Origin: Cornus controversa
Taxonomy: Eukaryota; Streptophyta; Magnoliopsida; Cornales; Cornaceae
DNA length: 64,000 bases
NCBI GenBank assembly: GCA_026545225.1
Contig: CM048850.1
Location: forward strand, 3,162,001 to 3,226,000
Direction: 5' to 3'
Below, in pieces: positions 1 through 64,000 of this stretch (position 1 is the first letter of the stretch; the number at the start of each line of letters is the position of its first letter). The position numbers and the translations under genes are program-made. Under the pieces are notes generated by a model that was not told the DNA's origin, ran no database searches, and saw only the letters and a program-made list of their open reading frames with translations.

Positions 1-486
1 AACGGGTCCGAAATGTAGAGAGAAGGGAGAGCTTTGAAGATGGAGAACTTTAGAGAGAGAAAGAGGCGTGAGATCTGCTGAAATGTCCTTGCCACTGATA
101 TTTAAAATATCTAGGGCTTGCAAAAAGACCAAAATACCCCTAGGCCACTTAACGCACCTTCCCAGACTCCTTTTTCGATTCTGAAAACTCCTACGGTCTC
201 GAAATCACTTCCTCTACTCTCTAAACATTTCATCTCAGCCATTCTCAAAAATAGATATTTTCAAAAAAATTTCGGATTTCCGAACCCACTTAAGTCGCAC
301 CCTGGGCCTCGATTTGACCAAAAAGTCAAACTTCTCCAATTCTCCCAAAAACTTTCCAAAACCTTAAAAACATTCCCCAAACATGTTTTTCACACTCAAA
401 ACATGTTAAACACCACTCAAAATGCATTTATGCCAATTGTGATGCGAAAAATGCAAAATCGGCCAAAATTGGTCACGGTCTCTCCA
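1..486 (-). repeat. Tekay-like LTR fragment, 5' end portion
   Basis: This is a minus-strand piece of a long chromovirus LTR. Read left to right it carries the purine-rich gagagagaaag block, the ctagggcttgc block and the line ending in ggtcacggtc. The same order recurs at 46690-47180 and 35150-35522, and as the reverse complement at 38646-39250. The right edge corresponds to the LTR 5' terminus. No coding function is supported; the open frame here is LTR sequence. Confidence 0.75.
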
Positions 487-1066
487 GGTTTGCTATATTT
501 TCTTGCCACTACTCTCCGGATTTTTGGTAACATCGTTCTTACTCTTCTCTATGCTTTTATTGGGTGTACATTGAGGATAATGTACAGTTTAAGTTTGGGG
601 GTGAGGCGATGCCTATTTATGTGCTTTAATGCATATGGGGGGAAATTTTTATTAAATTCTTCTTGTTTTAGGATTTTTGGTTATTTTATTTTTCTTAGTT
701 TGTTTATTTTATTTCTTGTGTTTTATTTTTAGATAGAATGTTTTTACATTATTCAAAGGGTTAATACCTTCTGTAAGTGCTTAACTTGCAATTTTTTAGT
801 ATGTTTTAAATTCTTGAAAACTATGGTTTAAATTATGTAGTTTTAATCATGATTTGCATTGACATGCTTTGGTGTAATTAGCTTTAGTTTTTTACATACA
901 CAGACACACTAGCATAATCTTATGGGGTATAAACTTTGGTTTTGAATTATTGAGTTACATATGCTTGATATTAATTAGTATCTCTTGAGAATGAGTACCG
1001 ATAATGTGTTTTACTTGACTTCAATGAAAAAAAAAGAGAAAAAAAAAGACGAAAAAAAAGAAGAAA
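487..1066 (+). mobile_element. Athila-like element fossil, 3' non-coding internal part
   Basis: It is near-identical in order to 17440-17995, including the hallmark acattgagga / aagtttgggggtg block and the stretch ending in an A-rich run. In the better copy this lies between gag and the 3' polypurine tract. It leads directly into LTR sequence at about 1075. The element is a broken remnant. Confidence 0.7.
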
Positions 1067-1074
1067 AAGAATAT

Positions 1075-2447
1075 GTGATTTTGGGCTTTTAAAGAAGATA
1101 TCCAAAATGGTTAGATGAAGCCTACATCAAGGAGATCCATTCAACCATTTATTTCAACTCAAATCAGCCCAAGGAAGAGGTCCAAAAGAATTACAGCTGC
1201 TTAAGAAGGTTTCGGGCATGAAGCCCAAATCTACGCATAATACAGTCTTAATCTCATTTTGGAAAACGGACCAGAAGTCTTATTTTTGAGCCTTAAATCG
1301 ACTTAATTTACATTAAAGTTAAACGAAATTTGAGTTTGCACACTTTTGTATTTCATGAAAATTCCGTGAATTGGACTTCTAGCAGGTCAAAAGTTGGGCC
1401 GAACGTCAGCAAGAAAAACCCACCTGATTAGTGCTGTGGGAAAACCTAATTAATTCCTAACTAGATTAGGACTTTGGTGTATTCTCTTGGGGCATAAAGT
1501 GAAAATTTGGAGGCTGAGTTGGGAGGAGATTATAGAGATTGGAGAGTCTGAGAGAGCTTTGGACAGAACAGAAGACATACTTTGTAGAGCCATTGGAGAA
1601 CGAAGTCATACGCATAATTCATGAAGATGATGCCTTCTTCCTCAACAGTTGAAGCTTCTTCTTCTACCATGAGCGGCTAGTTCATCCACTAGGGTTTTGA
1701 TGTAACCCTAACAAAGTATCAATGGTTTGATTGTTTTAATTATTGGGGACCTTTATATACATGCATAGATTGTGTAATTTAGAGGATTCTTATTATAGAA
1801 ATTGAGCAATAAAAGTCTTGTAAATTCAATCTCAATGATTTCTATCTTGTCTCAGATATTTAGTTGTTGTTATTGAACTCAATCTCTCTTATTTTTTGTG
1901 ATCATGAGAGTTATTATTACACAATGGTAATCACTGAATATATCATTAAAAGCTTTGATGGATTATGCCTAGAGAAGATGAACCATACTGCACCCTAGAT
2001 TAGAGTAGTTAGGCAGATGGCCCATGCCAATCAAAGATAGTCCATGACTTAGCCTTAATCATATGTTATCTTCTTAACAGATGAAGGTGAGCTTGTAGCC
2101 ACCGACACCACTTATGCATGATATAATCCCACATCGTTGATTCAATTGACCATTGATTGTGGAGTTAGTGGTGAAGTCAAATACCCTAGATTTCTCTCAT
2201 ATTATCTTCACTTTCTATTTACTTTGATTTATTTTATTTTACTTTTTAATTAGTTTAAATATTAAAATCAGAATTCTTTTCTTTATAAATTTAATTAGAA
2301 TTAATTCCGTATTCCAACTCATCAGACCATAATCCTTGAGATTCGAGACCCCTTTCGATAGCCCTATTATGCAAGGAATTCGTTCTATTGCGAAGTGTGG
2401 TAATTTTTAATTGATACACTAATTGAGTCACACTCACATACAAATCA
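1075..2447 (+). repeat. Athila-like LTR, partial
   Basis: The sequence is homologous to the LTR at 18809-20040 and to the LTR end at 13569-14197. It ends with the same terminal block, ttgagtcacactcac followed by atca. It belongs to the remnant that starts at 487. The sequence right of 2447 is Tekay pol, so the fossil lies inside an older Tekay element. Confidence 0.7.
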
Positions 2448-4855
2448 TGACCTCAGTCCAACAAAAAGGTGACCTACACGGCCTACCATACAAAGCCTCG
2501 AATGGAGTAATCTCAATGTTAGCTTGATAGTTATTATTGTATAGAAACTCCACCAATGGAAAGTGATACTTCTAACTGCCCCAAAGATCAAGTACACATG
2601 CCTGTATTATATCCTCCAGAATTTGTATAGTACACTCTGACTGACCATCCATCTAAGGATGAAAATCGTACTAAAGTGGAGATCTATATCAAGCACTGTT
2701 TGAAAACTCTATCAAAACTGTGATGTAAATCATGGGTCTCTATCTGAAATAATAGAAACTGGCATGCTATGAAGTCTAAGGATCTGCTCAATCTACAATC
2801 TTCTAAAAGTATCCACATCATCGGTCACTCGAATAGGAATAAAGTGAACCACCTTGGTCAGTTTGTCAACAACAACCCAAACTGCATCGTGACTCTTCCT
2901 CAACCTTTGAAGTCCCATCACAAAGTCCATAGTGACATGCTCCCATTTTCACATTGCCATAGCTAATGATTTTAATAACCCTGCTGGCCTCTGATACTTG
3001 GTCTTCACTTGTTGACAAGTGAGGCACCTCGCTACAAATTGAGCTACATCCTTCTTCATACCCTTCCACCAATATTGTCGGCATAAGTTGTGGTACACCT
3101 TGGTACCGTCTGGAAGTACAACTAGTCTTGAGTTACGAAACTCCCTCAGAACCTCATATCGATAAGCTAAGGGAACAAACATATTCCCCTTGAATTTCAA
3201 ACTCTCATCTGAATGAATCATCCATCCACCACCTCCTTGCTCGAAAGCCAAGTGCAAATGGTCTCTATTTCCCCATCCTTCTTTTCCTATTCAATCACTC
3301 TACTCACAAGAGTTGGTTGGGCGATAAGAGTAAAAAGAGTCGCCGGTCCATCATCCTCACTGAAATGTAATCCCATTTCTGAGATATCCTCCATTATCTT
3401 CCGCTCCCGTATGGCTATGCTTGCCAAACTACCATCTGACTTCGTACTTAATGCATCCTCCACCACATTGCCCTTTCCCGGATAATACTGCAAGTCAAAA
3501 TCATAGTCTTCCATGTACTCTATCCACCTCCATTGCCTTATATTCAAATCTTTTTGTGAGAAAAGGTATTTGAGATTTTTATGATTGGAGAACACTTCAA
3601 ACTTCTCAACATTTTGAGTGCAAAGATCACCGTCGCCAATTTTAAGTCGTGTGTTGGGTAATTTTGTTTGTGTGTTTTCAATTGCCTTGAATCATACGCC
3701 ACTACTGTCTCGGTTTGCATCAACCCACAACTCAAACCAAGTCATGAAGCATTACAATAGATTGTGTACCCCAACCTATGTTTTGGAATGATCAATATTG
3801 GTGCCGAAGTCAAATGACTATTCAATTCCATGAATGCATGCTTACAAGTATCATTCCACACAAATTCACTCCTTTCTGGGTAAGCTTTGTCATTGGTGTT
3901 GCCAACCTCGAAAAGTCTTTCACAAATCTCCAATAGTACTCGGCCAATCCCAAGAAGCTACATATTTCTAATACACTATTTGGTATTTCCTAACTCATCA
4001 CTGCCTCTATCTTAGATGGATCCACCGAAACCCCTCATTCGAACACAATATGCCCAAAGAACTTCACCCCCGCTAAACAAAACTCACACTTCTCGTATTT
4101 GGTATACAATTGGTTCTCTCTTAGAAGTTGTAACACTATCCTCAAGTGCCCCTCATGCTCCTCTTCCGAAGACGAGTACATTAGAATGTCATCAACGAAC
4201 ACAACCACAAACTTGTCTAAATACACATTGAACACTCAGTTCATCAAATCCATGAATGTTGTTTATGCATTCGTCAAACCAAATGACATCACCAAAAACT
4301 CATAGTGTCTGTATCGTGTGCGAAAAGCAATTTTCTGAATGTCCACCTCTCTTACCCCCAACTGGTAATATTCGGATCTCAAGTCTATCTTTGAGAAACA
4401 TTTGGAACCATTTAGTTGATCGAACCAATCATCTATCCTTGGCAAAGGATACTTATTCTTGATCATTGCCCAATTTAACTTCCAATAGTCAATGCAAAGC
4501 TACAAAGACCAGTCATTCTTCTTAGTAAAAAGAATCAGAGCTCCCCAAGGTGAAGTACTAGGACGTACAAATTCCTTGTCTAGTAGATCTTGTAATTAGT
4601 CCTTTAGCACTTTCAACTCAGTTGGTGCCATTTGGTACGGTGCCATAAAAATGGGCGCGGTACCTAGAGCAAGTTCTATAACAAACTCCACTTCTTGTTT
4701 TGGAGGCAACTCTGTTAAGTCCCCCAGAAATACATCCATAAACTCACATACTACACGAGGAAGCTCCCCATATATCCCATCATCACCATCAACTAGCAAG
4801 CTTGCTAAGAAACACCCAAGTTCTTTCCGATCACTAGGACCATGAGAAAATAAAA
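2448..4855 (-). mobile_element. Tekay/Del-like Ty3/gypsy pol fossil (RT, RNase H, integrase)
   Basis: On the minus strand the order from high to low coordinate is typical of a chromovirus pol. A protease/RT lead-in lies near 4600-4850 and an RT core at 4035-4466 includes FVDDI. An RNase H-type stretch follows at 3287-3933, then an integrase zinc-binding region at 2949-3257 with [15 protein letters not shown] and CLTCQQVK, and the start of the integrase core near 2450-2900. It is a fossil, interrupted many times and incomplete at both ends. The order and residues match the copy at 35523-38530. It joins LTR sequence at 4856. Confidence 0.85.
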
Positions 4856-5648
4856 AATAAATAATAACTACACATATGTAATACATAAATTTGAACCAAG
4901 ACATGTTAGACATTCCATTTATATGCAATAAGATCATGTTTTCACAAAATTCTCAAAACAAAATTTCATGTCAAAAGTATGTGACCTAGAGAAGCAAAAT
5001 AAAGAGGAATTTCACACCCCTAATTGAATCCTCAAGCGGAATCTAAGTTCCAAAAATCTCAGCCCTTTCTACCTTATCAAACATGGATTTTATTCGGTCC
5101 AAAGTGTAGCCCTCGCCGAGAAGAACAATTCACTTGCCTTCAGCATTTCCCGATTCCTAGCCTAGCACTTCCAAAATGTATAGAGAAAGGAGAGAGATGA
5201 AGTGGGAGAGTTAGAGAGAGAGAAGGAGCTGTAAAAATAAAATATCTCAGCCTCTCCTAGATATTTATGCCTCCTTGGGGTGCGAAATAACCGAACGCCC
5301 CCAAGTCACTTAACATACCCTCCTAACCTCTGTTTTCGATTTTGAAAGCAACTATGGCTCTGAAATCGCTTTTTTAACACTTTAAACATTCTGTTTCGTT
5401 CATGACCAAAAATAATATTTTTTCAAAAAAAAATTTCAGATTCGCGGCCCTACAGAACCTCCTCCCGGGGTCCCGTTGATAAAAAAAGTCAAACTTCTTC
5501 AAATGTTCTAAAAACTTCTTAAAACCCTAAAACAACTCTGTAAACATGTTTTCGACATTCAAAACTTGCTAAACATTATTTAAAATACAATTAGGGCAAA
5601 AATAATGCTTAAAATAGAAACGGGTCAAAATTGGACTCAGTCTCTACA
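4856..5648 (-). repeat. Tekay-like 5' LTR portion
   Basis: The right edge is the typical LTR terminus, ggactcagtctctaca at 5633-5648. The block order matches 43742-44059 plus 47186-47652. Immediately right begins Copia coding sequence. So the Tekay element of 1-5648 very likely inserted into the Copia element, with its other end outside the window. Confidence 0.7.
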
Positions 5649-7944
5649 ATTTCATCACCACCTACATCCTCATTCTCTCCCTCACTTTCTTTCTTAACCT
5701 CTCTCATACTAGGTTCACTTTTAGGTAATCCTAAGATATATATCCCTTCTTCTTCCTCAAGTTGATCATGTATCTCCCTATACCTTGAATCATTAATCAC
5801 AACATTAATAAACTCCATTACAACTTTAGTGCGATGATTAAACACCCTATAAGCCTGACTATTCAAAGCATATCCCAAAAATTATCCTTCATCACTTCTA
5901 GAGTCAAAATTTCTCAAATTCTCCTGATCTCGAAGGATATAACATTTACTTCCAAAAACTCTAAAGTGATTAATGTTGGGCGACTTACCATACCATAGTT
6001 CATATGAAGTCTTTTCAGTTCCAGGCCTAAGGTACACCCTGTTCAAAATATGACAAGCAGTACTAATAGCTTTAGCTCAAAAGTATTTACCTAACTTACT
6101 CTCATGAAGCATAGTACATGTCATCTCTACAATTGTTCTATTCTTTCTTTCAACTACACCATTTTGCTGAGGTGTTTTGGGTGCAAAAAATTCATGACTT
6201 ATGCCAAGATTATCATAATACTCATTGTAAGGTCTAGGTTCAAACTCACCTCCTCTATCACTCCTCATTTTCGATCCTTTGGCAAATTGACCTGAAGTAA
6301 ACAAAAGTATCAGACTTTTCTCTCAAGAAAGCAATAAAAGTAAATCTAAAAAAATCATTAACCATAACAAGCATATACTTTTTACCACTTATGCTTTGAG
6401 TTCTTATTGGACCCATCAAATCAATATGAATTAGTTCCAAAGGTCTAGAAGTGACTTGATGCTTAAGTCTCTTATGTGACACTCTAGTTGGTTTACCTAA
6501 TTAACATGGTCCACATACCTCATCTATTCGAGTTTCCAATTTAGCCAAAACTCGAACTCATTCATGATTAGACAAACTTACCAAATCATTGTAATTCACA
6601 TGACCAAGTCTCCTATGTCACAAAATAGCTTCATCGGTAATAGCAAAAAAATACAGATGTGAAGGATCTAAAAATATCACATAACAATATATTATCAAAA
6701 GTTCTAGATCATTTCATAGCACAATCACCTTGCTCATTAGTTACAAAACATCTATGTTGAGCAAAATTAACTTGAAAACCATTGTCATATATCTAACTAA
6801 TACTCAACAAGTTTACAGTTAAACATTGAACATATAGAACATTTTTCAATTCACCAAAAGCAGAAAAATCAATTTTACCTTTACCACTTACTTTAGATGC
6901 ATTGTCATCACCAAAGGTAACAGACCCACAATTATAATCCTTAAAAGTGGTCAAAAATGTTTTATCCCTAGTTATATGCCTAGAGCAACCACTATCAAAG
7001 TACCAACCTATAAGACTAAGTGCCCTAAGTGCAATGTGCATGACCAGACATTTTAGACTATCCTTCTTCACCCAAACAGTATCAGATTTATGATCAATTG
7101 ATTTCCTAAATGTTTTAGAATCAGAATTATTAGTCTCAAGGGCCCCTTTCTTTTTCTTCTCATTACCTTTATAGGAATCTAGAACAAAATTAAACCAATT
7201 CAATTTATCAAAATTTTCTTTCAATTCCGGTTACTTGATTTCAAGTTCTTTCATCTCATTAAGCAAAACTCTTGAACTATCTAAGGTCTTACACTTTTTT
7301 AGTTCAATTTTTCACTTCTGACACTTATACTTAGGTGACCTTTTTCCCCGCAAAAATGGTATGTTGGAGCAGGTTTTATAGCATGAGTAATAACAGAAGG
7401 CTTAGTCTCAACTTTCACAAAAATATCTTTTGATTTTAGAAGTGACAAATCCTTTGAAGTTGAAACCAATTCTTCTTTATTACTCAAGTTTTTAGAAAAG
7501 TCCAACTTACCAAATTTGCAAGTGTAAAGTTAAATTTCTGGAAAGGCTAATTAGATTTAACAAGTTCACTATTCAAGTTATCAATCTTATACTCAAGTGA
7601 ATTATTAAACCCTTTAATCTGTTTAATTTCCTGCTCTAGAAGTTCAACTTTACCAAGAAGATTCATCTTATCGTGTCTAAGTTCCTCTAAATTTTTATTG
7701 GTGACAGAAACTTTCAATTCATAAATATCTCTATCAAGTTCAGCAAGTTTCAATTTCTCCATCAAATTTTCATAATCCCTTTTCAACTAAGATAACTTAG
7801 GATGCATACCAGTTATAGAATCAAAAAATTAAGGTAAAATAATATCATCATCAAAAAATATAATGTGAGACATCCTGGAATTTAGAACTAAATTAACCAA
7901 ACAAAATCTAACTCAGAATTGAGCAACCCACTCTAATACCAAAT
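5649..7944 (-). mobile_element. SIRE/Maximus-like Ty1/copia internal region (gag, protease, integrase), fossil
   Basis: Minus-strand parts in order are a coiled-coil gag segment (7547-7786), a CCHC-type knuckle segment with YHFCGEKGH (7299-7505), and a protease region with the WYFDSGCSRHIT active-site block (6793-7224). Next come a GAG-pre-integrase stretch near 6490-6700 and an integrase core (6077-6482) with ELIHIDLMGPI and FFAPKTPQQNGVVERKNRT. Last is the acidic linker before RT (5649-5878). The Tekay insertion ends it at 5649. A PBS-like ctctaatacca (reverse of tRNA-iMet type) lies just left of the LTR near 7932-7942. It is a broken fossil. Confidence 0.85.
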
Positions 7945-9348
7945 GTGAGTTACGCAGTTCGAAAATGGTTTAGTTAATTTAGAGTGAGATAATAATCCTT
8001 AGACCTAGAGAGGAGTGAATACGTCTTCTTGCTCAATTTTTATAATTGACTAATTTCCTATAATGATTATAAATTAAGCATCCAAACCAATCACAAAATA
8101 AATAAAGCAAGTAAGGAAAGTTAGAGATGACACTAGAAATTTTACGTGGAAATTCTAAGAAGGGAAAAAACATAGAGGTGAGGCAGAAAATCCCAGAGAA
8201 ATCAATCCATTATCTCGAAGCAAAGTACAACAGGCTTTGTCCCAAACTTACACCTACTCTACTCTAACAAGAATTTTGATGTAGAACACCTCAGACTTAC
8301 AATTGCAACTACCTCATCCAACTGCTGCAGATTCTCGGCTAACATCTCAATTCTTCTAGAAGGGTAGCTGAAAGAACACAAATAGTCCTTAACTATCTTG
8401 TTCCCTTTGTAGTGATTGTTTCTCTTCCTCTTTAGATAAAATCAAGTAGTATCAAGGAACCACCTCTGCTGCGTTGATCAAACTATATAGACTGATGATG
8501 TCTTTGAGAATCCGGTTGATCAGACTGTGAAGAGCATCATAACTTAAACACTCCCTGTATGTGTGCTCTCAAAAATTTAAACAAATAATTTGGGAGGGGA
8601 AAAATCATTTGTAAGAAAAATATTTCAACGCTTTCTCTCTCTAGAATATGAGTTTCTGTTCCATTGAAAGCTTAATGAGAGAGAAATCATATGAGATTTT
8701 TATAGAGATTAAAACCCTAATTTTTATTGAAAATAAGTTAAAATCCAACAGGAAACTAGTTCCCTCTTTTTTAGAAAGTTTTGAGTCAAAACTGAGTCAA
8801 AACAGGACAAAAGAGGCTAGTTTCCACAGAACAGCCACGTTAGACCAGTCTGGGCTTCACTTAGATTGGTCCAAGCCCTGTAGGAAACTCAACAAGAGTT
8901 ATTGAGACCTCTTGGACCAGTCCAGACTTCACTTAGACTGGTCCAACTGTGTTGATACTTGATTTTGAGGTCCTGAGAGCTCTTGGACGGGTCCGAAAAA
9001 GTCTTGGACCGGTCCAATCTTGAAAAACATGAAATTTTGACTTTAAAACTCTATTTTTCAAGACCGAAAAATATATTTGAAAAACCTATGTGTCCTCACC
9101 AACTTACCTAGACTAAATGATGCTTAAACCATGATCATTGACATCCATGCTCACTTGTAGTCACTTGAATGCTTCAATCAATCAAAGTCTTTATTGAGTC
9201 ACTCTCTAGATGAAGCATTGATGAAGAACACACTCCAAGCTCTCAGTTTTCAACTCCATGATCGATTAAAAAAATATTAATGAAATATTACAATTCGATC
9301 AAACTTAGTTATGGCACCGAATATTGCCAATTACAAATTTATATGTCA
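7945..9348 (-). repeat. SIRE-like Copia 5' LTR
   Basis: The left edge tgtgagttacgc directly follows the PBS-like sequence. The right edge holds gccaattacaaatttat, the reverse complement of the start of the LTR at 30180. The middle (8830-9030) carries a run of ggaccggtcc-type palindromes, as in the other SIRE-like LTRs of the window. The open frame at 8648-8905 is LTR sequence. Confidence 0.75.
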
Positions 9349-9944
9349 TACGTTTAACTTGATTCCCACTGTAGTTGGGATATGTAGGAAACCCTAAGTT
9401 TGGTCATAATATCCAAACATCTCTAATTCCAAAATCAAAAGACATCTTCCCTTAGATCAAAATACTCATCTCTTCTCAATTCTAATGAATTGTCAAATTC
9501 ATACCAATTAGGGAATTATATTTCATCACTCATTGGTTTGGTCTAGTCTCCAAGGTAACATCAATTAGGTATTATAAAGTACCTCATTTCCCAATCCTCA
9601 TAAGTAATATGAAAGATAAAGTAGATAATTATGTTCACACGAATGTTATGGGGTGCCTAACACTTTCCCCATACATAACCAAACTCCCGAATCTGTTAAT
9701 CTAGTTTCTCGAAGATCACATGGTAGTCAAACACATTAGGACCCACGCTTGTCCAATTTATGCTTATTCGTCCAAATTGTTAGTGACCTAGCACACCACA
9801 ACTCAATATTAGGTGGCGACTCCATACAAACACACATAAGGCCCTAGCACCTCTAAGATCATACCCTGTCGCAATACATGGAACAATCGGCGACTATTCC
9901 ATCCACATGGGGAGGGGACCCCGGCGGTTGTGGGTCCAACAATA
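9349..9944 (-). repeat. Ogre/Tat-like LTR or leader fragment
   Basis: Read on the minus strand it has atggagtcgccacct, then a gggagtttggttatg / ggggaaagtgttaggcacc block. That order is familiar from Ogre/Tat-lineage Ty3/gypsy LTRs and leaders. No coding sequence was found. The lineage call rests on remembered family hallmarks only. Confidence 0.45.
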
Positions 9945-11066
9945 TGGATGATTATATGGGTTCAAAATTTTATCGCATACTCATCATAGTTTTACATGAT
10001 CTTATATAATAAATGCATGGTTACTTTACGATATAACATGATTCTCTTTTATTTCTCTTCCTTGTGTGGTGTTCATGGGACCTTAGGGAGTGTGTTTTAG
10101 GTGTTTCTACTCAGCAAGCAGGAGCTCAATCCCTTTTATATAAACTCTTTTAGGTAATGGCAAGGAAGTGGTGGAGTCCCACCAACCTTGAGTTGGGTTC
10201 GGAGTATGGACGACCCTTTCGAATGCTTTTGTAAATGCATGTCCAAAATGTGAACTTAATACGTTGCTTATATGTAATGATGTTACTTTTGGAGGAATTT
10301 TGTTATAGAAATGATGTTTTGGACTTATATAAACTTGAGTTATGGATATATTTATAAGCATATTTTATGAATTCATGTCTACAAATAATAATGGAATTGT
10401 GAATTGATGGTTTGAGTTTCATTTATGTTTGATATGTTTAGGTTAATTGTGTATAAGGTTAAATAGAAGTAGAAACATGATCTTGGTGTTGTATGGGAAA
10501 TGAAGGATTTTAGTTTGGCACATTATAATGGATCGTAACTTGCATTACGATCGATCGTATTAATACAATAGATTATAAGATGGAATATGATGGATCGTAT
10601 AATTGGTGCAATTTATGAAAATTGAAATGATGAAATCCAGTACATTACGATACTTGATACGATAGATGCACGATTGATCGTAAATTGATGATTGATTGTA
10701 ATGACCAATACGATCAATCTTAATGCCTTGTAGTTGAATTGAGTTGATTTTGGTGGAGAGTGTTGGTTTGTTATATAAAAAGGGGTCCATTAGTGTGTGT
10801 AAGTTAAGGCAATTAGGTACGCTTCCACGATGATTAGACTATGAGTTGGCATTGAAACCTTAGTGTTTTGGGTTGGGACTTAGGGTGTGATAAATTAGCT
10901 TCGGCATGGTTACCCTCAGGTTTCTAGCTTGGAAATATGGACGTAATAGATTGGTATCAGGAGAGTGATTTGGGTCATGTAGACCAGATAAAAATACTCA
11001 CCTCCGAGGTTCGAGTACGAGAAAGGGATGGGGATTCCAGCTGCTAAGATTTTGGAGTGTGATAGC
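9945..11066 (+). repeat. Tekay-like LTR, 3' portion
   Basis: It contains the block gtttctactcagcaagcagg to ccaccaaccttgagttggg, whose reverse complement is at 23395-23520. A TACGATCGATCGTA palindrome cluster follows at 10525-10725, then an LTR terminus next to a PBS-like sequence. The 5' end merges into the Ogre-like fragment. Confidence 0.65.
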
Positions 11067-11067
11067 T

Positions 11068-11079
11068 TGGTATCAGAGC
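11068..11079 (+). other. Primer-binding site (tRNA-iMet type)
   Basis: TGGTATCAGAGC follows the Tekay LTR terminus by two or three bases, which is the usual arrangement for this lineage. Confidence 0.75.
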
Positions 11080-11191
11080 TCTAGGTTCAAAAACCTAAGG
11101 ACGCCGAGTAGAACTGACTTAGTTGAGTTTGAGACTTGATGTGCGCATGTTACGTGCTTATGTGATATGTACTATATGATAACATGCTTAT

Positions 11192-12507
11192 TGATGAATG
11201 TCAAATGTTTTACATTCAAACCCTCATAATTGCATATTTTAATCTCTTTGCGATTCTCCTATTATGTTTTTAATATTGAAATATGTTTTATTTGATTTTC
11301 AGGGTTTTGTCGATAATTTTTTCCAAATTAATACAAATTGGGTTTTAATTGAAGAATTCTATTGAAGAGGGTTGGGCTCCATCTGTTAAGCAAGCCAATT
11401 TGAAGGTCCAAAGCAAAGAAGATCTAAAAAAGGTCCGAATGGGTAAAAAAAGGTTCAAAAAGGTTCAGAAGGTTCAAAAAAAGGTCAAAAAGGGTCCAGA
11501 ATGGACCTTTGCATCAGGGAAGGGCGACTGGTCGCCCTTACCCCCAAGAAACACCTGAAAAATTCTCTTTCTCTCTCTCTCTCTTTCTTCATTTGGGATC
11601 TAAGCTCATATCTCTCAATTTAGGTCTTATTAGAGAAATTTTGGGCAATTTTGTGTACTCTTGAGAGCTTGGATGACGATGGAAATTGAAGAATTCACTT
11701 TAAAGATGGAGATCCAAACGTCTATGCAAAGCTAAACACCTCTTCTAGGGATGTTATAACACTTTTTCTCTTTCTTCTATTGATCCATTTGTATTGAAAT
11801 TGGGGGTTTCATACCCAGGATGGATTGCATGATTAGATATAGTAATTCATAGTTGTACTTGAATTATTGTGCTAAATTCTATAAATACAATCTCAATTAA
11901 TGTTAATCTTGTCATAGATGCAATTAATTGTGGTCATTCTTCATTTTCTAGTTATTCTTGTAGTTCAATCAGAAGAAAATCATGCAATTAGGATTTAAAT
12001 TGAATATTCTAATTGGGGCTTTGATAATTCTTGCCAAGGAGAGATGATTTGTGCTATAATTTAGTTTAGAATAGTGTTAATTAGTGTAGGTAGACAAGTC
12101 ACGCCCTCTAAAGATGAATTACACTTAGCTTAATTTGAATGTATGCTTCTAATTTCATTGTTTGAGCTTGTAGCCATCCAATGATGCGTTCTTGAATTGG
12201 AATTGCCCAATTTTAATGTTAGTTGGCCAATAATGAGGAGATTGTGGTGAAGCAATATCCCTAGAACCATTTCTCATTCGAATTTACTACTTTAATTTAC
12301 TTGTCTTTCTATTTTTAGTTTAATTTAGTTCTAAACAATATCAAAGTCTTTCTTGAATCATTTGAGAATTAATTTCAAATTAGCACTTAAATCGATCATT
12401 TTTTCCAATTCTTGAGGACGATAACCCATTCCAATAAGCCTTATCCTACAAGGATCAGTCCTATTACAGAACGTGGATTTTAATTGAACACGAAATTCCA
12501 ACAATCA
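11192..12507 (+). repeat. Athila-type solo LTR with TSD CTTAT
   Basis: It starts TGATGAATG and ends ACAATCA, flanked by CTTAT at 11187-11191 and 12508-12512. The final 150 bases (ttgaggacgataaccc through the aattgaacacgaa block) parallel the end of the Athila LTR at 14080-14197. A GGGCGACTGGTCGCCC palindrome lies at 11521-11536 and a CT-rich tract at 11565-11590. It sits between the PBS and gag start of the Tekay element. No internal region is present, so it is a solo LTR. Confidence 0.85.
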
Positions 12508-12615
12508 CTTATGTGATAACAAGATTATATGTATGTGTGCGATATGTATATCCTGTTGAGTGTGTAGCATGAGATGTTTAATTGTAATTAATTGATCTCT
12601 TGGCTATATAGCACT

Positions 12616-12745
12616 ATGCCTCCTAAAAAAAATAGTGAAGCGGGTGAGACTGATACAACTTCTGGAAATCGCTTGGTAATTGATATGATTGTGGCTTTAA
12701 GGGACTTTGTGCTGACTGTAGCCTCAAAAATTCAACAACTAACAT
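12616..12745 (+). mobile_element. Tekay-like gag start, fragment
   Basis: An ATG opens MPPKKNSEAGETDTTS, followed by a short helical stretch, LVIDMIVALRDFVLTVASKI. This resembles the MPPR-type gag start of chromoviruses, and it lies about 230 bases after the PBS once the solo LTR is discounted. It is cut off by the next LTR insertion at 12746 and is a fossil fragment. Confidence 0.6.
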
Positions 12746-13568
12746 TGTCACACCCCAAAATTTGAGCCACCGGATAACCCCAGTTTGGGACCGAACCCTG
12801 AGTCATGAGATGCCTCACTTGCCCGGTCATTTCCCCTTGTCTCCAGATAAACGTGACAGATCTCAACTTTTCTATCACTCCTCGATTCCATTCTTGACCA
12901 CTGAGACCTACTATACGAAAACTTATACACAATTCCCCAAGTTCCCACGCAGAACATCAATCAAAACTAATTGACTTATGGTCCTAGTATCACAATCTCC
13001 TAAAACGTACTCTCATAATTATCTATTAATATCTTAGACAACCATCATTAATGCGCCCTTGTTTGATGACCAAACCAAACAGTTCACCTCAACTTAGCTC
13101 GACATTTCCCAAAGGAATTATAATCAATCGTAATGCAAGCTACGATCAATCGTAAGTCTACGATCAATTGTACATGTATCGTAACATATATCAAAGCCCT
13201 TGGGTTTTGACACCAATTTTGGACCAATTCTACAATCCATCGTAAGCCTGATTATGATCCATTGTTGGTGATAAAGCAAAATCCACCCCGAATTGGTCAA
13301 ATGCCAACCTATAAAAGGACAAGAGAAGGGTAATCTAAAGGACACCGGTGTGGTGCTGGCCCACTATGCTCTGACGATTAAGTTAGAAATCGAAAGGGCT
13401 TTCTTAAGTTATAAAGGTATTTTAGAGGGTATTAATTGCGAACTTGGAATATGGAGTATCCGTGTATTTATAGTAGTCAGATGAGAACGTGTCCAAGTAG
13501 GAGACTGGCTCTCCAGTTGCCCAGACTTATCTGGAGATAAAAAAGTCATGGTCAAAGCATACTTCTTA
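12746..13568 (-). repeat. Tekay-like LTR, 3' portion
   Basis: The left edge TGTCACACCCC is the reverse of a ...GGGGTGTGACA LTR end. A TACGATCAATCGTA palindrome cluster lies at 13120-13265. It runs into Athila LTR sequence at about 13569. The matching continuation on the far side of the Athila element begins at 20496. Confidence 0.7.
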
Positions 13569-14197
13569 TTCAGTTTCAATGATTTCTTATCTTGTCTTAG
13601 ATACTTGATTGTTGTTATTGAACTCATCCCTCTTGTTTTCTGTGATCATGAGAGTGATTATTACACAATGGTTTTCACTGAATATATCATTAAAAGCTTT
13701 GATGGATTATGCCTAGAGAAGATAAACCATACTGCACCCTAGAGTAGAGTAGTTAGGCAGATGGCCCATGCCAATCGAAGATAGTCCATGGCTTAGCCTT
13801 AATCATATGTTATCTTCTTGACGGATGAAGGTGAGCTTGTAGCCACCGACACCACTTATGCATGATATGATGCCCCATAGTTAGTTCAATTGACCATTGA
13901 TTGTGAAGTTAGTGGTGAAATCAATTACCCTAGACTTATCTTATATTCTCTACACTCCTTAGTTTTTCTTGCTTTTGTTCAATTGCTTCATTAGTTAATT
14001 TAGAATTAAAAATCAGGATTTATTTCTTTTAAATTTAATTAGAATTAATTCTGTATATCCAACTCAATCAGACCACAGTCCTTGAGGTTCGACACCCCTT
14101 CCTTTCGATAGCCCTATTCTGCAAGGAATTCGTTCTATTGCGAAGTGTGGTAATTTTTAATTGATATACTTTTTGAGTCACACTCACACACGAATCA
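13569..14197 (+). repeat. Athila-like 5' LTR, 3' part
   Basis: This portion matches 19610-20035 and the end of 1075-2447. It ends with cacacgaatca immediately before the PBS. Confidence 0.8.
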
Positions 14198-14202
14198 ATT
14201 TT

Positions 14203-14220
14203 TGGCGCCGTTGTCGGGGA
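14203..14220 (+). other. Primer-binding site, Athila type
   Basis: TGGCGCCGTTGTCGGGGA lies five bases after the LTR end. It is the characteristic Athila/Tat PBS form, complementary to a tRNA-Asp-like 3' end from memory of the family. Confidence 0.8.
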
Positions 14221-14305
14221 CTATCTATTTGATTGTTTGGATTTTTAGAATTAGTTCTAATTGGATTTTTAGTTTAGGAAATTTTTTTTATTTTTTTTAT
14301 TTTTC

Positions 14306-14336
<31 letters not shown>

Positions 14337-14489
14337 CTTTTCAATTACTAATTAGTTTTATTTTATTTTTTAGTTTAGAAATTTTTTTTTTTTGCTACTA
14401 ACCTAATTTATTTTTTATTTTTATTTTTTTTCCCTTTCCGGTACTTCAATCACCATACCATTGAGCAAGAGGAAGATATTATTGATATC

Positions 14490-16328
14490 ATGGATGGTGT
14501 GTGTGGGAATAATGAGGACAACAATATTGTGCCTAATTCTGTTGTGAAAAAAGCGAGATTGATCAGAGACTACTATGTCCCAGAGACGTATAATTCACCA
14601 GCTGATTTTCAATTGCCTAATATCACAGCACAGAACTATGAGATCAAGCCCAGTATCATTCATATGTTGCCATCCTATTTTGGGTTGACTCATGAGGATC
14701 CGTACAAGCACTTGGATGAATTTTTAGAAGTTTGCTCATTAACGAAAATTCACAACTTCTCTGAAGATGCTTTTTGGATGCGACTCTTTCCATTCTCTTT
14801 AAAGGAAAAGGCCAAGTATTGGTTCAGATCTCTACCGGTGAGTTCTATCACTACATGGACTCAATTGCAAAATGAGTTTTTGAAGAAATATTTTTCGATA
14901 GGGAGGACCAATCAATTCAGACGAGCTATCACTGGTTTCTCTCAATTTGAGGGAGAATAATTTTTTGAGGCATGGGAGAGATTCAAGGACCTTCTTAGGA
15001 AGTGTCCTCATCATCAAGTTCCAATGTGGCAGTTAGTGCAATGTTTCTATGAGGGACTGACAGAAAGTAACAAACAGATGGTTGATGCATCATGTGGGGG
15101 CACTTTTATGTTAAAAAGTGAAGATGAAGCATGGACTTTGTTCGAGAATCTCAGTGACAATTCCTTACAATATGTGTCTTCATCTCGTTCGAGCAGACCA
15201 TCCAATACAAGGAAGACAAATGATATTTTTAAGATTGGTTCTGCAGATGCTATGTCTACCATTGTAGATGCTGTGGCACAGAGAGTGGTGCAACTCATGG
15301 CGGTTGGTCAAGTGCCAAATCCATCTTCTTATCCTTCTATTTTTGAGCCATGTGATTTTTGCTCGAGTCCTATGCATCATGTGAATAATTATCCTTCACT
15401 TGGACAATTTTTCAATCTTCCACAAGAGCAAGGGGCAGCAATTCAGCCCACTTTTCAACCTCAGAACTATGTGCCTTCACAATCATATCAAGAACAAGTT
15501 CCTATGCCACAAAGAATTTCTGCTATTGAGGCCAAGATGATAATTGTCCTAGCAAAACTTGAGAAGGTTGACTCTATTGTAGAGACAGTGCAAGCTATTA
15601 TAGCAACAGTTCAATCCACTACTCAACTGGTTCACTCTCACTCTCAGTCGATTGCCAAACTGGAATCTCAGTTTGGACAACTTGTCAATGCCGTGAGTAA
15701 AAGAGAAGAGGGGAAGCTACCAAGTCAACCAGCTGCCAACCCAAGAGGGGTTCATGTCCTCAACAATATTTCTTCTTTGAGCAACCCACACCATGAACAA
15801 TTTCAAGCCATCACCACTCTTAGAAGTGGAGAAATAAGTGACAACAAGGTGGGGGAGAAGAAGCTTGATGAAGAAGAGGTGACAAAGAGTCCTAATTCTA
15901 AAATTTCTCATGAGCCTAAGGTAAAATTGAATACTTTTAATGCCATTCAACATCCTCTAGATGAGAGTGATAGGTTTTTCATGGATGGCTTTGATGATTA
16001 TGTTGAAGAAGTTGATCCAGTTGATCTATCTCATGATGTTGAGAAGTCCATTGAGGGGGTGAATGATTTACTTGATGTAGTGGCCATGAAAAATACTCCA
16101 CCTTGGAGGATTCCGATTGAGCCATTGCCTATTCTTTCTAGCACTCCTCCGATGCCATTATTAGAGTCTCCTCCATGGGTAAAATTGAAACATGTTCCGT
16201 CAAGGCAAAGAGATGTGTTTTTTGAAATCAATGAGACCATTCCGGTTACTTTGAGTTCGATACAAGGAAGTGAGGATCATATAGGAGGGACAAAATTAAT
16301 TCTCCTCAAGAGATATGGCATTGGGTGA
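14490..16328 (+). mobile_element. Athila-like gag region, fossil
   Basis: This is the gag-type coding region of a Ty3/gypsy element. The first part has the retrotransposon-gag domain, with SYFGLTHEDPYKHLDEF, LEVCSLTKIHNFSED and RLFPFSLKEKAKYWF, spacing that matches Athila gag. The later part is long, rich in Q, S and P, and has CDFCSSPMHHVNNYP, a possible metal-binding knuckle. No protease, reverse transcriptase or integrase was recognised between here and the 3' LTR, so the element looks non-autonomous. It is broken at least once. A leader of about 270 T-rich bases separates PBS and gag. Confidence 0.85.
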
Positions 16329-18795
16329 ACTTTCAATTCAAGTTTATGACCGTCACCTACGGACGTTAAATTGTGGGATTTGTATGTATTTCTATCCTTT
16401 AGTTTCTTTAGTTTTCTTTTATTTTTATTTTATTTTATTTTATTATTTTTAGTTTATATATATATATTTTTTTTTTCTTTATTTTTCTTCCATTATTAGG
16501 TGTGTTTTAATGTGTTTTCTTTGAGTTTTTGATGTATAAATTGCTTTCGAAGGATGCCAAGAGGTGTACCGAGGTATTTGGACTCAAGACGGGTGAAAAA
16601 GTGAGCTCTCGGTCGACCTTGGGTGATAGACCCTCCAAAAATTCCATTCCCGATCGACCCTTGGCGATAGATACTTAACAGGCTCCAGCAGGGGGGATCG
16701 ATCGCCCCTTTGAAGGGGGATCGATCGCCCCCATTATTTGGCAAAGAGAGGAGACCACCAGCTGGGCGATCGATCGCCCAGCCCTAGGGGGATCGATCGC
16801 CCATGCCCCCACATGCCCAACTGCTTGGATTTTTGCTCTTTTTGCTCCCTTTTCAATACCTACTTGCTCCCACTTGAAAATACATCACTTTGGTGACTCT
16901 TTGTGCCTCTCCAACATCAAAATACACTCTCAAAATATTTCATAACACTACTTGATCATCATCATTCATCACCATCATCATCTATTCCAATCTATTTTTC
17001 TCCATCCTCATTAAATGATCAATTTTCTCAAGTTTCTTCTTCACAAGGAAGTAGACTTCGTTTAAAAAATTGGTTGGATTTCTTTGAGAGGTTTTGTGCT
17101 ACAAGTTTGGGGGAGGACATTGCAAATTAATTGTGGATTAGTTGGTTGATTTTGATGCAACATTCCGGCCATGACTTAGATGCTTCGGCACCACCTTCTC
17201 CTTGATTTTTTCGGAGGTAACTATCTTTTGTATTTTTATTTTTATTTTTAATTTTCTTTTTTTTATTTTATTTTTTCATTTTGGTTTTTTTCAGTTTCAA
17301 AAAAAAAATTATTTCATATTTATTTTCACCCATACTATTTCACTTGGTTTTTGGGGTATAGTGGTTTGTTTTGACAGATTGAAACATCCAAGTTTGGGGG
17401 TGTGCTTTCATTGCCTTCATACAACTTGGTGTGCTCTATTTTCTTGCCACTACTTCTCCGGATTCCTGGTAATATCGTTCTTACTCTTCTCTATGCTTTG
17501 ATTGGGTGTACATTGAGGACAATGTACAGTTTAAGTTTGGGGGTGAGGCGATGCCTATTTATGTGCTTCATTGCATATGGGGGAAATTTTGTGAAATTCT
17601 TCTTGTTTTAGGATTTTTGTTTATTTTATTTTCTTAGTTTGTTTTTTATTTTCTTTTGTTTTATTTTTAGGTAGAATGTTTTTACATTATTCAAGGGATT
17701 AATACCTTATGTAGGTGCTTAACTTGCAATTTTTGAGTAGGTTTTAAATTTTTGGAAACTATGGTTTGAATTAAGTGATTTTAATCATGGTTTGCAATAA
17801 CATGTTTGGAGTGATTGATTTTAGTTCTCTTACATGCACAAACACACTAGCATAATCTTGTGGGGTATAAACTTTGGTTTTGAGTTATTGAGTTACATAT
17901 GCTTGATATTAATTAGTATCTCTTGAGAATGAGTACCGATGATGTGTTTTACTTGACTTCAATGAAAAAGAAAAAAGAAGAAAAAAAAAGTGATGAATAA
18001 GCAAATCAATTTGATCTTTTTCATGAGTAACCGGGCCTCTATGCCTCAGGAAGCACGGAGTGTTCGCGTCAAAAGTGAAAGGGTAAGAAAAGATGAGCAT
18101 TGGTTGTCTTGATTTGTAGCCTGACTGATTCGAGTAATTAGGTCTTCGGGGTATCTTAAAGCCTAGTGCCCTAAAGCCATCTGATTTGGGAGCCACTGAC
18201 TGAAAGCTTGCTACATGGATCTTTCAGAAAGCTTAATAAATCAAGACATTGCACAACCAATAAAGCAATAAAAAAAAGGAATGATAAAAAAAAAAAAAAT
18301 GAAAAAGTCATGTATTCATGTTTGGAAGTATGATTTCAATAAGGGGAGCTAGTGAGTTGAAAGGGTATGTGCCTTAATATATTCAGAGCTTGGTTATGCT
18401 ACATGAGATGACTGCTAGTTCACTTTACACGAGGGAGCTAGAGTTAATTATTTTGAGATATGTTGATGTGAATTATGCATGAGGACCATTGATTTGAATT
18501 ATAGAATTTGAAAGTTTGAAATTATTCTTGAATGCAAGTTTGTAACTATGTATTGTAATATTCTTCTTGAGTTAATGTTGAAACAGAATTTTGAATGTTT
18601 GTGGGTAACATTTTTGGAAACCCTCACGAGACTATACTCGTCCACTAGGGGGAACCTAGGGGTTTAAAGGCTTGTTGCATATGCTAAATGCAATCGTTTC
18701 TCCCACGAAAGTGGAGTTGGGTAATTTAGTTAGTGTTTAATAGTTTCTTTGTTTTAGTTTTGTTTTATTCAATTGCTAAGGGACTAGCAATATGT
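16329..18795 (+). mobile_element. Athila-like element, long non-coding 3' internal region
   Basis: It contains a T-rich tract (16380-16490), a dense GATCGATCGCCC palindrome cluster (16560-16805), and the paired acattgaggacaatgtac / aagtttgggggtg hallmark (17500-17550). An A-rich tract (17960-17995) and a leader-like stretch follow up to the polypurine tract. The short frames inside do not resemble known proteins. Confidence 0.7.
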
Positions 18796-18808
18796 AAGTT
18801 TGGGGGTG
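18796..18808 (+). other. Polypurine tract of the Athila-like element
   Basis: AAGTTTGGGGGTG abuts the LTR start TGATCGGCG. Confidence 0.75.
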
Positions 18809-20040
18809 TGATCGGCGTTGAATGTTGCGCATTCTAGCCTCTTAACTTATGTATTTTATTCTCTTAGTGATAGATTATTTTGTTATTTTACTTCGTTTTA
18901 GTGTTTTCTGTATTTCCAGGGCCTTAATGATTATTTCAGTTAAAACCGTGATTTTGGGCTTTTAAAGAAAACATCCAAGATGGTTAGATGAAGCCTACTT
19001 CAAGGAGATCCATTCAAACATTTATTTCAACTCAAATCAGCCCAAGGAAGAGATCCAAGAGAATTACAACTGCTTAAGAAGGTTTCGGGCCTGAAGCCCA
19101 AATCTGCGCATAATACAGTCTTAATCCCGTTTTGGAAAACAGATCAGAAGTGTTATTTTCGAGCTTCAAATTGACATAATTCTCGAGAAGGGTTGAACAA
19201 AATTCGATTCTACACACTTTTGTATTTCACGGAAATTCTGTGAATCGTATTTCTAGTGGGTCAAAAGTTGGGCCGAAGTCAGCAGAAAAAACCCACCTGA
19301 TTAGTGCTGCGGGAAAACCTAATTAATTCCTAATTGGATTAAGACTTTGATGTATTCTCTTAGCTATTTAAAGTGACAAATTAGGGCTGTATTGGGGAGG
19401 CTTGGCAGCAGCTTTGAAGAGCTTTTGGGATAGAGAATCATTGAAGAACAAGGCGTATCATGAGCGGCTAGTTCAGCTATCAGGGTTTTGATGGAGCCCT
19501 AACTAAACATCACTGGTTTGATTGTTCTAATTATTGGGGATTTTTGTATTCATTCATAGATTGTGTAATTTAGAGAATTATTCTTATAGAATTGAGCAAT
19601 AAAAGTCTTATAAATTCAGTTTCAATGATTTCTTATCTTGTCTTAGATACTTGATTGTTGTTATTGAACTCATCCCTCTTATTTTCTGTGATCATGAGAG
19701 TGATTATTACACAATGGTTTTCACTGAATATATCATTAAAAGCTTTGATGGATTATGCCTAGAGAAGATGAACCATACTGCACCCTAGAGTAGAGTAGTT
19801 AGGCAGATGGCCCATGCCAATCGAAGATAGTCCATGGCTTAGCCTTAATCATATGTTATCTTCTTAACGGATGAAGGTGAGCTTGTAGCCACCGACACCA
19901 CTTATGCATGATATGATGCCCCATAGTTAGTTCAATTGACCATTGATTGTGAAGTTAGTGGTGAAATCAATTACCCTAGACTTATCTTATATTCTCTACA
20001 CTCAGTTTTTCTTGCTTTTGTTCAATTGCTTCATTAGTTA
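18809..20040 (+). repeat. Athila-like 3' LTR
   Basis: It starts TGATCGGCGTTGAATG right after the polypurine tract and contains the same ordered blocks as 1075-2447. Near 20040 it switches into a reverse-complement copy of LTR sequence instead of its normal end. Confidence 0.8.
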
Positions 20041-20495
20041 AATTTAAAAGAAATAAATCCTGATTTTTAATTCGTGAAATACAAAAGTGTGCAGAATTGA
20101 ATTTTGTTCAACCCTACGCAAGAATTATATCGATTTGAAGCTCAGAAATAACACTTCTGGTCCGTTTTTTAAAACGGGATTAAGACTGTATTATGCGCAG
20201 ATTTGGGCTTCAGGCCCGAAACCTTCTTAAGCAGTTGTAATTCTCTTGGACCTCTTCCTTGGGCTGATTTGAGTTGAAATAAATGTTTGAATGGATCTCC
20301 TTAAAGTAAGCTTCATCTAACCATCTTGGATGTCTTCTTTAAAAGCCCAAAATCACAGTTTTAACTAAAATAATCATTAAGGCCCTAAAAATACAGAAAA
20401 CACTAAAACGAAGTAAAATAACAAAATAATCTATCACTAAGAGAATAAAATACATAAGTTAAGAGGCTAGAATGCGCAACATTCAACGCCGATCA
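20041..20495 (-). repeat. Inverted Athila-like LTR piece
   Basis: The right edge ...CAACGCCGATCA is the reverse complement of the LTR start at 18809. Most of the piece mirrors 18809-19230. With the 3' LTR it forms an inverted repeat with arms of about 430 bases and a spacer of roughly 800 bases. Confidence 0.8.
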
Positions 20496-20958
20496 CATGT
20501 CACCTTAATCTCAACTTCCACATCATACGTTTTATAATTGGAGTCAAATACTCTATCAGTAGGATTACGATCGATCGATCGTAATTGTAGCACTCCCTAT
20601 AATAACCCTTAATTCATTACAAGACCAATTTGGATCCATTCTTCATACCTAATACTCATTGGTTCACATGGAAAATTTCATAGCATAATTGAAAGCTATA
20701 CTATCCGTTCATTATCTCATCAAACAATTCACAAGCTTGATTATACAATCATTTGCACAATCGATACATGTATGAATCATGCAACCATTTCCATATGCAA
20801 GTACTATGAAGTGGAATTCTTACTCAATACATCCATAACTCAAAAATACATATATCCAAGGCATAGTTACCACTTACCATCATACATCTTCTTTCCAAAT
20901 TAGAAGTCATACACCATTACACATGATCAATGCATTTAAGTCCACATTTTGGACATGC
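20496..20958 (-). repeat. Tekay-like LTR continuation
   Basis: It carries ATTACGATCGATCGATCGTAAT at 20565-20586, in the same motif family as 13120-13265. It is the probable continuation of the LTR begun at 12746. The last five bases, CATGC, are the TSD of the next insertion. Confidence 0.6.
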
Positions 20959-23375
20959 TGTCACACCTCGATTTTTGTTCTCCAAAAACCAAGGGTGACT
21001 GGTTTGTCAGTTACTCGATTACCCCATGGTACCAGGCTCTAATACCATATTGTCACGTCCTGATTTTCATTCTTTAGAAATCGAGGGTGAATAGTGTTAT
21101 CACTCACCCAATCGCCTCACTAATCTCATCATCAATCTCATTGCGGAAGCTTAAATCGTGTGTACGTACATGCGATCGTTCGTTGTAGACTCAACAAGTC
21201 CCATTGGGGTCAATACATAACGCTCCGTGTCTATCCTAAGGCATTTCAACATTTCTGCCTAACATGTATTTTGATGCATCGAAATGATGATTTCGATACA
21301 TCATAGGTTTGATGCATCGCACAAGTATCGTCCAAAAATCACTCTCTTAACTTTTGGTTTTCTAAAATTCTGTAGGTTTTTTGATACATCGATTCTGCCA
21401 TTTTGATGCATCGATGGAACGATGCATCGAAATGGGCATTTCGATGCATCGAAGTGCCCGGACTGATGCACCTGCAAAAAATCCCGCGTCTATGCAATTG
21501 GCCATTTTTCGCATTCTAAGTCCCTTCTACTGTCATAATCATTTCATACAACTCTAAAATCATGCAAGAAAGAAACCTACATCATTCACAAGCATTAAAT
21601 CATACTCATGATCAATCACACCCTAAGCATTCATATCCAAGGACTATATATAGTGGAAACAAAACCAACATTTTCTATTCAACTCCAACAGTTATACATG
21701 GTTCATAAAAAGTCATTACATTTGGAACTATTATACATCAACCTACATCAAATGTAATTACAATACTTTTCACCTAATCCACGTGCCACAAGCTGGCATG
21801 GACATCTATCTACACATCAAAAGGTCAAAAATTCAAGGAATTTCAAAAGTCCATCAAGCTAATCATGTTTCATCCTCCATTAGTGCCTGATCTGAAAAGA
21901 GTTTGGAAATAGGGGGTGAGCACCACGACGGCTCAATAGGAATGATCCACCTAACTCTACTCTAATTCAGGCAACTATACATGGATGCATATGAAATCAT
22001 TATATGTCTATATGACAATTATCCATGCTTTTTACCCATAAACAATCACGTTTTATAAATCATGTGTGATGTTTCACATTTTAAAGTAAACACGTATATA
22101 TCAAATTGAAAAAGTCTCAATTCATGTGTATAACTCATGCCACATAAATCCAGAAATCAATTCAAATGGGGACTAGCTTATCACACCAATAGTAAGGGTC
22201 TATTTGGCACCCAAACTCTGCTTACGCTTCTTGGTTTACTATTTCGATGGATGCGACATCCGCTTGGTCAAGTTTTGGATCTTTCACCCTAGGGATCCAT
22301 GCCCTTATCTTAATTCTCAATGTTGTCATGCCCCAAAAACTCATTTTTCATATAGTGCATGTTAACACATAAATGCACATATCCCACACAATGCAATTCA
22401 TTTCATCAAATCAATGCATTTTCTTCCTCAACTCAAGCTTGTGACAATGTCATTCCACTCATCTCATAAAAATGATCATGCTTATGCATTTTTCAAGAAA
22501 TTCATATCCTTCATGCACAATTCTATATATAAACTCAGATTTTCACATTTTCATCAAATGAACACAATATCAACACAATGCATTCATAGTCTTAATTTCA
22601 CATATGCAACATATATTAGACCTAACTAATATTTTAGACATGTACATATGCATAAATCAAATTTCATAGATATAAATACATACACAAAACCCTAATCTTA
22701 CCAAATGTCAAACATATCTTTCATGTCACAGTTAAGGGACCTATAGAATTAAAACAAAGAAAAATTTCACACCCCTACCTCAAATCTCAAGCTTGGAATC
22801 TAACTTTGAAAATCCCAACCTTTTCAACTTCACAAAACGGAGGGTTCAAAGTGAAGCCCTTGATGTCCCCTATGCAATTCCCTTCATTGGGAACAACCCA
22901 ATCACACCTTAAGTGCTCCAAAATCTAGAGAGAAGGGAGAGAGATGAAGTGGGTGAGCTAGAGAGAGAGAGAAGAATCTGTAAAAGTGATATATCCCAGA
23001 CCCTTAGATATTTATGTCACTCCTAGGGGTGCGAAATGATCGATTTGCTCCCAAGCCACTTAACGTACCCTCCCGACCTCCGTTTTTGATTTTGAAAACT
23101 CCGATGGTCCTGAAATCACTTCCTTAACACTCTAAACATTTCATTTGGTCCATAACCAAAAATAATATTTTTCAAAATTTTTTCAAATTTTCTAGACTCA
23201 TTAAACCTCATCCCGGGGCTCCCTTGACCAAAAAGTTAAACTTTCCAATACCCTAATACAACTCTCCAAACATGTTTTTCGCATTCAAAACATACTAAAC
23301 ATCATTTAAAATGCATTTAAAGCAATAAATGATGAAAAAAATAAAAATCGATCAAACTTGGGCACGGTCTTTACA
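20959..23375 (-). repeat. Tekay-like solo LTR with TSD CATGC
   Basis: TGTCACACC...TCTTTACA is flanked by CATGC at 20954-20958 and 23376-23380. On its own strand, the internal end-like block TGACA plus TGGTATTAGAGCC lies about 100 bases before the true end (21020-21060). A GATGCATC palindrome cluster is at 21285-21470. The open frames inside are LTR sequence. Confidence 0.88.
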
Positions 23376-23380
23376 CATGC

Positions 23381-24454
23381 ATTCTACAAAAGAATCAAAA
23401 GAGTCATCTAAGCTCCAAAACCAGCTCAAGGTTGGTGGGACTTTGTCACTTCCTTGTTGGTACCTAAAAAAGGTTTATATATATGTGGGATGAGCTCCTG
23501 CATGCTCAGTAGAAATGTCCAAAACACATCTCCTAAGGCCCCATGAATACCACATACAACAAAATCATATTATGCACAAAATCACATGCTAACACCTATG
23601 TCATGCACTATATACATTGTATGCATCATTGACATGCCCTTCCCTCGTGTCACACACACAACTAAGGACTCGGACTTCAATTAAGGTCTATCCAATCTCA
23701 TACTACTTTCATTGAACACTCGAACTCCAATGTCAGTCCATTTGGTTTTTACATTCAAATTCTATTGTCAGTCCATTCGGTGTTCCCAAACCTCCTCACA
23801 TACACTCTCTAACCATGTATGTACAATGTATGAACATATTTCCACGAGTCATGCTCATTCCACATTTTCTCATACCAAAACATACATTTATCAACATATG
23901 ACAAGCTTTAACATTACTCATGCTCATTGAGATATTAAAACAAACACTTAGCATCATTTTCACATTTATGCACAAAATGTACTCAAAACTTCATATTTTC
24001 AAATATTATGCCCACATATATCACATATGGATCTCCTAAGCACATAATCACATATTGCATCACACTAAATCATGCAATTTCACAAACATACATGTCTAAC
24101 TTCAAAATATGACATTTACATGCAACAAACCCTAGTTGGTTGCCATAGGTAACCAATCTACTCACACAAATCCCAGAATTCACGGTTTAGGTATCCCCAC
24201 CTCAGTTTAGAAGAGTTCTTAAATAAAAGCCCTAATTCCATCGAAATTAGAAACACCTAAATCCAACTTTGTTCAGATCAAAGGCTAGCCTTCAACATAG
24301 AGAGCAAGCCTTCCTTCTTTGGTACCTTCTGAATCACCTTTTTAGGGCTTCAAAATCAAGAGGGAAGAAAAAAGAAATGAAGAGTGAGAGAGGAGTAGTG
24401 GCTGGCCCTTTGTGCACTTTCCAAATAAAAAAATCTGTACGTTTAGATATTTAT
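23381..24454 (-). repeat. Tekay-like LTR, 5' portion
   Basis: This is the continuation of 20496-20958 after the solo LTR. It has the ccaaccttgagc-type block near 23430, a CA-rich middle, and the LTR 5' blocks near 24170-24440 that match 48180-48480. It stops at the next LTR start. Confidence 0.6.
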
Positions 24455-24639
24455 TGTCACGCCCCAAAATTCGGACCATCGGGACTCCCCCGGACCGACT
24501 CGAATCCTGAGTGTGAACCCGTTCACTCAACCCCGTGAATTATTCTGACATCGATCTCACCTTGATATCAAGCTTTGATACCATGCTGTAATGCCCCAAT
24601 TTTTGACTCCCGGAGAACTGGAGGTTAACTCGTCCATTA
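24455..24639 (-). repeat. Tekay-like LTR, 3' terminal part
   Basis: It starts TGTCACGCCCC and includes the reverse of the ggatttgggtcag-type end block. An internal second end follows: accatgctgtaatgcccc. The SIRE-like element splits it at 24639; the sequence resumes at 31370. Confidence 0.75.
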
Positions 24640-24874
24640 TGTGAGACATAAATTTGTAATTGGAATATTTCAGAGATCAAAACTTGAGTGATCGAGTTAT
24701 AATTTTTGATTTATTCTTTGTATCGATCATCAACAACTTGCTTTAATTGTTTGGTTAATTGGACTTAAAATTGAATTTATTAAAAATTAAGCAAACCAGC
24801 AAGTGATCCTATTCACCCCCCTTTAGGTTCTAAAATACTTTTTGCAACCGCTTCCGCACCGCGCAACTCACAAT

Positions 24875-24886
24875 TGGTATTAGAGC
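24875..24886 (+). other. Primer-binding site (tRNA-iMet type)
   Basis: TGGTATTAGAGC lies two bases after the left LTR end at 24872. Confidence 0.75.
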
Positions 24887-24945
24887 AATGTTCTCTAATT
24901 TGTGAGTAGTTCCTTGCGAAGTATTTTTAAAATCAAAATTTATTT

Positions 24946-26856
24946 TTGTTTTCAAAAATTATTATGGAATCTGGTATGAAAGAGGGTGGATCGATTCAGC
25001 GAACTCATTTATTTGATGTTTCAAATTATACTTTCTGGAAGTCTCGCATGAAATTCTTTTTAAAATCTCAAGGAGAGAGAGTTTGGATGGCTGTAGAAAA
25101 TGGCTATAAAATTTCTACCACTACCACCCGTGATGGTGATACTGCTGTGACTGTAGAGAAGGATAAAATAATATGTTCTAATGTTGAGCATGAAGATGTT
25201 AATAATAACAACAAGAGTTTATATACTATATTTAATTCTGTTGTTCCTTCTGAGTTTGCTAGAATCTCTGCCTATTCCACTTCAAAAGAAACATGGGATA
25301 TTTTACAGGTAACTCATGAGGGTACCACCAAGGTAAGGAGATCTAAGTTACAAATGCTTGCCACTAAATTTGAAACAATTAGAATGGATGAAGATCAGAT
25401 GTTTTCTGATTTTTATTCTAGACTTAATTTATTGTTCAAAGTAATGCTAACCTTGGTGAGAAAATTTCATCTTTTTAGATTATTAGAAAAATCATGAGAT
25501 CATTGCCTGATAGGTTCCAAGCTAAGTTGGAAGCCTTAGATGAGAGCAGAGATGTAGATTCAATGGAGGTGGCTGAGTTAGTTGGATCAATTCAAACTTT
25601 TGAGATGAAATATCCAAAGCTTCAGAAATCAAAAAATTTGGCTTTAAAAACCTCAAAGACTTCAAAATCTTCAAGTTTGTCAAATGGTTCAAATTCTTTA
25701 AAATCTGAAGTTGAAAAAATTGAAAGTTTTGAATATGATTCAGATAATGATGTTGCACTCCATGCTAGAAAATTTAGAAAGATTCTTGAATATAAAAGGT
25801 TAGAAATTTGAGAAAAGAAAATCCTTCAAAATTACAAAATTAAAGCTCATCATCCAAAGGTAAGGAAAGGAAAAAGAAAAAAAGATGACTCTAAGGAAAT
25901 TGAGGTCACTTGTTGGACATGTGGTGGTAAACGTCATACATCTAATCAATGTCCAAGTCCTAAGAAAAATAGCTTTAGGGCAAAGAAAAGTTCAAAGAAA
26001 GACATGAAAGCTATTATTTCTGAGTCTCAATCTTCTAACTCTGATAGTGATTCATCTATTGAGAATGATTCTCTTACTTTTGTTACTTTATTGAATGATG
26101 ATACTGCTAATGATTCTTCTTCTGATGTAGGTGAAACAGAGGTGTACACTACACTCAATCAAGTAGGGTATGATGATTCAGAAGTTGAGCAGTCTGATGT
26201 AGAACCATGTGAAAGCAAGCTGCCAGAACTGTTTGAGAAATTGCTGGAAGCTTATAATAAAAAAATCTGAGAAGCTGAAGCAAAAAAAATCTAAGAAAGA
26301 GACTTTGAAGAAAAAGAATGAAGATCAAGTGAAGTTGATTGAAGAAAGTAAAACAAAAATTCTGAATCTTCAAGGCAAAGTCAAGTTTCTCGAAAGTGAG
26401 GTAAGTTAAGCTATATCTGCCAAAGATGTTCTTATTGCTAGAGTTAATTTTCTTGAGCCTGAATTGAAAAAATCACAAGAGAAATTAAATGCTTTTACTT
26501 TTGGACAGATTAAGCTTGATAGCATGATTAGTGTTGGTAAGCCTGTAGCAGATAAAACTAGATTAGATTTCGTTGGGACATCATGTAAGAAAAAAACTAT
26601 TTTTGTTAAACCCAAGAACTTGAATGTGTCTAAACCCAAACCTAAGCCTCTAGTTGAGTCTTTGCATGCTAAAGTTGTGTCTAATGTGCTTTATTGTTCT
26701 TTTTGTGATAAGACTGGACATAGTCAACACTATTGCTATAAAAAAAGAAGACATTCTAATTCTGATTTTCATGTGCATAATTCTTTTGCTAAGAATAGGG
26801 TTCATACTAAAAAGCCACATTATTGGAACAAACCCAAAAATTCTCGAGCTGAATAG
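24946..26856 (+). mobile_element. SIRE-like gag region, fossil
   Basis: The start has the Copia gag (UBN2-like) signature: a short leader, then NYTFWKSRMKFFLKSQ and ETWDILQVTHEGTTKVRRSK. A first CCHC-type knuckle, CWTCGGKRHTSNQCP, lies near 25915-25960. An acidic Ser/Asp-rich stretch follows, then a coiled-coil stretch rich in K and E, then a second knuckle, CSFCDKTGHSQHYC, near 26695-26740. It matches the arrangement in the minus-strand copy at 7299-7786. It is broken several times. Confidence 0.85.
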
Positions 26857-27004
26857 AATTCAAACAAGAAGAAGAATATTTTTGTTTCTCCACAATACTT
26901 TCCTGATAAATTGCGTGTTAAAACTATCCGGATGAAAAAGGAAGATTTAGAGAAGTTTGTGCCTGTTGATACTATGAGATTTATTCCTAATAGGTCTTTG
27001 GGTA

Positions 27005-28535
27005 CAAAACCCCCTAACTAGGTTATTAGGATTTTGATGGTCATGGACTGAGATTTTGTTCATTATTTATTTTCCATTAGACCATATCTTTTTATATAGG
27101 TTAGGTTTTGTTTATTTTTATTAATAATCATATGAGATTATGATAATCATATTTTTTTTGAGAAATAATGTGAATTCTTTATATTTCTTTTTAATTTCAC
27201 TTTGATTTGTGAATGCATAATTGAGACACTTAATTTGTCAATGAATGAAGTACTTGATTTTATGATGTAAACATTGATGACCAATATGCTGTATTTATTT
27301 CTTTTTAGAGGTAAATCTTCTGAGTCCATACAAATTGTGCACTATTCCAACTCTGAGAGAATTGATTAAAAACTAATGTCAAGTTGACTAGCGTATATTG
27401 TATGAGTAGCATTGAAAGCTTAAATGATCAATAAAAATAAAAATAAATTATGTTTTTATTCAGTATGAAAAAAAATGAAAATTTACTGAATATCTAAGAC
27501 AAAAGGAAAATGCTACATTCGGAATGTGTTCGTAACTTCCACTACAATGTAAATCTCCAATGAGATATCTTTAGAAATTAAAGAGTTGTTTCAAGAAAAA
27601 TAACTAGCTGCCTGTAAGCGTGAAAGCCACCGTCTTAGAAAATTAAAAAAAAAAAATGGATGATTGATCACGTGTAGTTATATTTGCTTATTATCCAATA
27701 TGTTTTAGAAGATTAATTAAAGGAATTTGATTTATTTTTGATGAAGTTGGATTGCACACACACACATGGATTTATTAGATGAATTTTTAAATTTTTATAA
27801 ATATTTGTGTGTAAGAAGTTGTGTCATGATCATGAATTTGGGAATGAATTTTATGGACGAATTACGGGTTTTAAAATTCTGCATTTATAAATGTTTGAAA
27901 TTTTTCAAAAATTTTAGAACTCTTGTTATTCTTTGAAAAATATGCTTTGATTATTCTCATAAGATTATTCATATTATATTTATTTATTTCTTTTGAAAAA
28001 AGTTTAAAAATCCAAAAATATGTTTTATATTGATCTTGTGTTTATTTTTCATACTTTGTGTGCTTAATTGCTAAATCAAGTTGAGATGAGGTATATTTGG
28101 TGAATTAGAGGTCCAAAGTGTAATTTTTTAAAATTTACAAAGTTGGACCGGTCCCAATTATTGAGCACCGGTCGCACTTCTGCAGGTTCTGAGGAACTGA
28201 AAGAAGTTGGACCGGTCGTACTTAGCGAATGCCCAGAAAATGATATTTTGCCTGCGCGCTTTGGTGTTTAAGTAACCCTCTTTTACACACACGCACACTC
28301 TTATATCTCTCAAACTCTTAATCTCTCTAACTCTCTTTACACTCTAAAACTCACCAACTCACATACATTCTACTTCTTCTATATTTCTTTGTGATTGATT
28401 GGTATTGGAGGTTGGGATTCGATTTTTTGAGGATTGCATTGATTGTTTGTGGATTTGGGTGAGACTGTGAAAACAAATAGCTTTGAAATTTGAGGTTTAA
28501 AGACTTACACATAAGGTGTTCGACAAAAAGCCCTA
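27005..28535 (+). promoter_or_regulatory. AT-rich spacer with promoter-like CT-rich leader before the extra ORF region
   Basis: No coding sequence was found. The last 250 bases change character. After the ggaccggtc motifs (28140-28220) come acacacgcacactc and a CT-rich stretch (28290-28380), the composition of a plant 5' leader, about 150 bases before the ATG at 28536. That suggests a separate promoter for the downstream ORF. This is inference from composition only. Confidence 0.35.
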
Positions 28536-29599
28536 ATGGAACTTTTGACTATATTTTTGATCCCATTCGTCGTGGTTTTGATGGCATGCAAACGGAGACA
28601 TACTGAAGCGTCTACCAGTGATGATGACCGCATTGTATTTACTTTAGACATGTTTAAGGATGAGTTCAATTTTAACAACTTTGTCAATGTCATAGGGTGC
28701 CGGGCTATGAGAATTGAAAGACGAGTCAATCTTGCAATAATTAAGCGCAAATGGGAGATAGACTTTGTGCAATATTTTGAAGACAATGGTTGGGAGTCTC
28801 TTTGTGATCTTAGGGGGATAGTGAGGCCCGACATGGTTAGATATTTTTATGGCAATATGATTACATCAAGCTTAGATGACCTAATGTTTGTGACAAAATG
28901 TTATGGCGTTCGTGTTGAGGTCACCAAGGATACAATTGCAAATATTTTGGGCATTGAAAGAAATTAAGATGGAATTATTTTTCCATACCAAGTTGAGGAT
29001 CCAAACAGACCGAGCATGGATGATATGATTAGAGAGTTATGCATACCCGAAGCCCCACGACTTGTAGATAGGTTGCCTTCACTCTACCTTATAGATGAGG
29101 TCTCGGCATTGAACTTGATTGTATCATACAACCTTGATCCTCATGATCATAAAGGCAATTTGATCAAAAGTTGAGCTAAGCTTTTATATCACATTGTTCG
29201 AGGAGATCCGATCAATCTACCCGCAACAATCATGCGTACCATAATCTTAGCCACTCGACATTCTAGGTCCTCATCTTCATTATCTTTCCCAGAGATAGTG
29301 ATGGCTGTTTTGAGGGATGCTAGGGTCTGTATTCCTGAGAGAGCTGATATTAAAAAACTGAAAGGAATGATTGATGCCACGTCAATTACTCGTTTAGTGA
29401 ATAAGAAGGAAAAGGACAGAAAGGCCTATCTGGTGGTCGCGGAGTGTTTCAAGTTCCTGCTTCTGACACCCCAATGATGGCGAATCAGATGAACCAAGTT
29501 CTCAGGTTCATTCAGCAAGGGTTTGATCACTTACATGCTAGGATAAACAAGTTGGACCCTGTTGTATCTGATGAGGCTACTGATGCAGAGGATGATTAG
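28536..29599 (+). mobile_element. Extra ORF region, putative plant transposon protein type (PF20167-like), fossil
   Basis: The first frame has KDEFNFNNFVNVIGCRAMR, then WEIDFVQYFEDNGWESLCDL, RPDMVRYFYGNM and VRVEVTKDTIANILGI. This resembles the family annotated as putative plant transposon protein, in which a phrase like 'W..LL...G.VYPELVREFYANL...V.G..V..TP..IA..LG' recurs. Later frames add a conserved-looking block (29232-29477) and an acidic end. It occupies the place where pol would normally lie, before the 3' polypurine tract. The function of this family is unknown. The region is broken. Confidence 0.5.
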
Positions 29600-30165
29600 A
29601 CTTTAGGTCTTGATATCTTTTGTTCTAGACAGTTGTTGACTTCTTTATCTTTGATGTCTAGATATTTATTTTTGTTCTGTTTATTCCATCAACTGATATG
29701 TTTTGGATATTTATTTGATCAGTGATGATGATTTTTGCTTCCTTGTTGTCTTATTGTCTCTATGTGCTTCATGATTTATCTATTTATATAAATCTCTTGG
29801 GTATATCTTTGACAATTTGTTCCAAAAAGGGGGGGATATATTTATAGAGATTAAGGGGGAGAATATTCATGGAGATTAAGAGGGAGATAATATTGATATT
29901 CATGATTATATTTATTTATTAAGCTTTTCACAGGTTGTGTTGTTTAAGGGATGTGCAGATACAACAGGTTTTTATTTTAACCGTCTTAAACACACAAGTG
30001 AAGCTTTTGTTGATCAGTTCTTTATTTTTATGTATTTTTGGGTAACACACAAGTGAAGCTTCTGTTGATCAGTTCCTTATTTCTATGTATTTTTGGGCAA
30101 TATTGTAATCTAATTTTTCTAATGCATTAGGTTATAATTGTCTAGGTGATTTTGTCACGAAATTG

Positions 30166-30179
30166 CCAAAGGGGGAGAT
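30166..30179 (+). other. Polypurine tract of the SIRE-like element
   Basis: The purine run CAAAGGGGGAGAT directly precedes the right LTR start, TGTGAGATATAAA. Confidence 0.75.
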
Positions 30180-31364
30180 TGTGAGATATAAATTTGTAAT
30201 TGGCATATTTCGGTGATCAAAACTTGAGTGATCGAGTTGTAATTTTTGATTTATTCTTTGTATCGATCGTCGACAACTTTGAGCTGATATTCAAGTGCAT
30301 GGATATAGATAAATCAGTAAGAACACCAAATAGTACAAGTAAGTATAGTGAGGACACTCTGCACTTTTTATTTCTGAGCCTATTTTGAAAAACTAGGGTT
30401 TTAATGAAAAATTAAGAGTTTTTCAAAATAGGACCAGTCCCCAATATTTAGGATCGATCCAACTTTTCTAGACAATTTAGTTTCTGCAGGTTTTTACAAA
30501 GTCCCACCGGTCCTCATTATTTGGCACCGGTCCCACTTAGCCTGTTCCAAATAGGAAACAAATTTTGACGCAAATTCTGATTCCTATTGGGTTTGAAACT
30601 TCTAGGAGAGTTCTATTTTGATATTCAACTTCATTTTCAAGTAGAATTAGAACTTCCTTGACTATATATATGTATTCATATTTTCTCTACAAAAGAAGCC
30701 TGGAAAATTAATATTTTTAGAGGGGGAAAGTATATATAGTATAATTAGAGCTATCTATTTTTAAGAACACACATCCATACTTCACGAGTGATATTTAGGA
30801 TGGTATTCTACTTTTGATTAGCTGCTCAGAAATTGCATCAAATCTATTTGCTGATCAGAACATTGGATTTATGGTTCTTCGCTTGCTTGCTTGCTGAGGA
30901 AGAAAGGTGACCAGATCGCACTACGAAGGAAACGAAATACTTGCTGAGTATTTTGGTTCTTCTAGCAACCTTTCCATAAGGATCGTGACGTTAGCCGAAA
31001 GTATACAGCAGTTGAATGTGTTGTCGCAATCATAAGCCTGAGGTGTTCCACATCAGATTTTTGACAGAGTGAAGAGGGGTGTGAGACTAAGACAGAGTCT
31101 GTTGTACTTTACTTAATCATAGTGGATTGGTTTCCTGAGGCTTGTCGCCTCCCTCCGTGATTTTTTCCGCCTTGGGTTTCCATGTATATCTGGTGCATTC
31201 TTTTCTTTACTTGCATTTTATTTATTTACTTGCTTTAATTATTTGGTTAATTGGACTTAAAAATGAATTTATTAAAAATTAAGCAAACGAGCAAGTGATC
31301 CTATTCGCCCCCCTCTAGGTTCTAAAATACTTTTCGCAACTGCTTCCGCATCGCGCAATTCACA
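30180..31364 (+). repeat. SIRE-like right LTR
   Basis: It begins TGTGAGATATAAATTTG and ends CGCGCAATTCACA. Palindrome motifs of the ggaccggtcc family lie at 30430-30545. The block near 30770-31150 matches the middle of the LTR at 7945-9348. Confidence 0.85.
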
Positions 31365-31369
31365 CATTA

Positions 31370-32176
31370 AGCCCAATAGACCCTCAATTACCGCAGAAGC
31401 TTAATTCTATTTTTTCACATAGATGTGCACAACTCCACTTTATTCAATCCCAATGGGCCCTACCTCAAATCATATCATCCTAGAGGGGATTTTATTTATC
31501 CGTACTCTCTTGAATCACTCACTTCCAAGACTCAACACTACATGTGTTTAGAATCTGAAACTGACACCTACATCATTGGATAGAGAATCCAAAAATACTT
31601 AATTTAAAAAAAAAAATCACACTCAATTTCAATTTAAAATGAAGAAGTTATGCCCGATTGAAGTTTGGGAAAATTTCAGAGCATGCTGTAAAAAGTGACT
31701 TCGATGCATCGAACAAGTATTGAAGAAGTATCGACCAAAAATAGCTCTCGGGACTTTTACATTCCAAAATCCTGTAGGTTTTTTGATGCATCGAACTAAG
31801 AACTTCGATGCATCGAACTGGGCTTCGATGTATCAAACAACCCAAAAACTGTAACTTTGCAAATGGTCATTTTTGACCTTCTAAGCCCTTTTTACCAATA
31901 TAAACCATTCTTACAAGCCCTAAATCATACAAGAAAGGAGTCAACATCATTAATAAGTTCTAAATCATCCTCATAATTAAATCATGCACTGATATGAGTC
32001 ATTCTCCATCATAAACATATTCCAATTCATATTGAAAACGTCCATCACTACATTAGTCCATCAATTGAAGTTTGGGCAAATTTCGGAGCATGCTGTAAAA
32101 AGTGACTTCGATGCATCGAACAAGTATTGAAGAAGTATCAACCAAAAATAGCTCTCGGACTTTTACATTCCAAAAT
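31370..32176 (-). repeat. Tekay-like LTR middle part
   Basis: This continues 24455-24639 after the SIRE-like insertion. It has GATGCATCGAA palindrome clusters at 31695-31850 and 32105-32130, and the first unit (31658-32063) of a two-copy tandem duplication of about 407 bases. The last five bases, AAAAT, are the TSD of the solo LTR that follows. Confidence 0.8.
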
Positions 32177-34697
32177 TGTGAAGACCCGAATTTTTTTTAA
32201 TTATAATTACGGGTAAGTGACTTTTAAGCATGATTAGTAGCTTAATGACATGCTTAGTGGATTTAAATAATCCTTGTTATGTTTTCAGTTACGTGTGTGG
32301 GACCGGAATGGATCCGAGTAACTTGGGAGGTAACTACGGACACTAGAGAGTGGCGTAGGGGTGTGGATGTAAGTTTAAGGGCATAAGTGAAGTTTTTGAA
32401 AGAGTGCAAATAATGGTTTGCAATTAATGATAAGTAAACCATAACAAGGAGCAATATGGAGAATGAGGAGGGGTTTAGTTGCAAATTCTAAATGCTTGTT
32501 CCATATGTGCTTGAAAGGTATGTATAGGGCCGTTATAAGAGAAACGGGAAAAAGTGGTAGAGAAACTTGTTCACTTGGAGCAATAAACATTTGGTGATAA
32601 TCTTGAAATGGTCTACCCACCTTGGAGTATGTGATTTACTCAGTGACGTATTCTGAAACTATTTGACCACCTTGGAGTATGTGATTTACTCGGTGAAGAA
32701 TTCTGAAACTATCTAACCACCTTGGAGTATGTGATTTACTCGGTGATGTCTTTTGGGACTATCCAATTGCCTTGGAGTATGTGATTTACTCGGTGAGGAA
32801 TCCTGAATTCACCTAACCACCTTGGAGTATGCGACTTACTCGGTGGCGGTGTTGAGATTGTGTGGAAAGTGTCTTAGGTTGCATGGTTGGTTAAGAATCG
32901 TCCTAAAGTATCGGGTGGAGTCCGAGAGAGTGACAAAGATACATAAATGCTTTCGTTGAATTGTGAAGCATGATTTATGTTTAATGCATTCCTATATATA
33001 TATGCATTGCTTGTAAATGAACATGGAATATATTGGATGATACATGTAATGTAGTGGCATGCATTCATGTAAGTCATGTCGGGTCGGCACTTAGGTGGGT
33101 TGGGATATCTCTACTGAACCGCCTTGGATACTGAACCGCCTTGGTACTCACCCCGCTCCCCCCCAACATTTTTCTGGTTATGCATCAAGGATGATGACAG
33201 GGACTTCATAGCTCTTATGGGCGTTTTAGGAACTCAATTGGAGTATGATGATCTTTTGGATATTGTGTACCTTGTGGCTATCTGTGCTGGCTTGTGGCAC
33301 GGTAATTATTTAGTTGTAGTCATGGTAGAATTTGTTGCATTTTAAAATTTATGTATGAATTCTTGTAATGACTATATGGAAAAACATATGATGGTATGTA
33401 TCTTTTGAGAAAAGTGTATGTGTTGGAGATCTATGGCACCATAGGACCATTTTCCTCTTGAGTTATGACTTCTTGTATGAATAATTATGAGTTAATGGAG
33501 TATGGGATGTATGTATGCATGAGTTGTTGAATGAAGATGGTAAGAAAAAAATGATGGAATTACATTTTAATTGTGAGATGCTTGTTATGTGGATATACTT
33601 GATGGCCATTAAGGCATTATTGTAGCCATTGGGGGGACATGTGCCCAGAAGTGTCCATTTTTGAGTTCAAGGTCTGAATGGAATTTTATTTATAGAAGGA
33701 GAATTGTATTAGTTTCAATGTGATAAATTATGGACCTTGTTTGGATTTAAATTGAGTAAAATATGCATGTTTTAGTCCAAGAGTTAGTAATCTGACCTAA
33801 GCCCGTTGATTTATGTGTAATTCGGGTCATGAGTTGAATTATTAGGTGATTCTAATTGGGTTGGAAAGTAGACATGTTGAGGATGAATCATGCCAAATTT
33901 TAGTTCAAATGGACTTATGGTTTGTGAGATATTTGAACTTGAAGTTAGGTTGAAAATTGGCCAAGAACAGGTTGCAGAATTTTAGCTTCTGTATTAACAA
34001 CACTTGATCGCTTTTCATGGTGCTCGATTACCCTTGTAAAAGATCCAGAGGCTTAGTCTCGGGAGTGAATGTGCTCGATCCTTTTTTTTTAGCGCTCGAA
34101 CTCTTTTACAACAAGCATTTGACAAAATTCTACCCAACTTCTAACGAGCATATCTTCTTCGTTTCAAATCGAAATTAGGCGATTCTTTTTTGAAATTGAG
34201 TATTTTTGAACCCTCTTTTCAATTGTTCCATTTTTAGTCCATGATCATAAACTTACAAAGATTTTCATATCCATAGTTGCAGGATAGAACCAATTTGAAG
34301 GGTTCTATGGTTGAGGCCCATTAGGAATAGTTGATGTTGAGTTGTATATGTATGTATATATACATGTGTATGTATGCGGTTAAGCTTCCGGGATAAATAG
34401 AGGTTAATATGTTCATTAGGGATTGATGGACAGACCCACCTCGGTTCTCAGGAATCGGGGCGCGACATCATGGTACCTAAGTGTGATGTCAGTGTGGTTA
34501 AGGTCGTTCACGGGGTGAGTGAACGGGTTCACACTCAGGATTTGGGTCAGTCCAGGGGAGTCCCGGTGGACCGGATTCTGGGGAGTGACTGAATGGTATC
34601 AGAGCATGGTACTTTATAGAGGGTAAAAAGGGTCCATTGGGACTAATGGACGGGTTAACCTCTGGTTTCTCGGGAGTAGGGGGATCGGGGCGTTACA
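32177..34697 (+). repeat. Tekay-like solo LTR with TSD AAAAT
   Basis: TGTGAAGACCCG...GGGGCGTTACA is flanked by AAAAT at 32172-32176 and 34698-34702. It contains five 50-base minisatellite units (32621-32870) and a TATA-like tatatatatatgcatt near 32994-33010. Two earlier end-like blocks precede the true end, at 34455-34475 and 34579-34606. The second of these is followed by TGGTATCAGAGC. The frame at 33124-33345 has no recognisable domain. Confidence 0.9.
32621..32870 (+). repeat. 50-bp minisatellite, five units
   Basis: CTTGGAGTAT recurs at 32621, 32671, 32721, 32771 and 32821, an exact 50-base period. Each unit continues gtgatttactcggtga with small changes. Confidence 0.95.
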
Positions 34698-34702
34698 AAA
34701 AT

Positions 34703-35522
34703 TCTATAGGTTTTTTTATGCATTGAACTGAGAACTTCGATGCATCGAAGCGCTTCGATGCATCGAACTAGGCTTCGATGCATCGAACTGTCCAAAAACT
34801 GTAACTTTGTAAATGGTCATTTTTGACCTTTTAAGCCCTTTCTACCAACATAAACTATTCTTACAACCCCTAAATCATATAAGAAAGGAGTCTACATCAT
34901 TAACAAGTTCTAAACATCCTCATAATTAAATCATGCACCGATATGAGTCATTCTCCATCATAAACATATTCCAATTCATATTAAAAACGTCCATCACTAC
35001 ATTAGTCCATCAAATGAAGCTAGATGCTCTTAACAAGCATTACATAAACAAGTCCATTATCTCATTATATTTAACAAGCTCATAGTCCAAGCATACACAC
35101 AAGTGATAATGGCTATTTCTCCCCAGCCACATGTTTTAAAATGGCATCTAGGGCGTGAAAAGACCAAAACGCCCCTGGGCCACTTAACGTACCTTCCCAG
35201 ACTCCATTTTTGATTTTGAAAACTCCCACGGCCTCGAAATCACTTCCTCTACTCTTTAAAATTTTCATCTAAGTCATTCCCAAAAATAAATATTTTTAGA
35301 AATTTTCTGGATTCCTAGGCCCACTTAAGTTGCATCCTGAGCCTCCATTTGACCAAAAAGTCAAACTTCTCCAAATCTTTCGAAAACTTACCAAAACCCT
35401 TAAAACATTTTCCAAACATGTTCTTCACAATCAAAACATGTTAAACACCACCAAAATTTCATTTATGGCAATTATAATGCAAAAAATGCAAAACTAGCCA
35501 AAATTAGTTACAGTCTCTACAA
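34703..35522 (-). repeat. Tekay-like LTR, 5' part (3' LTR of the pol at 35523)
   Basis: It resumes the tandem-duplicated unit and ends at 35522 with cagtctctaca. On the minus strand this is the LTR start, directly after the polypurine tract AAGGATGGGAGGT (35523-35535). Confidence 0.85.
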
Positions 35523-38500
35523 CCTCCCATCCTTAAAGAAATTTCATCGCTGAAATTAGGAACATACCTCAAGTAAAAAACAACTTGGGAAATTTTGAGT
35601 AGACTTCTTGTTCTCGCTCCCACGTAGCCTCCTCGACTTCGTGATATCTCCAAAGGACTTTAACCAAATGAATCGTCTTGCCCTGAAGCACTTGCACCCT
35701 AGTATCCAAAACCTGTACCGGTCTCTCCTCGTAAGACAAGTTCTCCTCTACCTCAAGATCTATCCAATCTAACGCATATGAAGGATCCAGTTCATACTTT
35801 CTCAACATCGAAACATAAAAAGTATTGTGTACACTTGACAATTGCGGTGGCAATGCCAACCGGTATACGACCTCACCTACTCGATCCAATACCTCGAATG
35901 GACCGATAAACCAAGGGGCTAGCTTCCCGCTACACCCAAACCTCATCAAACCCCATCGTGGCGAGACCTTTAAGAAGACATGGTCCCCCACCTCAAATGG
36001 TAAAGGCCTCCGCCTTTTATCGACATAGTTTTTTTGACGACTCTGAGCCGTAAGCAAATGCTGCCGTATGATCTTTATCTTCTCTATAGTTTCTCTGACT
36101 ATATCTGGCCCCAAAGCCACTGTCTCACCAAACTCTATCCAATAAACTTGTGACCTGCGAGGTCTACTGTACAAAGCCTCAAATAGAGCCATCTGAATAC
36201 TAGCTTGGTAGCTATTATTGTATGCAAACTCCACCAATGGAAGGTGATCCTCGCAACTGCCTCAAAAATCAAGTGCACATGCTCTAAGAATATCCTCCAA
36301 AATCTGAATGGTACACTCTGACTGACCATCTGTTTGAGGATGGAAAACCACACTAAAATGGAGGTCTGTATCAAGTGTAGCCTTGAAACTCTGTCAAAAT
36401 TACGACGTGAACCTCGGATCCCTGTCAGACACAATAGAAATTGGCACTCCATGCAGCCTCAAAATCTGATCAATGTAAAATCGATTAAGAGTATCCACAT
36501 CATCAGTCACTCTAATCGAAAGAAAGTGAGCCACCCTGGTCAATCTATCCACAATGACCCAAACCGTGTCGTGACTCTTCGTCGTCCTAGGTAACCCCAT
36601 CACAAAGTCCATAGTGATGTGTTCCCACTTCCACATAGCTATCGGTAATGGCTGTAACAAACCTGCCGGTCTATGATGCTCAGCCTTCACTTGTTGACAA
36701 GAGTGGCACTTTACCACAAATTGTGCGACATCAATTTTCATGCCCTTCCACCAATACTGTCTATGAAGATTGTGGTACATCTTGGTACCACCGGGGTATA
36801 CTGCAAGCCTGGAGCTATGAAACTCCCTTATAACCTCATCCCTACAAGCCAATGGAACAACCATTCTGCCTCTAAACCTCAGACCTCCGTCTGAATGAAT
36901 AACCCAATCCTCTACCGCTTTGCCACCCGTAATTCAAGTGTGAATGCTCTCTAACTCGATGTCATGCCTCTATTTCTCAACCACCCTACTCACTAAAGTT
37001 GGTTGCGATATGAGTGCGAACAAAGTGGCATGTCCACCACTCTCACTAAAGTATAACCCCATTTTTGAGATATCTTCCATCATCTTCCACTCAAGGATAG
37101 TAATACTAGCTAGAGTGCCATGTGACTTCCAGCTCAATGCATCGACAACCACATTACCCTTTCCCGAGTGATACTGAAGATCAAAGTTGTAGTCTTCCAT
37201 GTATTCAACCCATCTCCTTTGCCTCATATTCAAGTCCTTTTGTGTAAAAAAGGTACTTTAAACTCTTATAATTGGAGAAAACCTTAAACTTCTCTCCGTA
37301 GAGATAATTCCTCCACGTTTTCAAAGCAAAAATCGTATCCCACCAACTCCAAATCATGAGTCGGGTAATTTTGCTCGGGGATTTTCAATTGCCAAGAACC
37401 ATATGCAATAACTCTCTCGGTCTACATCAACACACATCCCAAATCATCCCGTGAAGCGTTACAGTAGATGACATAACCTAAATCGTGCTTAGGAATAATC
37501 AAGATTGGAGCACTAGTCAATCTACGCTTTAATTCCATAAAGGAATGCTCACAATCATCGTTCCACTCAAACTTAACTCCCTTACGAGTAAGCTTGGTCA
37601 TCGACATTGCTAACTTCAAAAAGTATTTCATGAAACGCCGGTAATATCCTGCCAATCCCAAGAAGCTACGTATCTCAAATACGTTCTTAGGCCTCTCCCA
37701 ATTCATTACCGCTTTTATCTTAGAAGGGTCTACTGATACTCCTCCTTTTGACACCACGTGTCCTAGGAATTTCACCTCCGTCAGCCAAAATTTACATTTA
37801 TCGAATTTGGCGTATAGACAATGTTCTCTCAGAATCTGTAACATTGTCCTTGAGTGGATCTCATGCTCCTCCATAGAAGAAGAATACATAATAATGTCAT
37901 CCACAAAGACCACCACAAACCTATCCAAATACACTCTGAATATTTGGTTCATCAAATCTATGAATGGTATCACTAGAAACTCATAGTGGCCATACCTAGT
38001 TCGAAAAGCTGTCTTCGGAATGTCCTCTTCCCTTACCTTCAACTGGTAATACCCCAACCTCAAGTTGATATTCAAAAAACAAGTCAAACCCTTAAGCTGA
38101 TCAAACAAGTCATCTATCTTTGATAAATGATACTTGTTCTTAATCATTGCTTACTTCAACTTATGGTAGTCTATGTATAACTGTAAAGATTCATCCTTCT
38201 TTTTAGCATATAGGACCGGAGCTCCTCAAGTTGATGTACTAGGTCGTACAAATCCCTTATCCAATAACTCTTGCAATTGATCCTTCAACTCGTTCAACTT
38301 AGCCAGTGCCATAGAGTTAGGTATGGTACTAGGAGCAAGATCTATGCTAAACACTACATCTCTCATCGAAGGTGACTCTATCAAGTCCCCCGAAAACATA
38401 TCCACAAACACTCTAACCACCGATGGAAATCCTTCACTAGTCACAATCTCATCATCCTTGGCTAATAAGCTAGCTAGGAAATGCGTTAGATGGTCTTCAG

Positions 38501-38530
38501 AAACAGGTGCTAGCAGAGCCTCTAAATGAG
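35523..38530 (-). mobile_element. Tekay/Del-like chromovirus pol fossil with chromodomain
   Basis: From high to low coordinate on the minus strand: RT lead-in (38226-38444, [17 protein letters not shown]), RT core (37422-38147 with [15 protein letters not shown] and [10 protein letters not shown]), and RNase H stretch (36970-37233 with [21 protein letters not shown]). The integrase zinc-binding and core region follows (36135-36864 with [26 protein letters not shown]). The C-terminal integrase and chromodomain (35569-36237) have FKVSPRWG-like and LVKVLWRYHEVEEATWE blocks. The chromodomain ending identifies the Tekay/Del lineage. It is interrupted several times and is a fossil. Confidence 0.88.
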
Positions 38531-38645
38531 TACTTGTTCCAAGCAGAGAAAGACGTTATTTCAAACCTGGAAAGCCTTTATGGTTTTGAGGAAATTTTAT
38601 GAGCTCAAAAGTCATGTGTAAATTGGATTAAAGAAAATGATAAAT
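38531..38645 (+). mobile_element. L1-type LINE, 5' fragment
   Basis: The translated stretch resembles the pre-RT spacer of plant L1 ORF2, ending in a phrase like 'WIKENDKCSQFFHQ'. The sequence resumes at 41103 beyond the solo LTR. The LINE is 5' truncated; no endonuclease domain remains. The left junction with Tekay pol is near 38525-38545 and no clear target-site repeat was found. The last five bases, TAAAT, are the solo LTR's TSD. Confidence 0.6.
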
Positions 38646-41097
38646 TGTGGAGACCGTGACCAACTTTGGTCGGTTCACTGATTTTCATCATTTTTTGCTA
38701 TGAACGCATTTTGAATGATGTTATGGATGTTTCGAGGGTGAAAAACATGCTTGAAAACATGTTGTGTAGTTTTTAAAATTTTTTAGGACATTTGGAGAAG
38801 TTTAACTTTTTGGTCAAACCGGGGCCTGGGATGCAACTTAAGTGGGCTCGAGAATCCAAAAATTTTTTGAAAATAATTATTTTTTGGAATGACTTCTATG
38901 AAATTTTTAGAGAGTGGAGGAAGTGATTTTGAGATCGTAGGAGTTTTCGAAATCGAGAACGGAGACCGGAAAGGTACGTTAAGTGGCTCGAGGGGCATTT
39001 TGGTCTTTTCACACCTAGGGACCTTAAAGGTTAATTTCTACAGAGATATTTTAGATATCTCTTTCTCATGCCAGTTACTCTCTCTCTGTCTTCTTTCTCC
39101 CTCTTCCTTCTCTCTAGCTTTTGAGGGCTTGAGGCTTGGATTCAGGATTTGTCGAAGAAGGGAGATACGCAGGGGATAGTTAGGGCTTCGGTTTGAACTG
39201 AACAAAGTCGCGTTTCAACAAGGTTGACATTTTTGGGATTTTGAGAAGTGCTTGGAAAACCTTCATTGTCGAGGTAGGGGTTCTCCTTCTCATTTACTTG
39301 TCGATTCTAGGGTTTCGGGTGAAGCGGTGAGAGCTAAGGGTGTGTATTGCATGTTTTAGAGATGTAAGAGGGGTGAGATAAGGTGTTTTTCTTCTTCTCT
39401 TGATTTTCTTGTATGCAATAGATGTGTATCTCCTAGTATGCATGATGTGAGGGACAAGTGTATGGAAATGTGGAAGAATGAGAGCATATATGCTTATGTG
39501 CTTAATGTGGTGTACATGTGTAATTATGTGCAAATGTGTAACATATATATGTTATGTGTTGTTAAGTGAGTTAAATGCATGCTATCCTTATATAGAAAAT
39601 GTGTGCATTGGTGAAGCATGACTAAAATGTGCTTAGATGATGTTTATGTGCATATGTGTATGATATGCTAGGTTTCACATGTATAAGTGGATATATGTGT
39701 GGCTTATAGAGATGGAAATGCATGCTATGTACCTTTATAACTAGCTTATGTATTGTGAAGCATGAGTCTTAAATGTTTGATTTATATGTTCGAAATGCAT
39801 ATATGAGGCTGTTGTGAGGAAACAGGGAAGTGTGGTTGAATTACCTAAACTAGGTCAATACTCAGTTATAGTTGTGGTCATGAAGTGGTCAAATCATCCA
39901 GAGTAGGTCAATACTCGGTCACGGTGATAGTGGTCAAGTCACCATGGAGGAGGTAAATTCTTGGTGACTGGGATCTAACTACCTTGGAGTAGGTAAATAC
40001 TCGGTGGAGATTCTAAAAAGTTGTCCAATCACTTTGGAGTAGGTAAATATTCAGTAATTGTGGTTTACTCACCTTGGAGTAGGTAAATACTCGGTGACGG
40101 TGGTCTGCCCACCTTGGAGTAGGTAAATACTCGGTGGCGGAGTTGGAATGGTGTGGGAAGTGTCTCGGTTATATGATTTGGTCAAGAATCATGTTAGGGT
40201 ATCGGGTTGAATCCGAGAAAGAGACAAGCGTATGATTAATGCTTTGATTTGAATTATGAAGCATGATATGTGTTTAATGCATCCCTGTATATATATGCAT
40301 TGTTGTGAATGAACATGATGTATGTTGAATGATACATGTAATGTAGTGACATTTCGATCGTACAAAATGCCCATTTTGCACAATTGAAACACTCATTTCG
40401 CATGATCGAAACCCCCATTTCGATCGTGCAAAGTGGTGGTGAATTATGGTGATTTTTAGGGTCCAGATAGGGGCAATATCGCACAATCGAAACCCTCATT
40501 TTGATCGTGCAAAATAATGCAGGTTCAAGGTCCCAAGAAGGTGAAATTTTTGCATAATCGAAATACCAGTTTTGCACAATCGAAATTACTATTCACAACA
40601 TCTGTCCAAACTTCGATTCGACGTAATTTCTTCGTTTTAGATCGGAATTAAGTGTAATTTTTTTTTAAATTGAGTATTTTTGAGTTCTCTATGGAATGGT
40701 GTAGGACTCAATCTCAGATTCCAAACATATGAAGTGTTGAGTCTTGGAATTGAGTGATTCATGAGAGTGTGGATAACTAAATACCCACTAAGTTTATATG
40801 ATTTGATGTAGGGCCCATTGGGATTAGATGAGGTAGAGTTATGCACACCTATGTGCACTAATATAGTTAAGCTTCTGCAGTACTTGAGAGTAATGAGGGT
40901 TCATTGGGCTTAATGGACAGGCTAATCTTCGATCTTTCGGGAGTCGGGAAACTGGGGCGTGATAATATGGTATCAATAGCTTGATACTATTGCACGAGTG
41001 TGGTTAAGGTTGTTCGTGGGGTTGAGTGAACGAGTTCACACTCGAGATTTGGGTCAGTTCGGGGGAGTCCCAATAGACTATATTCCGGGGCATGACA
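38646..41097 (+). repeat. Tekay-like solo LTR with TSD TAAAT
   Basis: TGTGGAGACCGTGACC...GGGGCATGACA is flanked by TAAAT at 38641-38645 and 41098-41102. It contains a CCTTGGAGT-core minisatellite of about seven loose units (39850-40140), a TATA-like gtatatatatgcatt (40288-40302) and paired inverted motifs of the cgatcgtgcaa type (40350-40595). An internal end plus PBS-like block lies at 40951-40980. It splits the LINE. Confidence 0.9.
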
Positions 41098-41102
41098 TAA
41101 AT

Positions 41103-43741
41103 GCTCCCAATTCTTTCATCAAAAGGTTAAGTAGAGGCAGACAAAAGATGCGATTACCTTTTTACTAAGCGAAGAGGGAAACTACTTTGAAGATCCGGTT
41201 ATGGTTAAAGAATGGTTGGTCCAGTTCTATAAGAATCTTTACAAGGGTTCTCCTGGTGGTTCAACAGATTTTCATGTTGCCAGAAGAGTTTTAGATGAGT
41301 ATGAGAAAGATGGGTTGGAGAGATTTGTTGATGAAACCAAAATTAAGGCGGTTGTTATGAATTTGAGTCCAGACAAGGTGCCAGGTGCAGATGGTTTCCT
41401 CTTCAGTTCTTTCAGAAATACTGGCATGTAATTGGGCAGGATGTTATCAAGGCTGTCCAATTCTTTTTTTCGACTGCAGACCTGCCTCAAGCAGTAAATA
41501 GCACCTTTATCAGTCTCATTCCAAAAAAGGATCAAGGGTTGAAACCTTCAGATTATAAGCCAATTTCTCTTTGTACTACTTTATATAAAATTATTTCCAA
41601 GGTGATGGCAAATTGGATGGCCATGGTGTTACCAAGGCTGGTTGGTTTGGAACAGGCTGCTTTTGTAAAAGGGTGACGGATTCATGACAATATTATGTTG
41701 GCATTTGATTTGGTGCGGGGTTTTAATAATAAGAGGGTTGTTGCCACTATGGCTATGAAGATTGACTTGAGGGAAGCATATAATTCAGTTTCATGGGATT
41801 TTATTTTGGAGGTTCTGAAGCTTCATGGTTTCAGCGATAAATGGATTCAATGGGTCAGAACTTGCATTTCTTCAGCCAAGTGTTCCCTCCTCATAAATGG
41901 TGTGCCAGCGGGCTTCTTTCAATCAAGGAGAGGCATTAGGCAAGGATGTCCTCTGTCTCTTTTGCTCTTCACTTTAGTTACAGAATACTTCAGTAACTCA
42001 ATGGATTTGGTTGTCAATGATGGTTCAATTTCTCTCTCAAAGGTGGCGATGAAGGCTGGAGTGAAGGTATCACATATTTTCTATGCCGATGACCTGTTCT
42101 TGGTAGTGAAAGCTAATATCTCTACTGCCCGGGGTTTGCTAGATGTTTTTGATCATTTTTCCTTAACTACTGGTTTGCACATTAGCAAGGAGAAAAATGA
42201 AATCATTTTTTCAAAATCTGTGAGAAGGTCCAGAAACTTGACACGAATCGTCTCTTTTAAGAGATGCAGTTTTCCTCTTCAGTATTTAGGTCTGTCGTTA
42301 AATGCCACCGTCTTGAAGAAATCTTACTTTGATTGATAAAATCAATTCTCGTCTGATAGTTTGGAATGCAATAAACCTCTCACTTGCTGGAAGAACAGAG
42401 TTAATCAAAACAGTGCTCCTTTCCTTTGTTTATTATTAGTCTTTTGGATTCAAAATCCCATGGACAGTCAAGACTCAAATAGAGAAGAAGATCAGAGGAT
42501 TCCTCTGGGCCATTCTGAGAATAAACACAAGCTTTATTTTCTGAAGTGGGCTAAATTTACGCTTCCTAAATCAAAAGGTAGGCTCGGCATTAGGAAAATC
42601 GGAGAGTTGGATTTTGCTGCCAAATGCCAACTGTTATGGGATTTCATTATAAATGAAGACAAACTATGGGTAACCTGGTTCAGGAAATGATATCTCAAGG
42701 TAGGGGATTTTTGGTCCTGTATTCCTTGGACTCAATCCTCTTCATTTTGGCTTAATATTCTTAAGGCTCGGGACTTCATGCTTCACCATTGCTTTTTTAA
42801 AATTAGGGATGGGCCTCGGTTTGGGCTGACGACAGATCCATGGTGTGACATTTTGACGTTACTTCAAAAGTTTGGTACCAGATTATGCTGTGAGTTTGAT
42901 AAGTAGGCTGTCGTTGCATCCATTATTGTTAATGGTCAGTGGCAGCTTCTGTCATGAGTTCCCAATGCTACACAGAGTATATATAATTTGTTCCTCTCAT
43001 GAGTGGTAGAGACACAATTCAATGGAACCATAGGGTCTGTTCATTTAAATCAATTTGGGATCATTGTCGAGAGTAGGGGAAACGTGTTAAATGGAAGGAC
43101 TTGGTGTGGAGTGCGTGCAGACCAAGAGCTGTTGTGGTGACTATGATGGTTCTTCAAAATGCTATTCCTTCTTTTGTTAACCTGCAGAAGAGAGGGATAC
43201 TGATTCCGCTACTTTGCCATTATTGTTATGGTGGTCCAGACACTGTCAACCCCATCTTTGTTCGATGTCAATTTGCTGTTGCAATTTGGTGGTCTATTTT
43301 TGACATATTGTAGGTTTTATATCCAACTTCCCTTTCATTGTCGCATATGGTGGAATGGTTTCTGGCACATACAAAAGGCAACTCCTTAAGAAATAAATTT
43401 CTTAAAGCCATCTTTTCCACTACTATGTGGTTTATCTAGGGTTAACAGAATTCAGCTTTACACCAGGGGTTTAAGAAGACTTCACATGAAGTGGCCCAGG
43501 GAGTTATCTTCGAGTGCCTTATGCTCTTGGATCTCCAAATTCAGGATCTCACCATCTTATTCTCATGTTGATGATCATGTACTGGTTTTAGTTCATTTTT
43601 ATTTTTTCTTTGTATTGGAAATGGTTTTTTTTCATTTCCTTTCCATTTTATGATCTTGAGGGTATGCCTTCCTCTTGTACTTGTACTCTATTGAGTCTTT
43701 GGCTCGTTCATTTTTTTATACATCCCCATTCAAGAAAAAAA
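41103..43741 (+). mobile_element. L1-type LINE ORF2 remnant (RT and zf-RVT) with poly-A end
   Basis: This is non-LTR retrotransposon ORF2 on the plus strand. The pre-RT motif NLSPDKVPGADGF lies near 41365-41400. Then come the RT fingers and palm: FISLIPKK, DYKPISLC, MKIDLREAYNSVSWDF (about 41750-41800), RRGIRQGCPLS (about 41925-41960) and the catalytic FYADD (about 42080). Thumb sequence reaches 42690, and a zf-RVT-like end with CHYCYGGPDTVNPIFVRC lies at 43101-43313. Frames break at several places, including an in-frame TGA after AFVKG near 41675. A non-coding tail ends in poly-A near 43733-43741. No intact ORF remains, so this is a dead copy. Confidence 0.85.
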
Positions 43742-44059
43742 ATTCATATATAATTCCTAATGAACACAATGACTCATAATGGACTCATAATTGGCATTCA
43801 ACACATGCATAAAACATAATTTCAATCTAGTTTATGCTAGACAATTTCAAATTTACATATACATCAATTTTTATATAAGAAATCATGAAAATCTCATGTC
43901 ACAAGTAAATGACCTATAGAATCAAGGCTAAGAAGGAATTCACACCCCTACCTCAACTTTGAAGCCTCTTCTAGCTAAATCCCAGAATTTTTCTAAGTTT
44001 CACTTTGCCAAAAATTAACTTTGTTCGGTTCAAATCGATGCCCTCAACCTGTAGAACAC
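43742..44059 (-). repeat. Tekay-like LTR part, left of inserted solo LTR
   Basis: The aggaattcacacccctacctc block near 43930 matches 5008, 22770 and 46450 in the same LTR context. It continues at 47186. The last five bases, AACAC, are the TSD of the solo LTR. Confidence 0.7.
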
Positions 44060-47000
44060 TGTCACACCCCGAAACCCGGACCGCCGGGACTCCCCCGGAC
44101 CGACCCCGAATCCCGAGTGTGAACCCGTTCACTTAACCCCGTGAACAATCTCAGTTACACTCAATGCATTAGCATCAAGGTTTGATACCATGCTATAACG
44201 CCCCGATTTCCAACTCTCGGAGAACCGGAGATTAAACCGTCCATTTAGCCCAATAGGCCCCCATTGCCCTCATTCACCGCGGAAGCTTAACTCAATTCTT
44301 GCATATGAATGCACCCAAATCCACCTTAACTAATCCCCATGAGCCCTACATCAATTCATGCACCTTAATGAACATTTGCTTGCCCACACTTTTTAAAAAT
44401 CACTCACTTTTGAGCCTCAAAACTTTCTGTGTTTGGAATCTGGAACTGAGGCTTACACCATTGGATAGAGAATCCAAAAATACTCAAGTTCAAAAAAAAC
44501 CACGCTCAATTCCTATCTAGAACGAAGAAATTACGTCAAAATGAAGTTTTGGAAAAAGTTGTGAATAGTAATCTCGATCAATCGAGATTGGCATCTCGAT
44601 CAATCGAGATGCATCTCGATTAATTGAGATTTTGACCCCATCAATCGAAGCAAACACCCTCTCGGTATCTTGGACCTACATTATTTTGATTAATCGAAAT
44701 TGGGACTTCGATTAATCGAAATAAGGCTTGAAAATATATAAAATCTCGCAACCATTTCGATCAATCGAGATGGGCATCTCGATTAATCGAAATGGGCATT
44801 TCGATTGATCGAAATGCACTGCCCGAAAATTCCCAAACACCTACACAAGATCAAATTGAACCCAAATATCAACCAAACCACCTTAGATCATTCATATTTC
44901 ATATAAATCATCTACCATTGATATAAAATCATACTCGCACATCAACCTATACATTTGAATCTCAAATCTTACATAATCATAAAAATTTCCCTAGGTTCAC
45001 AATACACCCAAAACTCAAGTGTATAAACCATCCTTAATTCCCAAATTCATTTCCATAACACCAATCTCACACTCAAATCACTTTCATAATTGAATTCATA
45101 CACCAAAATGAATCATTTCTTTCACGCACACAACCCATTTAAAATGGAAACATCATCAAAATGAATAAAATGCCACCATGGGCGCTACACATATTAAACC
45201 GTTGTCCTTTCACATCCAACAAGTTTATAATCCAATACATACATCAAAAGTACATATGTCCAAAGTACAACCACAACTCAAAACATAAGTCCCATGCCAC
45301 AAGCCGGCATGGATAGCCACAAAATGCTCAACATCCAAAAGATAGCATAAACACCACTAGAGCTCCACTTGGACACTCATGTCCCATCCGTCATCGGCGC
45401 TTTATCTGTAAAAGAGTTTATAATAAAGGGGTGAGCACCACTGCGGCTCAGTAAAGGTTCTCCAACCCTTCTAAGTGCCGACCCGACACGACCTATATAG
45501 AATGCATATGAATACACTACATGCCACGTCCACAATCTCACAAACACATCAATAATAGGATTTTAAGAGAATTGCACATATCACGAATCATGTATAACAT
45601 TTTCAAACATAAAAGCATTAAAGTGAGTAAATGCTCTCTCTCTCGGTCCTCATCCGATACCCTACATGATTGGCCCGCTCCGAGGATCATGTAACCTTGG
45701 ACACCTCCGATAACCATCCAATGACCGGGACAACTCCGAAAGGTCATTCTACCATAGCAATATATGGGATTGCTATAGAGTGAGGGGGCAACTCCGAGGC
45801 TCACAAATCATGGGCATTCTCCGATAATCATCCTATGACCGGGACAACTCCGAGGGGTCATTAGTATTGGACATACTCCGATCCTAGGCATTAAGCCTTA
45901 GTATGGTGGGTCCACTCCGAGGGCCATACGTAGTGGATAATTTTACCACACCTCACAACACGGTTGGACCACTCCGAAGCCCCGTGCACCTCATTTGCGT
46001 CATTTTTCCCGCAACTTCCCACATATGCAATATGAATGCATAAACACATGACATTTTATTTTCATGCTCAAATCATGCTCATTGATACTAAAAAGAAGTA
46101 ACAAGCATATTTTCCATCACCACATACCACATATAGCACATATATGTATAACACATGCATATATCATCTCATATGCATACAACTTCAAAATTAGCATATT
46201 TTACTCATGCTACACTCAATGCATAATTTTAGCACATAGAACTAAACATGCATTCAACAACCACATTCCCACATATAATCACATATATGACACTTGGTAC
46301 ACATTTTTCCACATATACACCAAATTGAGCACATAATGCCTATGTATCAATTTCTTACACTCACATACTTCAAACCCACATGCTACCACCAACACAATAT
46401 ACACAATTGTGAAAAGATAGGACTCTAGAGAAGAAGAAAATATAAATTTTCACACCTCTCACCATCCTAAAGCATGTGAAACACAACCTACACCTCTCTT
46501 CTTCACCCGAAACCCTAGAATCGACAATTAGAAGAGAAGAAGAACCCCTACCTCGAAAATGAAGGCCTTCCAAGTACTTCACTAATTTTCCAGCGGAGTC
46601 TACCTTACCGAACCACCACTTTGATCGGTTCAAAGGGAAGCCCTAGCCGTCCCCTACGTATCTCCCTCCTTCGGCGAGTCTTGAATCCAAGCCGAACGAG
46701 TCCGAAATGTAGAGAGAAGGGAGAGCTTTGAAGATGGAGAACTTTAGAGAGAGAAAGAGGCGTGAGATATGGCTGAATATCTCTGCCACTGATATTTAAA
46801 ATATCTAGGGTTCGCGAAAAGACTAAAATGCCCCCGGGCCACTTAACGTACCTTCCCGGACTCCTTTTTCGATTCTAAAAACTCCCACGGTCTCGAAATC
46901 ACTTCCTCTACTCTCTAAACATTTCATCTAAGCCATTCCCAAAAATAAATATTTTTAAAAATTTTTCGGATTCCCGGGCCCACTTAAGTCGCACCCCGGG

Positions 47001-47180
47001 CCCCAGTTTGACCAAAAAGTCAAACTTCTCCAATTGTCCCGAAAACTTTCCAAAACCTTAAAAACACTTCCCAAACATATTCCTCACACTCGAAACATGC
47101 TAATCACCACTCAAAATGCATTTATGGCAATTATAATGCGATAAATGCAAAACTGGCCAAAATTGGTCACGGTCTCTACA
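44060..47180 (-). repeat. Tekay-like solo LTR with TSD AACAC
   Basis: TGTCACACCCCG...GGTCTCTACA is flanked by AACAC at 44055-44059 and 47181-47185; at 3.1 kb it is the longest LTR here. It has an internal second end (taacgccccgattt preceded by gataccatg, near 44185-44215), a TTCGATnnATCGAA palindrome cluster (44565-44820) and an array of about nine ACTCCGAGG units (45670-45990). Its sequence near 46690-47180 is closest to the fragment at 1-486. Confidence 0.9.
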
Positions 47181-47185
47181 AACAC

Positions 47186-47652
47186 TTTACCCTTCTTCGG
47201 GAACCTCCAAATCTAAGCCTTACACTTCCGAAATGAAGAGAGAAGGAAAGGAGATGAAGAGGGAGAGTGAGAGAGATATTTTAGTTGTATGTAATGGATC
47301 TCAGCCTCAAGATAATTATAATATCTTGGGGCGCAAAATGACTAAAACACTCACAGGTCACTTATTGTACCCTCTTGACCTCTGTTTTTAATTTCGAAAG
47401 CGGTTACGGCTCTGAAATCACTTTCTGAACTCATTTAATATTTCATTTGGTTCAAAAAAAATTCAAATTTTTTTTGAATTTTCAGGCCCACTCGACTCGT
47501 GTCCCGGGCTCCACCGGCCCGAAAATCTCAATTTTCACCAAATGCTTCCAAAATTTCCCAGAACCTCTATGCAAAACATCATTTAAATTGTATTTATGAT
47601 AAAAATGATGAATAAAAAAGAAAATCAGTCAAAATTGGACTCGGTCTGTACA
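47186..47652 (-). repeat. Tekay-like LTR 5' end
   Basis: This continues 43742-44059 and ends with ttggactcggtctgtaca. Right of it is other LTR sequence, so it inserted into an older LTR. Confidence 0.7.
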
Positions 47653-48807
47653 CCTAGACACCGTTATTTGCCATTTAGGGCCTAGTTAACACCACCTTAG
47701 GTTAATCGAAAAAACCTCGAACATAGGTTTACCGCCCATCATCCGGTTACATTAGTTTTAAGAAAAAATTTCCTTTCTCCACCACCATCACACGCCGACA
47801 CCTAGGTCCATGTGACGCACAAATGTCCCAAATCATGCCATTATGCATATTTATATGAAATTGAAATTAGCATGCATTTCCATATTGAATTCATGTACGA
47901 AATCACATTGAGGCATTCAAATATACATATTTCATATTTACATGCTCATTGAGACATCTAAACAAACACTTGGTCACATTTACACATATATGCACCAAAC
48001 AAGCCCAAAATCACAAATTCCCACATGTTATGTATACACATATTTCATATATAAGCATAAAATCAACACTCGCATGATCTAAGCTCCTGCAAATTGCACA
48101 TGTACATATGTTTAACACTAAAATATATCATTTAAACATATATAAACCTATCTGGATGCCCTAGACATCAAACATATTCACACAATCTCCAAAAAATTGT
48201 GGGTTAGACATCCCTACCTAGATTTGGAAGAGTTTCCAAATAAAAATCATAAATCCACCGAACTAAAAATCGTCCAAATCTGACTTTGAACTGATCAAAT
48301 CGAAGCCCTTGCCGCATAGAACACTCTGTCGTTCTTTGTCACTTCACAAATCACACTTCTAGGGCTTGGAATCCAGGAGAAAGAGAGAAGAACTGAAATA
48401 AAGAGAGAAGGGATGAATGAATGACTATTTTGATCTCCAAATAATGCCCAAAATATCAGCCTTTGGATATTTATAATACTAAAGCGTGAAAAGACCAAAA
48501 TAGCCCCACACCACTTAAGGTACTCTCTCGACTTTGTTTTCCACCCCGAAAATGACTGTGGTTTCAAAAATCATTCCATATCTCTTCTAACATCTTAAAT
48601 GGCCTAAAAACAAAAATAAATATTTTTCAAGAATTTTTTGGTTTTTCGGACTCACCCGTCCAGCATCCTGGGCCTTGTCGAATGAGCCGAATGACTTAAA
48701 AAGCTCCTAGACTTCAAAACAAGTCCCCATACATGTAATTTATCTATAAAACACATGCATAATCATTTTCATAATAAATTGTAATGAAAATAAAACTAGT
48801 CTTTACA
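47653..48807 (-). repeat. Older Tekay-like LTR, 5' half
   Basis: Blocks at 48180-48480 match 24170-24440. The right edge ctagtctttaca (48796-48807) is an LTR terminus. To its right is a SIRE-like LTR remnant. The matching left end was not identified. Confidence 0.6.
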
Positions 48808-49045
48808 TAAAGAATACAATTGCTCCATAAGCAATATGTTCCCTTCATAGTAATTGATTCTCCTTCCTTCCATTCATGAATGTGAAGATGTAAGAAACCA
48901 CCTCCTGCTCTAACTGAACTGAGTTATCTGTAATTGGCACTAAATTTTGTCAATAAGATTAAGATCATCAATCACACTCACGTGTATATGTGTGCTTTAA
49001 AAATATTGAAATATACTCAAGAAAATTAAGGTTATTTTTCTTTTC
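48808..49045 (-). repeat. SIRE-like LTR remnant, left part
   Basis: The order of blocks (ccacctcctgct, then tgtgtgctttaaaaat) follows that of 8460-8590 in the Copia LTR. The last eight bases, TTCTTTTC, are the TSD of the hAT-like insertion. Confidence 0.5.
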
Positions 49046-50066
49046 TAGATGTGACTCAAAATAATTTGAGGCCTTAGGCGAAAATTATAAAAGTGGCCTT
49101 TTAATATTTAATATATTAATATCAAATATTAATTAATAATTCTTATTTAAAAATTATTTTTGCTTTTTGAGATGCAAAGTTACTAATTAGATTCTTGTAT
49201 TCAAGTTTTGTGAAAATTATAAATTTGGAATTTTAATATTTAATATATTATTCTTTTGTAGAATTTTCACCTAAATTTTTTCTTGTTTGATTATTAAGAG
49301 CTCTTTTTTGAGATTGAATTAGTTTATCAATTCTTTTTTAAGTTTTTCATATCTTGATTCATACTTACTAGTAGACATATTATGATATTCAATAATTTAA
49401 ATAACAATAATTACAAAAAATATACAATTTTATAATAACAAAAAAAAAAAGACTACAAAATAATTTAAGTTAAAGAACAATAGAATCTGATGATAGAAAA
49501 ATCCGATCTAATGCTCCAAAAATTCTTCAATTATTTTGTAACTAGTAGCTTGAAAGTTTCCAAAAAATTTATAGTTGTAATGAGTGGAGAAGAAAAATAC
49601 GTTGCTATGAGAGATTGAGAGAGGAGAGAGATGGAGATTAGATAGTCTGTGAGAGAATAGAAAAGATAAAAGTTGCAATGACGGAGGAGGAAAAAAGTCA
49701 AAAACATGTGGAGTAAGGAAAACAAATAAGATAAAATTAATAGGAGATGGAAAGTTTAATTTTCAATTTTTTAAAATTATCAGTTAGTGTAATAAACATT
49801 ATAGCATTAAGAGTTAGTATATATTAAATACAACATTTTTGGGATGGTGTAATGAGAAGCGGGAGAGAGAGAATTTTTTTTAAGAAATTGCCAAATTGGT
49901 TGGGGTATAATAATAAAAGGAGAAAAAATTTAACAAGTCTTTTAATAGTAGATTACAAATTTTTTAGAAAATTTTATAATATAAGGAAAAAATATTTTTT
50001 CGGGGCTTTCTATTGGCTGGGGCCTTAGGCCACCGCCTAAGTCGCCTAATGGTCCAGCCGACCTTG
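49046..50066. mobile_element. Degenerate hAT-like non-autonomous element, possible TSD TTCTTTTC
   Basis: The flanking 8-mers TTCTTTTC at 49038-49045 and 50067-50074 match. The inner ends carry gaggccttaggcgaaaa on the left and gggccttaggccaccgcctaagtcgcc, then taatggtccagccgac, on the right. That style is familiar from plant hAT elements whose ends read CAGGGCCGGC. The left terminal repeat is poorly kept. The interior is AT-rich with no transposase frame. Confidence 0.5.
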
Positions 50067-50560
50067 TTCTTTTCACGTTTACATGCGTTGTTAAAATCCT
50101 ATTGGACATCTCAAGAGTTTTGGCAAAAAAAAGAGTTGAAACATTATTCGAAAATATAGAATCCTTGGGCCATCAAGACGTTACCAACCAGTTGGGAAAA
50201 TCTTTAACCGAGTGGGACACTCTCAGAAATTCAGAAACCTGAAATACCAAGACCAAACCAACCGGTTGGAAGTTTTCAAACAAAGGAAAAACTCAAAAGG
50301 TTAAGAAGTTAAGCTCTTGAAACCAAAACAACCGGTTAGAAATATTTTCTACTGGTTAGGAAATTCTGAAAATTAATTTTTGACCTTTAAAGCTTATTTT
50401 CTAGAATATTTTTCAACCCAACTCGGTGTATAAGTGTTCTCACACATAGCCCTGTTCTAAGTAATGTCTAAATTCAATCTAACAGTATAGAGACATTTGT
50501 TGTTCAACTCCCATGATCAAGACTCAAACTAATTTTCTGACAATAAAAACCAAATTTTGT
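50067..50560 (-). repeat. SIRE-like LTR remnant, right part
   Basis: It carries repeated ccaaccggttgg-type palindromes (50200-50360) followed by tttgacctttaaagc and a cccaactcggtgtataagtg block. The order parallels 8880-9120 of the Copia LTR, with a different palindrome core. Confidence 0.5.
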
Positions 50561-50984
50561 ATACACACATACAATTTTATATAATAACTTAATTACAAAT
50601 ATTTTAATACAAAGAAACTCTAAATGTACCCTAAATAAACTCTAAACATGATAAACATCCAATATACAAAATTAAACTAATTTATTTACAAATTTTTAAT
50701 TATTTATGCAATGTCTACTAATATACTTTGTTTAGATTGAAGGGACCTTACAAATTTAGATTTTTAAACTTGTGATCGTGCCTTTAATCTTCTCTCTTAA
50801 TAGGCTTTCTTAGACATTGCTGAAGGGAGAAAGGTCCCTTTCGTTCATCAACAGTGAAGAGACAATATGAGAGAGACAGAGGGTGAGAGATGGAAGTGGG
50901 AAGGTCTATTTTGGCGCTACACAGAGTTTGAACAAAAATTATTCTTGTATTACGATTAACAATATCTTATTAACCAAATAACCT
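50561..50984. other. AT-rich gene-proximal DNA, nothing recognised
   Basis: No frame, RNA gene or repeat end could be supported. Confidence 0.5.
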
Positions 50985-51325
50985 CAGCTACGTTTGTTAC
51001 GCAATAATGAAATGGAATAAAATGTTAATATTACCTTTTTTATTCATTCATTTGTTTGGTAAAGAAAAATTAAAGTGAAAATGACTATTCCGCATTATTA
51101 CTTTAGAATAAAAAAGAATGAAAATTCATTCCACTACTCAACCTATGTAATAATCATTCCATTTTCAATAAACATTAAAATTAAATCTAATTATAAAAAT
51201 AATGTAATTATTATTTCATTCCTATATCATTTCATTTTGAAAGCAAACAATAGAATGTGAATTATCATTTCATTCTTACTTTAATGGATTGGTTATTCCA
51301 TTCCATTGTTGCGTACCATAACTGG
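50985..51325. mobile_element. MITE-like inverted repeat in the gene's upstream region
   Basis: The left arm gttacgcaataatgaaatgg (50996-51015 region) is mirrored by ccattccattgttgcgtacc near 51298-51317. About 280 bases of AT-rich sequence full of cattcc/ggaatg repeats lie between. No clear target duplication was found. It ends about 400 bases before the host gene ATG. Confidence 0.5.
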
Positions 51326-51720
51326 TAACAGACGACAAAATGATATTATTTTGATTTTTTAAAACAACGTGATTCAAAAAGTTTCAAAACGACATTGTTT
51401 CGAAGCACTGGAGAGAGGATCTGGACCCTGAAACTTGTGTTCTCATGGACCTAATCTAACGACTATTAGCGATTCCACCCATGGTGATCGACCGAGAGGG
51501 CCAAATCCGTTTGGCTATTGTGACTCTTAAATTTGGACTGTTGATGTTCGACTGTTCAACAAAATTAGAAGTATTTTAGGACAAGTCTCTTATCTCATCC
51601 CCCACTAGTAGTCACCTCCTTCTAAAACCCATCTCTAAGAAAGAGGATAAACCTCTCATCCCCGCCAATTTCAATACTGACTGGCGAACACGTTACAGAA
51701 AACTTGCTTACTTCCACACA
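51326..51720 (+). promoter_or_regulatory. Upstream and 5' leader region of the Der-type GTPase gene
   Basis: This is non-coding DNA directly before the ATG. I could not fix a TATA box or transcription start. The last 60 bases look like a plant leader. Confidence 0.4.
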
Positions 51721-54700
51721 ATGTCATCTATCGACCTCTGCACGTATCCTTCTCTCTCTAAAACCCTCTCTCTCCTCTCCCCAACTTCTAGGCCGCCTCC
51801 TCCCACTTCTCTTTCTGTCCCAACTCGCTTCTCTCTCTACAATCACTCCCTCTCTCTCTCCAACTGCGCAATTAATCACCAGTACCACCTCTCGAACCTT
51901 TGCTGCAGCGTTTCGGACGGTGGACTCCTCGGCGAAGATGACTCAGAATTTGAAGAAGACGTTGAAGAAGTCAATAATTCCGGTGGTGATGACGATGAAA
52001 GTCATGAAATTGATGTTGAAGGGCTCGAAAAAGAAGCAAAAGATGCGGTTCTAGAGTATTCTATCGCTTTAACTCGCGAACTGAAAATTGGTGCGTCTGA
52101 TTCAAAGCAATATATATATCTGTGTGTGTATAATGTTTTGGAGTTGTCTTTAACTTTGTTGTCCAACACTATTGATTTTCCACATTTATGCTGTCTTATG
52201 ATTTCAGAAGAAGAAAGAAATGTTCGAAAGGAGTCTCGTGGAAAACATAAGAGGAATAGAACTACCGCTAGAAATGTTAGTAAGCATATTTTCTTGGGTC
52301 ATTATGGACTATTAACATAGACTATTACTTAAAATGGCCAAAATTGACACTGGATGAGATAATTAAAGAAGACATTACGAAATTAGATATAGTAGGAGAT
52401 ATTGCTCATGAAATGGAAGAAGATAATTAATGTGGCCCCCATTGGACTTAGACCAATTCAAGGATGTCCTAATGGTTAGTCTTGGATTTAGTTTTCTGCG
52501 TATTTTAAAATGTTGAATCTCAAAGCTCATGTTCTTTCTTGACTTGAGTAGTTTGTCTCTGGCTATTTTTGTAGGTCTTGGCTCTTGGAACTTAAGTCTT
52601 TGGGCCTTTATAAAACAAAGATTTGGCTTTGTTAGTGGGTGTGAGGATTAGAACTTAGTGCACAAATTTCGTAACAAAAAGCTAAAATCACCTCTTGAAT
52701 TGCTAACTCACCAATTAGGGATTTTAATTTATGCATTTATATTATTGTACATGCTAGAGTTTGAAGATTGTGTTTTTATCCATAAAACACTTTCTTGAAT
52801 GCATAGAACTGTTTTAGAATGTTTTTATTTTAGAAATCCTAAAGATCAAGAAAAGGAATTTTTACAAAATCAGTAAGGCTTTGTGTCGATGATAAAAATT
52901 TTTAGAGAAATTTTATCGATTTCCAGAATGCTTCGATCAAAGGGTTAATTAATTGAAGCAGTGCTAGTGTAGTTCGATCTGTGCGCGAATAGTTTTTGAG
53001 AACTTTTCTAAATCAGAATTTTAAAATTCTAGGTTTCAGTGTACTATATAAACAGTAAGTGTACTATATAAACACCTCTAGGCTCTCATAGTACACACAT
53101 AATACAGAGATCTCACAGACATTATATAGAGAGCATATAGAGATATGATGTATCATGTTTTTTTGCAAGAGTCCAAGTTGTTTATTTGCAGAGATCTCAC
53201 AGACACTATTCGCAAAAGGAATGCCCAAGTTGTTTGTTTGCAAGAGTCCAAGTTGGCTAGTCCGTCGGATGGGGGTGTTGAGAAGCCTTTGGGAGGAAGG
53301 TTTGTAGGGTGGGAGGTACTTGATACGGTGGGGGCATTGTAGTTCTTTGGGATAAGTGGTGGGTGTCGAAGGTTGATGTTTGGCAAGAGAGATTTTCTAT
53401 CTCTCTTCTGTTTTCCCTAGAGGAGGATGGATCCTATTGGGTGTTCTCGGGAGTGTATGGGTCTATTGGGGATGTGGAGAGGAGAGGGTTATTGGAGGAG
53501 TTGGAGATTGTTAGGAGGAGATGGTCGGCTCCTTGGTGCGTGGGAGGAGACTTCAGTGTGGTGAAGAGGCCCATTGAAAGGTCTACAGGAGGGAGAAGGA
53601 CGTCGGCTGTGATGGGGTTTGTGGAGTTTATTGATGTGCATCATCTTCTTGACCTTCCAACGGGAGGAGCTCGCTTTACATGGACTAGTGGCCGTCAGTC
53701 TCCTACTTTGTCACGGTTCGATAGGTTCTTGATTTAGGGGGACCCAGAGGAGAAGTTTCCAATTGTGACTCAAGTGGTGCTAGCTAGACCGGTTTCGGAT
53801 CATATTCCCATTCTCTTGGATTGTGGAGGATTGAGAAGAGGGAAAGCTCCTTTCTGGTTCGAGAACATGTGGCTCAGGGCGGAGGATTTTAAGGAGAGGG
53901 TTAGGAATTGGTGGGCCACTTACATGGTTAGGGGTAGCCCGATCTTTCAGTTAGCGAGCAAGCTTCGGCTTCTAAAGGGAGACATCAAAAAATGGAACAA
54001 GGAGGTCTTTGGCAACCTTGAATGGCATAAGAATAGAATCCTTTCGGAAATTTCAGATTTGGACCAAAAGAAAGGTGGAAGGTCTTGATGACATGGAGAC
54101 CTGTAGGGGAGAGGAGTGCAAGGTGATGTTGTTTTAAAATTGTTAAATAACTCGCAAGTGTACGAATCTATTGAAGTATAGATCGGCAAGAATGAGGTCG
54201 AACCCAAGGGAATGCTTTGAGAAGAAAAACTAATACAAATTCAAATTAATTTAAAACTAATCTAGTTTAAACAAAAGTTGATTGATTTGAGATAAATTAA
54301 ACTAACATGCAAATAAAATAACACAGTTGAAATCAAATAAAGAAAATAACTAAGGTTTTGGATTCCACCACTATTAAATCCATTATTAATTCCCAAAGTT
54401 AGAGTAGCAATCAAGAAATCAATCTATTGCTTACTCAAGATTTAACAATAAAACACTATGAAAAATATATTAAAAGGTAGATTTTCCTTCGCTCACTAGT
54501 GTAAAATTCTAAGCATCCTATGTATCCAATTTAATGAAAAACATAAGATCAAAGATTATTGCTTTTAAGAAATAGAAACCTAAGCTTAGATTAATTATAA
54601 TACTTTCTAACTACCACATATACATGATATAGATGGTGAAAGAATTATAAAATAATTAATCACAAGAAGCGAAAATCATAAGCAATTAAATCACACACAT

Positions 54701-57700
54701 GGGAATCAATTAATGAATAAAAGAACTTCACTTCATTAATGGAAGTTTCCTCCTCAACCCTAGTTGAGGAGTTTAGTTACACATGGTAGAAGAAGAAGAA
54801 GAAAACAAAATAATAAAAGACATAATGAGTAAATAAAACTCGGATTGTCTCTGTCTTCTCTACCCTGGCATCCACTTCTTTTTCTCCCCCAAAACAGCCT
54901 CCAATTCACCTCTTTATCCCCAAGAGAATACATAAAGTCCTAATCCAATTAAGAGATAAAGTCCTAATCCAATTAGGAGAAAATTAGAGTTTTCCCGCAG
55001 CCTTAAATAGGTATATTTTTCTGCTGACATTCGGCCCAAGTTTTGACCCAGTAGAAGTCCGATTCATGAAATTTACGTGAAATACAAAAGTGTGCAGAAT
55101 TGAATTTCGTTCAACCCACGCGGGAATTAAGTCGAATTGATACTCGAAAATAAGCTTTTCAGTCCACTTTCCAAAACGGGATTAAAACTGGATTCAGTGT
55201 AGAATTGGGCTTTAGGCCCGTAATCTTCTTAAGCAGTTGTAATTCTCTTGAACCTCTTCCTTGGGCTGATTTGAGTTGAAATATGGTTCCTTGGGCTGAT
55301 TTGAGTTGAAATATGGAGTTGAATGGACCCATTAGATGTAGGCTTCATATAACCTTCTTGGATATCATCTTTAAAAGCCCAAAATCATGGTTTTATCTGA
55401 AATAATCATTAAGATCCTGAAAAAGACAGAAAACACAAAAACAGAGTAAAATCACATATAAATTATCAGTAAGAGAATAAAATATGTAAATTAAGAGGCT
55501 AGAATGCGTAACATTCAACGCCGATCACAAGGCTAGGGAGAATTCGCACTGGTGGGAGCCTCTTGAGTAAGGAGGAGGATATCCGGAGGGGGACTATGTC
55601 CTATTATCAGTAGTTGTATAAGAAGACGACTACCTGAAGACCCTGCATGATGGGCTTGAGTTTGTTGGCATTTCAAAGGAGGACAGGGATTGGTTGGAGA
55701 GGCCTTTTGGGGAGGGAGTTGGAAGTGGCTTTGAGTTGTTGTGACAAGGACAAAGCTTTGGGGCCGGACGGTTTCACGTTGGTCTTCTTCCAACATAATT
55801 GGGTGGTGGTCAAGGCAGAGGTGATGGAAGCTTTCAGAGCATTTCATTTGTAGTGCCAGTTTGAGAAGAGCTTCAACACTTTTTTTGTAGTGCTCATTCC
55901 TAAGAAGAGTGGAGCTACTGAGGCCAAGCACTTTGACCAATTAGCTTGGTGGGTGGAGTCTATAGAATTTTCACTAAAGTCTTGGCAATGGCTCGAGGAG
56001 GTTGATGGATGGGGTGATCTCGGACACTTAGAATTTTTTTGTTGGAGGGTGTGAGATTCTAGACTCGGTGTTGATTGTTAGTGAGTGCGTGGGGTCTAGA
56101 ATTAAGAGCGGAGTGCCGGGGGTTGTCTGCTTAATGGATATTGAGAAGGCTTACGATCACGGGAATTGGGACTTCTTGATGTACATGTTAGAGAGGATAG
56201 GGTTTTGGGCACATATGAAGGAGCTGAATTCACTATTGTATTTCTACGGTCTGCTACTCACACCTGGTGAATGGTTTCCCAACAGGGTTCTTTTCTAGTT
56301 CTTGAGGCATTAAGCAGGGAGACCCCTATCTCCTTTCCTATTTATCATCATTATGGAGGCCTTTAATAGATTGATGAGTTTTCTAAATGCATCCAGATCA
56401 GAGTGAGGAGCACGAGACATGTCAAATTTTGGGAGGATCATTGGTGCGGGGACTTTACTCTAACTTGTAGGTTCCCACAACTCTTTAGGATTGCTACGGA
56501 CCTACATGCTTTGGTGGCTGACTGTTATCGGCTCGATAGCGGGAGGATGACTTGGGATGTTCAGTTTGAAGACAGTTCCATGATTGGGAGTTTGAGGAGG
56601 TAACAGAGTTTCTAGCTTTGCTCTAGAATCAAGTAGTGGAGGGGGAGGGGATGGATGAGATGGTCTGGGAGGATTCTTTGAGAGGGGTTTTTTGGTGTGT
56701 GATCATTCTATCCGAACCTTTTAGGAACTCCAGGTCTTTTTCCTTTGGAAGGCCATTTGGAGATCGAAAACCCTTCTCAAGGTGGCTTTTTTTGCATGGT
56801 CAGCTGTTCTGGGAGAAGCCTAACTCTAGACAACCTTAGAAGAAGGCCGCAGGTTGTGGTGAACTGGTGCTGCATGTGCAAGAAGGCAGAAGAGTCAGTG
56901 AATCATCTCCTTCTTCATTGCCCAGTGGCAAGAGATGTGTAGTCTATGTTTTTGGTAGCTTTTGGCATGATTTGGGTGTTATTCAAATCTATGGTAGATT
57001 TGATCAAGGCTTGGAGAAGGTTAATAGTGGATAGTCGAGCCAGGGATGCTTGGAGGGCCACTCCCCTTTGCTTGTGGTGGGGCTTGTTGCGAGAGAGAAA
57101 TAAGAGATCCTTTGATGGTGAGGAGAGTGCTATTTGGTCTCTCAAATATGTCATTATGGGTTCTTTATTTTTTTTGGGTTAATGGGCGCAATTGTAAATC
57201 TGTGTGGGATTTTGTTGATAGTCTAAAATTATAGGAGGCAAGTTTTGGCTTTGTGTATTCTCTTGGGATAGGCTCCCCTTTTGAGCGTCTTCCAGGAAAT
57301 CTTACTTATATATATAAAAAAAAAACTTGTGGAGTTTAGATTGTCATCAACACCAAATCAGACAAATAAATGACAATTGGATGTCACTAGTAATTGGAGA
57401 TCAGAAGTCCACGGAGAAGCATATTGTATGAGGAGCGAGTAAGATTGGTTTGTGGAGATTACTAGACCAAGAAATGCACGGGTGAGAAGAGGAATATTGG
57501 TTTGTATAGAAGGCAAAGGACAAAAAGGTCGACTGAAACTAACATGGAATGAAATAATAAGAAATGATTTAAAAAATTAAATATAGTAGGAGAAATGACT
57601 TGTAATAGAAAAAATGGAAAAAGAGAATCCATTTGGCTAACCCCTTTCCTACGGGATAAAGGCAATGATGGTGGTGATGATGATGATAAATCTAATATAT

Positions 57701-60700
57701 TCTCTACTTCTAAACCAAGATTGAAGAGTGAGACAAATCTCTAAAGTTTCTGATTCTCCCAAGTATCCTAAAATTTATAAAAAAATGGAGGGTCACATTA
57801 AGTTCTTCTGTTTTCAATGAAGAAGAGATGTTTTGAATAAAATGGAAAACTTGATAAGTAAGACAAATGAGAAAATACAAGTTAAAGAATGGTAATGGAA
57901 GTATGAAGTAAATTATTTATCTAAGAAAGCTTAAATTTTAAACAAGAAATTTTATAAAGTTAAAACAAATAAAAATTTGTAAAACAAAAGCATCCTGTGA
58001 ATATAAGGCAAATTGGATTGAAAATAAAAGAATATGGACTAAAAAGGAAGATTTATTTATTTATTAGTTTTTAGGTTACAAGTACCCTAAGAAATCTAAA
58101 GAGACGAATTATGCTCTTTTGAAGGAAAAATGAGATTTGTGTTAGGATGATTTGATATTAAAATTTCTAAAGCCCTAAAACTTAAAAAAATGTGAAGTTT
58201 ATTTATATTTTATTTCATCCCTTATTTCAAAAGATTATTATTATTTTTTTGATAAGTATTCATTGAAGATCGTCCAAAAGGAGGGACGCGGCCCAGAACA
58301 ATTGCATAATAACTATAGCCTCAAGCTATACACAAAGACAAAAGAATCTCCATAGATTTACAATTAGAGCCCTGAACCCAAAAGAATAGGGAACTAAGAA
58401 CAGAAAATCTATCCACCCCCAAGGAGATTCTAATCCATCAAAGGATCTCCTATTCCTCTCCTTCCAAAGAGCCCACCACAAGCATAAGGGGGCTGTCCTC
58501 CAAGCATCTCTGACTTGAGGCTGCACACCGCAACTGCCCTAAGTATCAATTAAGCTCATTGCAGACTCAGGCATGACCCATTGATTCCCAAAGATGGCAC
58601 AAAGAAAAACCCAGCCATCCCTAGCTCTAGGACAGTGCAAGAGAAGGTGATCCATTGTCTCCTCGGCCTGCTTACACATACAACACCAGTTGTATCTTAC
58701 ACATACAACTCAAGATTTGTGGTATATTCTTGCAGCCGAAATTGCGCTTGGACTCAATTCGAGAAAGCTAAATTGATGGATTTGTGAAGTTTGGGGAGGT
58801 GATCTGGATCAGGGCGTTGATGGATCCATGAGATAGGCTCTTAACACAGAGAGATGAAGTGAGAACAGACTTTAACTGACTCCTTTCGTTATTCTCTAAT
58901 TATGTGAGAGTGAGCACCAAAGTGTCCAGATACAATGGAAGAAATAAGAGAGATGAAGTGAGAGCAAGCATCAAAGAGGCTAAGGATCATCTTGTTACAT
59001 CACATGCATGCACAAGATACAAGGATCACTTCAAATTTGCCTCTCATAGTTGAACACAAAGTCAAACTCGAAGATTTTGCTAGCTATGGTGTCAATACAA
59101 TGTTTTCCACTCATGGTTCGATGGGTGCATTGTTAGCTCACGGACTATCATACATAACTCCGGTTTTTGTAAATATGCACAAGATAGATTTCAGCTATAA
59201 CACCTTCAAAACAACATACAATATTGTGATTTATATCACTCCTTCCCAAATTGCAACTATGCTTGACACTATATGTCCTGAGAATGGCTTGATGTTACCT
59301 AAGATTTAAGAAGATAGCGTTCCTATTGCCAATCTTAATTCTGTACTTTGCAACTGACAAGTTCTTGATTTTGCACGATTCCGAGCAACATACTTGAAGC
59401 CTAAGTTTCAAGCTCTTAAGAAAAGATTCTTGAAGTCGATATTGATCCAAACGATCACTCCAAATTATCCTGCCGACGCAGTTGATGAGCGGACGTTAAT
59501 TGAAGCCAAGTTAAGTGAATTGTGTTAACTCCTCTTTCACGAGTAAAAGATTTCGTAGACGAGGGGGAGAGCTGCTGGGAGACTTTCGGGGGAAAAGTTG
59601 GAGTCTTTTGTGTCAGGAGCATAGTTGTTAAAGGCTCAAGGCGCACTAAGGCTTCCTGGAGCCTGAGGCGCGAGGCGAGGCGGGGGCTTGACTGAAGTGA
59701 GGCGCAAGTTGAATTTTTTTTTTAAAATATAACATTTGTAGTGAGTGAGTGAAACAATGTAGAACAACTACAATTGAGAGCAAATAAAAAGCATATTCAT
59801 GGCAATTAACAACAAATGACACAGAAAAACAGATTCCAGAGTGGGTGAAACAGGTTTTGCAGGCTGCGCCTCGCGCCTCAGTGTTTGAGGCGCGCACCTC
59901 TTTCAAAGCGCCTCGCTTGGGTATACCCTAGGCGCAGAGGCTGTGCCTCGCACACCTTTGACAACTATGGTCAGGAGGTAACTAGAGGATTCTTGGGGAT
60001 TTGGTTTGCTTGGATTTGGCTCCGTTAGTTTTCCCTTCTTAGGGGTTTCCACGTAAAAATCTTGTGTCCATTGCTTTATGTCCTTATTTCTTATTATTAC
60101 TGTGGGTTGTTTAGATTTTTATTATTTGCTATAATTCTGAGTTTAAATTTCTGGTAAAGTAGTTTTAATTTGAAAATTATTAAAAAATGGTAATTAGTTC
60201 TACGAGACCTATTCACTCCCTCTTAAGTCTAGATCAGTGGACCTTGCGCAACTCTCTATAAGCGCCTCTGGTTCCGGTCCTACATTTTATGTCTCACATC
60301 AGAGCCTTGAGTTATGGTCTTGTATTTCTCAGTGGGCTTTAATTAGTTGATCATAGCTGAAGTGATTCAAGAAGAGAGACATAAGATGATTCTTTGCCAG
60401 ATATTTGCATCTTTTGTTGGAGGGTTAAGGAGAGTATTATGATTTGTTCATCCATTGCCCCTTTGCTTATAATTGGCGGTTACTATTCTTCTCCACTTTT
60501 GTGGGATGGGTGGACCCTTTTAAATTACTTTTATGGTGGAACTCTCTTAGACTTAGGTTTTGTGAAACGTAAGATTATTTCATTGGCTTCTTCTTGGAGA
60601 TATTTTTGTTCTTCGGCTTCTTTGAGCCTTGGTTATTTGTGTCTGTCATGAGCCTTACTTTGACTTTATTATTACTGAGTGGAAGGCCATTTGTGAGGAA

Positions 60701-61964
60701 GGCTTTAGTTTCCAATATCTAACCACTGCACTCTTCAACCTAGTGGAGGCTACAATTGTAATCTTTATGGATGAAATTAGAAGAACTTTTTGTTTCTTTT
60801 TTGCCTTGTGGGATGGTTTTGCTTCAAAAGCTGAGAGTCAGGCTTTGTTGATTGTGCTGAGAGAAGTTGAGAGCAAATGTTGGTCAAGATCCATGAGGAA
60901 AGGAAAAAAGAGGGGGTGGGGGTGGCAAGCATTGTGATAAAACAGGTGAAAAGCATATTTGCATCCAATTTCTCTTAGAAAGTTCAGGGGCCATTTCTGT
61001 TCTCCTCATTAGGACTTGGGAGACCTATGTTTTTCTGGTTGTTCTGCTCTTCTTTTCTTTTGAAGGATTATTTTGTCCTACATCTTTATGACTTAGGAAA
61101 TTTCTTGAGAAAAAAAATTTACATATTAACTGCGAATACTTTCCTTTTTCCCCTTAAAAACAATATTGCATCAGGGAATGTGTTAGAAATTAGAATAGAG
61201 TTTTAGGTGTCCATGCTCTAGTGTATATATATATATATATATATATATGTATTCAAATATGCATCATTGAATGTTGAAAAAATACGAACTGTAAAATCTT
61301 TTTATTGATAATATACGTTTGGGATTCAACTTTGAAAAGGGAAAAAAAGAAAAGCTCCTGCATATGTGGTAGAAACTTACTGGACCTTTTAAATTCCATG
61401 TGCAGATATCTGACCATCTTCTTCCGAGGGTTACAATTGTTGGAAGGCCAAATGTTGGTAAATCAGCATTATTTAATCGTCTAGTTGGGGTATTTAATTA
61501 TCAACCTTTTATCTTGTTCTATCTTACTTTTAAAATATATGAGTTCCAATTCTTAGGAAACAGAAGGGCTTATAATTTTGATTTCAATGTTGTGAAAGTT
61601 TTTGTTTTTGTTTTTTCTTTGGTGATTTTTTATTTTAATAATATAATATTATTAATTTCAATTCTTGTAGGGTAACAAGGCTATTGTGGTGGATGAACCT
61701 GGGGTTACAAGAGATCGCTTATACGGTAGATCCTTTTGGGGAGACAATGAATTTATGGTAGTGGATACTGGAGGTGTTCTCAGAACTTCAAAGTCACAGA
61801 CTGATATTATGGAGGGATTGACTATCACAGCAGCTATTGGTATGGAGGGGATTCCGCTTGCCTCGAGGGAGGCAGCTGTTGCCAGGATGCCCTCACAGGT
61901 TGAGAGACAAGTCAATGCCGCTGCGGAAGAGTCTTCTGTCATTATATTTGTGGTTGATGGCCAG
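51721..61964 (+). CDS. DER: Plastid Der/EngA-type double-GTPase, 5' part (four exons)
   Basis: This is the host gene for a plastid-targeted Der (EngA) GTPase, which in the family assists 50S ribosome assembly; the Arabidopsis relative is EMB2738. Exons by splice sites and phase: 51721-52090, 52208-52275, 61406-61489 and 61671-61964, giving 272 residues with no internal stop. Residues 1-65 are Ser/Leu/Pro-rich, like a transit peptide. Residues 70-105 are acidic. G1 GRPNVGKS is at 159-166, the G2 GVTRDR threonine at 187, G3 DTGG at 206-209, and IIFVVDGQ ends the visible part. Introns begin GTGCGT, GTTAGT, GTATTT and GTATAC, and acceptors end in AG. The rest of domain 1 (NKxD motif), the second G domain and the KH-like end lie beyond the window. 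The ATG is the first in frame and gives a full transit peptide. Confidence 0.9.
52331..52500 (+). mobile_element. RTE-type LINE 3' fragment
   Basis: The frame [20 protein letters not shown] resembles the C-terminal phrase of plant RTE ORF2 ('GRPKKTW.EVIKKDL'). It is followed by a ggcccccattgga / ccaattcaaggatg tail. It is a short remnant within intron 2. Confidence 0.5.
53109..54123 (+). mobile_element. L1-type LINE, endonuclease part
   Basis: This is an APE-type endonuclease domain of ORF2. Motifs seen are [15 protein letters not shown] (near 53215-53260), [22 protein letters not shown] and the end block [21 protein letters not shown] (near 53670-53735). The following [10 protein letters not shown] and 'PFWFENMWL' phrases continue it. 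In-frame stops occur, for instance after 53737. A short local duplication (agatctcacagaca and the gcaagagtccaagttg block) lies at its start, 53109-53260. It is split at 54123 by an Athila-type solo LTR and resumes at 55533. Confidence 0.85.
54124..55527 (-). repeat. Athila-like solo LTR with TSD CAAGG
   Basis: The edges are TGATGTTG and CGCCGATCA; on its own strand it begins TGATCGGCGTTGAATG like the LTR at 18809. CAAGG flanks it at 54119-54123 and 55528-55532. A short block, ccttgggctgatttgagttgaaatatgg, occurs twice near 55258-55313. It lies in the LINE, inside intron 2. Confidence 0.92.
55533..57312 (+). mobile_element. L1-type LINE, RT remnant, zf-RVT and 3' end
   Basis: This continues the endonuclease part. 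Motifs are [18 protein letters not shown] (near 55750-55800) and [22 protein letters not shown] (near 56125-56190). After 56390 the sequence jumps to the [12 protein letters not shown] post-RT region, so the YADD-bearing middle of RT is missing. A zf-RVT-like block follows with [19 protein letters not shown] (56865-56930) and ends with RRRLFGLSN-type tail sequence. The 3' end is a poly-A of about ten after tatatat, near 57303-57312. Several stops make it a dead copy. Confidence 0.85.
57430..57700 (+). mobile_element. RTE-type LINE 3' end
   Basis: The phrase [20 protein letters not shown] (near 57505-57560), then catttggctaacccctttcc and gggataaaggcaatgatgg with a ggtgatgatgat tail, is the typical RTE 3' end with a simple-repeat tail. 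Confidence 0.65.
58250..58690 (-). mobile_element. L1-type LINE 3' fragment, reversed
   Basis: On the minus strand, [26 protein letters not shown] matches the LINE at 57030-57110. Upstream of it come sequences like the HLLLHCP zinc-binding block. It lies opposite in orientation to the gene. Confidence 0.75.
58691..59611 (+). other. Unrecognised sequence, possible Copia-like remnant
   Basis: An open frame at 58992-59309 (105 residues) reads [18 protein letters not shown] and [19 protein letters not shown] do not recognise its family. The flanks have gagggggagagctg near 59560, like a Copia 3' purine tract, and a SIRE-type LTR end follows after the MITE. Confidence 0.35.
59620..59969. mobile_element. 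hAT-type MITE with TSD GTCAGGAG
   Basis: The terminal inverted repeats CATAGTTGTTAAAGG and CCTTTGACAACTATG are flanked by GTCAGGAG at 59612-59619 and 59970-59977. The subterminal regions are packed with AGGCGC and its reverse (59636-59700 and 59865-59950). There is no coding capacity. Confidence 0.93.
59978..60300 (+). repeat. SIRE-like LTR 3' end remnant
   Basis: The order (ttccacgtaaaaatcttgtg, agacctattcactccc, cttgcgcaactctc, then cacatcagagcc) parallels the LTR end and PBS at 24800-24886. It is a degraded remnant. Confidence 0.5.
60370..60660 (+). mobile_element. L1-type LINE zf-RVT fragment
   Basis: The start [14 protein letters not shown] followed by a cattgcccctttgct stretch fits the C-x-x-C...H-x-x-x-x-C zinc-binding end of plant LINE ORF2, in more than one frame. 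It is a short remnant. Confidence 0.5.
61221..61250. repeat. (TA)n microsatellite in intron 2
   Basis: A pure run of alternating T and A, about 28 bases long, ends in tgtattc. It lies about 155 bases before exon 3. Confidence 0.9.
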
Positions 61965-62309
61965 GTATACTACATTGAATAGCTTGTTTGTATTTCATAG
62001 CTGCCAATATATCTTACAACTGAAAAAAGCCATTAGCCAAAGTCAGTTTGGCCACGCCAGGCTAGATGGGGTGGACTGGATGCTTACGTAGCTTTTGATA
62101 TTTTTTTTGTTGTAATGTCTGATTACGCATTGTCATGCTTGTCTGTCCAATTTTTACCATTGCATCAAATAATGACCCATATCTATTTCAATGACTCTTG
62201 TAAGAATTTATTGACATTTTTTCTTTCACTGTCTCCTCTTTGTAATATATTTTTAGAACATCTTATTCAAAAGAGAATAATATAATTTTTTTAAGTAAGA
62301 TTTCAGTAA

Positions 62310-62800
62310 AGTTGCTCAATAGGGGAGCACTCCCAAGAGAATACACAAAAAGCTAACAACGGCCAACTCTAATTTCAGGCTATCATCAAAATCCCCAAAA
62401 TCCCCCACATATTTACAATTTTGCCCATTTACCCAAAGGAATAAATAACTCAGTATGTATTTGAGAGACCTCCTCTCCATCAAAGGATTTCCTATTTCTC
62501 TCTCGCCACAAGCCCCACTATAGACATGGGGGAATGGCCCTCTAAGCATCTTTGGCTCGGCTCTCCACTGTATACCCTCTCCAAGCCTCAATCGTGTCTA
62601 TCGAGGAGCTAGGAGATGCCCAATACATGCTGAACACAGCCAAAAACATAGACCAAACATCCTTTGCCACTGGACAATGCAAAAGGAGGTGATTTAGCAA
62701 CTCCTCCGCCTTCTTGCACATACAACACTAGTTTACCACAACCTGCTGCCTTCTTCTGAGATTGTCTAGAGTTAAGGTCCTCCCAAGCGCTGCAGACCAA
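62310..62800 (-). mobile_element. L1-type LINE 3' end, reversed
   Basis: The minus strand carries the zf-RVT-to-tail region closely matching 56740-57290: the agagaatacacaaa end, tttacaattttgcccatt and ccatcaaaggatttcc blocks in the same order. It sits in intron 4, opposite to the gene. Confidence 0.85.
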
Positions 62801-62803
62801 AAT

Positions 62804-62942
62804 GAGTTGATCTGAAGATTCGAGACGAGTTGATCCTGAGATCCGAGACAAGTTGATCCGGAGATCCCAAGATGAGTTGATCCAAAGATCCGAGACGAGT
62901 TGATCCTGAGATCCGAGACAAGTTGATCTGAAGATTCGAGAT
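62804..62942. repeat. 23-bp tandem repeat, six units
   Basis: The unit GAGTTGATCCTGAGATCC plus gagac occurs six times (one is 24 bases). Units 1 and 6, 2 and 5 and the AAGTTGATC-starting ones pair up, hinting at a three-unit higher-order repeat. It lies between a LINE fragment and an LTR-like fragment. Confidence 0.9.
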
Positions 62943-63245
62943 GAATGTAGAGTAGGGTATGATAATCTACTTTGATTTCATGTCGATAAAATAAAATAGA
63001 ATTGAAGAGATAAATTAAACAAGAATAACAGAATAATATAATGTGGTTCGGCTACTACGGCCTACATCCATTGCACACAAAGCCCAAAGGGGTACAACAC
63101 TTTTATTGTATTCTCTCTTATTTTTGTTTACAATGACCACATCTATTTATAGGTGAAAGAATATATGTGATAAATATGGAAAATACATTAATGGAAGATT
63201 CCTAAAATCAATCCCATAAATCACTCCAATAATATATTCTCCAAC
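62943..63245. repeat. LTR-like fragment, probably Copia
   Basis: The phrase ataatgtggttcggctacta, then ggcctacatccattgcac and tattgtattctctctt, is a block I know from plant Copia-type LTRs. The ends were not found. Confidence 0.4.
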
Positions 63246-64000
63246 ATATTTGAATTTAGAATTAGTAAAAATCAGGGAAAAATATAAAAAATTACAAAAA
63301 ATTATAATATATCTTATTTAATCGAAATTCACGTAATGGAGTTGAAGTAATCTTAGAAGTAACATTTTAACACGATAATGCCGATAGTACGATTTAATTA
63401 TACGTATTGAGCCGTGATATTTTATGGGCTCCTAGATAACGTATAGTTACAGATATTTAAATATCATACTCTCCATAGTTGTCAATAGGTCATAGGTTAG
63501 TACTCTAAGTGGTCTATGGGACATGCTATTCGTGGGTAATGTTAGTTATGAATTAAAGTGATATACCATGTATGATTTTATGAGGTCGTGTTAGAATATG
63601 AACTCAATGCAAAGATTGATTTGAACATGTTTAAATTTGAGTGGATCAACTGCCTTGGGAAATGTGCTAATGAATTAAAATGGTAATAATCCATTAAAAG
63701 CAATAAATTGGAACTAAGATAAGAATAAATATAATATAATAAATATACGTATTGAAGTATAAATAAAGGTTAATCAAATGAGTATTGTATTGAGACGATG
63801 GAAAGTTGACATGGAACAAAACTACCTCTAAGATCAGAAAGCTTATATTAATGGGTTAAAAATGTTTGATTAGTTGTCAATAAAACACAATTATATTTAT
63901 TAATTGTTTGGTTGGTTGGGGGAAGGTTTAGGATTGACGATGATTGGATGATCTTTGTGAGGTCCCATTTGGCATGGTCTGGAGCCTTGCCTTAGATATG

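Follow-up and report, generated by a model that had tools for sequence, protein, structure and literature searches.

Short palindromes in the LTR retrotransposons of this region form clusters that are real, genome-wide and ordered. We read them, with a probability of roughly 0.7, as phased site arrays for a dimeric DNA-binding factor, whose specificity would have switched in a concerted manner. The sites fall into a few discrete core types, set by the site centre; Tekay and Athila elements have types A, B and C in common.

Site arrays in the window

The window is the whole stretch of 64,000 nucleotides that was analysed. Palindromes or paired motifs could be read in its sequence at every place where the original prediction had put them. 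A type A array (sites YTCGAT-nn-ATCGAR; identified from the sequence, a shuffle count and an alignment) is found at 44565-44820, within a solo Tekay LTR of type A on the minus strand (44060-47180). This LTR starts with TGTCAC and ends with CTCTACA, and is flanked on both sides by the TSD AACAC (44055-44059 and 47181-47185). The sense of the Tekay LTRs is fixed by a minus-strand ORF at 35569-36261, read by eye as an integrase C-terminus with a chromodomain-like part, which adjoins the homologous Tekay chromovirus LTR at 31370-35522.

Type C arrays (TTCGATGCATCGAA) are present at 21285-21470, at 31695-31850 and, with three perfect sites, at 34735-34790. The type B array (TTTCGATYRTGCRAAA, in both orientations) occupies 40340-40600 of the Tekay LTR at 38646-41097. 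Type D sites (TACGATCnATCGTA) are located at 10525-10725, with one perfect site, others degenerate and then TATATAAAAAGG at about 10773, and also at 13120-13265, in a Tekay-like LTR end starting with TGTCACACCCC at 12746. No strand is attached to any of these arrays. A reverse transcriptase frame at 41677-42336, by eye from a non-LTR (LINE-like) element, stands between the LTR blocks 38646-41097 and 44060-47180.

The segment 12746-20958 had been taken for one Tekay LTR. By eye it is a Tekay-like LTR end, followed by an Athila element. Two ORFs with Athila-type gag/pol frames (14379-16328, plus strand; lineage by eye, from likeness to the frames of L007 and L008) belong to the element that holds an array with a GC-flanked core (GGGGATCGATCGCCCC, TGGGCGATCGATCGCCCA) at 16691-16803, likely the counterpart of the arrays before ORF3 in L007, L014 and L023. 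Palindrome clusters are not limited to Tekay, as Athila elements carry them too. A lone 22-bp palindrome, ATTACGATCGATCGATCGTAAT, is found at 20564-20585 with no cluster around it.

In terms of palindrome density, the whole window has 33 perfect palindromes of at least 14 bp against 6.0 in shuffles, with a (TA)n tract at 61224-61248 accounting for 12 of the 33. Near-palindromes (6-bp arms, 2-bp gap, at most one mismatch) were compared with 1,000 dinucleotide shuffles per stretch, and the excess over shuffled sequence held in six of the eight stretches. There are 12 at 44565-44820 (mean 2.3), 8 at 10525-10725 (mean 1.8) and 4 at 34735-34790 (mean 0.45), counts that none of the 1,000 shuffles reached. 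The 5 at 31695-31850 (mean 0.8) were reached by one shuffle, the 5 at 13120-13265 (mean 0.9) by three, and the 4 at 21285-21470 (mean 1.25), the weakest of the six, by 23. No excess was seen at 20560-20590, where the one palindrome was matched in 233 of 1,000 shuffles, nor at 40350-40595, with 1 near-palindrome against a mean of 1.7 and 833 of 1,000 shuffles reaching that count. The motif of the latter stretch, described beforehand as paired, is indeed repeated in both orientations and is itself asymmetric, which explains why near-palindromes are not in excess there.

Density alone is not diagnostic, since spots outside the arrays are as palindrome-dense as the arrays: among 250-bp windows the top near-palindrome count (9) is at 49001 and one of the 7s is at 27751. 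What sets the arrays apart is rather a motif common to the cluster. Counting perfect or near-palindromes was rejected as a detector on its own, as it missed type B completely. A lone 32-bp perfect palindrome, CACGTATTTGTTTGTCGACAAACAAATACGTG, was also seen at L022 6411.

Spacing and core types across the genome

In the 772 Mb genome TTCGATNNATCGAA occurs 21,656 times, against 49 for the reversed pattern, and the type B motif occurs 3,797 times (1,886 + 1,911) against 0 for its control. Half-sites ATCGAR and YTCGAT were counted genome-wide at gaps of 2, 5, 8 and 11 bp, with reversed controls. Pairs with an 8-bp gap (22 bp centre to centre) number 17,063 (control 119) and those with a 2-bp gap (16 bp centre to centre) 9,286 (control 142). 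The off-register gaps of 5 and 11 bp give 214 (control 97) and 108 (control 343). In sampled arrays, 222 of the 237 neighbour distances of at most 50 bp are 16-17 or 20-22 bp, and the sites are often arranged as 22-16-22 quartets.

As for the spacers, their likeness within a copy was scored on the middle 4 bp of 8-bp spacers. Overall 0.48 are identical, against 0.39 for random and 0.80-0.92 for the sites. Values above random were obtained in Tekay type A (0.66) and, before ORF3, in type B (0.54), and Athila type A before ORF3, at 0.34, is at the random level. At least in Athila type A the spacing is held and the spacer sequence is not, which fits helical phasing of a bound protein and not recent block duplication. 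Tandem duplication followed by spacer divergence could be the origin of the fixed spacing.

The core had been predicted to differ from copy to copy; it differs instead by type. The type A core is YTCGAT-TR/CA-ATCGAR, centred on TG, CA or TA in 185 of 204 type A sites, and type C has a GC centre in 48 of its 72. Type B is asymmetric, so that the expected retention of symmetry does not strictly hold: the single site lacks it, and type B sites occur in both orientations, often, not always, as inverted pairs. Other cores are TACGATCnATCGTA (D), GGGCGATCGATCGCCC (G) and TTTGAGGCGCCTCAAA, the last forming an array at L019 1910-2060, in an element of no assigned lineage.

Site sequence tracks type rather than place. 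Identity between sites of one type at non-homologous places (Tekay LTR, Athila LTR and Athila pre-ORF3) is 0.83-0.86, and between unlike types that share a place it is 0.60-0.74; calling with at most three mismatches to consensus inflates the within-copy and same-type values. The difference between A and C is not made by the calling, because both types were called with one consensus.

Concerted change of cores within an element, as originally predicted, is supported by homologous sites in Tekay and Athila LTRs, where the spacers remain alignable and the cores are A in some copies and B in others. Between type A and type B arrays of Tekay LTRs the spacers are 0.74 alike (A-A 0.87) and the sites 0.66 (A-A 0.89), with a different core at every aligned site. 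The sole Tekay B-B pair has 0.73 at aligned sites, below its spacers (0.83). In Athila LTRs the A-B values are 0.71 for spacers and 0.67 for sites; before ORF3, where divergence is greater, they are 0.49 for spacers and 0.70 for sites. Athila A and B cores differ at nearly all sites, the pre-ORF3 array of L039 having 2 type A and 5 type B calls.

A tree of 19 Tekay LTR flanks was built, leaving out the type B copy of the window (39640-40345; flank aligned at 36-44%) as well as L029 and L031 (fewer than 150 bases after trimming). On the best tree the four cores require five changes, where at least three are needed and shuffling gives a mean of 9.3. Cores are therefore strongly clustered on the flank tree, but they do not merely follow it, as type B is not one clade: grouping its 6 rows was rejected (p-AU 0.0047). 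Type A as one clade was not rejected (p-AU 0.40). Stars mark only 3 of the 16 inner branches, less than half of the columns are filled in the A copies, and the starred branches alone are compatible with one origin of B.

The right flank of the type B copy L040 matches seven of nine type A copies at 83-85%, L031 at 76% and the type A copy of the window at 46%, or at 74% in another alignment. The spacers of L040 are 66-79% like type A and 81% like the type B copy of the window. Recombination next to the arrays thus seems likely in at least this case. The best reading of these comparisons is that factor specificity switched more than once and that both retrotransposon lineages use one set of codes.

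The Tekay arrays are near the LTR 3' end, by eye roughly 2 kb downstream of its TATA-like tract, and no TATA box was seen near those of types A-C. For Tekay we rejected the idea that a TATA box always follows the array: there is one at 10773 and one at 13305, but with respect to LTR sense they stand on opposite sides. The Tekay copies L041/L087 and L044/L086 have two separate type B arrays in one LTR: besides the array in the usual position there is a second, closer to the LTR 3' end by a few hundred bp. In L042, at about 433-612 (minus strand), a sequence resembling by eye the 18S ribosomal RNA 3' end is found within a Tekay-like LTR fragment, by a type B array.

Athila elements and ORF3

The second lineage (L003, L010, L025-L028, L039, L049-L085) is one that we take to be Athila from the resemblance of its frames. 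Its arrays occur at two places, the LTR and the region between the pol end and ORF3. Copies of types A, B and C have pol frames, then an array, then an ORF before the 3' LTR.

TATA-like sequences were scored with no shuffled control, and copies within a type are related by descent; on this basis a match of at least 6 of 7 positions is found 111-164 bp past the array in 14 of 14 Athila LTRs, being top-ranked in 13 (L046 has an equal match at 52 bp). Before ORF3, 15 of the 18 arrays of types A-C have a TATA-like box 28-33 bp past their last site. In type A it is at 29-33 bp in all seven arrays. In type B it is at 30 bp in two of three, the box of L066 being 52 bp from the last strong site. In type C a weaker TTAAAAT is at about 28 bp in six of eight arrays (five by program, L051 by eye), with none at that distance in L049 and L059. 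Among the four GC-core arrays, a TATA-like sequence is present in L007 and L023 and absent in L014 and L008.

The two arrays of an element agree in type. Fourteen LTR/pre-ORF3 pairs, 2.4-6.1 kb apart and in the same orientation, were assigned to one element by distance and orientation, and the majority core is equal in 11 of the 12 callable pairs (5 A, 2 B, 4 C), a figure biased towards agreement for A and B, whose pairs were taken from motif lists, whereas the 7 C pairs were found via flanking sequence. The pair L057/L058 has a 2:2 tie in its LTR, the two non-C calls being GATGGATC variants, and L052 and L060 gave no call at two mismatches. For Athila LTRs of types D and G no such pairs could be formed: L007, L008, L014 and L023 showed no D core, and a fixed-motif search for an LTR start gave no match.

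Three type G Athila copies (L007 209, L014 4353, L023 7830) share an 18-bp perfect palindrome, TATGTCCAATTGGACATA, which is within ORF3 or near it. By eye, the segment between the halves of the Athila pre-ORF3 array (about CTCTCGGGACTTTG...CTGCAAT; L003, L025 and L039) resembles the middle of Tekay arrays (L040, and 44060-47180 and 31690-31860 in the window). The likeness suggests shared ancestry or an exchange of whole arrays.

Regarding ORF3 itself, two frames were scanned. The best Pfam match was PF20167, below the curated cut-off of 45 bits (L014: E 3e-10, 40.7 bits; L003: E 7e-4, 20 bits), and no DNA-binding domain was found in them. The same partial match to PF20167 is reported for a sunflower Athila ORF in the available part of PMC11728184. 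An acidic stretch followed by a heptad pattern is present in two type A frames and in the type G frame, and none of five frames has a hydropathy window of 1.7 or more. These features would fit a nuclear dimeric regulator better than an envelope protein, without bearing on DNA binding. No ORF3 match was obtained in the window, with its Tekay copies, and ORF3 was seen only beside Athila arrays.

ORF3 is a candidate for the factor because it diverges far more than integrase between types (alignments of at least 90 residues; type A integrase from one copy, L010). Between A and B the identity is 64-70% for ORF3 and 84-89% for integrase. Between A and C, ORF3 has 30-37% over most of the protein and 42-47% in the C-terminal fragment of L079, with integrase at 79% in L084 and at 63% and 57% in pieces of L083, a more decayed copy. 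Between A and G, ORF3 falls to 26-35%, with 75% for integrase, 53% for the C-terminal end of pol and 71-76% for the protease region, in which two decayed A copies have 77-81% in common. Between copies of one type, ORF3 identity amounts to 81-89% in A, 81% in B, 71-72% in C and 94-95% in G, and integrase within B has 88%. The divergence between types is at most suggestive of an element-encoded, motif-binding anti-silencing protein.

A proposed binding factor, rival readings and known systems

In the mechanism that we propose, a sequence-specific protein would bind, as a dimer, to neighbouring sites in helical register (22 bp, about two turns, or 16 bp). The Athila arrays, upstream of the LTR TATA-like tract and of the separate TATA-like box before ORF3, would most likely serve as upstream elements that activate two promoters of one element or protect them from silencing; Tekay LTRs carry arrays of this kind with the same codes. 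Several specificity types of the factor would exist (A, B, C and others), and in an element lineage that switches type all sites would change together, because only sites matching an available factor are useful. The arrays, their preferred spacing, the match of type between places and the concerted replacement are observed, and binding, activation and selection by the factor as the driver of the switch are what we infer.

A narrower proposal, which we consider speculative and rather unlikely, is that Athila ORF3 is a dimeric, type-specific activator or anti-silencer of its own promoter and LTR, coevolving with the sites into mutually blind types, with Tekay, for which the window showed no ORF3, benefiting from it in trans by taking over the code of the Athila type that is active. 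If so, distantly related retrotransposon lineages of one genome would have a shared, switchable regulatory code. An element-encoded factor would amount to a VANC-like system in LTR retrotransposons, a dominant plant repeat class, in which lineages share, and perhaps steal, each other's code; it would also account for the phased palindromes that this genome holds by the tens of thousands. Type-specific binding, matched waves of activity of Athila and Tekay types, and hypomethylation of the elements matching the expressed ORF3 would be expected.

The main rival differs from the mechanism above in who makes the factor, and is in that respect a version of it: several related dimeric host transcription factors would bind the sites, and the lineages would converge on the factor that allows expression in a suitable tissue, with no element-encoded partner. 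Plant LTRs do use host factors. Tekay and Athila share types A, B and C though ORF3 was seen only beside Athila arrays, and the missing DNA-binding domain in the two scanned frames points the same way. To our knowledge, however, host factors rarely change specificity, yet homologous arrays use at least three cores, and five changes are required to place the four cores on the best Tekay flank tree. The perfect palindromes, at 14-22 bp, are moreover longer than most plant factor sites. We hold this alternative to be a real possibility, at clearly less than even odds. Were it true, the arrays would still be a large natural series of concerted binding-site turnover with the geometry preserved. Recombination that swaps arrays between LTRs or lineages would make core and flank disagree with no concerted change at the sites. 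The split of type B on the flank tree, the type B array of L040 beside a type A-like right flank and the middle segment that Athila and Tekay arrays seem by eye to have in common all agree with it. But swapping only moves existing arrays, and it cannot produce A and B arrays whose spacers correspond at each site and whose cores differ. We consider this alternative unlikely.

Neutral repeat dynamics (slippage, template switching in reverse transcription, palindrome correction) could also spread and homogenise a motif in arrays without function. Tandem arrays are common and family-specific in plant LTR retrotransposons, according to the available part of PMC11963269, the 22-16-22 quartets could duplicate as blocks, and the Tekay type A spacers are alike within a copy. 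Duplication would, however, homogenise spacers too, and those of Athila type A before ORF3 are near random; nor does it account for one core in two arrays several kb apart with unrelated spacers, and in two lineages. We find this improbable. Equally doubtful, or slightly more so, is a role at the RNA level, with hairpins or kissing loops in genomic RNA (dimerisation, packaging, recognition of own RNA) whose symmetry is kept as the sequence drifts. Self-complementary sites and inverted type B pairs could fold, and the Tekay arrays are in a probably transcribed R-U5, where the type A outer position has U-G 24 times against 2 for C-A. Before ORF3 that position has C-A 29 times against 7 for U-G (4 against 1 in Athila LTRs), so the bias expected of RNA pairing (U.G tolerated, C-A not) differs in sign, speaking against pairing before ORF3 and in favour in Tekay. 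Over all sites, sense-strand C>T changes, which keep U.G, number 58 against 48 pair-breaking G>A, which is no overall bias. A single type B site is not self-complementary in its inner six bases, and a 25-bp spacing, tolerable to a hairpin, is 158 times rarer than 22 bp. Strand asymmetry and spacing together leave RNA hairpins unsupported, though the Tekay outer positions alone would fit.

In terms of known systems, the HIV-1 DIS keeps its symmetry with a core sequence that differs between subtypes. The arrays described here differ from it in having many sites, a preferred DNA spacing and no consistent RNA-type substitution bias. The LTR enhancers of Tnt1 and ONSEN have repeated, partly palindromic host factor sites upstream of the LTR TATA box; we know of no concerted core switching in them, and of no alternative codes shared between lineages. 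Similar arrays with other cores may be present in soybean, Solanaceae and other plants. Among titles and the starts of abstracts, with subscription literature mostly outside the scope, no description of palindromic arrays in Tekay, Athila or plant LTRs was found, and the literature matches listed for the motif letters themselves were set aside as looking like chance oligonucleotide matches.

Accessory genes of plant LTR retrotransposons can have their own promoters or encode nuclear proteins or probable DNA-binding domains, according to the available parts of PMC7264820 and PMC11963269. Like Grande gene23 and the Retand antisense ORFs, Athila has an extra ORF behind pol with a proposed regulatory protein; the accessory gene of Grande has its own promoter, and Retand has tandem arrays between pol and the 3' LTR. 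Unlike these, Athila ORF3 is in sense orientation and matches PF20167 (below the cut-off), not TRP28, and the same parts of the two sources do not mention palindromic sites common to an LTR and an internal promoter (PMC7264820; PMC11963269).

The closest parallel is with VANC proteins of the Mutator-like VANDAL elements of Arabidopsis, which, in the available parts of the sources, bind short, tandemly repeated motifs that vary from one related element to another and evolve in concert (PMC5735166; PMC10398659). The original claim that no described element feature does this was therefore too strong, as VANC target arrays also change in concert (PMC5735166). They differ from the present arrays in that LTR retrotransposons of two lineages share motif types here, and in the palindromic or paired sites with a preferred 16- or 22-bp spacing and spacers that are not fully homogenised. 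VANC repeats have one orientation, whereas type A and C sites are palindromic and type B sites occur in both orientations; the string "palindrom" is absent from the available text of both sources. In both systems many copies of a short motif are found in non-coding parts of a mobile element, related elements differ in the motif, and the units within an element change together. Motif density matters for VANC targets, for which coevolution with the element's own sequence-specific protein has been proposed, and the same may apply to the arrays described here.
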